Assembly: GCA_937888715.1 (NCBI GenBank) | Contig: CALARU010000191.1 | Coordinates: forward strand, 1 to 41,493 | DNA length: 41,493 nt | Reading direction: 5' to 3' | Source of the DNA: an uncultured Planctomycetaceae bacterium | GTDB taxonomy: Bacteria; Planctomycetota; Planctomycetia; Gemmatales; Gemmataceae | Part shown: positions 1-41,493 of the stretch, in pieces | How positions within the stretch are numbered: position 1 is the stretch's first letter | How the letters are laid out: every line of letters starts with the position of its first letter | Position numbers and translations under genes: made by a program | The notes under the pieces: generated by a model | Told to the model about the DNA's origin: nothing | What the model saw: the letters and a program-made list of their open reading frames with translations, nothing else | The model's database searches: none

Positions 1-91
1 TTGCCGCACCGCCTTTGTCAACTTCGCGTATGCGGAGTTCCATTCTTATTCTTCTTTTCATTGCCCATTTTACAATCACGAATTCTTCCAT
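1..91 (-). CDS. Possible 5' end of a minus-strand gene leaving the window
   Basis: Reading the minus strand leftward from an ATG at 91, the frame stays open to the window edge (about 30 codons), with further in-frame ATGs at 61 and 43. The peptide begins MEEFVIVKWAMKRRIRMELR and is basic. I recognise no family. A weak purine-rich stretch precedes the ATG at 43. The piece is too short to judge coding character, and the opposite strand is also open for much of this stretch, so this may be chance. If real, it is divergent from the PhnZ-like gene at 207. Confidence 0.25.
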   Translation of the reverse strand, partial: MEEFVIVKWAMKRRIRMELRIREVDKGGAA

Positions 92-206
92 CGCTTGCGC
101 GTCAAGTTTGTATTTAGTCGGTATTCTTTTACTTGCTATTAGGATCTAAATTCCCTATGGTTGAATTGTTAATTTGGAGTTTATATTAGGTTACTTAAAG
201 GCTTTT

Positions 207-755
207 ATGACACCACATCAAATCGCTCAGATGATTTTTGATGTCTATAACAAGGTTGGGCATCGCCAGGTTGGTGAATCGGTAACTGAATTGGAACACG
301 CTCTGCAAACCGCGACCTTTGCAATGCAGTTCAATAGTTCAGATGCTATTGTGGTTGCATCTTTTCTGCATGATTATGGGCATCTTAAAGATGATGAAGG
401 TGAAGATGTTGCGAGCCATGATGTAGATATGCGCCATGTAGATTTGGGTTTTATAAAGCTGACAAGCTTTTTTCGCCCCGAGATCTTCGATCCCATTAGG
501 TTGCATGTTGCTGCGAAGCGATAGTTGTGTCATAAAAATAAAGCTTATATCGATAGTTTATTGCCTGCATCCTGTCTGAGTCTTGAAATTCAAGGCGGCC
601 CCATGTCTGATAGGGAGGGTGCCGAGTTTGAAATGAATCTTTATTATAAATCAGGAGTTGAATTTCGGCGATTTGATGACATGGGAAAAGTTTCTGGGAT
701 GAAAACTCCAACTCTTGAAAGTTTCTTTTCGTTGGTTTTATTGTTTGTCCGATAG
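207..755 (+). pseudogene. PhnZ-like HD-domain oxygenase gene interrupted by one in-frame TAG
   Basis: This is a member of the PhnZ-like branch of HD-domain proteins, the mixed-valent di-iron oxygenases related to myo-inositol oxygenase; PhnZ cleaves 2-amino-1-hydroxyethylphosphonate. The ATG at 207 has AAAGG six bases upstream. Codons 1-105 end in RLHVAAKR, a TAG follows at 522-524, and the same frame continues to 755 with the family's C-terminal half (LEIQGGPMS, then FRRFDDMGK). The stop sits where relatives usually have Tyr (LHVAAKRYL), so one base change from TAT or TAC explains it. All expected metal ligands remain: H31, H55-D56, H77, H100 and D157/D158, the last lying beyond the stop. 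The reconstructed length of about 182 residues is normal. It may be a fresh nonsense mutation, a sequencing error or a read-through codon. The exact substrate cannot be told from sequence, and no other phosphonate gene is in view. Confidence 0.85.
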
Positions 756-877
756 TGATTGCCTTCCAAGGTACAATGCAGCATTTTAGTTGCTAATCAG
801 ATTAGTTGGATGTTGTTGATTGGTTTGTTTTATAACATTAACAATATGTTTCTGTTACTATTGGATCTTCGCTTTGG

Positions 878-1747
878 ATGAAGAATGACTTTTTTATTGG
901 CGGGTTTATGAGCGTGATAGGTTTTAAAAAGAGTGCTATTCTTCTTTTTGCATTTGCAATTTGGTTTTTGATTGCAAGTCTTTATGCATTCGAGGTAAAA
1001 ACACTAGGCTCTTCTTTTTTTAAGACAAAACTAACCCGTGTTTCTTCAGCAATCGATTTGGATTTTTCTAATTCTGTTACTAAACTTGATTTTTTGCTTG
1101 AGTGGTCGGATAAAGTTGAGCCCGTTTTAATTAATACCGTTGCTTATGAAATTGAATCCAAATATGAGGGGAAAGGTCTTGCGCCTATATCCACTAAAGG
1201 AAAGTCATTTGCTCCGGTAGAAGGGACCAAGAGTTTACCTTTTGTTATTAATCTCCCTTATTTGAAAAGGGGCAAGGCTGAAACTTTTTCGATCCAAGGA
1301 AGAATCCAAGCGATAATCCCCGTGGGTTTTGACCAAATTGAGTTAGGAAGCCTTTCAAAATTAGTTGCAGAAGGTGTGAAAGATCAACCTAAAGTAAATA
1401 ATAAAGGTTCTTCTTCCAGTCTTAAAAAAGTAATAACAGGAACTACTAAAATTTCCTTTGGTATTCAGACAGAAATAGGTAATCAAGGGCCGGAGTTTGA
1501 TACGAGCCAGAATTGGGCAGTACTCAATCAATTAAAACTTGTTAACAAAAAGAATCTTAAAGTATGGCCAGCGGATGGTTACATCGTCGAGATGATGGAG
1601 AATAGGACTGCATCTATTACGTATCACTTCTTGCTAAAAGATAAAGCATTGGGAGATTTTTCAGATTGGAACTTGGTTTATAAGTCTGTTACAGCCATGA
1701 AATATCAAGACGTACCATTTCAATTTGATATGGTTCCAATCCCGTAG
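878..1747 (+). CDS. Exported or membrane-anchored protein of unknown function
   Basis: I do not recognise this 289-residue protein. A hydrophobic segment at about residues 18-38 (AILLFAFAIWFLIASLYAF) looks like a signal peptide or membrane anchor, followed by a soluble domain of about 250 residues, rich in beta-favouring residues, with no cysteine motif. A serine/lysine linker lies near residues 176-185. Starts are possible at 878 or at the in-frame ATG at 908; the second places the hydrophobic stretch closer to the N-terminus, as usual for a signal peptide, but neither has a strong ribosome-binding site. It stands alone, convergent with the oxidase operon, whose last gene ends about 50 bases downstream on the other strand. 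A link to the oxidase is not shown. Confidence 0.7.
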   Translation: MKNDFFIGGFMSVIGFKKSAILLFAFAIWFLIASLYAFEVKTLGSSFFKTKLTRVSSAIDLDFSNSVTKLDFLLEWSDKVEPVLINTVAYEIESKYEGKGLAPISTKGKSFAPVEGTKSLPFVINLPYLKRGKAETFSIQGRIQAIIPVGFDQIELGSLSKLVAEGVKDQPKVNNKGSSSSLKKVITGTTKISFGIQTEIGNQGPEFDTSQNWAVLNQLKLVNKKNLKVWPADGYIVEMMENRTASITYHFLLKDKALGDFSDWNLVYKSVTAMKYQDVPFQFDMVPIP

Positions 1748-1795
1748 TTAAATCGACTTTTTTTAAAGATTGTTAAGCAATCAAGCAGGGAGTAA

Positions 1796-2062
1796 TTATT
1801 TGTTCAGTTGCTGGTTTTGCTTTTTGAGTAGAGTTCTCAGGAAAATTCCAAAGCCTGTAACAAGAGCGAAGGGCATACCAGCCATTAAGTAAATGCTTTT
1901 ATTGAAGGCCCTTGCTTCGTTATATTGCTCGGCTTGGCTAGCTTCTGGGGAGTTTTGGGTTGCATCCCTGCAGTTGGGGCAAGCGTTTGCATTAAGGTGC
2001 AATGCAAGTGCAAGAAATCCCGTTAGGGTTGTTTTTACAATGATCGATTTGTTGATGTTCAT
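1796..2062 (-). CDS. Small exported membrane protein with a CxxC motif, last gene of the oxidase operon
   Basis: The 88-residue product has a signal peptide (about residues 1-27, ending NANA), then a CPNC motif (C28, C31) right after the predicted cleavage site, a polar stretch, and one membrane helix at about 57-79 followed by a lysine/glutamine-rich tail. It lies 13 bases after the DUF420 gene at the end of the oxidase operon. A CxxC pair facing the periplasm in this context suggests copper or thiol handling during oxidase assembly, but that is inference from position only. Small proteins like this occur beside oxidase genes in planctomycetes. Family not recognised. Confidence 0.75.
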   Translation of the reverse strand: MNINKSIIVKTTLTGFLALALHLNANACPNCRDATQNSPEASQAEQYNEARAFNKSIYLMAGMPFALVTGFGIFLRTLLKKQNQQLNK

Positions 2063-2075
2063 AGTTTTTCCTCAC

Positions 2076-2528
2076 TTAGTACATTCTATAGAGCATCCAA
2101 TAGACCACAACACCAGTTATTGAAACATAAAGCCAGATGGGGAAGGTAATGCGGGCAAGCCGCATGTGTTTGGAAAGATTATCTTTAATACCATGATAGG
2201 CGGTAACTAGAATCATGGGTGTGACCACAATTGCCAGAATAGTGTGTGTGATGAGGATGGTAAAATAAAGATAGCGGATGATATCAGGGGCATCAGGGTT
2301 TTTGTCACGAAAACTGGTTGCAACCCCGCCTTTGACAACCAAATGGTAGTAGAGGTAGGAAGCTAGAAAGATTGCGGATACTGCAACAGCGGTCAGCATA
2401 ATTGCTGAGTGAAGCTTTTTGTTTTTAGCTACTTTGATAGCTAAAAAACCTGCGATGATGAGGCATCCTGCCAAGCCGTTAAGGCTGGCATTCCACCCTG
2501 GGCCAATGAATTGATTGAGGAAATCCAC
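2076..2528 (-). CDS. DUF420 family membrane protein, likely oxidase assembly factor
   Basis: The 150-residue protein has four predicted membrane helices and the family's C-terminal signature (FPIWLYVSITGVVVYWMLY), plus SYLYYH and THTILA segments whose histidines are conserved. DUF420 proteins sit beside terminal oxidase genes, and a staphylococcal member (CtaM) has been reported to be needed for oxidase activity. The start is taken as the GTG at 2528: AAGGGAG lies ten bases upstream, the product then begins MDFLNQF as relatives do, and the longer open frame upstream runs through the sco gene. The gene follows sco by four bases, so translation is probably coupled. Confidence 0.85.
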   Translation of the reverse strand: MDFLNQFIGPGWNASLNGLAGCLIIAGFLAIKVAKNKKLHSAIMLTAVAVSAIFLASYLYYHLVVKGGVATSFRDKNPDAPDIIRYLYFTILITHTILAIVVTPMILVTAYHGIKDNLSKHMRLARITFPIWLYVSITGVVVYWMLYRMY

Positions 2529-2532
2529 GGTC

Positions 2533-3165
2533 TTATTTCTCCCTTGCAAGTGTAAGAATATGAGATTCAAGGGCTTTGATTTTATCTTCAAATTTATCAA
2601 CAGGGGCGCCTTCAGGCGTGGTGGGTGTGCCTTCAAAATAACCCCTGATGTGTCCAACCTTGTCAATGAGAACGATTCTAGGGCTATGAATGAACTCATT
2701 GCCTGGTTTGGATTGTTCAGGAGAGTTGTGGCCTACTGCGAGATGAAACTTTTCTTTGATTAATTGGTGTAGATCATCTTCTTTGCCTGTAAGAAAGAAC
2801 CAGCGTTTAGGGTCTGCCCGGAAGTTTTCTGCGAAGAGGTTTAATTCTTTAGGGTTATCGCGTTCGGGGTCAACGGTGAAGGTGACAATTCGCAAGTCGG
2901 GGACATCTTTTAATTTTTCTTGTAGGCGTGCAAGGGTGGCACAAACTTGAGGGCAGGGGCCGGTGCAGCGGGTAAAAACAAAAGAGGCGAGCCATACCTT
3001 GCCTTTAAGGTCGTCTTGAGAAATTTGTTCGCCATTGCGTTCAAGGAAAGAGAAATCCCCTACGGTGCCAAAATCTTCAAGTTTTTCGGTGGTGCTTTTG
3101 TTGGTGCATCCAATTGCAGTAATGAGTGAAAAGAGAATCAAATAAGAATAAAGGTAAGACTTCAT
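2533..3165 (-). CDS. SCO1/SenC family copper chaperone lipoprotein
   Basis: This is a Sco-type thioredoxin-fold protein that helps insert copper into the CuA site of subunit II. The 210-residue product starts with a lipoprotein signal ending AIGC, with C20 as the lipidation site. The copper ligands are present: C67 and C71 in TRCTGPCP, and H160 in EFIHSPRIVLID. The DPERDNP segment near residue 100 is also typical. The ATG at 3165 is preferred over an upstream in-frame start because it has AAAGG eight bases upstream and gives a proper lipoprotein signal. The gene lies between subunit IV and DUF420 in the same operon. Confidence 0.93.
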   Translation of the reverse strand: MKSYLYSYLILFSLITAIGCTNKSTTEKLEDFGTVGDFSFLERNGEQISQDDLKGKVWLASFVFTRCTGPCPQVCATLARLQEKLKDVPDLRIVTFTVDPERDNPKELNLFAENFRADPKRWFFLTGKEDDLHQLIKEKFHLAVGHNSPEQSKPGNEFIHSPRIVLIDKVGHIRGYFEGTPTTPEGAPVDKFEDKIKALESHILTLAREK

Positions 3166-3170
3166 GGGCG

Positions 3171-3461
3171 TTACCTTTGGCGATAAAAAATGGTGTCTGG
3201 GAGGAGGCCTGCAATCAAAAAGCAGCAAAGTAAAGCCGTTGGAAGGATGATAAACCAGACATTTTTAACATCGCGTTTGATATGCATGAAGTTTAAACCT
3301 GCAAGCACGACTTGAAAGCAGACGATCCCAAGGATTGCAAAAAGCCTAGTCTTGTTTTCAAGATAAGCCCCGATGATAGGAAGCAGTAGTGCATTGAATG
3401 CAAGAACGGTCGCGGTAATAAACAGCATGGTTTGGCTATCAGAATGTTCTTTGTGTTCCAT
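3171..3461 (-). CDS. ctaF: Cytochrome c oxidase subunit IV
   Basis: The 96-residue protein has three membrane helices (about 12-33, 40-58, 68-88) and the segment NFMHIKRD at 57-63, typical of bacterial oxidase subunit IV (the CyoD/CtaF group). It lies nine bases after subunit III and six bases before sco. The subunit contributes to stability rather than catalysis. The gene symbol follows the Bacillus-type naming for the small subunit after ctaE; identification rests on size, topology, the MHIKRD motif and position. Confidence 0.85.
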   Translation of the reverse strand: MEHKEHSDSQTMLFITATVLAFNALLLPIIGAYLENKTRLFAILGIVCFQVVLAGLNFMHIKRDVKNVWFIILPTALLCCFLIAGLLPDTIFYRQR

Positions 3462-3470
3462 GTTTGTTGC

Positions 3471-4376
3471 CTAAAGGAAATAAATAATCGGATAAAGAAC
3501 AAGCCACACGAGGTCGACAAAATGCCAATAAAGGCCTGTGACTTCTAAAGTGCCTTCCATTGATTGCATATTGCCAAAAAGGCCTTTTACAAAGATTCCT
3601 AGCATGAATGCCAACCCAAATAGTACATGGATTGCATGTACGCCTGTAAGTGCAAAGTAGCAAGAAGCCCATAAATTCCCGTTAGGGATTGCGGGGGGTA
3701 GATGCAATTGGGGGTACTCCACCAATAAAAGATTTACTTTTTCGCCTAGTTGCGCAGGGGATAAAGGCCTCATGTAATCGTTTTGGGAATCTTTGCCATC
3801 GAGGGTAAGCAGATAAAGTCCGTAAGCATTTTTAATGATATCGGATTGATCTTTTAGATTGTCATTGGTGATTCCTACGCAAATGATCCGTAATTGTGCT
3901 TGTACTTTGCGAACATAGGCGAGGCCATTTTGCTGAAGTAGTTTTTCTCTTTGTACAGACATCCCCGGCAGGCATTCCCCGATTTTACCTGGGATGATGC
4001 CGTGTGCGAATTTCCCTTTGTATTCAAAAGCTTTGACGCCAAGAAAAACAGTTCCAAGTATAAGTGATGTGCCAAGGAAAAATAGGGAAGAGGAAACTTT
4101 TTGTGCTTTTAGCGCATTGATGGAAAGAAGAACAGCAAGACTACTGCAAATTAAAATAACGGTATTAACAGCACCAAGCCAAGGTTCTACATGAACGGTT
4201 TTTTGGTTGGGCCAGTAAGGTATACCTGCGCCTGGAATTGGGGCGCTTTCTTTTAAGAGCATGCAAGTTGCAAGTAACCCGGTAAAGAACATGACTTCCG
4301 TTGCAAGAAAAAGCCACATGGCTAGCTTGCCATTACTAATGGGTAGATTGGTTGTGGTGTTCTCGCTAACAATCAT
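3471..4376 (-). CDS. ctaE: Cytochrome c oxidase subunit III, with a long internal insertion
   Basis: Heme-copper oxidase subunit III. Conserved features are the N-terminal LAMWLFLATEVMFF, a second helix pair around residues 70-125, the GVHAIHVLFGL helix near 240-255, and the C-terminal YWHFVDLVWLVLYPIIYFL. At 301 residues it is roughly 100 longer than short bacterial subunit III proteins. The excess is a mostly soluble stretch of about 100 residues (about 130-231) between the third helix and the ALTGVHAIH helix. The ATG has AAGGA six bases upstream. It sits between ctaB and subunit IV. The insertion is in frame and flanked by intact helices, so it is probably a genuine extra loop. Confidence 0.93.
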   Translation of the reverse strand: MIVSENTTTNLPISNGKLAMWLFLATEVMFFTGLLATCMLLKESAPIPGAGIPYWPNQKTVHVEPWLGAVNTVILICSSLAVLLSINALKAQKVSSSLFFLGTSLILGTVFLGVKAFEYKGKFAHGIIPGKIGECLPGMSVQREKLLQQNGLAYVRKVQAQLRIICVGITNDNLKDQSDIIKNAYGLYLLTLDGKDSQNDYMRPLSPAQLGEKVNLLLVEYPQLHLPPAIPNGNLWASCYFALTGVHAIHVLFGLAFMLGIFVKGLFGNMQSMEGTLEVTGLYWHFVDLVWLVLYPIIYFL

Positions 4377-4385
4377 GATGAATCC

Positions 4386-5309
4386 TTACCGGCGGAACAA
4401 AAGATTAAGGGTGTGGTCAATAAGGAGTAAAGCCCAGATACCCGGGAGGTAAATTAAGGAAGCTCGCATGACACTTCTGGCATTTTGCATGCTTCGTTCT
4501 TTATGAAATTTTAAAGTGGGCATTAGGAAAAATATTCCTAAGAGAACAGCGCCCATGAGATATAGCGGACCAGCAGCTTGGATCAATATCGGGAAAAGGC
4601 TGACAGGGATAAGAGCTAGGCAATAAGCACGCATTTGCAGAGATGTTACATCGCCTGAAGGATCAAAAGAGGGAAGCATTTTGTGCCCGCCCTGTGCATA
4701 TTGATCTCTATAAAGCCAAGCGATGGCGAGGAAGTGAGGAATCTGCCAAACAAAAAGAATCATGAAAAGTGCAAGGCCCTCTGGGTCGAGAGTGCCCCTA
4801 ACGCCAACCCATCCAATAAGTGGCGGCATAGCACCGGGAATAGCACCGATGAGCGTATTCCAAGTGGTGAGTTGTTTAAGTGGGGTGTAAATAAGCACAT
4901 AAGAAACCAAGGTTGAGAATGCGAGAATTGCGGTAAGGATGTTAGGTACGGTGACCAATAGATAAGCAGTGCCACCCAAGCCAAGAAGCATACCGAAAAG
5001 AAAAGTTTCAAGGGGTTGCAATCTGCCTGCGGGTAGAGGGCGATTTTGGGTGCGCTGCATAAGTGAGTCGGTGCGTCGTTCCCAAAGGTGGTTCAAAGCC
5101 CCTGCACCTGCAGAAACCATGGTGGTTCCGATGACGGTATTTAAAACGACAAGAAGTTCTGCGCCTCTAGCACCAGCGTAAAGGCCGCCAGCAGCTACTG
5201 AAAATAAAACCATAGCAGAGATGCGAGGCTTGGTTAGGTCGAGGAAATCCATGGCCCGGGATTTAGTTCGGGCAGGGAGTTTCAATTCTAAAGTCGCACT
5301 AGCTTTCAT
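4386..5309 (-). CDS. ctaB: Protoheme IX farnesyltransferase (heme O synthase)
   Basis: UbiA-family membrane prenyltransferase that adds a farnesyl group to heme b to give heme O, the precursor of heme A. The DLTKPRIS start motif, the first aspartate-rich prenyl-diphosphate region (NHLWERRTDSLMQRTQNRPL, with Glu in place of the usual first Asp) and the second motif (WLYRDQYAQGGHKMLP) are present, with about eight to nine helices. The ATG at 5309 is chosen because AAAGGG lies eight bases upstream; a start at 5333 would add eight residues. The start overlaps the end of ctaA by 11 bases, indicating coupled translation of the two heme-modifying enzymes. Confidence 0.94.
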   Translation of the reverse strand: MKASATLELKLPARTKSRAMDFLDLTKPRISAMVLFSVAAGGLYAGARGAELLVVLNTVIGTTMVSAGAGALNHLWERRTDSLMQRTQNRPLPAGRLQPLETFLFGMLLGLGGTAYLLVTVPNILTAILAFSTLVSYVLIYTPLKQLTTWNTLIGAIPGAMPPLIGWVGVRGTLDPEGLALFMILFVWQIPHFLAIAWLYRDQYAQGGHKMLPSFDPSGDVTSLQMRAYCLALIPVSLFPILIQAAGPLYLMGAVLLGIFFLMPTLKFHKERSMQNARSVMRASLIYLPGIWALLLIDHTLNLLFRR

Positions 5310-6447
5310 TCTGTAGCCCTTTGTAATTTGCAACCTGACTTATTCTTAACGCTGCAGCAAAGGCGATGGCTAAAAGCAAAGCGCCAGTCAATGCATGTAA
5401 GGTGCGAATGGTGGCTTGTCCAAAAGAAACAGCCTCCTGAATCAAAGGTTTACCAGTTGCGAATTTGCCAATGTAGGCCTCAACACCCAAAATTACCTGA
5501 ACAAAAACAACCAAGCCCAAGAGTATGGTGTAGGGTTTGAAAAAGGCGCGGGCATAGGTTGAACCAGCCATCCTCAGCGAAAGCCAAGCTACAATTCCAA
5601 AAACGATGAAAGCGCCAATCATGTGTAATCGTTGCGCCCAGGGTTGCCCGCTATGCCTTACGATTACAGCCCATGCAAGCTGAAATAAAAGAGCAACTAC
5701 AAGTGCCCATCCGATAAATGGGAGGAGCCGTTTTTCTTTGTCTTCAAGTTTTGGAAAAGCACCAGGGAAAGTTGCAAGGATAGCGGTGCCAGCAACCAAC
5801 GCGAAAACCATCTGCCCGGTTGCGCCATGAATGGTTGCAAGTTCTGGGCCGACCAAAGCATGAAGGTAAACTCGGAGTCCGCCTAGCAAACCTTGGCTAA
5901 TAACCCCAAGGTAGGAAAGAAGTGCGAGCAACTGTAAGCCTGCGTGTTGTTGGTTATTTCTAAATGCGTTGATTGATTGAATTAAAAGAAATACGGCAGA
6001 AGCTAAAGCGAGGCCGAGGCCAATTCGCATTTTCATCTGGTTGACTGCGCCTATTGGATCAGCCAAGGCTTTGGATCGATCGATACTTGTCATAGCTATA
6101 AAGACGCCCAGAGAAACCCCCACGATGCAAAATACTGAAGCGACCTTGCTGGTTATAGTTTTATTTGCAAGGAAAGATGTCAGCATCATTCCTATAATTG
6201 CAAACCCACTGATGTAGCCCACAACTCTATGAATATGTTCGATGAAATATCCTGCAGAAGGTTCAGACCAGCTTTGGCTTAACAGATACCAAGGTTCTGT
6301 GGGCCAGATGGGATCAACCATACCAACTCTATAAGTGGTGATAAGCGTTCCTAAGGTAAGGAGCGAAAGAACTAAGACTGCAGAAATCCAGCTAGAAACT
6401 GCAATGATGGGTGTTTTCGATGGTGCTAATGCAATGATCTTATTCAT
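5299..6447 (-). CDS. ctaA: Heme A synthase, COX15/CtaA family
   Basis: CtaA converts the C8 methyl of heme O to a formyl group, giving heme A. The 382-residue protein has about eight membrane helices. The N-terminal heme-binding EHIHR motif is at 70-74 (H71, H73); further conserved histidines lie in ATIHGATGQ, QRLHMIGAF and RTLHALTGA in later helices. It overlaps ctaD by eight bases at its start and ctaB by 11 at its end. Length and motifs are normal. Co-location with ctaB and subunit I implies an aa3-type (heme A) enzyme. Confidence 0.94.
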   Translation of the reverse strand: MNKIIALAPSKTPIIAVSSWISAVLVLSLLTLGTLITTYRVGMVDPIWPTEPWYLLSQSWSEPSAGYFIEHIHRVVGYISGFAIIGMMLTSFLANKTITSKVASVFCIVGVSLGVFIAMTSIDRSKALADPIGAVNQMKMRIGLGLALASAVFLLIQSINAFRNNQQHAGLQLLALLSYLGVISQGLLGGLRVYLHALVGPELATIHGATGQMVFALVAGTAILATFPGAFPKLEDKEKRLLPFIGWALVVALLFQLAWAVIVRHSGQPWAQRLHMIGAFIVFGIVAWLSLRMAGSTYARAFFKPYTILLGLVVFVQVILGVEAYIGKFATGKPLIQEAVSFGQATIRTLHALTGALLLAIAFAAALRISQVANYKGLQNES

Positions 6448-8299
6448 GGTGTTTTACCCCTTCGACTTTTGGCGATGATTGGGTTAAATGATCGATGGGC
6501 CCATCAATTGCGTATTCGTAAGGGCCTCTTTGAACCACGGGTATTTGCTCGAAGTTTCCATGGGGTGGTGGTGATGGGGCATCCCATTCAAGGGTGTTGC
6601 TATTCCAAGGGTTCTTGCCCGCTTTTTCACCAAACCATAAAGAGTAAAAAATGTTGATTACAAAAAGAAGTTGAGTCAACCCTAGAAGCATAGCGGAAAT
6701 CGTCATGAATTGATTGAGGGGCTGAAGGTTTTCGAGATATTGATAAATCGTAGGGTCATAGTATCGCCTAGGGTGCCCCCCGATTCCCAGAATATGCATT
6801 GGGAAGAATGTCAGATTTCCGAAAATAAAGGTGAGTGCGAAATGGACTTTGCCTAGAGGTTCGTTCATAAGTCTGCCAAACATTTTGGGGAACCAGAAGG
6901 TAATGCCTGCAAAGATACCGAAAATGCTACTCATGAAAAGCACATAGTGGATATGAGCAACAATAAAATAAGTGTCATGGAAATAAACATCAACAGGAGT
7001 AGCTGCCATGAATATTCCACTCAACCCACCGATCACAAACATCGATACAAAAGCGAGAGCGTTGAGCATCGCGGTAGTGTAAAGGATGCTAGCGCCCCAT
7101 AAGGTAGCAAGCCAGTTGAAGGTTTTAATTGCACTGGGCACTGCGATGAGAATGGTAGCAAGCATGAAGCCGGTGCCAAGTCTTGGGTCCATACCACTTT
7201 GAAACATGTGATGGCCCCAAACGATGAATCCCAAGGATGCAATCGCAGCCATCGAGAACACCATGGGTTTGTAGCCAAACATCGGTTTTCTGGCGAAGGT
7301 TGAAATAATATCAGAGACGACGCCCATAGCTGGAAGGATCATGATGTAAACAGCAGGATGGGAATAGAACCAGAAAAGGTGTTGCCAGAGCAGAGGTTGG
7401 CCGCCCCCCGGAGTGGTATGCCAATTACCGAAGCTAAGCCCGCCTGGTGGAAGGAAAAAGCTGGTTGCAATAAGTTTGTCGAGCAATTGCAACATTAAAG
7501 CAACGGTAAGAACAGGAAGAGCAAGTGCTTGAAGAATGGCAGTGATAAAGAGGGACCAAACCGTAAGAGGCATGCGCATAAGATCCATGCCCGGGGCACG
7601 CATATTAAGAATAGTGGTGATGTAATTAACAGACCCCATCATCGAGCCAATGCCCACGAAGATAAGAGAAACAAGCCAGAATATTTGCCCCATGCCTGCA
7701 CCAGGCGAAGAAGGAGAATTAAAAGAATCATCTTTGAATACGGTGTAAGAGGCTGAGGTTGCAGGCTCACCTGGCTTTGCGGGGATTTTTTCAAGGCCCG
7801 CTTCTGCGCCAACATTCGATAGGGTGGGGTAGCTCGTCCAGCCTGAACTTGCTGCGCCACCATCCACAAAAAAGCTTGCCAAGATGATGATAAAAGCAGG
7901 CCACATCACCCAATAAGAAAACATGTTGAGCTTGGGGAAGGCCATATCCCTTGCACCAATCATGAGTGGGATAAGAAAGTTGCCAAAGGTTCCTGTCAAC
8001 CAAGGAATGATGACAAAGAAAATCATGATGCTGGCGTGCATGGTGAAAAGCATGGTGTAAAACTCGGGAGACATTTTGCCCCCCCAGCTTTGCGGAAACC
8101 ACTTTCCAATGTAGGGAAGGTTGCCATCAGGCCACGCGAGTTGCAACCGAATAAGTAGAGCAAGAAGCCCACCAATTCCGAAAAAGATCAGGCCGGAAAA
8201 CAGGAACTGTATCCCTATCATCTTGTGATCTTGAGAGAAAAGATAGGTGGTCAGGAATCCCGACTTTGTTTCAGTAGTGTGATTAGAATCATGGTTCAT
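6440..8299 (-). CDS. ctaD: Cytochrome c oxidase subunit I (A2-type heme-copper oxidase)
   Basis: Catalytic subunit of the proton-pumping oxidase, 619 residues and about 12 or more helices. Expected ligands are present: low-spin heme H88 and H451, CuB H314, H363 and H364, and high-spin heme H449. The proton-input residues D118 (GARDMAFP) and K392 (IKTFNWLATLWG) are kept. The helix VI motif is YSHPAVY at 312-318, so the glutamate of the common GHPEVY form is absent and the Tyr-Ser pair typical of A2-type enzymes (Rhodothermus, Thermus caa3) is there instead. The first codon overlaps the ctaC stop as ATGA. Confidence 0.96.
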   Translation of the reverse strand: MNHDSNHTTETKSGFLTTYLFSQDHKMIGIQFLFSGLIFFGIGGLLALLIRLQLAWPDGNLPYIGKWFPQSWGGKMSPEFYTMLFTMHASIMIFFVIIPWLTGTFGNFLIPLMIGARDMAFPKLNMFSYWVMWPAFIIILASFFVDGGAASSGWTSYPTLSNVGAEAGLEKIPAKPGEPATSASYTVFKDDSFNSPSSPGAGMGQIFWLVSLIFVGIGSMMGSVNYITTILNMRAPGMDLMRMPLTVWSLFITAILQALALPVLTVALMLQLLDKLIATSFFLPPGGLSFGNWHTTPGGGQPLLWQHLFWFYSHPAVYIMILPAMGVVSDIISTFARKPMFGYKPMVFSMAAIASLGFIVWGHHMFQSGMDPRLGTGFMLATILIAVPSAIKTFNWLATLWGASILYTTAMLNALAFVSMFVIGGLSGIFMAATPVDVYFHDTYFIVAHIHYVLFMSSIFGIFAGITFWFPKMFGRLMNEPLGKVHFALTFIFGNLTFFPMHILGIGGHPRRYYDPTIYQYLENLQPLNQFMTISAMLLGLTQLLFVINIFYSLWFGEKAGKNPWNSNTLEWDAPSPPPHGNFEQIPVVQRGPYEYAIDGPIDHLTQSSPKVEGVKHHE

Positions 8300-9207
8300 G
8301 GGTTGACTCCGGTGCTTGAAGCGACGACGGGAGTCAAGCGGGTTGATTCATGAAGGCGTTGGTTTTTTAAAGCATCTGCAAACCATAGCTCGTAATCTTG
8401 TTTAGACTCATGAACGAAAAGTTTTCCCCTCATACGATAGTGGTTGCCCCCACATAGTTCCGCACAGGCGATTTCCCATGTGGAATTAGGGTTAAGCTCT
8501 TCAAGTATTCTTGTTATTGGATTGTATCGAACATTCGCCTCGATGGGCGAAAACACCATGGGCATTACTTTTCCTGGAAGAGCATCTTGCTTAAGCCTTA
8601 AATTTGGCATGAAAAAACTATGGATGACATCCTGAGTTTTCAAGTGAATCTTGACCTGGGCATTTTTCCAAACATGAAGCTCGTTAACCATGTGAAGGTC
8701 ATGAAGATTCCCTAGATCAGCCCATGCCTGAGGATCTGCAGGAATGTGCCCTTGTGGATACCGCATGCGCCATTCCCATTGCCTGCCCAACACGGTTACA
8801 TGCAAGTCAGATTCGATATTGGTGCCTTTGTAGCTTATAGGGAACCATGTATCGATTTCGATGTATTTCATTTTTGCCCAAGTGGGCGTCTGAGCAAAAC
8901 CAATGTAGAGCAGAATAATTGCTGGGATAGCAGTCCAGATAATTTCAAGTTTTGTATTGCCATGAATGTGTTTTGCTTTAACCCCGTCTTTTGCATTGAA
9001 GCGAAGCATGCAATAAACAAGCGTGCCTTGGGTAATAACAAAAAAGAATCCGGTTGCAACTAGGATGATGTAAAACAAATGGTCAACATCTGCACCATAA
9101 CTGGCGATATTCTTGGGCAACCACCAACCCATAGCGGGGGCAATTGCAAATAGCCCGATCGCTGAAAGGTTAACTGCTGCAAATAATAGTCCCCAGCATC
9201 TATGCAC
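8296..9207 (-). CDS. ctaC: Cytochrome c oxidase subunit II (CuA-binding)
   Basis: Accepts electrons from cytochrome c at the dinuclear CuA site. The 303-residue protein has two N-terminal helices (about 45-66 and 88-104) and a periplasmic cupredoxin domain. CuA ligands are complete: H196 in VIHSFFMPNLR, then C248, E250, C252, H256 and M259 in CAELCGGNHYRM. The aromatic QWEWRMRYP segment, used in electron entry, is present. There is no fused C-terminal cytochrome c domain; a separate diheme cytochrome gene lies just upstream. Translation starts at a GTG with AGGAG eight bases upstream. It follows the cytochrome gene by about 20 bases. Confidence 0.95.
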   Translation of the reverse strand: MHRCWGLLFAAVNLSAIGLFAIAPAMGWWLPKNIASYGADVDHLFYIILVATGFFFVITQGTLVYCMLRFNAKDGVKAKHIHGNTKLEIIWTAIPAIILLYIGFAQTPTWAKMKYIEIDTWFPISYKGTNIESDLHVTVLGRQWEWRMRYPQGHIPADPQAWADLGNLHDLHMVNELHVWKNAQVKIHLKTQDVIHSFFMPNLRLKQDALPGKVMPMVFSPIEANVRYNPITRILEELNPNSTWEIACAELCGGNHYRMRGKLFVHESKQDYELWFADALKNQRLHESTRLTPVVASSTGVNP

Positions 9208-9227
9208 TGAATCTGCTCCTGCTAGTT

Positions 9228-10532
9228 TTACTTCTTGTTTTCGGGAAGCGCTGCAACCCCGCGGGTTGCCTGGCCATAAACTTTTGAACGAACATCATCA
9301 GGCAATAACCCTGGAAAGGGAAGAGCTTCGATGAAGTTAACGAGGTCCCATATTTTTTGGCTTTCTTCATTCGCTGGAACTGTAACCGCAGGCATTTTTG
9401 AAGGCGGAATTCCCCTCTTAATGCGCCAGTAAAGATCAACAGGCCTTCTGCCACCTCGATAAATCGAAAGCGTAAGGTTCGATGGCCTTACCAAAGTTCC
9501 CCAGTCATCATACTGGTATAAAGGCTGTCGCCCGAAATCTTGATGGCAACTCACGCAGCCAAAAGCATCCGATGCACTGCTGCTGAAAAGGTGGTACCCA
9601 CGCTTTACGGATTCAAGCATTTCAGCATCAGAAAAGTTAGGATATGATGCTGGCTCAATTCCTTTAGCATCAGCTTTTCGATAAGCCTTAAGAAGATCTT
9701 TTAGATAAAGCTTTACGAATTCTTGCACGGTTTCTTTGGCTGGCTCTTCGTCGGGTAGCAGTTCGAAAAGCTCTGTTACACTGTTTTTCTTTTTTAGCAG
9801 GGTGCGAGTTGTTTCAAATTCCACTTCTCCCCTTAAGGATAAATGAAGCACATAGCTGGTAAGTTGTTCAAGTGCCTGTTCCCCTAACAAGCCAAAAGCA
9901 GGCATGGAAGTTCCTTCAACTCCAGCTTTAAGGCTGCGGAGGATATCTTCCCTGCGAGGTTTGATTTTGTTGCCACCCGGGTTGGAGGAGATAAATTTAA
10001 ATTTACCCTGCCTGAAGTCTCTGGGGTGTGGGTTGACCCACGGGCCAGTGGGCCCTCGGCCATCGCCTGCTAATCCGTGGCAATGCAAACAATTCCTACG
10101 ATAAAGCTTGCTACCTGCTGCAAGTGTTTCGTCATCGAGTTTCAAGGATTTTGCAAGTGCGATGGTTTCGGTGTGGGCGGATATTCCAACGGATGGTTTG
10201 TAAGGAGAACCAAAAGTGAGTTGCAATTCAGTATCTAATTCGGTCCGAAGGTTTTCTGGAAGATCTTTCGGGCTGAATGTTTTGCCACCCAGTTCTTTGA
10301 TTTGACCGATGGCTTTATCCAGTTGCCCAGGCCCGGGAAGGCGATCGTGGGTTAGTTTTGGAACTTCATCAACAATTAGATCTGCACGGAACGGGTATAC
10401 CACATCATCAGGGTAGGCGTCATAATTGTTACTGCAACCCGAAGTCGTGAAAATGCAAACTGCAAAAATGAGGGTTACAAACCCAATCAAATTGGGGAGT
10501 GCAGGAATCAAACTTGAGGAACACTTTGCCAT
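9228..10532 (-). CDS. Diheme cytochrome c lipoprotein, first gene of the oxidase operon
   Basis: The 434-residue protein starts with a lipoprotein signal ending TSGC (C33). It carries two class I cytochrome c domains: CLHCH at 148-152 with likely axial M210 (GTSMPAF), and CVSCH at 326-330 with likely axial M380 (SKMPA). A charged helical linker of about 70 residues (240-310) separates them. It is probably the membrane-tethered electron donor to CuA of the adjacent oxidase, carrying electrons from a bc1-type complex or alternative complex III that is not in this window. The ATG at 10532 gives a proper signal peptide; a GTG at 10589 would add 19 residues without a ribosome-binding site. Confidence 0.9.
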   Translation of the reverse strand: MAKCSSSLIPALPNLIGFVTLIFAVCIFTTSGCSNNYDAYPDDVVYPFRADLIVDEVPKLTHDRLPGPGQLDKAIGQIKELGGKTFSPKDLPENLRTELDTELQLTFGSPYKPSVGISAHTETIALAKSLKLDDETLAAGSKLYRRNCLHCHGLAGDGRGPTGPWVNPHPRDFRQGKFKFISSNPGGNKIKPRREDILRSLKAGVEGTSMPAFGLLGEQALEQLTSYVLHLSLRGEVEFETTRTLLKKKNSVTELFELLPDEEPAKETVQEFVKLYLKDLLKAYRKADAKGIEPASYPNFSDAEMLESVKRGYHLFSSSASDAFGCVSCHQDFGRQPLYQYDDWGTLVRPSNLTLSIYRGGRRPVDLYWRIKRGIPPSKMPAVTVPANEESQKIWDLVNFIEALPFPGLLPDDVRSKVYGQATRGVAALPENKK

Positions 10533-10590
10533 AAGTTCGGCAATCCTTAAATTCAAAAAGGAACTAATCCAATTAAAGCACTTTAACACT

Positions 10591-10639
10591 TAATCGATTC
10601 AAAACTAATCGATTAAATACTAAACCGAGCAAAACTAAT
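10591..10639. repeat. Phased direct repeats upstream of the oxidase operon
   Basis: TAATCGATT occurs at 10591-10599 and 10606-10614, 15 bases apart. CAAAACTAAT occurs at 10600-10609 and 10630-10639, 30 bases apart. A related GGAACTAAT is at 10560-10568. The 30-base step is close to three helical turns, which suits a protein binding repeatedly on one face. The first copies lie just upstream of the start of the oxidase operon. Confidence 0.5.
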
Positions 10640-10696
10640 GCCAACTAACATTTTATTTACTATTGGCAAAGATGGGAGAAGAAAGGCTGAAAAAAC

Positions 10697-10710
10697 TTAG
10701 GAAGTCCTAA
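10697..10710. promoter_or_regulatory. Perfect inverted repeat, 6-2-6
   Basis: TTAGGA-AG-TCCTAA is a perfect dyad with a two-base centre, midway between the divergent operons. It is not followed by a T-run, so a terminator is unlikely, and an operator for a dimeric regulator is the simplest reading. No regulator is encoded nearby. Confidence 0.4.
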
Positions 10711-10731
10711 TGTTAAGAAGTTCGGGATCGT

Positions 10732-10751
10732 GTTTCTTAAAATTAAGAAAC
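10732..10751. promoter_or_regulatory. Perfect 20-base inverted repeat
   Basis: GTTTCTTAAAATTAAGAAAC is a perfect dyad (nine-base arms, two-base centre) about 107 bases before the beta-propeller gene. The short AT-rich centre fits a protein-binding operator better than an RNA hairpin, which would need a larger loop. Confidence 0.45.
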
Positions 10752-10858
10752 TTAAAGGGATTGAGTAGGATTTGTTTTTTGAAAGTAGAAACAATTAAAC
10801 TTTTATCCTGCTTGCGACTTGGTAACATAGAGTATTAATAATTATGGGGTTCTAATTA

Positions 10859-13800
10859 ATGCTAAAAAGCCTTGGTATTGTAGCCCGGCTTGTAATAATC
10901 CTCAGCGCAGGACTATTCAATTGTTGCCTTTTTGCCCAGCAATCAATTCAGTCAGATAAAGAACTAACCTCAAAGATAACTCAATTGGCTGGCAGCCTGA
11001 CTGGAAAAGACGCGAAAGTTTCTCAGGAAAACCTTTTTAAAATTATTGAAACAAATCCAGATGCGATGGTGATGAATACCAAAAATCACCTAATTAGGGC
11101 GTCATGGATTTGTCAAGTGTTCCTCTTGGGCAGTGATAAGAACTCGCAAGAATTTACAAAACACGAAGCTAATTATAAAAAGCAGTTTGATGTAGCTAAA
11201 ACGCAAAAAGATTTGCACGGGCTTTATGAAATTGTTCGTAACGGGCTTTATTGTAAGAGTGGGATTGATGCAAGCCTTCTGCTGGGTGACAGGGCCTTTG
11301 AGCAATCCAAAATTGAAGAAGCTGAATACTGGTGGAACCTGCCTATCGCACTTTATTCCGAGGCGCAACAAAAGCCTAATCTTGATAAACCTCTATTTTT
11401 TGAGCAGCTTCCATTGCTTAAGGCCAGATTAGTTGCAAGTTCTTTAATCAGGGATGGTTTGGGTAAAATTGCAAAGGAAAGATTTGATCAATTTGCATCA
11501 GAATTTCCAAAAGAGGAAGGAGCTCTAGCATCAAAAAGAGGCAATTTAGTTAAAACGCTTGAAGAATTTTCACAATCCAAATCATTCCGATTGAGTCGAA
11601 TCGACTGGACTTCCCACGCTATAACTAATGAACGAAATCCAATTATTGCGCAGGGCCCAACTGTGCACGAACTAGGAAACTGGTGCGCCACGCCCCCAGC
11701 TTGGAAGACCTCGATTGCCACGATAGATAATGACGAGCCAGATGCTGTTTCTGCAAAAAGCCTTTTGGCTCCACAAAAATCTCCTGATCTTCCATGCCAT
11801 CCGTTACAGGTTGGTTCGCGCATAATGTTTCAAGATGGTTCCAGACTGATTTCTTTCGATGTGGTTTCTGGTGCCAAAACTATCGTCTACGATCCTAACG
11901 AGATGTTCCCAAAAGGCAATTTAAACCAGCAATTAAGGTTAGGTCGAAGCATGACTCTAACCTTTTGCCCGCCTAACAGGGTATTGGTAACCCTTGATAA
12001 ACCCATTAAAAATAAGGGCAGAATCTTTGCCCCTGTTGCAAATGATATTTTAGATTGCGAAAGTTTTCTTGCTTGCCTGGAAGTTAATCCCGATGCGACC
12101 CGACTGCTTTGGGAGGCTAAGCTTCCCACGGGGGATAACAGCAGATTTGAAAGTGACCCGTTGGTACATGAAGGTAGGGTGTTTGTTCTTGTTAGCCAAA
12201 AGGTCAGTGGTAGAGAGGTGTCTAAAGTTCATTGTTACAACCTTAATGCAGGTACGCCAGATTTGCTTTGGTCTTGCGAGGTCGCTTCTGAAACTACAGC
12301 GGTTCAATTAGAAGAAAACAAGCAGGCGTTTTTGACCCTTGCAGGTAGCCTTGTGGTTGCAACCAGCAGGGGCGGTTCTGTTACTGCGGTAGATCAAAGG
12401 ACAGGAAAAACGGTATGGCTAAGGTTGGTTGCGCCAAATGAAAATGCACGCGCCATCAAAACACCAACACCTCTTCGGGCTATTTTTCATGAAGCCATGG
12501 TTTATCATCTAAATCCAAGAAATAGAGTGGTGCAGGCATTGGATAGCGGGAGTGGCACTCTTGTCTGGACTCGTGATGTTGAAAATGTCAACCAATTAAT
12601 TGCGGTTAAAGATGGTGTTTTGTTGTTAGGGACTGAAAATGGATTGCGGGCCTTAAATGCTACCAATGGTTTAGATAGTCATGCTTGGAGTATTCCTGCG
12701 GATGGTAGTTCCCTGCCTTCTGCGGGAAGGGGATTTATCCTTAACAATAATTATATCTGGCCCACCGTTAAAGGCGTGTTTGTTGTCGACATGAAAACTG
12801 GTTTGCCCGCTGCAGATCTTTCTTTATTTCATCGTTTACAGCCCGGCAATCTTTTTCTCTTTGATGATTTTTTATTGAGTGTTGATCGTAATGCGATCCG
12901 GATGTATCCGGGAAATAAAGCCGGGAAATCAAAGAAGCAGAATGCAGTTTTTTTAGCGCCACAGGCTTCAAAGAATGAGGAAATAAAGGCGCAACTGCCT
13001 AACGAAAAGAGTGTGAAACAAGATTGGAAAGTCGGAGATATAAAGTGGGTTATAAGGCAAACCGGGGGCGGGAAACTTTTTGATCAAGGCTTAGTTCAAA
13101 TTGCTAAAACTTCAAATTTAACAGCAATAGCTCGTTCTCAAGATTTTAAGGTTGTTCGAAATTCAGATGGGTCTTTACTTTGGGAGACGAAGTTACGAGA
13201 TGTTTGCACTTGGATGAAAGCCCAAGGCGATACTTTGTTACTCGGGTTTGAAAAATCGGTCATTGCATTTGATTTGAAAAAGGGCGCGGAGTTGTGGCGT
13301 TTTACACCAACCAACAATAGTGCCAACCCCTTCGGATTTGTGGTTTTAGGCGATAAATTAATTTGTCACGATGGCTCTTGGAAAATCTATTGTCTTGATT
13401 CCAATAATGGGAAAGTTCTTTTCGAATCCCAGTTTCCTTTCTTTGAAAGTGATTTTTCTGATCATCATCTTAACTTGCAAGAAATGGTTTCGATTAATCA
13501 GAATGCGTTCATTGTTCCGGATAATAAAAACAATTACTGGTATGTGGAGAAGGGCGGTTCTCAACCCAGATGCGTGCCTAGGTTGGATGATTCTCCTTGG
13601 GAAACCATGGCGCCTGTTCGAGATAACATTCTTGCACTCAATTCTGATGGAAATCTTTGCTTGCTGGAATCAAAGGGTTTTCAATGCATTATGAAAATCG
13701 CATTGCTTCCTGCGTCACTTAAATCGGGGAAGTCCGGGACGATTTTTGCCTTTAACAATCAAGCTGTTGTTGGTGTTGAAGGTAATACTGCAACCTTTTT

Positions 13801-14359
13801 GTTTTTTATCGATCTGACCAAGGGCAGCCATATTTGGGACAAGCCATTTTTAATATTCGAGAAAAACCTGAACCTTGATGCGTGGCGTCTTTTGGGTGAT
13901 AACCTTTACGGGTTTGCAGGCAGCTATTTTAAATCGTGGAATTTGAATACGAAACAAGAAACTAAGTATTTTAAATTATCCCCCGACTTTTTGCTTTACG
14001 ATTGGCGTATGAATGTTCATGAGGGGGAAATTCTTGTTTGGGTATCACCCCCTTCGTGCACTAAAATTACCATAAAGCTTGGCGCTTGGTTTTTGGCTTG
14101 GAGTTCCGATGGTATTTATCCCAAGGGGAAGGGAATGCCTTTGTATTTTCTTTCACATGGCGATGTGCAAAAGAGGGTGTTTTTAGAAACCTATGCCGGG
14201 GGGGCCCACTGGGTTTTTAAAGCTGTGAATGACTTTCATCTTTTTCCTGAAGTTTCATTTGTTAAAGAAGTTTCTGCTATTCATTCTCCCGTAATTTTGT
14301 TTGAAAAGAATGATGTGCTGGTGGGATTGGCATCGGAGGTTTATTGCCTGGCCCATTGA
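10859..14359 (+). CDS. Secreted beta-propeller protein with PQQ-like repeats
   Basis: The 1166-residue protein starts with a signal peptide (about residues 1-26, ending LFAQ). Residues about 30-215 look helical and may form a TPR-like region. From about 280 on there are blades of the PQQ/quinoprotein-like type: TAVDQRTGKTVW near 509, QALDSGSGTLVW near 559, IAFDLKKGAELWRF near 802 and YCLDSNNGKVLFES near 845. I see no dehydrogenase active-site motif, so it is more likely a scaffold or binding protein than an enzyme. It is the first gene of the 18-kb operon; its stop lies in the leader of the MoxR gene. It resembles the large PQQ-binding-like repeat proteins common in planctomycetes. The ATG has only a weak ATGGGG upstream. 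Confidence 0.85.
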   Translation: MLKSLGIVARLVIILSAGLFNCCLFAQQSIQSDKELTSKITQLAGSLTGKDAKVSQENLFKIIETNPDAMVMNTKNHLIRASWICQVFLLGSDKNSQEFTKHEANYKKQFDVAKTQKDLHGLYEIVRNGLYCKSGIDASLLLGDRAFEQSKIEEAEYWWNLPIALYSEAQQKPNLDKPLFFEQLPLLKARLVASSLIRDGLGKIAKERFDQFASEFPKEEGALASKRGNLVKTLEEFSQSKSFRLSRIDWTSHAITNERNPIIAQGPTVHELGNWCATPPAWKTSIATIDNDEPDAVSAKSLLAPQKSPDLPCHPLQVGSRIMFQDGSRLISFDVVSGAKTIVYDPNEMFPKGNLNQQLRLGRSMTLTFCPPNRVLVTLDKPIKNKGRIFAPVANDILDCESFLACLEVNPDATRLLWEAKLPTGDNSRFESDPLVHEGRVFVLVSQKVSGREVSKVHCYNLNAGTPDLLWSCEVASETTAVQLEENKQAFLTLAGSLVVATSRGGSVTAVDQRTGKTVWLRLVAPNENARAIKTPTPLRAIFHEAMVYHLNPRNRVVQALDSGSGTLVWTRDVENVNQLIAVKDGVLLLGTENGLRALNATNGLDSHAWSIPADGSSLPSAGRGFILNNNYIWPTVKGVFVVDMKTGLPAADLSLFHRLQPGNLFLFDDFLLSVDRNAIRMYPGNKAGKSKKQNAVFLAPQASKNEEIKAQLPNEKSVKQDWKVGDIKWVIRQTGGGKLFDQGLVQIAKTSNLTAIARSQDFKVVRNSDGSLLWETKLRDVCTWMKAQGDTLLLGFEKSVIAFDLKKGAELWRFTPTNNSANPFGFVVLGDKLICHDGSWKIYCLDSNNGKVLFESQFPFFESDFSDHHLNLQEMVSINQNAFIVPDNKNNYWYVEKGGSQPRCVPRLDDSPWETMAPVRDNILALNSDGNLCLLESKGFQCIMKIALLPASLKSGKSGTIFAFNNQAVVGVEGNTATFLFFIDLTKGSHIWDKPFLIFEKNLNLDAWRLLGDNLYGFAGSYFKSWNLNTKQETKYFKLSPDFLLYDWRMNVHEGEILVWVSPPSCTKITIKLGAWFLAWSSDGIYPKGKGMPLYFLSHGDVQKRVFLETYAGGAHWVFKAVNDFHLFPEVSFVKEVSAIHSPVILFEKNDVLVGLASEVYCLAH

Positions 14360-14382
14360 TTTATAAGAAAGGTTTGGTTGCT

Positions 14383-15444
14383 GTGCCTGATGAACAAAAT
14401 ATGATTGAAATATTGCTTGATAGTGAAAACGAAAAGTCCAGCGATCTTGAAGCTCTTAAGAAGATTCAGCAAGCTGGAGTTAAAATACGAGAAGAAATTT
14501 CCAAAGTGATTGTTGGCCATTCCGAGGTTGTTGAACAACTCCTCCTAGCCCTCTTTGCAAAGGGACATTGCCTTTTGGTGGGTGTGCCTGGGTTGGCGAA
14601 AACCCTGATTGTTAAAACTTTGGCATCAAGTCTGGGCCTTATATCTAATCGCATTCAATTTACGCCGGATTTAATGCCCTCCGATATTACTGGAACTGAA
14701 ATTCTTCAAGAGAATAAGACTTCGGGTGAAAGAGTCTTTCGCTTCATTAATGGCCCGATTTTTGCCAACCTTGTTCTTGCTGATGAAATTAACCGTACTC
14801 CCCCAAAAACTCAGTCCGCTCTTCTTGAAGCCATGCAGGAACTTCAAGTCACGGTTGGTGGCCAGCGCCATGTATTGCCCAAACCTTTTTTTGTGCTTGC
14901 AACCCAAAATCCTATCGAGCAAGAGGGCACTTATCCTCTTCCTGAAGCGCAGTTGGATCGTTTTATGTTCATGATTCTGGTTGGTTATCCCTCGGAATCT
15001 GAAGAACTTGAAATCATTTCTCGCACGACTTCAGGGCATATGAATCCTGTGCAGCGGGTTCTTTCAGAGGCTGAAATACAGGAGATGCAAGAACTCGTTT
15101 GCAAAATTCCCGCTTCACCCCATGTTGTTAAATACGCAATGGATATTGTGCGTAAAAGTAGACCCGAGCGTGATAAAGAATCATCTGCTGCTGTTCCAGA
15201 TTTTGTTAGGAAATATATTTCTTGGGGTGCAGGCCCCAGAGCTGGGCAAGCCATGGTGATGGCAGGTAAGGCACGGGCTGCGCTTGCTGGGCGCTTCTTC
15301 GTTTCTCGCGAAGATATCAAATCCGTTGCTCTCCCCATTCTCAGGCACAGGATAATTACTAACTATCATGCAGAATCGGATGGCATGACTGCTGATAAAA
15401 TAGTTCAGAAACTGATTGATTCCGTGCCTTTAGCGGAAATCTAG
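14383..15444 (+). CDS. MoxR-family AAA+ ATPase
   Basis: MoxR ATPases act as chaperones, usually with a DUF58/VWA partner, to activate metal- or envelope-linked proteins. The Walker A motif GVPGLAKT is at about residues 67-74, Walker B LVLADEIN at about 130-137, and the sensor region ATQNPIEQEGTYPLPEAQLDRF, characteristic of MoxR, follows. The start is uncertain: GTG at 14383 has AAAGG ten bases upstream; ATG at 14401 gives a shorter form; TTG at 14344 would overlap the preceding gene by 16 bases. All conserved sequence lies after these starts. The DUF58 gene follows 15 bases downstream, the usual partnership. Confidence 0.93.
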   Translation: MPDEQNMIEILLDSENEKSSDLEALKKIQQAGVKIREEISKVIVGHSEVVEQLLLALFAKGHCLLVGVPGLAKTLIVKTLASSLGLISNRIQFTPDLMPSDITGTEILQENKTSGERVFRFINGPIFANLVLADEINRTPPKTQSALLEAMQELQVTVGGQRHVLPKPFFVLATQNPIEQEGTYPLPEAQLDRFMFMILVGYPSESEELEIISRTTSGHMNPVQRVLSEAEIQEMQELVCKIPASPHVVKYAMDIVRKSRPERDKESSAAVPDFVRKYISWGAGPRAGQAMVMAGKARAALAGRFFVSREDIKSVALPILRHRIITNYHAESDGMTADKIVQKLIDSVPLAEI

Positions 15445-15459
15445 CCCAGGGAGTTAGGC

Positions 15460-16404
15460 TTGAGCAATAATAGGAAATACCTTGATGCTGATGTGCTGGC
15501 CCGGCTTCGGCTTGTCGAACTCGAAGCCAGAACCATCGTTCAAGGTATTATCTCGGGCAAACATCGCAGCCCAATGCGTGGATTCTCTGTCGAGTTCGCA
15601 GAACATCGTGAATACTCCGCAGGCGATGATCTTCGTAGGCTGGATTGGAAAGTCCTTGCCCGTACCGAAAAGCTCTACCTCAAGCAATATGAGCAAGAGA
15701 CAAATCTTGCATGCTCTATGCTGGTGGATTGCAGTGAATCGATGTCTTTTGGTTCTGTCCCTTGGCAGAAAACCAAGTCCGGGATCCGTTCTAAATTTGA
15801 TCACGCTGCAATCGCTGCAAGCGTTCTTGCATACCTTTTGCAACACGATGGAGATGCCATCGGGCTTTATACCTTTAACGACAAAGTGTTAAACAGATTA
15901 TCCCCCTCGGGAAGGGTATCGCAATTGGAGGCGATATTCGAAATACTTTCATTGGGCCCCACCACCGGGAAAACCAACATCGCTCCATTGCTTCATGAAG
16001 TTTGCGAGAGAATGACCCGCAAGGGCGTTGTCTTTATATTCAGTGATTTTCTTGACGATATGGATTCCTTAATGGAGGGCATCAAGCACCTGAATCATCT
16101 TGGTCATGAAGTCGTTGCTTTTCATGTGATGGATCCGCAGGAGATGGATTTTCCTTTTCAAGATCCAACTTTGTTTCGCGGTTTAGAGGGCGAACCGCAA
16201 CTCGATGCAGATCCCGTTTCACTAAGGCTGAGTTATCTTGAAAATCTTAACCGATGGCGCACAAGCCTTCGTGAAGAATTAAGAAAGCTTGATAGTGATT
16301 ATGTTTTGCTTAGGACAGACGAAGTGCTTGGCGAAGTGTTGTCAGAATATTTACGGGGTAGAAAGTCGCGGACAAGGAAAGAGATGCGGGGGCCACTTAC
16401 TTGA
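15460..16404 (+). CDS. DUF58 protein with VWA-like fold, MoxR partner
   Basis: The DUF58 signature is at about residues 45-75 (EFAEHREYSAGDDLRRLDWK, then ARTEKLYLKQYE). It is followed by a VWA-like MIDAS sequence DCSESM with D90, S92 and S94, and FIFSDFLDD later. The protein is 314 residues and lacks an obvious membrane segment, so it is probably cytoplasmic and works with MoxR. It starts with TTG at 15460, with AGGGAG six bases upstream. Its stop overlaps the next gene as TTGA. Confidence 0.92.
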   Translation: MSNNRKYLDADVLARLRLVELEARTIVQGIISGKHRSPMRGFSVEFAEHREYSAGDDLRRLDWKVLARTEKLYLKQYEQETNLACSMLVDCSESMSFGSVPWQKTKSGIRSKFDHAAIAASVLAYLLQHDGDAIGLYTFNDKVLNRLSPSGRVSQLEAIFEILSLGPTTGKTNIAPLLHEVCERMTRKGVVFIFSDFLDDMDSLMEGIKHLNHLGHEVVAFHVMDPQEMDFPFQDPTLFRGLEGEPQLDADPVSLRLSYLENLNRWRTSLREELRKLDSDYVLLRTDEVLGEVLSEYLRGRKSRTRKEMRGPLT

Positions 16405-19400
16405 TTTTTCCGCTGTTTGCATTTCTGTTTGAAACCCCTATTGCTGCGCTTCTTGCTGCTGCAGGCGCTGTTGCAATTCCTGTTATCATTCATCTTCTGC
16501 GAAGGTTTCGCAGGCAGATTGTTGACCTGCCCACTATTCGTTTTCTTTTAGAAGCAAAAAAAGTTCAGGAGAAACGCTGGCGCATCGAACAATGGTTGTT
16601 GCTTGTACTGCGTTGCTTGATGGTTTTCTTGCTGGCTTCCGCCTGCGCTGCCGCAATGCCTTGGGCTGAACCCTACTGGCGCAAGTTATTCCCGGAGATG
16701 CGCGGGCAACGAATTGCTGGTGTATCTCGTGTGCATACCATTCTTGTTCTGGATGCTTCTCTTAGCATGCTGGCGCAAAAAGATGGGAAATCTGCATTCG
16801 AAAAAGCCAGACAAAATGCTGATCGTTTTGTTCAGGCTTGTAACCCAGGCGATGCCATTAGTTTGGTGCAGATGTCGTTTCCTCCGAAGATAATTATCAA
16901 CGAGGCTGCTGAAGATTTCGATAAAGTGCGGGAGGAAATTTCCGCGATAGCCCCCACTCATGGGTGTGCAGATCTTCCAGGTACACTTGCCTTAGTCGAT
17001 GCTATTTTGCAGAGATCTCCCCCACGGTTTAAAGACCGCAAAGTTCTTTTCGTTTCTGATCTTCAAAAGAGTTCTTGGCTTGGTAATGGTGCAGGCCCTG
17101 CCAATGCCTTGTTCTCTAAAATGCGAACCAAGGCAACTCTTGGGGTTCTTGATGTTGGTGTTGAAATAACTTCTAATCTTGCAATTACAAATCTCGAAAT
17201 AGATGGGCAGATTGCAGGGGTTAGTTCCGAAACTAGATTCATTGCAAAGCTTCAAGCATATGGCGATAAGCCGCAAAACCGTGTTAAAGTTCGATTGCTT
17301 GCCGGTAAAATAGCTCAGGGATCAGACTCTGTTTCTCTTGCTCAAGTGCTTGAGGAATCTGTTGATATGCAGGCTTCTTCGCAAGCTACGGTGTTACTCA
17401 AATACAAGTTCAAAGAGCCGGGCGATTATGCGGTTCAAATGCAGTTAGATCAGGATAATCTTGCAGTTGATGATTCCTGCAGAGTGATCGTTCGGGTCAG
17501 TAAAGAGCTTAATATCCTGCTGGTAAATGGCAGGTATTCTGCGCGTGAGCTTGAAAGATCGACTGGGTTTTTGCAAATTGCCCTCGATAACGAGGGCGTT
17601 GATTCTATTCCTTTGAAGTTCAAGGCACGATCAATCGATGAGCCAAGATTGGCAGACGAATTAAATAAAGGGCTTAGCAATTATGATTCTGTTTTCTTTT
17701 GTGATGTCGCTAGGTGGAGAGCTTCCGAATCGAGAATGGTTGCAGAGTTTGTGCGTAAAGGGGGTGGCGCGGTTTTCTGGTTGGGTGAGCAAGCCGAACC
17801 CGCTTCTTATAACGATAATCTTTTTCAGGAAGGCAAGGGGATTTTACCTGCGAAGCTGATCAAGCCCGTATCTTCGCTGCAGGGTTCGCTCTTTCAATTT
17901 CAATCCGATCCTTCGGCTTTTCAATATCCACCTCTTAGCGCCTTTCGTACTGCTGAAGATAAGCAATCTTTACTCGGCCCGCGATTTACCACTGCTTTTC
18001 AAACTGAACCCTTGCCCAAATCTCTTGTCCGAAATCTTGCGAATTTCAAAAGCGTTATTCTAGGTTCGAATGTGGATGATAATAAAAATGCATCCTTGAC
18101 TGTTCCAGCGTTGTTGGGTTGGCAACCTCCCATTGCTTCCTTGCAAAAGAATTCCAAGGCTACAGATTCACGATCTAAAGGTTGGGTTTACCTTGCTTGT
18201 ACTAGTGCCAATACGGAATGGAACAACTGGCCTGCATATCCCAGTTATCTGCCTTTTGTTCAAGAGTTAATGTTGGCAAGTTGTGCTGGGAAATTAAAAG
18301 AGCATTCGCAACTTTGTGGAACAACGATTGAAGATTACCCCACACAACAATCAGGCGAAGTTAAAATTTCGCTCCCTGATGGCACTGCAGAAACATTGCC
18401 TTTGATTCAGGATCAAGACTTTTCCAGAATGAACTTCAGCAATACCTTTAGATCAGGGTTTTATTTTGCAAGGTACCTCACAACACAGGCCAGTAATTGT
18501 TTTGCAGTAAATCCGATGCTAAGCCCAATGGGTGAGGCAGGGTCCGAATCAGATCTATCCCGTACTTCGTTGGAGGAGATCAATCAGTTTTATCCGGAGG
18601 CGAATTTTTCTCTTGTGAAAGATCCTGAAGCTTTTTTGAATGAAAATAGCTCAGGTACTTCCACTGATAATGAAGACAAAGGGATGTTGAGGGAGAAGAT
18701 TGCAGGTGTATTTCTTTTGTTGTTCCTTCTCTTTTCGATAGGGGAGTTTTTGTTTTCTTGGTTGATGGGGCTGGGCAGATCGCTTACGCCAAGCCTTAAG
18801 AAACCATGGTTGATCATGGGGCTGAGCTGGCTTGTTTTAATTCCTGTTGGATTTTGTATGGTTGGAATACTTGGCAATTCTTCGGGTGCAAATGCGCTCT
18901 CATTTCTACCTGCTAGTGTTGTTGAGAGTTTTGAATCGGTGCGTGGTCGAATTGAAGTCGGGGAAGGTGAAACATTACAAACCAGGTTGATAACTCAAAA
19001 TGAATTCACTCCCGCAATCAACACTAAAGCAGTCAGGCTTTCAATATTTGGGATTCTAACTTTTTGCACCGGTATTGCATTTGTTAGGTTGGTTTTTAAT
19101 CGCAGTGCTTTGGGGGCGATTACTCTTACTGGGTTAAGGTTGGGCTTTTGGTGGGTTCTGCTGTGGATACTACTACCCCAGATTGGCCTTGGGTTTGAAA
19201 GATTTACCTGGCCTGATATTGCAATTATGATTGATGATTCTCAAAGCATGTCGATTGCAGATAAATACCAAGACGAGGCCAGGGATTTGTTTTCGCGTAA
19301 AATTGCAGATGCTTCCAGCCAGCAAGTTACTCGAATTGGAATTGCCCGTGCCATTCTTTCAGAAAATCAAGGCAAGTTTCTTGCAAACATACTTGAAAGA

Positions 19401-21371
19401 AAGTTCCGCATTCACCTTTATCATCTTTCTGCCCGGGCAGAGAAAATAGCCCTTATCACCAAGCCTGAAGAAATTCCTGAAGCCCTTGTTTTAATTCGGG
19501 CCTTGAAACCGGATGCTTCCCATGACAGTAGCAAAATTGGTAATGCCTGCAGGCAGGTGCTTAATGATTTTCGGGGCACCCCCCTTGGAGGCGTGGTTCT
19601 TTTTTCTGATGGAGTTGTTACCGATGGCGAAGAATTGTCGAAGGTGACAAAATTTGCAGTCCAGAGTGCGGTTCCCTTTTTTGCAATTGGGTTGGGTGAA
19701 GAAATGGAACCCAAAGACCTTGCTGTATTGGATGTTCAGGGACCTGATGATATTGCTTTTGGAGACCGGGTGGTGTTGGATGTAAGGGTTTCTTCCGCAG
19801 GGTATAAAAACTTTCGAACCTCGGTGCTCCTTAAGGAAAAAGGTAAGCCTGATATTATTGATAAGCAGGAAATAACCCTTGATGAAACAGGTATACCTTC
19901 CGTAATACGCTTGGTCGATAAACCAAAAACCGAGGGGCTGAAACTTTATGAAATTGAGATCCCAATACAGAAGGAAGAATCGCAAGCGACGAATAACCGG
20001 CTCGAAAAAAATGTTCTTGTTCAACAAGCCAGCACGGTAAGAATTCTCTTTGTCGAAGGTTGTAGGCGTTATGAGTATCAATACTTGAAAACATTGCTCG
20101 AAAGGCAGGCGGAAGTTCCAGGTGGGAGAAAACTTTTCTCGTTGAATGTGCTTTTGCTGGAAGCAGATCCAGATTTCCCATCACAGGATCGCACTGCGAT
20201 TGCAGACCTTCCCACTCGAGGTGAGTTGTTTCTTTACGATGTTGTGATTTTTGGTGATGTTGACCCCAAATCGAGGGAATCTACAAAATTCAAACGATTC
20301 CTTACAGACCTCACCGAATTCGCACGCGAAAAAGGAGGAGGCGTACTTTTCTTGGCAGGGCAAAGATTCTTCCCTGCAGAGTATGCTGCTTCTTTGCGCG
20401 ATTTGTTGCCTGTAGAAATTAATGCTAATCCATTGATTGAATCGCCCGAAGGAATCATTCAGGGCTACAGGATGATTCCCGCGCCTTCTGCGAGCACGCA
20501 CCCTATTTTTAGATTTCATTCAGAGGAAAAAGAAAATAGTAATCTTTGGAGTCACATGAAGGAAATGTATTGGTGCTTTGCAGGTGTGGTGCCTAAGAAA
20601 GGTGCAGAAGTGCTTGCGAGTGCGGAGGGAGGCAATCTCGGGGTATCAGGCAAAAATGTGCCGCTCATGGTGCTCCAGTACTATGGTGCGGGCCGGGTTT
20701 TGTTTTTTGCATTTGACGAATCTTGGCGCTGGGCGTACCGAGAGGATCAGGGCTATTACAATTATTTCTGGCTGCAGACTCTGCGTTTTCTTTCCCGAAA
20801 TTCTGTCTCCAAGATTTCGCTTAAACTCGATAAAACCGGAAACTATAGGCGGGGCGATTCCATCCGGGTTCTTGTTCGACTTCCTCTTGATGCTTCAGGT
20901 GCAGAAGCTAATTCCACCGTTCGTGTGTCGATGGAAAAGAAAAATATACAAGATGGCAAAGGGAAAGAAATTATTACCCTTGAACTTGCCAAAGTTGTTG
21001 GCAGTAGGGGAGCTTTCGAAAGTGTTATTGATAATGCCCGTGAAGGTAAATATCTTTTTCAGGTGTTGCAACCCCGTAAGCAAGATGCAGCGCCCTTTGT
21101 TGAGTGCATTGTTCTACCGCCACCGGGTGAAATGGAAAAGCTGACCATGGCGCAAAATGATTTAACGAAGATGGCGCTTACCACGCAGGGCAAATTCTAT
21201 TTCCCTGACCAGACCGCTTCATTGCCTGCTGATCTCCCCAGCGGTTTTCAAATTTCATCTGGTTCCCCTTCGCCCCCTTGGGATTTATGGAACCATCCAT
21301 TTGTTTTTGTCCTCGTTTTATTACTGTTAACCTTGAATTGGTTTTTGGGAAGGCGCTTGCAACTGTTATAG
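16401..21371 (+). CDS. Giant BatA/VWA fusion protein with two MIDAS-type VWA domains
   Basis: The 1656-residue protein joins two modules normally seen as separate proteins. Module 1 (about 1-785) has a BatA-type N-terminus with two hydrophobic segments (about 16-32 and 64-86), a VWA domain with MIDAS D118-x-S120-x-S122, and a glutamine-amidotransferase-like fold (NILLVNGRYSARE near 373). Membrane segments at about 766-786 and 800-822, and another near 870-890, mark the junction. Module 2 has a second VWA domain (D945-x-S947-x-S949, with VVLFSDG at 1065-1071), a second amidotransferase-like fold, and a C-terminal helix at about 1633-1652. No frameshift or stop lies at the junction. The start is a TTG overlapping the DUF58 stop (TTGA). 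VWA proteins beside MoxR are usual substrates or partners of the ATPase. The amidotransferase folds appear to lack a clear catalytic triad and may be binding domains. Confidence 0.88.
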   Translation: MIFPLFAFLFETPIAALLAAAGAVAIPVIIHLLRRFRRQIVDLPTIRFLLEAKKVQEKRWRIEQWLLLVLRCLMVFLLASACAAAMPWAEPYWRKLFPEMRGQRIAGVSRVHTILVLDASLSMLAQKDGKSAFEKARQNADRFVQACNPGDAISLVQMSFPPKIIINEAAEDFDKVREEISAIAPTHGCADLPGTLALVDAILQRSPPRFKDRKVLFVSDLQKSSWLGNGAGPANALFSKMRTKATLGVLDVGVEITSNLAITNLEIDGQIAGVSSETRFIAKLQAYGDKPQNRVKVRLLAGKIAQGSDSVSLAQVLEESVDMQASSQATVLLKYKFKEPGDYAVQMQLDQDNLAVDDSCRVIVRVSKELNILLVNGRYSARELERSTGFLQIALDNEGVDSIPLKFKARSIDEPRLADELNKGLSNYDSVFFCDVARWRASESRMVAEFVRKGGGAVFWLGEQAEPASYNDNLFQEGKGILPAKLIKPVSSLQGSLFQFQSDPSAFQYPPLSAFRTAEDKQSLLGPRFTTAFQTEPLPKSLVRNLANFKSVILGSNVDDNKNASLTVPALLGWQPPIASLQKNSKATDSRSKGWVYLACTSANTEWNNWPAYPSYLPFVQELMLASCAGKLKEHSQLCGTTIEDYPTQQSGEVKISLPDGTAETLPLIQDQDFSRMNFSNTFRSGFYFARYLTTQASNCFAVNPMLSPMGEAGSESDLSRTSLEEINQFYPEANFSLVKDPEAFLNENSSGTSTDNEDKGMLREKIAGVFLLLFLLFSIGEFLFSWLMGLGRSLTPSLKKPWLIMGLSWLVLIPVGFCMVGILGNSSGANALSFLPASVVESFESVRGRIEVGEGETLQTRLITQNEFTPAINTKAVRLSIFGILTFCTGIAFVRLVFNRSALGAITLTGLRLGFWWVLLWILLPQIGLGFERFTWPDIAIMIDDSQSMSIADKYQDEARDLFSRKIADASSQQVTRIGIARAILSENQGKFLANILERKFRIHLYHLSARAEKIALITKPEEIPEALVLIRALKPDASHDSSKIGNACRQVLNDFRGTPLGGVVLFSDGVVTDGEELSKVTKFAVQSAVPFFAIGLGEEMEPKDLAVLDVQGPDDIAFGDRVVLDVRVSSAGYKNFRTSVLLKEKGKPDIIDKQEITLDETGIPSVIRLVDKPKTEGLKLYEIEIPIQKEESQATNNRLEKNVLVQQASTVRILFVEGCRRYEYQYLKTLLERQAEVPGGRKLFSLNVLLLEADPDFPSQDRTAIADLPTRGELFLYDVVIFGDVDPKSRESTKFKRFLTDLTEFAREKGGGVLFLAGQRFFPAEYAASLRDLLPVEINANPLIESPEGIIQGYRMIPAPSASTHPIFRFHSEEKENSNLWSHMKEMYWCFAGVVPKKGAEVLASAEGGNLGVSGKNVPLMVLQYYGAGRVLFFAFDESWRWAYREDQGYYNYFWLQTLRFLSRNSVSKISLKLDKTGNYRRGDSIRVLVRLPLDASGAEANSTVRVSMEKKNIQDGKGKEIITLELAKVVGSRGAFESVIDNAREGKYLFQVLQPRKQDAAPFVECIVLPPPGEMEKLTMAQNDLTKMALTTQGKFYFPDQTASLPADLPSGFQISSGSPSPPWDLWNHPFVFVLVLLLLTLNWFLGRRLQLL

Positions 21372-21406
21372 TTAAATATGCTAATTAAAAGGACTGGATA
21401 CACACC

Positions 21407-24400
21407 ATGACTTTGCTTACCAAAGAGATTGAAGCTTCACCGGATGCAGAGCGTTTGCAACGCCTTATGGCTTCCATTTTGTTGCAGAACAAAGTCTATG
21501 GTTTTTTTCGGGCGATCTTTATTTGGGCATTATTCACCAGCTTGGTTTTATCCAGTCTGGTTGTTTTGGAGTATCATTTTCATTTAGACTCTTGGTTGCG
21601 TGCAGTATCCTTGGTTTTATGGCTTGCTAGTTCCACTTTTGCATTTCTATTCTTGTTTAAACCCATTAACCGTGGTTCCTTGACTGCAACACAGTTGGCT
21701 TTGCAAATGGAGGGCATTGATCCGCAATTAAAAGATTCCCTGGCCAGTGCCATTTATTTTCTTGAACAGAACAAAACCATGGAAGGTGCCTCTGCAGAAT
21801 TAGTGGTAAAGGCGATAGCAGATGCTTTTGACAAAGTAATGCTTGCGGACGTTTTTTTCAAGGTTCATGTGCGCTGGGTGGGTGTTAGTTTTCTAATATC
21901 AGGTGCGTTTTTATTTACGATGCTGTTGGTTTTTCTTGGTTACATGCCTTTTTCTGGGGTGGCGCTGGCTCGGGTGATCTTGCCTTATGAAAATATAGCG
22001 TGGCCTACTCTTACTCAAATTGAAGTGGTTGCCCCAAAGCCCAAAGTTGGGAAAAATGAAACACTACGAATCGTTGCAAGGATCAAAGGTAAAACTCCCC
22101 AGCAAGCCACGGTTCTGGTTCATTGCGAGGGGGCTTTGCATTCTAAACTAATCGCAGATATTCAAACTGGTGAAGGCAATGTTTCGGAATTAATCGGGAA
22201 AATTGATGTCTCTGCGATAGGCCGTGATTTTGCGTTGCAAATATTCGCAGGTGATGCAGTTTCTGATGTTTATCAGATAACGGTTCTAGCCCCGCCGTTG
22301 TTTTTAGATATTGATGGAAATCCTTCTCCAACAGTAACTTGCCTACCTCCTTTCTATACTGGATTGCCTTCGCCTTTAAAAATCTCCCCTGGCACTTCGC
22401 AATTAGATGTTCCGCTTGGAAGTAATTTAGTATTTAAAGGGCTTGCGGATCGCACGCTTAAATCTGCCCGCCTCGAATTCCAGCCCGAAAATAAAGATCT
22501 TCTGCCAGGTATTGTAGGGGCCTTGTTTTCCGCAGGCGATCAGTGGGCAACTTTAGTATTGCTGCCAATTGCCAAAGCTTCTGCTGCAGAAACTGCAATT
22601 TCTTTGGATACCTTGAATACTGGATTTGAAATTTCATTTACCCCAATAGCTTCGGGGATTTATTCGGTTGTGATTGAGGATGAAAGCGATTTATATGCGA
22701 TTCGAAGTTTTGACCTACAGGTTCGTGCTGATCCTTCGCCTTTGGTAAAAATGGATTCTTCGCTTGCGAATAGCGGGTATTTGCAATTGTTTCCCGAAGC
22801 TGAAGTTGCCCTTAAAATATCTGCTGAAGATGTGCTTTATGGGTTAAATTCCGTTGGTATTGAGTTTAAAGGGGCGCAAGATGCCTTTAAAAATTCGGGT
22901 GCAGATTTTTGGAACCAAACTTTGGTTGACAATAATGGGATTAGAACCAAGCCCGTAAATAATCTTTTACTGGATCATGTGGTTAAACTGAAGGATTTGA
23001 AAAACGCAAATGGTTCTTCTTTTAAGGCAGGCGATCGCTTTTCATTTCGTTATATAGCCAGTGACCATGACGATATTTTGCCTCTGAAACCCCGGGGCGG
23101 TTCTGAATGGTTGGAAATTCAAATTGTCGATCGCAATGGAATTGAATTATCACTTGAGAAAGCTCAAGAGAAGGCTAGGCAGGAATTATTGAAGGTCAGG
23201 GATGTTCAGCGCAAGGCGACCAAAGATACCCGGTTTGCCTTGGATCAAATTAAATCCAAGGAAGAAGGCGTTCAAAAAGCAATGGAAGCTGTTCAGTCAG
23301 CAGAGCAGGGGCAAAAAAATGTAGCTGAACGGCTTGGAGAAAAAGAATCAGGACTTCTAGGCGGTATTGAGAAAATTAGGAAGCTTGCGGAAGCTAACAA
23401 GTTGAAATCTTCTGCTTCATTGAGTCGGCTTAATGAACTGGGAAAAGAAATCAAAAAAATCGAAGAAGGAGAGTTGGCGCAAGCAGAGTTGCAATTGTCG
23501 GAGGCCTCCAAACGATTGGAATCTGCAGATGCTGGAAAAGGATTGGAAAAAGAAAAATTGACTGCTGCGCTTGAGAAGTCGTTGAGGAATCAACAAGAAG
23601 TTGAGAAAAGCTTGGATGGGTTGCTTAAAAACCTTGAGCCATGGGCCGGCCTTGCCGAAATGCGTTCCGATGCCCGGGAGACACTGCTTGAACTGGAAGA
23701 TTTGAAACGGAAGTTGGAGGATACGCAAAAGCAAGATCCCTCAGCATTGGGGAAGAAGACTGATGAGCTTACTCCGATGCAAAAAGAAAAGATCGAGAAT
23801 CTTTCGGTGCAGCAAAGCAAGGTAGCTCAGAAAGCAATGAACCTCGTTGATAAAATGAATAAATCAACGCAGGAGAAAAAAGGGCTAGAGGAGTCGGTTG
23901 CTAAAAATATCAAGGATGCCCTCGAGTTGCCTGATGTTAAGGAATTGAAAAACAACCTTCGTTCTGCAAAAGAAGAAATTGAATCCAACCGATTGACGGA
24001 CGCATCAAAATCGCAAGCTAAGGCTGTGGAAGGGATACAAGAGATATTGGAAAAGCTTGAAGAAAACCCGCAGGAGATGAATCAAAAGTTGGCGAAAAAA
24101 TTGCGTGAGGTTCAAAAGCAACTCGAGGAGATGAAACAAGAGATGCAAACTTTGCGTAAAAAACGCGATGAAGCGCAAAAGATCAAAAATGATGATCAGA
24201 AAAAAGATGCCCTCCAGAAGAACAATGATGAGATGGAAAAACTAGCTTCCAAAATGGAAGAGATGGCTAAAACTCTGAGCAGGTTAAAGAACGAAAATGA
24301 AGGCGGTAATCTCGAAGATTCAGCCAAAGAATTAAGGCGTATAGCTCAAAATCCACAAGAGAACCCAGGTGTTAACCCTGAGTTAAATCCTCTTGATAAA

Positions 24401-25195
24401 GCTCAGGAAAAATTGCAGAGGGAAATACAAGACGTGCAACAGTTGGCAAAAGAAACCGAAGAGAAATTACAAAGAGAGCGCCTAGAGAAGATTGCTGAAA
24501 GTATAAAGCTGCTTTCTGAAAGGCAGGAATCTTTGGTAAAAGAATCCGAGAGGTTTGATATTTTGCTGAATGAAAAAGGAGCATGGACCCGTGCCCAGAT
24601 TCTTTCACTTACTGGCTTTGCACGATCCCAAACTGGCCTTGCTGAGGAAACCGAACTTGTTGCTTCACGCGATCTTGATGGATTGCCTGTGTTTATGAAA
24701 ACTATCGGCATGGCAGGTAGATCGATGCGCAACGCTGCAAAATTATCGGAACGAAATTCTCGAACTCAAACCAAAGGGCCGCCACTTTCAGAAAAAGTCG
24801 TGCCTGTGCAAAAAGAAGCTTTGCAACGATTGATGCAATTTCAAAATGCACTCAAGGAAGAAATTGGGCAGCTTGCCTCTGCAGCAAAGGATAATGAAGC
24901 GGAAGAAAAACAGGAGAAAAACACCGAAGAAGGCAAACCAAATCAATCCGGGGGAGGAGCGCAAGATCGTAAGCCACCATCGATTGCCCAGCTTAAATTG
25001 TTGCGTAATTTACAGGCAGATTTGTATGATCGAACCGAGCAACTTTCTACCAAGTTTCCCGATTCTAAAAAGATGCCAGAAGATAGCAGACGGGAAATGC
25101 TCAATCTTCAAAAAGATCAACGGGAAGTAGGAGAATTGTTGGAAATCCTTATCGAGTTTAATCGCAAAAATGCACCCCAGGGAGATTTGCAATGA
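21407..25195 (+). CDS. DUF4175-like large membrane protein with long coiled coil
   Basis: The 1262-residue protein has three membrane helices (about 35-55, 64-84, 156-178), an extracytoplasmic part of about 400 residues rich in predicted beta structure, and then a very long charged coiled-coil region (about 580-1075) rich in Lys, Glu, Gln and Leu. Near 1150-1185 a short Glu/Lys/Gly-rich linker precedes a conserved C-terminal part. This resembles the DUF4175-type proteins found downstream of MoxR/DUF58/VWA genes. The coiled coil could span the periplasm or form filaments; no enzymatic motif is visible. AAAAGGA lies 13 bases before the ATG. The stop overlaps the next start as ATGA. A second protein of the same architecture starts at 39350. 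Confidence 0.85.
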   Translation: MTLLTKEIEASPDAERLQRLMASILLQNKVYGFFRAIFIWALFTSLVLSSLVVLEYHFHLDSWLRAVSLVLWLASSTFAFLFLFKPINRGSLTATQLALQMEGIDPQLKDSLASAIYFLEQNKTMEGASAELVVKAIADAFDKVMLADVFFKVHVRWVGVSFLISGAFLFTMLLVFLGYMPFSGVALARVILPYENIAWPTLTQIEVVAPKPKVGKNETLRIVARIKGKTPQQATVLVHCEGALHSKLIADIQTGEGNVSELIGKIDVSAIGRDFALQIFAGDAVSDVYQITVLAPPLFLDIDGNPSPTVTCLPPFYTGLPSPLKISPGTSQLDVPLGSNLVFKGLADRTLKSARLEFQPENKDLLPGIVGALFSAGDQWATLVLLPIAKASAAETAISLDTLNTGFEISFTPIASGIYSVVIEDESDLYAIRSFDLQVRADPSPLVKMDSSLANSGYLQLFPEAEVALKISAEDVLYGLNSVGIEFKGAQDAFKNSGADFWNQTLVDNNGIRTKPVNNLLLDHVVKLKDLKNANGSSFKAGDRFSFRYIASDHDDILPLKPRGGSEWLEIQIVDRNGIELSLEKAQEKARQELLKVRDVQRKATKDTRFALDQIKSKEEGVQKAMEAVQSAEQGQKNVAERLGEKESGLLGGIEKIRKLAEANKLKSSASLSRLNELGKEIKKIEEGELAQAELQLSEASKRLESADAGKGLEKEKLTAALEKSLRNQQEVEKSLDGLLKNLEPWAGLAEMRSDARETLLELEDLKRKLEDTQKQDPSALGKKTDELTPMQKEKIENLSVQQSKVAQKAMNLVDKMNKSTQEKKGLEESVAKNIKDALELPDVKELKNNLRSAKEEIESNRLTDASKSQAKAVEGIQEILEKLEENPQEMNQKLAKKLREVQKQLEEMKQEMQTLRKKRDEAQKIKNDDQKKDALQKNNDEMEKLASKMEEMAKTLSRLKNENEGGNLEDSAKELRRIAQNPQENPGVNPELNPLDKAQEKLQREIQDVQQLAKETEEKLQRERLEKIAESIKLLSERQESLVKESERFDILLNEKGAWTRAQILSLTGFARSQTGLAEETELVASRDLDGLPVFMKTIGMAGRSMRNAAKLSERNSRTQTKGPPLSEKVVPVQKEALQRLMQFQNALKEEIGQLASAAKDNEAEEKQEKNTEEGKPNQSGGGAQDRKPPSIAQLKLLRNLQADLYDRTEQLSTKFPDSKKMPEDSRREMLNLQKDQREVGELLEILIEFNRKNAPQGDLQ

Positions 25196-26157
25196 TGATT
25201 AGGATTATCATGCTGTGCTCTCTTTTACTTGTTTCGGGGGCAATGATTGCTCAAGAAAAAGAGTCTGTTCCCACTCAAGAAAAATCAAGCGATGAAGGCC
25301 CGGTTAGGTTGAAAAAGAAGAAAGCTATGCCTGCGGAACCTCAGGAAAAACCAAAAGATTCTGCGATTGTTCCAAGTGATAAAAATAAACCCGAGTCTAA
25401 CCCTGAAAAGAAAAAAGATAAGGGAACTCCACCACCAATAGAAATGGAGCAACCGAAAGATAATCTTGAAGAAGAAGAGATTTTTGGACGAATCGGGAAA
25501 AATCTCAAGGATGTTGACGACAGATTAGGAAACCTTGAGTTAGGGGAAGCGACTCTGCAAAAACAACGCGATATTCTTGAAGATATTGATAAACTGCTCA
25601 AAAAGAATCAAAGCAATCAATCTCAGTCGAATCAGTCCCAATCTAAATCTTCATCGAAAAGCGAAAGCCCAAATAAACAACCAAAAGGCTCGCCTGATAA
25701 CCAAGATTCCAACGCTAATGATTCGGATAAAGGGCAGGATAAACAGAAACAAGGTGGGCCGAAGCAAGGGCAGCAAGGCGCAGATTCTGGGAAACAACAA
25801 AAACAGGGCGGCCAAGGCAAAGCTGATCCCGATGGAAAACCCGATGCAGGGAAAGGGCAGCCTAAAGATATGCAGGGTAAAGGCGACAAAGGTGCATCTG
25901 AAAAATCAGAGGTTGCGAATCAGGGTAAAGGTGATGACAAAAATTCCAAGTCTGGGGATGGAGGCAAAACCGACCCTTCTAAAAATAAGGTGAATCCTGC
26001 TGCCGATGTTTTTAAAGAGGCTTGGGGGCATTTACCCGAAACATTGCGGGCAGAGCTTAATGCTTATGGTGTGCCCAACCAATTCATGGACCGTTATGAT
26101 GAGATGATTCGAAAATATTATGCAAAGGTAGCTGAAAAGGGTGCCAGGAAAAAGTGA
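25192..26157 (+). CDS. Secreted low-complexity Lys/Gln/Gly/Asp-rich protein
   Basis: The 321-residue protein has a signal peptide (about 1-21, ending MIAQ). A charged region follows, then a short helical part (about 95-137, LGEATLQKQRDILEDIDKLL), a low-complexity stretch of about 130 residues made almost only of Lys, Gln, Gly, Ser, Asp, Asn and Pro, and a folded C-terminal piece (WGHLPETLRAEL through MDRYDEMIRKYYAKVAEKG). The last segment is the part most likely to be conserved in relatives. It is coupled to the gene before (ATGA) and after (TGATG), so it is likely a component of the same envelope complex. No function can be assigned. Confidence 0.82.
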   Translation: MMIRIIMLCSLLLVSGAMIAQEKESVPTQEKSSDEGPVRLKKKKAMPAEPQEKPKDSAIVPSDKNKPESNPEKKKDKGTPPPIEMEQPKDNLEEEEIFGRIGKNLKDVDDRLGNLELGEATLQKQRDILEDIDKLLKKNQSNQSQSNQSQSKSSSKSESPNKQPKGSPDNQDSNANDSDKGQDKQKQGGPKQGQQGADSGKQQKQGGQGKADPDGKPDAGKGQPKDMQGKGDKGASEKSEVANQGKGDDKNSKSGDGGKTDPSKNKVNPAADVFKEAWGHLPETLRAELNAYGVPNQFMDRYDEMIRKYYAKVAEKGARKK

Positions 26158-27266
26158 TGATATTTAATTTCCAGCGTAGAGAATGTTTGTTTGCGGGGCT
26201 TGGTTTGTTAACCATTCCCCATTCTTCTTTTGGCTTTCAAGAGCCAAAAATTAAAAAAGGCCCCAATCTGCCTGATGGTTCTCAGGCCAAGGGCATGATG
26301 ACACCCCAGTTGGATAAATCTGTGGAAAAAGGTCTCGAATTTCTTGCTACCCGTAGAAGGCCTGATGGTTCTTTTGGTACTGGCACCTACACCGGTAATG
26401 TTGCAATCACCAGTCTTGCAGCACTGGCATTCATGGCTGGTGGCAATCAGCCCCAAAGAGGTAGGTTCGGGAAAATAGTTACTGATGCCCTGAAATATAT
26501 TCTTACTCAGGAAAACAGGGAAGGCGGTTACCCAGGTTTTTTTCATAACCCTAGATCCTCGCCTCATGGCCCCATGTATGGACATGGTTTTGCCACTTTG
26601 TTTCTTGCTGAAGTTCATGGCATGATTCCCGATAAGGAACTTCGAACACAGACCCATGATGCCCTTGAACGGGCTATTAAATGCATCTTAGATAGCCAGA
26701 CTAAGGAAGGTGGATGGCGTTATAATCCAACGCCCAAAGATGCTGATATTAGTGTGACGATTTGCCAAATCATGGCTTTAAGGTCTGCGCGAAATTCAGG
26801 TATTCTTGTTCCTAAATCCCGTGTTGATCGCTGTGTTGAATATGTCAAACGCTGCCAGGATAAACGCGAAGGTTGGTTCAGGTATATGGCGCAATCGGGT
26901 GGTGGCGGGCAGATGGGATTTGCACGCACTGCTGCAGGTGTTGTGGCTTTATACAGTGCAGGTATTTACGATGGGCCAGAGATAGAAGCTGGGTTGCAGT
27001 TTTTAGTTCAATCCAAACCTCAGGGATTGAATCTTCAACGTACGGAAATGCATTATTTTTATGGCCATTATTATGCTGTTCAGGCAATGTATACTGCGGG
27101 TGGCAAATACTGGGCTGAATGGTTTCCCTATATTCGCGATGAATTAATTGCTAGGCAGCGCCCCGATGGCTCTTGGTTTGATCAGGTGTGTGGTCATTAT
27201 GCAACCGCAATGGCGTGCTTGGTTCTTCAAACTCCCAACAACTATCTTCCCATTTTTCAAAAATGA
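26157..27266 (+). CDS. Exported prenyltransferase/squalene-cyclase-repeat (alpha/alpha-toroid) protein
   Basis: The 369-residue protein has an N-terminal twin-arginine-like signal (NFQRRECLFAG, then a hydrophobic stretch to about residue 27). It contains repeats of the prenyltransferase/squalene oxidase type: LEFLATRRRPDGSFG, YILTQENREGGYPGF, ILDSQTKEGGWRYNP and ARQRPDGSWFDQVCGHY. The catalytic DxDD motif of squalene-hopene cyclases is not evident; the nearest is DADISVT after GGWRYNP. It is therefore probably a binding toroid or an enzyme of unknown activity rather than a hopene cyclase. ATG at 26157 overlaps the previous stop (TGATG), with AGGAA upstream; GTG at 26154 is an alternative. Confidence 0.88.
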   Translation: MIFNFQRRECLFAGLGLLTIPHSSFGFQEPKIKKGPNLPDGSQAKGMMTPQLDKSVEKGLEFLATRRRPDGSFGTGTYTGNVAITSLAALAFMAGGNQPQRGRFGKIVTDALKYILTQENREGGYPGFFHNPRSSPHGPMYGHGFATLFLAEVHGMIPDKELRTQTHDALERAIKCILDSQTKEGGWRYNPTPKDADISVTICQIMALRSARNSGILVPKSRVDRCVEYVKRCQDKREGWFRYMAQSGGGGQMGFARTAAGVVALYSAGIYDGPEIEAGLQFLVQSKPQGLNLQRTEMHYFYGHYYAVQAMYTAGGKYWAEWFPYIRDELIARQRPDGSWFDQVCGHYATAMACLVLQTPNNYLPIFQK

Positions 27267-28456
27267 AATTAAACTTTCTTACAGTAGTGGTTTTTTCTTG
27301 TTGGGCGACTTTTGTAAGCGCTCAAGATCCAATATTTATTGTGCGTGACAGAATCGGAACCGTCAAAGAAGGCAGTATTCAGCGAATATCTTCAGCCAAT
27401 AGTTTGGAAATGCTTTCCGCGGATGGGAAAAGTTTTACGCTTACCAATCCTGTTTATCTCTCCCGAAAAAACACGGTTAGTCCGAAGTTTCCCCAATCTA
27501 GAGCGTTATGGCTTTTGAATGATGATTGTATTAAGTTTGAAGATTTGTTGATGAAGGATGATAGCTTTGAATTTGAAAGTTCAGATTTTGTTTCTGGGAG
27601 TAAAACTCTAGTTCCTCTTTTGGATACCAAGATGATATGGCTAAAAAATCCTCTGGGTATTCTTGACCCTGTTTCCTATCGCAACAAAATACTTAATGAA
27701 ATTCGGCTCAAAGATTTCGTTGTTTTGAATAATGCAGAGCGTGTTGATGGGGTTCTTGAGAGTTTAGGTGCAAAAAATGCTGTGCTGGATTCTGGAACCG
27801 CCAAGTCTGAATATAAAAGTGATTCCATCGCAGTTATTGGCTTAAGCTCTGATGATAATTCTAAAAAAGAGAAAGCGATAGAAGGGGTAAGTTTGGTTTT
27901 GGATTCTGGTACAAGGATAACGCTTGCGGAGTTCAATCTTTCGATGGGAATTCTTGAAGGCAAAACGATGCAGGGTACAAAGGTTCGCATTCCCATTGCC
28001 AAAATTCAGCAAGCGGTATTTTTGGGAAAAAGTGTTGTTAGAATTCAAGAACTTAAGAACATTAAGCTGAGACAAGTACCGTTTTTTGAAACTCCGATGG
28101 AGGCGAAAGGTGTTAAAGCCACCAAGAATTCCGACTTTTTGATTTCCGGTTCATCCTATTCCAATGGGTTTTCTACCATGGGAAGTACCTCGATCACTTT
28201 TTTACTAGAGGGGAAGTACCAAAAATTATGCGGTTTTTTTGGCTTTGACGATATTGATGGCAGGCGGGGCAGGGCGGATATTAAGCTTCTTGCAGATGGA
28301 AAAGTAATTGCAAGTTGGGCTGATCGAACTTGGAAAGATGGCCTTGGCAGCTTGGATTTGCCCTTAGCAGGCACTAAGGCGCTATCCTTGGTTGTCGAGG
28401 CATCTGTTGGGTCAAAAATCAATTGGTGCGAATGCCTGTTCTTTCTGGCAGATTAA
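27263..28456 (+). CDS. Secreted protein with NPCBM-like C-terminal domain
   Basis: The 397-residue protein has a signal peptide (about 1-21, ending VSAQ). Several repeats of a small beta motif follow in the body (for example DRIGTVKEGSIQRISSANSL). The C-terminal domain of about 110 residues (SSYSNGFSTMGSTSITFLLEG through NWCECLFF) resembles NPCBM/NEW2 carbohydrate-binding modules: LCGFFGFDDIDG, then LLADGKVIASW, LPLAGTKALSLVVE and the final W-C pair. It may bind polysaccharide or cell-envelope glycans. The ATG at 27263 overlaps the toroid gene's stop as ATGA. It is the last gene of the 18-kb operon. Confidence 0.82.
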   Translation: MKLNFLTVVVFSCWATFVSAQDPIFIVRDRIGTVKEGSIQRISSANSLEMLSADGKSFTLTNPVYLSRKNTVSPKFPQSRALWLLNDDCIKFEDLLMKDDSFEFESSDFVSGSKTLVPLLDTKMIWLKNPLGILDPVSYRNKILNEIRLKDFVVLNNAERVDGVLESLGAKNAVLDSGTAKSEYKSDSIAVIGLSSDDNSKKEKAIEGVSLVLDSGTRITLAEFNLSMGILEGKTMQGTKVRIPIAKIQQAVFLGKSVVRIQELKNIKLRQVPFFETPMEAKGVKATKNSDFLISGSSYSNGFSTMGSTSITFLLEGKYQKLCGFFGFDDIDGRRGRADIKLLADGKVIASWADRTWKDGLGSLDLPLAGTKALSLVVEASVGSKINWCECLFFLAD

Positions 28457-28470
28457 ATCTTTTACTTACA

Positions 28471-28707
28471 CTAATTTAATTGAGTCCTGTTTTCATTTCG
28501 AATTTGGCAAGCGACGGCGTTATTACCCAGCCATGTGTCCCAGGCGCCATGATCTCCTATATCAATACCATCCGCTACCGCTTTTTTCTGCAGTAATGAT
28601 TGCAAATCGCTTAAAAAATCTGCGTCCATCAATTCGATGTGTGTTGCGAGATTCTTATGTAGAATCCGGTATACAAGTTTGAGTTCATTCACAGAATATT
28701 GATTCAT
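28471..28707 (-). CDS. Small conserved protein, function unknown
   Basis: The 78-residue protein (starting MNQYSVNELKLVYRILH) has a good AAAGG ribosome-binding site eight bases before its ATG and a compact helical core with the segment GIDIGDHGAWDTWLGN. I associate small proteins of this shape with planctomycetes, but no function is known to me. It is soluble and has no signal peptide. It is divergent from surE, 67 bases away. The strong ribosome-binding site and the position in an otherwise empty gap support it as real. Confidence 0.72.
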   Translation of the reverse strand: MNQYSVNELKLVYRILHKNLATHIELMDADFLSDLQSLLQKKAVADGIDIGDHGAWDTWLGNNAVACQIRNENRTQLN

Positions 28708-28774
28708 GTTCGACCTTTCATCTAAAATTGCCTAACATCATTCTAAGGAACCCAAGGCAAAGAGTATCATCAAT

Positions 28775-29461
28775 ATGAAAATTTTACTGACGAACGATGA
28801 TGGAGTGGATGCGCCAGGCATTCTGGCGTTTGAAAAAGCTATTGCAGGTTTTGGCTTAGTGACTGTAGTTGCACCTTCGGGTGCGTTATCGGGGTGCGGG
28901 CATCGCGTGACTACAGATGAAGCTTTACGGGTGAAGCAGGTAAGGCCCGGGATTATGTCGGTTGATGGCACGCCTGCGGATTGTGTGCGTGTTGCAATGC
29001 ATTCGTTGCTGCCCAAGGTTGATTGGGTGGTTTCCGGAATAAATGCAGGCGGGAACCTCGGGGTGGATATTTTTATTTCTGGAACTGTGGCTGCGGTAAG
29101 GGAAGCTGCATTTCATGGGATTCCGGGTATTGCAATCTCGCAATATCGCAGGCGTGGAGCACCCATGGATTGGGCTCGTTCAGAAAAGTTTGCCCGTTCT
29201 ATCGTTACGCATTTGATTGAAAAACCGATCAAGCCTGGAACTTATTGGAATGTGAACCTTCCCCATCTGGAAGAATCAGACCCGGATCCAGAGTTTGTTT
29301 TTTGCAAGCCAAATACCTCCCCTTTGCCTTTGGCGTTTAGGGTCGAGGGTGATTCTTTTAAATATGCTGGAGATTACCATTCAAGGCATGCAGAGGTGGG
29401 TACCGATGTAGATGTATGCTTTTCGGGCAAGATTGCCATCAGCCTATTAGGTATTTTTTAA
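28775..29461 (+). CDS. surE: 5'/3'-nucleotidase SurE
   Basis: SurE hydrolyses nucleoside 5'- and 3'-monophosphates and short polyphosphates. The 228-residue protein opens with the family hallmark KILLTNDDGVDAPG. Metal ligands D8, D9, S39 and N90 are present, along with SGINAGGNLGVDIFISGTVAA. The usual GANxG is GGN here, a mild variant. Length is normal for the family. It stands alone between a divergent small gene and a convergent fabF; the stop codons of surE and fabF are only 13 bases apart. Confidence 0.95.
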   Translation: MKILLTNDDGVDAPGILAFEKAIAGFGLVTVVAPSGALSGCGHRVTTDEALRVKQVRPGIMSVDGTPADCVRVAMHSLLPKVDWVVSGINAGGNLGVDIFISGTVAAVREAAFHGIPGIAISQYRRRGAPMDWARSEKFARSIVTHLIEKPIKPGTYWNVNLPHLEESDPDPEFVFCKPNTSPLPLAFRVEGDSFKYAGDYHSRHAEVGTDVDVCFSGKIAISLLGIF

Positions 29462-29474
29462 GCAAGGAATAGGC

Positions 29475-30761
29475 TTAGTTCGAAAGGCTTTGCATAACTA
29501 ACGCTGCATTCTGCCCGCCAAACCCAAAGCTGGTGCTAAGCGCTGTACGCACTTTTTTATCCCGTGCGCTATTTGGAACATAATCAAGATCGCATTTGGG
29601 ATCGAAGTTGGTTTGATTGATAGTTGGTGGCAGTACGCCCTGCTTTAGGGTTAATGCCATTGCGACAGCTTCGACTGCCCCAGCAGCGCCTATCAAATGT
29701 CCAATCATGGATTTGATCGAGGATAATGGCAGTTTTTTCGCTCTTTCGCCAAACACCTGTTTGATGGCCATGGTTTCCATTTGATCATTCAAACGTGTGC
29801 TGGTGCCATGTGCGTTGATATAGTCAACATCATCGGTATCAAGTTTTGCTTCACGAAGAGCCCACTTGATAGCACGAGAAGCGCCGCCTGCTTCGGGGTC
29901 GGGTTTGGTTACTGCATAAGCATCAAAGCTGCTACCTAGGCCGGTAACTTCTGCGTAAATGGTTGCGCCTCGTTTTCGGGCATGTTCATATTCTTCAAGT
30001 AAAAGAACGCCAGCCCCTTCGCCTAGTACAAACCCATCGCGTTGCCCGTCAAAGGGTCGTGAAACTTCGGAAGCTTCGCGGTTGGCGGGGCTAAGAGCAC
30101 CGATGGAGGAGTAAGCGAGAAAAAGAAGAGGGTCGATTCTGCTATCTGCGCCCCCTGCCAATACAAAGTCTGCATCGTCTCTTGCAATAAGTCTGAAAGC
30201 TTCGCCAACGGCTTGAGTTCCTGCAGCGCATGCAGTGGTGATGGTATTGTTAGGGCCTTTTGCGCCATGAATCAGCGAAATATGAGCAGCTACCATGTTG
30301 GGGAGATATTTTAAAATCCAAAGGGGGAACAATGCGCCTGCCCCTTGTTTGCCCAAGTGTTCGGGTCTGAACCCGCTTCCATTACAAGCTTCTGCAAGTA
30401 AGGGTGCGATATCGGGAAGATCCATGGGAACAAGTCCCGTGCCCATGATAACGCCAAGTCGTTCAGGATCAATTTTGCTAAGATCAAGCCCGCTGTCGGT
30501 AATTGCCATGCCTGAAGCAGCGACGCCAAACTTTGCTGCACGGCCCATGATTTTGATACTTTTACGGTGTTCGTGTGGGATGTAAGAGTCGAGGTTGAAA
30601 TCAGGAACTTCTGCAGCGATTTTTACAGGGTGGGAAGAAGCATCGAAAGTTTTAATAGGGCCAACGCCACTAACTCCTTCAACGCAATTTTTCCAGAAGG
30701 CATCTTTGCCTATACCGTTTGGAGCAACAACTCCTAAACCTGTAACAACAACTCTTCGCAT
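29475..30761 (-). CDS. fabF: 3-oxoacyl-[ACP] synthase II (FabF family)
   Basis: Condensing enzyme of fatty-acid elongation, 428 residues. The thiolase-fold catalytic triad is intact: C178 in TACAAGTQ, H318 in NAHGTSTRLND and H355 in SMIGHLIGAAG, with K350 before it and the C-terminal GFGGQNAA loop. The ATG at 30761 begins MRRVVVTGLGVVAPNG, as in the family; a TTG five codons earlier lacks better support. No acyl-carrier-protein or other fab gene is adjacent in view, so it may be a stand-alone paralogue serving a special lipid pathway. A hairpin-forming sequence lies over the leader (30770-30792). Confidence 0.93.
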   Translation of the reverse strand: MRRVVVTGLGVVAPNGIGKDAFWKNCVEGVSGVGPIKTFDASSHPVKIAAEVPDFNLDSYIPHEHRKSIKIMGRAAKFGVAASGMAITDSGLDLSKIDPERLGVIMGTGLVPMDLPDIAPLLAEACNGSGFRPEHLGKQGAGALFPLWILKYLPNMVAAHISLIHGAKGPNNTITTACAAGTQAVGEAFRLIARDDADFVLAGGADSRIDPLLFLAYSSIGALSPANREASEVSRPFDGQRDGFVLGEGAGVLLLEEYEHARKRGATIYAEVTGLGSSFDAYAVTKPDPEAGGASRAIKWALREAKLDTDDVDYINAHGTSTRLNDQMETMAIKQVFGERAKKLPLSSIKSMIGHLIGAAGAVEAVAMALTLKQGVLPPTINQTNFDPKCDLDYVPNSARDKKVRTALSTSFGFGGQNAALVMQSLSN

Positions 30762-30769
30762 GATAGAAA

Positions 30770-30792
30770 CGCCCAACGAAAAACGCTGGGCG
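30770..30792 (-). promoter_or_regulatory. Hairpin in the fabF leader
   Basis: CGCCCA (30770-30775) pairs with TGGGCG (30787-30792). After one mismatch, an inner CG/CG pair closes an AAAAA loop. It begins nine bases before the fabF start codon, so the RNA hairpin could cover the ribosome-binding region and affect translation. There is no T-run, so it is not a terminator. Confidence 0.35.
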
Positions 30793-30933
30793 AGCCTCCC
30801 TGAAACTAAAGTGTCTAAATAAAACGCCTATTCTTGCTAAGCTTCCTATGCTTAACCGTACTGCGTGTCCTCATATGTCCTATATTACCCATATTCAAAA
30901 GTAATGTGCAATGGTTATGTGAATCCAGTTTGC

Positions 30934-30947
30934 TTAACAAATGTTAA
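30934..30947. promoter_or_regulatory. Perfect inverted repeat, 6-2-6
   Basis: TTAACA-AA-TGTTAA is a perfect dyad lying about 170 bases from fabF and 190 from the permease gene. It has the same 6-2-6 layout and TTA/TAA ends as the dyad at 10697-10710, so it could be an operator of a related regulator. At this AT content a chance match is possible. Confidence 0.35.
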
Positions 30948-31135
30948 ATTTTTTAAAGTTAGCCGCTTTGTCTGAATAATCGTTACAACCCCTACGGTTT
31001 TAAAAAGCCTGATGCACGCCTTAAGTGCAAATAGCCTTTGTTTTTCTTTTCACTTTAAAGTCAGAAAGTGCTATTAATCTCATTATTGGCTTGGACCCAT
31101 TAAATCGTGCCAACTTTTATTTTCAAGGATTCGAA

Positions 31136-32809
31136 ATGAACATGAAATGGTTTTCACGCGGAGATTGGAACGCCTTTTTTGGTTTGTCCATCGATAACCT
31201 CGCAGTCATGATTTCTTTGTTTAGCCTTTTGACCTTTGCTGGTATTCCCAATGGGTATACTCCTGAATTCGTATTGACCCGTATGCTGCCCGGAACTGCA
31301 CTAGGCGTGCTTATTGGCGATATTGCGTTTACATTGATGGCCTGGGGGCTTGCAAAAAAACTTAAGAGCGACACCGTCACCGCAATGCCCTTGGGTTTGG
31401 ATACACCCAGTACCTTCGGGATGGCATTTTTGGTGCTTTTGCCTGCACTTGCAAAAGGCAACGAACTTTATCCCCAGGACCACCACCAAGCCATGACCTT
31501 TGGCTGGAATGTTGGGTTAGGAGTTTTGATTCTTACTGGATTAATAAAAGCTTTTTTCTCACCCTTTGGAAATCTTGTAAGGCAATGGGTGCCTCGTGCA
31601 GGGTTGCTAGGTTCTTTAGCGGCTATCGCCTTGACTCTAATTTCATTTATGCCTTTACGCGAAGATATTGCGGGTATGCCCGTGGTTGGTTTGCCCTGTC
31701 TTTTGGTGATACTTATATGCCTTTTGGCCCACCGGGTGTTGCCCTTTAGATTTCCCGGTGCATTATTTTCGGTGTTGCTGGGGTTGGCTCTTTATATGAT
31801 CTCGATATTCGCAGGGAAAACTTTTGGCATTAGTATCGTTGCAGAGATCAAGCCTTTTGAATTCATGGGGCATTTTGGGTTTCAGGTGCCATGGGCCTTT
31901 TCCGCGGGTGATTCGCAGTGGTGGAACACCATTTTCTACGAGGTGTTGGGAAGAATGCCAATGATTTTTCCCTTTGCCTTGGCAACCATCATTGGGGGCA
32001 TTGATTGTACCGAAAGTGCTGCTTCTGCTGGGGATGAGTACGATACACGATCGGTGCTTTTTGTGGAAGCAATCTCTTCATTAGTAGCGGGTTTAGCCGG
32101 TGGTGTAATTCAAACCACACCTTACATTGGCCAACCAGCCTACAAGAAAATGGGCGCACGGGCAGGGTATACTCTTCTTACCGCTTTGTTTATTGGGTTG
32201 GCAGGATTCATGGGCGGCTTGACCGTTCTTTTCCATCTGCTACCCAAAGTTGTGCTTTTCCCGATTCTTGTTTTTGTTGGACTTGAGATTACTTCCCAGA
32301 CTTTCCGGGTTGTTAATCCTAAGCATTATCCCGCACTTGCACTAGCTTTTCTTCCCTCGCTTGCCTACCTTGGATTGTTGTTGATTAAAAGTATTTACGG
32401 CCCAGTTTTGCCCGGAAACCCCGAATCTATCAATGCTATTCAAACGCTTCGATGCCTTGCCAACGGGTTTCTTATTTCCGGTATGTTGTGGGCTGCAATG
32501 ATGGTTTCGATTCTGGATGATAAAATGTCTAAAGCCAGTTGTTATTGTTTTGTGGCTGCACTTCTGGCGTTTATTGGAGTTATACATTCTCCCTTGGCGG
32601 ACGAAGTTATTGGATTTCCTTGGACTGTACTCGCTTCGATTGACAAGCCTTTTCTTGAAGCGGTTAAAGTGCAATCACCCTATCATTGGGCTAGTGGGTA
32701 TTTGATCTGTTCTGGTTTATTGCTGGTGTTATCGAAGTATGGCAAAGCTGCAGATGAAGAGTTGGCACCTGGAGAAGAATTTCAATCAAATGCTTCCGGG
32801 AAGATATAA
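31136..32809 (+). CDS. NCS2/xanthine-uracil-type permease family membrane protein
   Basis: The 557-residue protein has about 12 predicted membrane helices. Segments such as TAMPLGLDTPSTFG, GGIDCTESAASAGDEYDT and GGVIQTTPYIGQPAYKKMGARAGYT match the pattern of the nucleobase:cation symporter-2 superfamily (AzgA-like side), including the second amphipathic half-helix region. The transported substrate cannot be told. The ATG at 31136 has AAGGA six bases upstream and is preferred to an earlier in-frame start. It precedes the large NfeD gene by eight bases, so it is probably co-transcribed with the NfeD/FloA group. Confidence 0.8.
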   Translation: MNMKWFSRGDWNAFFGLSIDNLAVMISLFSLLTFAGIPNGYTPEFVLTRMLPGTALGVLIGDIAFTLMAWGLAKKLKSDTVTAMPLGLDTPSTFGMAFLVLLPALAKGNELYPQDHHQAMTFGWNVGLGVLILTGLIKAFFSPFGNLVRQWVPRAGLLGSLAAIALTLISFMPLREDIAGMPVVGLPCLLVILICLLAHRVLPFRFPGALFSVLLGLALYMISIFAGKTFGISIVAEIKPFEFMGHFGFQVPWAFSAGDSQWWNTIFYEVLGRMPMIFPFALATIIGGIDCTESAASAGDEYDTRSVLFVEAISSLVAGLAGGVIQTTPYIGQPAYKKMGARAGYTLLTALFIGLAGFMGGLTVLFHLLPKVVLFPILVFVGLEITSQTFRVVNPKHYPALALAFLPSLAYLGLLLIKSIYGPVLPGNPESINAIQTLRCLANGFLISGMLWAAMMVSILDDKMSKASCYCFVAALLAFIGVIHSPLADEVIGFPWTVLASIDKPFLEAVKVQSPYHWASGYLICSGLLLVLSKYGKAADEELAPGEEFQSNASGKI

Positions 32810-32817
32810 TAGGAAAT

Positions 32818-35052
32818 ATGAAACATCCCATGGGCATTCGCATGAAGTTCAGCTTTGGATTAAAATTTCTTGGACTAACCATCTGTGATTTTTTTACTTT
32901 GTTATTGTTTATTATTGCCTTTCTTTTCTTTGGGTCGGCTGCAATCGCAAATGCTCCTTTTCCAGCGATTGTCGTACCGGTAACCACGCCTTTTGAAAGC
33001 GAAGGCGCCAAAAGGATTCGCAATCTTGCTCTCGAAGCACTAGACAAATTTATTCTTGAGACCAAGGGTGTTCCCGCTGCGGAACGGCCTGTTTTTAAAT
33101 TGATCATTGATTTTAATCCTGAGGGCAAAGCCTTCACTTCTGAGTTTGGCCCTGCTTACGATCTCGCACAATCCTTGCGCCTGTTAAAAAACAGGGGCAG
33201 CTTGAGCATTTTTGGTTGGGTACATGGCGAAGTGCAAAGGCATGCAGTGCTTCCTTTGCTTGCCTGCGACAATATTTATTATTCTAAAGATGCGGTGGTG
33301 GGGGGAGTGATTGGTGATAGTGGGGAATTTTTGAGTAACACCATTCGAACAGCCTACGACGAAATAACTGTGGGAAGATTTGCCAAGGTTGTGATTCGAA
33401 AAATGTACTCACCAGATTTAGTGATAGTTAAAGCCACCAACCCCAAAGGCAGGGAAATTTTTGTCGAGCGGGGGGAAGATCCGCAGGGTGAGATTGTCGT
33501 ACAGGCGGGAAAAGAGGGCCGCTACGATTTCTCCACCGCTAAAGCTCTTGGCATTTCTGAGCAGGAACCAGCAGATGATCTTGGTGCACTTGCTTCAATT
33601 CTTCGACTTTCTGCAAAAAGTTTGGGCGATGCTACTGCCTCCAGTCGGGAGTTTGTGCCTTGGAGGATTGTGTTGACAGGTCCGATTAATCCGGAGTTGT
33701 TTGAGCGTTTCAAGCGCAGGGTAAGCAGGGCGGTAGGGCAGGGCGCAAATTGTCTGATTCTGCAGTTTGAGTGTGGCCAAGGAAAGGCGGAGTCCGCACT
33801 TGAGATCGCCAGCTTTATCCGTGATCTTGAAAAATCTTCCCGTGTTAATCCCATAAAAACAATCGCTTTTCACACCACCCAGGCAAGGGATTTGTCACTA
33901 ATCATGTCGCTTGCTTGTTCGAAAATCATTATGGAAGAGGGGGCTTCGCTTGGATCGATGGAGGAGGGCTTGATTACCAATCCTGAAACCAGAATGCGGG
34001 TGCGTGCCCAATTAGAGGAATTACTGCAGGATAAAATCGGTGCCAAACCTGAAGTGAAATTACTCGCTGAGGCATTTCTAAACGCTTCAAGCAGAATAGC
34101 GTTGGTGGTTCAAAAGATTACTGGTGAATTCAAACTAATCGATTCCGAAGATCTGGTTAATCAGCCTGCGTATAAACTTGAATTACAAATCAAGCCGTTT
34201 GCTAAGGAAGATGAAAACAAGCCGTTGCGACTTCGGGCAGAGCAAGCGGTAGATTCAAGAATAGGGGTAGCTAATACCGTAGCAAAGGATGTTGAAAGTG
34301 CATTGATTTCAGAAAACTTTAAGCCGGAAAGTGTGCCTATTTCGGGCACCGATTGGCTCGATGAGTTGGCGGAGTTTCTTACCCATCCTTGGACCCGTGT
34401 TGTTCTTATCATGCTTGCGATCACTTGTCTTATTCTTGAAGTGAAGATGCCAGGTGTCAGCCTGCCTGGAGTACTATCTGCGTTTTTCTTTGTCTTGTTT
34501 TTCTGGTCGCACTCGCAGTTTTCGGGGCAGATTTTCTGGCTCGCAATCTTCCTTTTTTTTCTGGGTATGATTCTTATTGGTGTCGAAATCTTTGTTATTC
34601 CTGGATTTGGTGTTACTGGAATTGCTGGAATTTTACTGGTTTTAGGAAGCCTCGGATTGGTCGCATATGGTCATTGGCCTAAAAATCCTGATGAATGGGT
34701 TGGTTTGGGAAAATCGATGGCTCCTTATGGCATTAGTTGCATGGGCGCTTTGGTTGCTGTTGTTTTTATTGCGCAGTTTTTGCCTTCCATGCCGATGACT
34801 AGCAAGCTTTTTCTTAAACCCCCCGATAACGATGACCAGCCTTTGTTTGCAGAGGATGAATTGCATCAAGGGTTGGCAGGTTTGTTAGGTTCGATTGGTG
34901 TTGCAGAGACTAGCTTGCATCCTTCGGGAAAAGCAAAGTTTGGTGATCATTGGCTTGATGTGGTTTCAGATGGTGGATTCATCGTTCAGGGAGCTAAAAT
35001 AAAAGTATGTCAGATTGAAGGTGGTAAAATTGTTGTTAGTGAAGTTTTCTGA
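32818..35052 (+). CDS. Large NfeD1b-type membrane protein with two degenerate ClpP-like domains
   Basis: The 744-residue protein has a signal/anchor (about 18-45), a ClpP-like domain (about 50-220), a second ClpP-like domain (about 283-390), four or five NfeD membrane helices (about 525-655, including LEVKMPGVSLPG) and a C-terminal NfeD OB-fold (about 685-744). NfeD1b proteins usually have a Ser-Lys protease active site in a SAG motif. Aligning by eye on the conserved LAC segment, that Ser position is R141 in domain 1 (VQRHAVLPLLACD) and D358 in domain 2 (ARDLSLIMSLAC), so both look inactive. Partners are NfeD-short and FloA downstream, as in Bacillus yqeZ-yqfA. The ATG has AGGAA just upstream. 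Confidence 0.85.
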   Translation: MKHPMGIRMKFSFGLKFLGLTICDFFTLLLFIIAFLFFGSAAIANAPFPAIVVPVTTPFESEGAKRIRNLALEALDKFILETKGVPAAERPVFKLIIDFNPEGKAFTSEFGPAYDLAQSLRLLKNRGSLSIFGWVHGEVQRHAVLPLLACDNIYYSKDAVVGGVIGDSGEFLSNTIRTAYDEITVGRFAKVVIRKMYSPDLVIVKATNPKGREIFVERGEDPQGEIVVQAGKEGRYDFSTAKALGISEQEPADDLGALASILRLSAKSLGDATASSREFVPWRIVLTGPINPELFERFKRRVSRAVGQGANCLILQFECGQGKAESALEIASFIRDLEKSSRVNPIKTIAFHTTQARDLSLIMSLACSKIIMEEGASLGSMEEGLITNPETRMRVRAQLEELLQDKIGAKPEVKLLAEAFLNASSRIALVVQKITGEFKLIDSEDLVNQPAYKLELQIKPFAKEDENKPLRLRAEQAVDSRIGVANTVAKDVESALISENFKPESVPISGTDWLDELAEFLTHPWTRVVLIMLAITCLILEVKMPGVSLPGVLSAFFFVLFFWSHSQFSGQIFWLAIFLFFLGMILIGVEIFVIPGFGVTGIAGILLVLGSLGLVAYGHWPKNPDEWVGLGKSMAPYGISCMGALVAVVFIAQFLPSMPMTSKLFLKPPDNDDQPLFAEDELHQGLAGLLGSIGVAETSLHPSGKAKFGDHWLDVVSDGGFIVQGAKIKVCQIEGGKIVVSEVF

Positions 35053-35109
35053 TCGGATTCTTTGAAAAGATGTTTGTTGCACGAATTGTAAAAAGGACCT
35101 TAAGTACCC

Positions 35110-35649
35110 ATGGATTCATCGAACTTAACTTTTGCTATTTTTTTGGTGTCGACCGGGTTTGTGCTGTTTGGGTTGGAATTGTTTCTTCCCACGGGAGGCA
35201 TCCTTGGCATGCTTGCTCTTTCGAGCATGATTGTCGGCATTACTTTTGCATTTAAGCAGGGTTTGCTTCAGGGGGCGATTTTCCTAACTATTTCCGGAGT
35301 TGGTGTTCCAGTTGCTTTGAAATTGTTCTTTTGGGCCTGGCCTCGTACCAGCATGGGCAGAAAAATGACCGTACGAAGTGCTGCAGCAGAGGAAACCATA
35401 GGAAACATGGAATCGAATCAAGCTTTGGAATTATTGATCGGAAAAATAGGGAAAACGCTTTCAGAGTTGCGCCCATCTGGTATAGTGGACTTCGAAGGTC
35501 GTAGGATTGATGCAATTAGTGAGGGAATATTGATTGCTGAAGGCTTACCTGTTTTGTGTATTTCGGCTCAAGGTGGGCATCTGGTGGTAAAACCCCTAGT
35601 TGCAACCGGATTTGAAAATGAGCAAATCTCTAATATAGATTTAAGCTAG
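35110..35649 (+). CDS. Short NfeD-family membrane protein
   Basis: The 179-residue protein has two or three membrane helices in its first 75 residues (the segment FGLELFLPTGGILGMLA is typical of NfeD). A C-terminal OB-fold-like domain of about 70 residues (LIGKIGKTLSELRPSGIVDFEG onward; VDFEGRRIDAISEG and GGHLVVKPL are recognisable) follows. It lacks a protease domain, unlike the gene before it. NfeD OB-folds are thought to help SPFH/flotillin proteins assemble; FloA follows 38 bases downstream. AAAGGA lies about 12 bases before the ATG. Confidence 0.88.
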   Translation: MDSSNLTFAIFLVSTGFVLFGLELFLPTGGILGMLALSSMIVGITFAFKQGLLQGAIFLTISGVGVPVALKLFFWAWPRTSMGRKMTVRSAAAEETIGNMESNQALELLIGKIGKTLSELRPSGIVDFEGRRIDAISEGILIAEGLPVLCISAQGGHLVVKPLVATGFENEQISNIDLS

Positions 35650-35687
35650 TTCAAGTGCAATAACCGTCTGAATATAAGGAGAGTTTA

Positions 35688-36722
35688 ATGTTTGGTGAAA
35701 TTCTAGCTGCTTCTGATTCGATTAATACCGTATATCTGGTCGGCGGTGTTATCGGATTTATCATTTTTCTTCTTGTAGCATTCTTTCTCTTGAATTTCGT
35801 GGGCCTTTGGGTTCAGTCGTTTCTGACCGGAGCAGGAATTGGGTTTGTAGATATGTTGCGGATGAAGTTGTGCGGTCTTGATTACACAACGATTGTGAAA
35901 CAAAAAATTGCGTTGGTACAGGCTGGCGTCAAGGATGTGACCCCTCAAGATATGGAAGCTCATGCGCTTTCTCGAGGTAATTTGCAGAAAGTGGTGAGTG
36001 CTGTTATCGCAGCCCACAAAGCCAAGATGGATTTGAAATGGAGTGCCGCTGCTGCAATCGATCTTGCTGGCCGTGATGTTTATGAAGCCGTCAAGCGCAG
36101 TGTAGATCCCAAAGTTATTGATTGCCCTGATCCTTCTAAAGGTAAGTCAACTCTAGATGGTGTATGCCGAAATGGTATCCAGTTGCGGGCCCGTGCGCGA
36201 GTTACGGTTCGAACCAAGCTCGACAGGTTGGTTGGTGGTGCTACCGAAGAAACGATTATTGCCCGTGTTGGCGAAGGTATTGTAAAAGCGATTGGTAGTG
36301 CAGAGCATCATACCGATGTGCTTGCAAATCCAAACTTGATTTCCCAAGCGGTTTTGAAGAATGCCTTGGATTCTCAGACTGCGTTTGAAATAGTATCGAT
36401 TGATGTGGCTGAAATTGATGTCGGTGTGAATGTGGGAGCGAAATTGCAGGAAGAGCAGGCTGGTGCAGATCTTCGTGTAGCGCAGGCAAATGCCGAAAAA
36501 CGCAGAGCCCTTGCCGTGGCGTTAGAGCAGGAAATGCGAGCCAAAACTGAAGAAAATCGCGCTCAGGTTATCCTTGCAGAAGCAGAAGTGCCCAAGGCTA
36601 TTTCCCAATCAATCCGCGAAGGCAAAATGGGTTACATGGATTACTTCCAAATGAAAAACTTGCAGTCTGATACGCAGATGCGCAATGCAATTGCGGGTTC
36701 TCCAGAAAGGGCTTCTTCCTAA
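35688..36722 (+). CDS. floA: Flotillin-like protein FloA (SPFH-related membrane scaffold)
   Basis: FloA-type proteins oligomerise at the inner face of the membrane and organise microdomains. The 344-residue protein has one N-terminal membrane hairpin/helix (about 18-40), the domain with VDMLRMKLCGLDY, then RNGIQLRARARVTVRTKLDRLVGGATEETI and the alanine/glutamate-rich coiled region (LQEEQAGADLRVAQANAEKRRA) typical of the family. A strong AAGGAG precedes the ATG. It follows the two NfeD genes, matching the Bacillus nfeD-floA layout. Confidence 0.95.
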   Translation: MFGEILAASDSINTVYLVGGVIGFIIFLLVAFFLLNFVGLWVQSFLTGAGIGFVDMLRMKLCGLDYTTIVKQKIALVQAGVKDVTPQDMEAHALSRGNLQKVVSAVIAAHKAKMDLKWSAAAAIDLAGRDVYEAVKRSVDPKVIDCPDPSKGKSTLDGVCRNGIQLRARARVTVRTKLDRLVGGATEETIIARVGEGIVKAIGSAEHHTDVLANPNLISQAVLKNALDSQTAFEIVSIDVAEIDVGVNVGAKLQEEQAGADLRVAQANAEKRRALAVALEQEMRAKTEENRAQVILAEAEVPKAISQSIREGKMGYMDYFQMKNLQSDTQMRNAIAGSPERASS

Positions 36723-36743
36723 ATCTTTAATCAGGTATTTGCT

Positions 36744-37334
36744 ATGGACTTGATTTTTGCAGTAGGGTGGGAAGGGTTTATAATCCCTGGGATTGCATTT
36801 GTAATCTGGGTTATAAGCTCATTGGCCGGGGGCAAAAATGCACCTCCAAATCCGAAGGCCGGGGCTAAAAACTTGGGCCCGGGCAATCGCGCTCCGCTTT
36901 CAGATCTCGAGCGGTTTTTTCAAGAGGCCAAGCAACGCAGGGCCAAACCTGATCCCGTTCCCATGGCTTCTCTTGTTGTTGAATCCACCGCCCCAAAGGT
37001 GAAACAGCGCCCCATCAAAAACGCAGTCAAAAGAAATAAGGTTGAATCATCTGCTAATCCTTTTCTCATTGATCAATTTGCGAGTGCGTTAGAGGTCCCG
37101 GCGATTCCTGAGCAGGGTTCATTAATTAAAAAGGTGGTCAATGAGGCGGAAGTTTTACCACCCTCTCCAGCTTCAATAATGAAAGGCTCAGGCCGCAAAT
37201 TCGCATCCAAAACCAGCCCACTGATTGCTGAGGCTCTTGCGCTTTTAAAAGGGCCTAAGGTTATTGGTTCTGCTTTGGTTTTGCAGGAAATCCTGCAGCC
37301 ACCTCTTTGCATGCGCCGTAGGCAACTTAGATAA
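36744..37334 (+). CDS. Small membrane-anchored protein following FloA
   Basis: The 196-residue protein has one N-terminal helix (about 5-28, GFIIPGIAFVIWVISSL). A proline/lysine-rich, probably disordered middle (about 30-115) and a short conserved-looking C-terminus (KGPKVIGSALVLQEILQPPLCMRRR) follow. I recall similar C-terminal segments in planctomycete proteins beside floA, but cannot name a family. It follows floA by about 20 bases, so co-transcription is likely. A role as an accessory of the flotillin/NfeD module is inference from position. Confidence 0.75.
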   Translation: MDLIFAVGWEGFIIPGIAFVIWVISSLAGGKNAPPNPKAGAKNLGPGNRAPLSDLERFFQEAKQRRAKPDPVPMASLVVESTAPKVKQRPIKNAVKRNKVESSANPFLIDQFASALEVPAIPEQGSLIKKVVNEAEVLPPSPASIMKGSGRKFASKTSPLIAEALALLKGPKVIGSALVLQEILQPPLCMRRRQLR

Positions 37335-37352
37335 ATCAATGCTCTTCTCATT

Positions 37353-38210
37353 CTAGCCGTTGAGAAAATTCCAGATCTCTGAGGATGCATGAATCTTGTT
37401 GGAAGGTTTACCCGCAAGGCGCTTGTTTAGAGTTCCCTTGCCCCCGGGCCAATGATGCCCCAATTCTTCCACCACAATGATTCGAAAAGGTGTGTTAAGT
37501 GGGCCACAGCGCCTATCTGTAATTTGAACCCCATTTTGGGTTTCGGTTTGAATTGTGCCATTTACCCCGCCCAGAGCTTTTTCCCAACAGGCAACGGTAG
37601 AAGAAACTGCGGGCCTGTTTTCTGAAAGACGGCTCCAAGGCGAAATGATTGCGCCCCCATCGATAGGCATCAAAGGATCCGCTTTTCCCATGATGTATAT
37701 GGTTGGGATTTCTAGGTTGCAAGCTGTTTGATCTTGTCGCATTAGGCCTGAAACCGGGGCAATGCCCTTGGGTTTGTTTCTTCCTTCGCTTGCGAAACGA
37801 AAGGTCATACCTGCGCCATTCGAAAAGCCCGTCATGAATATTTTTGATGGATCAATTAGCTTAAGATTTAAAACATAATCGATCAAGAGATCAAGAAACG
37901 CAACATCATCAACGCCTGGTTGTCCCATTTGTGCTCTTGGTGAGCCATCATTCCAGACTTGGGGATTTTGCAGAAACCCAGGGCCACGGCTCATGTCCTC
38001 CCGGGTGCCCTCGGGGAGTAGCAGTACGATATCTTTTTCATCTGCGAATTTATCGAGTTCGGTTTCGTCAAGAGTCCAGGCTGCGGTGCCACCTGCTCCA
38101 TGAAGCATGATGAGAAGTGCGCAGGGCTTGGAATAATTGCGGGGTTTTCGCAATAAAGCGTACCTTCGCATGCTCCCAATGCTTAATTCGATTCGTTGCG
38201 TTTGTCCCAT
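37353..38210 (-). CDS. PHB depolymerase/LpqC-type alpha/beta-hydrolase (esterase)
   Basis: The 285-residue protein has an alpha/beta-hydrolase fold: oxyanion HGAGG at 37-41, nucleophile S130 in GFSNGAG, acid D178 in GKADPLMP, and H252 in GHHWPGG, which is typical of the polyhydroxybutyrate-depolymerase/LpqC group. It has no signal peptide, so it is probably cytoplasmic. The substrate could be an ester such as a feruloyl, acetyl-xylan or polyester group; the sequence does not decide. It follows the isomerase-like gene by 14 bases on the same strand, so the pair may act together. The ATG start gives a compact protein; the ribosome-binding site is weak. Confidence 0.88.
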   Translation of the reverse strand: MGQTQRIELSIGSMRRYALLRKPRNYSKPCALLIMLHGAGGTAAWTLDETELDKFADEKDIVLLLPEGTREDMSRGPGFLQNPQVWNDGSPRAQMGQPGVDDVAFLDLLIDYVLNLKLIDPSKIFMTGFSNGAGMTFRFASEGRNKPKGIAPVSGLMRQDQTACNLEIPTIYIMGKADPLMPIDGGAIISPWSRLSENRPAVSSTVACWEKALGGVNGTIQTETQNGVQITDRRCGPLNTPFRIIVVEELGHHWPGGKGTLNKRLAGKPSNKIHASSEIWNFLNG

Positions 38211-38224
38211 GAGTTAAATCCGAA

Positions 38225-39124
38225 TTATGCAGAAGCAAGTTCTGTCCAGAGGCCTTTGTATGTGTGTAAAAATTCAATGGTTGAAGCTTCATCGGGGAAG
38301 GTCTTGCCGACTTCAATCATCGTTGCCCTATTATAGCCCGATTGCCTAAATAGTTTGAATAATTCGCGATACGGGTAAGTGCCTAGGGAGTTCTTATAAA
38401 GGTCATTGATATGGCAAGATTTAATCCAAGGTTGCAGCATTTTAAAGGATTCTTCAACGCTGCCATTTTTTATATCGTCAGGGTTAGAATTCCAGGTGAC
38501 TCCAACCGAGGCATGGCCACATTGTTCCATGATGGTTTTCATGTTTTCAGGTTTGGCTGTACCAGCGCCATGAACTTCAACCCAGATTTCGATACCTGCA
38601 TCGCTTGCAGCTTTGCCACAGGAGATGAGAGCCTTTCCAATTTGTTCCAAAGTTTTAGGGATGGGGACTTCTTTAGGAAGGCCATTGGGCCTGACTTTTA
38701 CCCCTTTGCCCCCGATGTCGCGAACCAGATCGACGAATCTTTTGCAGGTTTCGATATTTTCATCAACTGTTTTTTTGCTGGTTGAGTGGAACTCGCAAAC
38801 CGAGCCTGCACCCCAGATTTCGATGCCAGCATCTGCAAATTTTTTGCGAACTTCTTTTCTTTCGTCTGCGGAAAGGGAGGGTTCGACTTTGTGCGCATGG
38901 GTGGTGCGAAGCTCAACAGGTGAGATCCCCGTGGTTTTACAGACCCTTAGAAGTGCGGGTAGGTCAAGTTTTGCCCCGAGATTGTAGGTGACGAGGCCAA
39001 GTTTAAAAGGGATGCTTTTAGGTTCGATTTTGGTGTTTTGGGCGGCAAATGCTGGGTTAATACAGGCTAATGTTGCGATGGAAGGTGCATAAGTGAGGAA
39101 GTTTCTGCGGGTTGTAGCGTCCAT
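38225..39124 (-). CDS. Tat-exported sugar phosphate isomerase/epimerase-like TIM-barrel protein
   Basis: The 299-residue protein starts with a twin-arginine signal (TRRNFLTYAPS, hydrophobic to about residue 28, cleavage near AFA). It then has the AP-endonuclease-2/xylose-isomerase-like barrel: ELRTTHAHK, VKVRPNGLPKE, WVEVHGAGT, TWNSNPDD, CHINDLY and IEVGKTFPDE, whose E, H and D residues usually bind a divalent metal. Such Tat-exported members are numerous in planctomycetes and act on sugars or cyclitols, but the substrate is unknown. It is the first gene of a two-gene minus-strand unit with the esterase. Confidence 0.9.
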   Translation of the reverse strand: MDATTRRNFLTYAPSIATLACINPAFAAQNTKIEPKSIPFKLGLVTYNLGAKLDLPALLRVCKTTGISPVELRTTHAHKVEPSLSADERKEVRKKFADAGIEIWGAGSVCEFHSTSKKTVDENIETCKRFVDLVRDIGGKGVKVRPNGLPKEVPIPKTLEQIGKALISCGKAASDAGIEIWVEVHGAGTAKPENMKTIMEQCGHASVGVTWNSNPDDIKNGSVEESFKMLQPWIKSCHINDLYKNSLGTYPYRELFKLFRQSGYNRATMIEVGKTFPDEASTIEFLHTYKGLWTELASA

Positions 39125-39349
39125 TTAGCGAATCCTTGAGTATTTAGGCAGGTTCTGCAATCTTTTGGCCCGTTGCCTCGTCTTGTAATCAGGGCATACT
39201 ACCCTTGTTAGTTGATATTGTCTACCTTTGGTGCGAAAAGTATGAGTAAAAGGTTCTTTTGTTATGTTGGAAATTTGCGAAGTATTTGATGTGTCTTTAA
39301 GCTAGAATAATTAAAGTTGAGAGCTTCATTTCTGGGAGAATTGATTGCA

Positions 39350-41493
39350 ATGGCTACTGAACTAAAATCACCACCTGAGCCCCGAGTTTCCCGAAGCGAA
39401 AGGGCGGTTGAAGATCAGATTCAGCGTATCGAAAATCAGATTCGCTGGATTGATGTTGGGACCGGTGCTTTTGGTTTGCTGGTGATGCTATTTGCGTATG
39501 GCTTAATTATTATATTGTTGGATCGATTTTTAGCACTTTCTTCTTTGGCTAGGCAGTTTTTGTTCGCAGGGTTTGCTGTTTCTGTAGGTTGGTGGATTTA
39601 CAAGCGGATTTTGACTCCTCTCGTGCAATCGGTTAATCCAATATATGCAGCTTTAATTTTGGAACAGGCGATCCCCGATGCCAAGAATAGTCTTGTTAAT
39701 TGGGTTGATCTTAAAAATGATAGGATTCCTGAATCGGTAAAATTGGCCCTAGGCAAACGCGCTGCCAAAGATTTGAAGCCTCATGAAGATGAGGAGTTTG
39801 TTTCAAGCAAACCGCTCTTCATGATTGGGACGCTTGCAGGGTTTTTGTTTTTCGCATTGGTAATCCTTTTAGTGATTTTCGGTAAAGCTCCTTTCTTTTC
39901 TATGCTTGGCCGTACCTTCACTCCTTTTATAGAAACGACCATTGCGACTAGGAACACGGTTGCAATTCTCACCCCCGAACAAGGCAACATCACTGTTGCT
40001 ATGGGTATGCCTGTTGATATTGTCGTCAAGGTTACAGGGAAGCTTCCTGCTGCAGGCAGTCCCGAATCTCCTAGGCTTATGATGCGATACCATGAAAACG
40101 AACCTTGGCAGACCAAGTTTCTTGGTGCTGGGGAGTTAAGCAGTGAGCATAAAATCCGCATACCTTCCCGCGAAGTGCGTAGCGGCTTTTCCTACCTAGT
40201 TGCTGCAGGCGATGCCAAAACCAAGGGTTATCAAGTTGATGTTAGGCTTACGCCACTCATCGTTGATTTTCAAGCTGCCTATAAATTTAGGCCCTATACC
40301 GGGAAGACTGAATCTACTTCTGCCGAGCGTAAGATTTCTGCCCCGGTAGGTACCGCGGTTAAACTTCGCGTTAGAGCAAACTGTAGCGTTAAAGATGGAA
40401 CTGTTCGGTTCTTTTATGGCAAAGACAAACCCGAGAAAGTGTATTTGATCAAATCGCCTTCCGATCCTTCCTTGATGGAAGCTTCTTTTGTGCTTTCTCA
40501 ATCTGGCACTTATCAAATTGAATTTACATCTTCCGTGAGGGATGAATATGTAGATTCAATGCCTGCCCCAGTAGAGGCGATTGTTGATGCTGCGCCCGTG
40601 ATCGATTTAATATTGCCCGGTAAGGAAGCTACCGCTGCAGTTAATGGCGTGCTAGATCTTGAAGGAAAAATTGTTGACGATTTTGGGGTTAATAAAGTCG
40701 TATTAAAAATGATCGCTTCGGGCGATCGCCCATTGCGTTCCCAATCATACCGCGATGAAAAAGCGCTACGGCTTCCTTCGGGAGGCAATCTTCCCAGCTT
40801 GCTTTACAAGGATTTTATCAATATTGCATCGCTTCAGGCTGAAGATGGGCTCGCTTATAAAGCAACTGCCGGTTCTTACCTCGATTACTGGCTTGAAGCT
40901 GAAGATGCCTGCGATTTTCCCAAGGCCAACCTTGGTAAAAGTAAGGTGTTCAGGCTGACATTTGCAGATCGTGCCCCTGATGATCAAGTGAAGAAAGAAA
41001 AAGAAAAAGCTGAAGAAGATAAAAAACAGAACGATCAGAAACAGGATGAAAAGTTAAAGAAAGAAGATCAACAGCGTCAGGACCAAAAGAAAAACCAGCA
41101 AGAACAAAAGGGCTCTGAAGAAAAGCAACAACCAGGCCAACAGGGTGAAAAATCCGAGGGCAAAGATAGTTCTGATAAAGCCGATGGCGGAAAACAGGGC
41201 GAGGGCAAGGGCCAGGAAAAATCCAAAAATGATGAAAAAGGAAAGGGCAATCCCGACGACAAGGGCAACGACAAAGACGCCAAGAATGATCCAATGGGCA
41301 ATAATGAAGATTTTAAAGATCAGGAAAAAAGGTTGAATGATGCCCTTGCCAAGAACAACCCTGAAGATGCGGGCAAAGATGATAAAAACCCCATGGGCAA
41401 TGATCCCGTAGACAAAAAAGGGGATTCGAAAGGAAACGAAAATAAGGACGAATCAGGAAAAAATGATGCTAAGGGCTTAGATAAGAACATGCC
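39350..41493 (+). CDS. DUF4175-like large membrane protein, 3' end beyond the window
   Basis: The frame is open from the ATG at 39350 to the right edge (about 714 codons, no stop), so the gene is partial at its 3' end. GGGAG lies 11 bases before the ATG. The product has membrane helices at about 35-57, 66-84 and 157-177, then an extracytoplasmic part rich in predicted beta structure to about 540 (VDDFGVNKVVLK near 445, DYWLEAEDACDFPKANLGKS near 510-530). It ends with a very hydrophilic Lys/Glu/Gln/Gly/Asp/Asn-rich tail. Topology and spacing match the 1262-residue protein starting at 21407, so they are likely paralogues. It is divergent from the isomerase gene and probably opens another MoxR/VWA-type cluster to the right. 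Confidence 0.82.
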   Translation, partial: MATELKSPPEPRVSRSERAVEDQIQRIENQIRWIDVGTGAFGLLVMLFAYGLIIILLDRFLALSSLARQFLFAGFAVSVGWWIYKRILTPLVQSVNPIYAALILEQAIPDAKNSLVNWVDLKNDRIPESVKLALGKRAAKDLKPHEDEEFVSSKPLFMIGTLAGFLFFALVILLVIFGKAPFFSMLGRTFTPFIETTIATRNTVAILTPEQGNITVAMGMPVDIVVKVTGKLPAAGSPESPRLMMRYHENEPWQTKFLGAGELSSEHKIRIPSREVRSGFSYLVAAGDAKTKGYQVDVRLTPLIVDFQAAYKFRPYTGKTESTSAERKISAPVGTAVKLRVRANCSVKDGTVRFFYGKDKPEKVYLIKSPSDPSLMEASFVLSQSGTYQIEFTSSVRDEYVDSMPAPVEAIVDAAPVIDLILPGKEATAAVNGVLDLEGKIVDDFGVNKVVLKMIASGDRPLRSQSYRDEKALRLPSGGNLPSLLYKDFINIASLQAEDGLAYKATAGSYLDYWLEAEDACDFPKANLGKSKVFRLTFADRAPDDQVKKEKEKAEEDKKQNDQKQDEKLKKEDQQRQDQKKNQQEQKGSEEKQQPGQQGEKSEGKDSSDKADGGKQGEGKGQEKSKNDEKGKGNPDDKGNDKDAKNDPMGNNEDFKDQEKRLNDALAKNNPEDAGKDDKNPMGNDPVDKKGDSKGNENKDESGKNDAKGLDKNM

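Follow-up and report, generated by a model that had tools for sequence, protein, structure and literature searches.

Organization of the fusion locus

The window, i.e. the whole stretch of 41,493 nucleotides analyzed here, contains at positions 16401–21371 a single intact open reading frame of 1656 codons plus stop. The encoded membrane protein joins a BatA-type VWA/GATase1-like N half to a second VWA/GATase1-like C half (Table 1), and the preliminary description of this DNA was correct in reading it as one 1656-residue polypeptide. Its TTG start overlaps the stop codon of the preceding DUF58 gene (TTGA). The fusion lies within a cluster, PQQ-MoxR-DUF58-fusion-1262 aa-321 aa-toroid, which is conserved in the genus of the window and in near relatives; with the two halves as separate N and C genes, the order PQQ-MoxR-DUF58-N-C-1262-aa partner is conserved as well. 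As in Bat operons, MoxR and DUF58 genes are situated beside BatA. At one related locus (L147), the genes of the 1262-aa type, the 321-aa type and the toroid are found on the strand opposite to the fusion.

Table 1. Genes of the conserved cluster and features of the fused protein (positions in the window; aa, residues of the fusion).
Feature	Position	Strand	Basis
PQQ/BamB-like beta-propeller protein, opening the conserved cluster	10859..14359	+	
MoxR AAA+ ATPase	14344..15444	+	
DUF58 protein; stop overlaps fusion start	15460..16404	+	
Fusion (1656 aa), membrane protein with BatA-type VWA/GATase1-like N half and second VWA/GATase1-like C half	16401..21371	+	
TM1 (aa 14-32), BatA double anchor	16440..16496	+	
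TM2 (aa 66-84), BatA double anchor	16596..16652	+	
VWA1 main part (aa 108-252), MIDAS D118/S120/S122 + D220	16722..17156	+	Pfam, model
Ig/CARDB-like domain 1 (aa ~259-349)	17175..17447	+	profile search, model
GATase1-like domain 1 (aa ~370-632), without nucleophile Cys	17508..18296	+	profile search, model
Strand and helix at the end of VWA1 (aa 737-751)	18609..18653	+	model
TM3 (aa 759-794), running out to in; ancestral N protein ends here	18675..18782	+	
Fusion-specific insert (aa ~793-833) holding TM4	18777..18899	+	alignment
TM4 (aa 805-823), in to out, helix of fused proteins	18813..18869	+	
TM5 (aa 880-898), first helix of ancestral C protein	19038..19094	+	
TM6 (aa 907-925)	19119..19175	+	
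VWA2 main part (aa 936-1100), MIDAS D945/S947/S949 + D1070	19206..19700	+	Pfam, model
Ig/CARDB-like domain 2 (aa ~1106-1186)	19716..19958	+	model
GATase1-like domain 2 (aa ~1211-1467), without nucleophile Cys	20031..20801	+	profile search, model
Beta-rich domain 3, probably Ig-like (aa ~1473-1572)	20817..21116	+	model secondary structure
Strand and helix at the end of VWA2 (aa 1598-1611)	21192..21233	+	model
TM7 (aa 1632-1650), C-tail predicted cytoplasmic	21294..21350	+	
1262-aa conserved partner, without Pfam family	21407..25195	+	
321-aa conserved partner	25192..26157	+	
Squalene-cyclase-like alpha-toroid protein	26154..27266	+	

Domain structure of the two halves

Pfam matches on the fusion comprise BatA (residues 10–83), VWA_2 (113–220) and VWA (939–1107). 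Membership in the BatA family is confined to the N half, which scores 44.1 bits with PF07584 (cut-off 25.9) and 54 bits with TIGR02226 (cut-off 23.05); the double anchor at residues 10–83 is also called by NCBIfam. Each VWA domain carries a conserved MIDAS consisting of the DxSxS motif and a downstream aspartate (D118/S120/S122/D220 and D945/S947/S949/D1070). In alignments of 45 and 58 orthologues, D118, S120, D945, S947 and S949 show no variation, and S122 is kept in 44 of 45 sequences, so that the two complete motifs of the preliminary description stand exactly as placed.

The halves were modeled separately with AlphaFold2 (mean pLDDT 86.0 for N and 86.9 for C). Both models match the VWA structures of BatB (3ibs; Z 17.5 and 19.5) and 4jdu, and the matches span 108 to about 750 in the N-half model and 111 to about 790 in the C-half model. 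A GATase1-like fold is indicated by profile searches (3soz/2gk3/3rht; best E 6.7e-5 in the N half and 4e-10 in the C half) and by the models, with best Z scores of 22.9 (N, 3rht) and 21.6 (C, 2gk3). The GATase1-like protein 3rht of Planctomyces limnophilus matches both half models (Z 22.9 and 21.5), and 3soz is also among the best. Since the strand and helix that complete each VWA domain are located beyond the GATase1-like domain, the Ig-like and GATase1-like domains appear in the models to be inserted before the last VWA strand, following the same plan in both halves. The earlier proposal that an amidotransferase-like fold follows each MIDAS domain is therefore borne out as regards the fold, while the arrangement needs correction: an Ig/CARDB-like domain lies in between, and the GATase1-like domain appears to be placed within the VWA domain. 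Glycosidases topping the Foldseek lists were set aside, as these matches spanned several domains with high r.m.s.d. and TM-scores of 0.09–0.17.

A profile comparison of the N and C halves (hhalign) aligns 635 columns with an E-value of 2.2e-31 and a probability of 99.9. Judged by this similarity, the halves are paralogues, and the fusion rejoined the products of an old duplication.

Membrane topology and the helix at the seam

Transmembrane helices were called by hydropathy, with the Wimley-White octanol scale as a second measure. Four are found between the ectodomains, in agreement with the membrane helices already noted there. One of them, TM4, is present in all fused proteins (53/53; hydropathy 1.76–2.94), within a seam insert of about 40–50 residues that split N and nearly all split C proteins lack. 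In each of 59 split N proteins, TM3 is the last helix by hydropathy; an upstream hydrophobic stretch occurs in only 4 of 86 split C frames, two of which are probably mechanical extensions of the reading frame. The octanol scale gives the same picture for TM4, with a few split C starts being moderately hydrophobic. In the alignment, the split N proteins end at about 'FGH' and the split C proteins start at residues aligning after TM4.

In the split N proteins, TM1-TM2 precede the ectodomain and TM3 follows it, leaving a short tail with a median length of 6 residues. This resembles the BatA homologue BB0173, for which three transmembrane helices, a lumenal N-terminus, a cytosolic C-terminus and a periplasmic VWA domain have been shown (PMC5700661). 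In the split C proteins, the N-terminal segment is poor in Lys and Arg (0.074 per residue) and the loop between TM5 and TM6 is rich in them (0.30), which according to the positive-inside rule suggests an N-out orientation. The predicted C-terminus of split N is thus cytoplasmic, and the predicted N-terminus of split C lies outside. Joining an end inside to a beginning outside requires an odd number of extra crossings, and TM4 would allow both ectodomains to stay periplasmic in a predicted 7-TM protein.

Additional helices were observed in three split proteins. Two split C proteins of Isosphaeraceae type (L121, 5737–8496; L136, 4320–7031) possess their own N-terminal helix and share an 'RFGPS' motif, a possible parallel to TM4. 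A Gimesia-type N protein (L046, 5069–7390; G038:C1:350000-366000), situated with MoxR-DUF58, has an extra C-terminal helix.

Distribution of fused and split forms

The fused gene is found in 50 Gemmataceae genomes, the named loci including Gemmata, Fimbriiglobus and 'Gemmataceae'. Among the remaining genomes of the family that were read, four contigs end in or beside the gene, one genome (G012) holds only the C part at a contig start, two (G001 and G061) contain a stop codon elsewhere than at the junction, and one (G060) shows a frame change inside TM4. A strong match is absent in 7 of 76 family genomes; in six of the seven the 1262-aa partner is missing too, which shows the system to be dispensable.

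In Planctomycetia outside the family, N and C are adjacent separate reading frames in 43 genomes, and four genomes have C without N beside it. The 20 loci read in other parts of the phylum all have split, adjacent genes; neither there nor in the Planctomycetia genomes read outside the family was a fused form found. The expectation of two genes in many genomes and the natural origin of the fusion, both put forward in the preliminary description, are thereby confirmed, and the mapping across relatives it had called for separates fused Gemmataceae from split relatives. The fusion is real and lineage-wide in Gemmataceae, a lineage-specific case within a known kind of system; in the literature searched, no paper on such a fusion in this family was found.

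Separation can go further than two adjacent genes. In G038, of a Gimesia-type genus, N is located at 355 kb of contig C1 with MoxR-DUF58 and C at 1.91 Mb, a distance of more than 1.5 Mb; in G038, C (locus L030) is accompanied by its partner of the 1262-aa type, far from N. In several genera no N gene adjoins C. The fusion-bearing genomes also contain paralogous MoxR-DUF58-N-C loci, in which N and C are split. The window's own genome has further loci of MoxR/DUF58/N/C type with separate N and C (L035 on G000:C146, G000:C286 and G000:C384).

A quick tree search on 78 C halves, with SH-aLRT as the only support measure, separates the 49 split rows from the rest by a single branch (SH-aLRT 100); opposite them stand every fused row and four rows truncated at contig ends. 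As the split forms all lie on one side of one branch, one fusion is enough to explain the distribution, and no reversal is seen in the sampled tree. Two kinds of candidate were rejected. Long frames of 1500–1950 residues in some split genomes resolved into two reading frames each, and are mechanical extensions instead of further fusions. G060 (L079, 6043–14999) was considered as a reversal to the split state; since the neighboring gene of the 1262-aa type is broken in addition to the frame change in TM4, indel errors or decay are likelier.

Alternative explanations

The genome of the window is a fragmented assembly of 414 contigs, and two genes might have been run together by a stop or frameshift lost near the junction. 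However, some 50 family members and independently assembled congener genomes have the same frame running across the junction. It is open there in G002–G006, with G005 leaving its contig in the C half; the congener G001 keeps the frame at the junction and has a TAG near residue 387, and the TAG of G061, from another genus, lies in the C half away from the junction. Among the congeners, substitutions at residues 760–880 fall mostly on third positions, indicating coding constraint across the junction, and TM4 and the linker are conserved. On these sequence grounds an assembly error is excluded, the probability of an artefact being negligible. A more substantial alternative concerns the order of events: the extra helix might predate the fusion, either as an N-terminal anchor of C or as a C-terminal helix of N, in which case fusion only removed a stop. 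The additional helices of the two Isosphaeraceae split C proteins and of the Gimesia-type N protein point in this direction. Yet these are only candidate homologues of TM4, nearly all other split forms read lack an extra helix, and a split intermediate was not found among Gemmataceae; a helix older than the fusion is considered less likely than not.

It is also conceivable that the chain is cut after synthesis, or that C is additionally made from an internal start, and that two proteins work as in the relatives. Both halves have kept complete ancestral domain sets, in keeping with such a scheme, but inspection by eye of the alignment of fused proteins reveals no Met that is conserved where the ancestral C protein began, and we give this explanation little credence. 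Even less probable is that the protein is an enzyme with active amidotransferase domains. Although the fold of both halves matches GATase1-like proteins, the regions of the nucleophile elbow (residues 454–463 and 1312–1321) lack the conserved Cys of class I glutamine amidotransferases, which makes glutaminase activity unlikely.

Proposed history and mechanism

The explanation that we consider probable is a single fusion of paralogous N and C proteins in the Gemmataceae ancestor, with TM4 correcting the topology and the product acting as a paired VWA adaptor in envelope integrity. An ancestral planctomycete operon would have encoded two paralogous inner-membrane proteins. N, of BatA type, would be N-out, with TM1-TM2, a periplasmic VWA domain bearing the inserted Ig and GATase1-like domains, TM3 and a cytoplasmic tail; C would likewise be N-out, with TM5-TM6, a periplasmic VWA domain with the same insertions, and TM7. 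The two genes would have fused once in the ancestor of Gemmataceae, TM4 supplying the extra crossing that yields a 7-TM protein with both ectodomains periplasmic. In the paired adaptor, both MIDAS sites may grip periplasmic partners or substrates, and the catalytically dead GATase1-like domains may serve as binding modules. Cytoplasmic MoxR, together with DUF58, would power the remodelling and so support envelope integrity.

Topology, pairing, MoxR coupling and envelope role are all inferred here, and the coupling of MoxR to this particular protein is a guess by analogy. MoxR/VWA pairs remodel targets, and the MIDAS has been implicated in target binding: in NorQD it is needed for function, and a finger of the VWA domain was modelled in the MoxR pore (PMC9976466). 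Since the VWA domains of the fusion are predicted to be periplasmic and MoxR cytoplasmic, direct contact of the NorQD kind cannot be assumed. A role in MoxR-linked envelope maintenance is suggested, again by analogy, because, according to the citations in PMC5700661 and PMC3893208, Rhizobium leguminosarum suffers envelope and morphology defects when a related operon is lost. The absence of a phenotype after deletion of bat genes in Leptospira biflexa (PMC3557215) counts against such a role.

That the two proteins act together, as proposed in the preliminary description, is a sensible inference given N-C adjacency across the phylum followed by fusion. The further claim that the fusion is direct evidence of a 1:1 ratio goes too far, as seen from the distant N and C genes of the Gimesia-type genome and from the genera having C without N. 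Equal synthesis is fixed by the fusion only in the lineage that has it. Moreover, homology of the halves also allows like-with-like pairing, so that the fusion does not fix the stoichiometry of any assembly. Tentatively, and as something possible rather than probable, one ancient fusion of paralogous VWA proteins facing the same way, enabled by a newly gained topology-correcting helix, may have fixed an obligate VWA-VWA pair throughout the family; in that case the split pair would form a heterodimer, and the fusion would show its geometry.

Comparison with known systems

MoxR/DUF58/VWA operons are widespread, yet little is understood of their membrane parts. From the fusion one would predict that the VWA proteins of split systems work in pairs on the periplasmic side of the membrane, and the prediction becomes specific through TM4, in that the ectodomains would have to face the same way. 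BatA and BatB of the Bat operons (Bacteroides aerotolerance; Leptospira; Borrelia BB0173) have in common with the fusion the MoxR and DUF58 neighbors, the BatA double anchor and a VWA domain with MIDAS; the three-helix N-out/C-in topology of BB0173 is a further likeness. In contrast, Ig and GATase1-like domains appear to be inserted into the VWA domains here, the fusion unites a pair of such proteins, and the cluster genes scanned here have no Pfam match to BatD, TPR or SH3 components. The operon RL3499-RL3502 (cmdA-cmdD) of R. leguminosarum likewise combines a MoxR ATPase with VWA/DUF58-type partners, and its mutants show envelope and morphology defects according to the accounts in PMC5700661 and PMC3893208. 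Its genes are separate, unlike the fusion, and the likeness drawn from these accounts is one of operon description.

Fusions within MoxR/VWA loci have precedents in batB-batC of L. biflexa and others in Borrelia, Spirochaeta and Francisella (PMC3557215). In batB-batC, however, the VWA protein is linked to a partner of another kind, whereas here two paralogous VWA/GATase1-like proteins are combined with an added helix. Singleton, paired and fused states within one family, explained through membrane topology, are also found in UPF0016 and DUF606 (PMC4067407); these are small antiparallel proteins, in contrast to the large ectodomains that would here be kept on the same side by the extra helix. 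With dozens of fused and split relatives, the fusion is a clean case of how membrane proteins can be joined in spite of clashing ends. The new detail is the seam helix TM4, tied to the fused state, which makes this lineage-specific fusion more interesting.

As in MoxR-vWA-beta-propeller ternary systems (PMC7159879), MoxR, VWA and propeller genes share one neighborhood. In those systems the propeller is C-terminal to the vWA domain in one protein; here it is a separate gene (10859–14359).

Further genes were observed in the window. An NPCBM-domain protein (27188–28456) at the cluster end overlaps the toroid gene, and genes for an NfeD membrane protein and a flotillin-like FloA lie near each other at 32818–36722. 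A DUF4175-like frame (39317–41491; 32.7 bits), which leaves the window, shows a weak match to the 321-aa partner.
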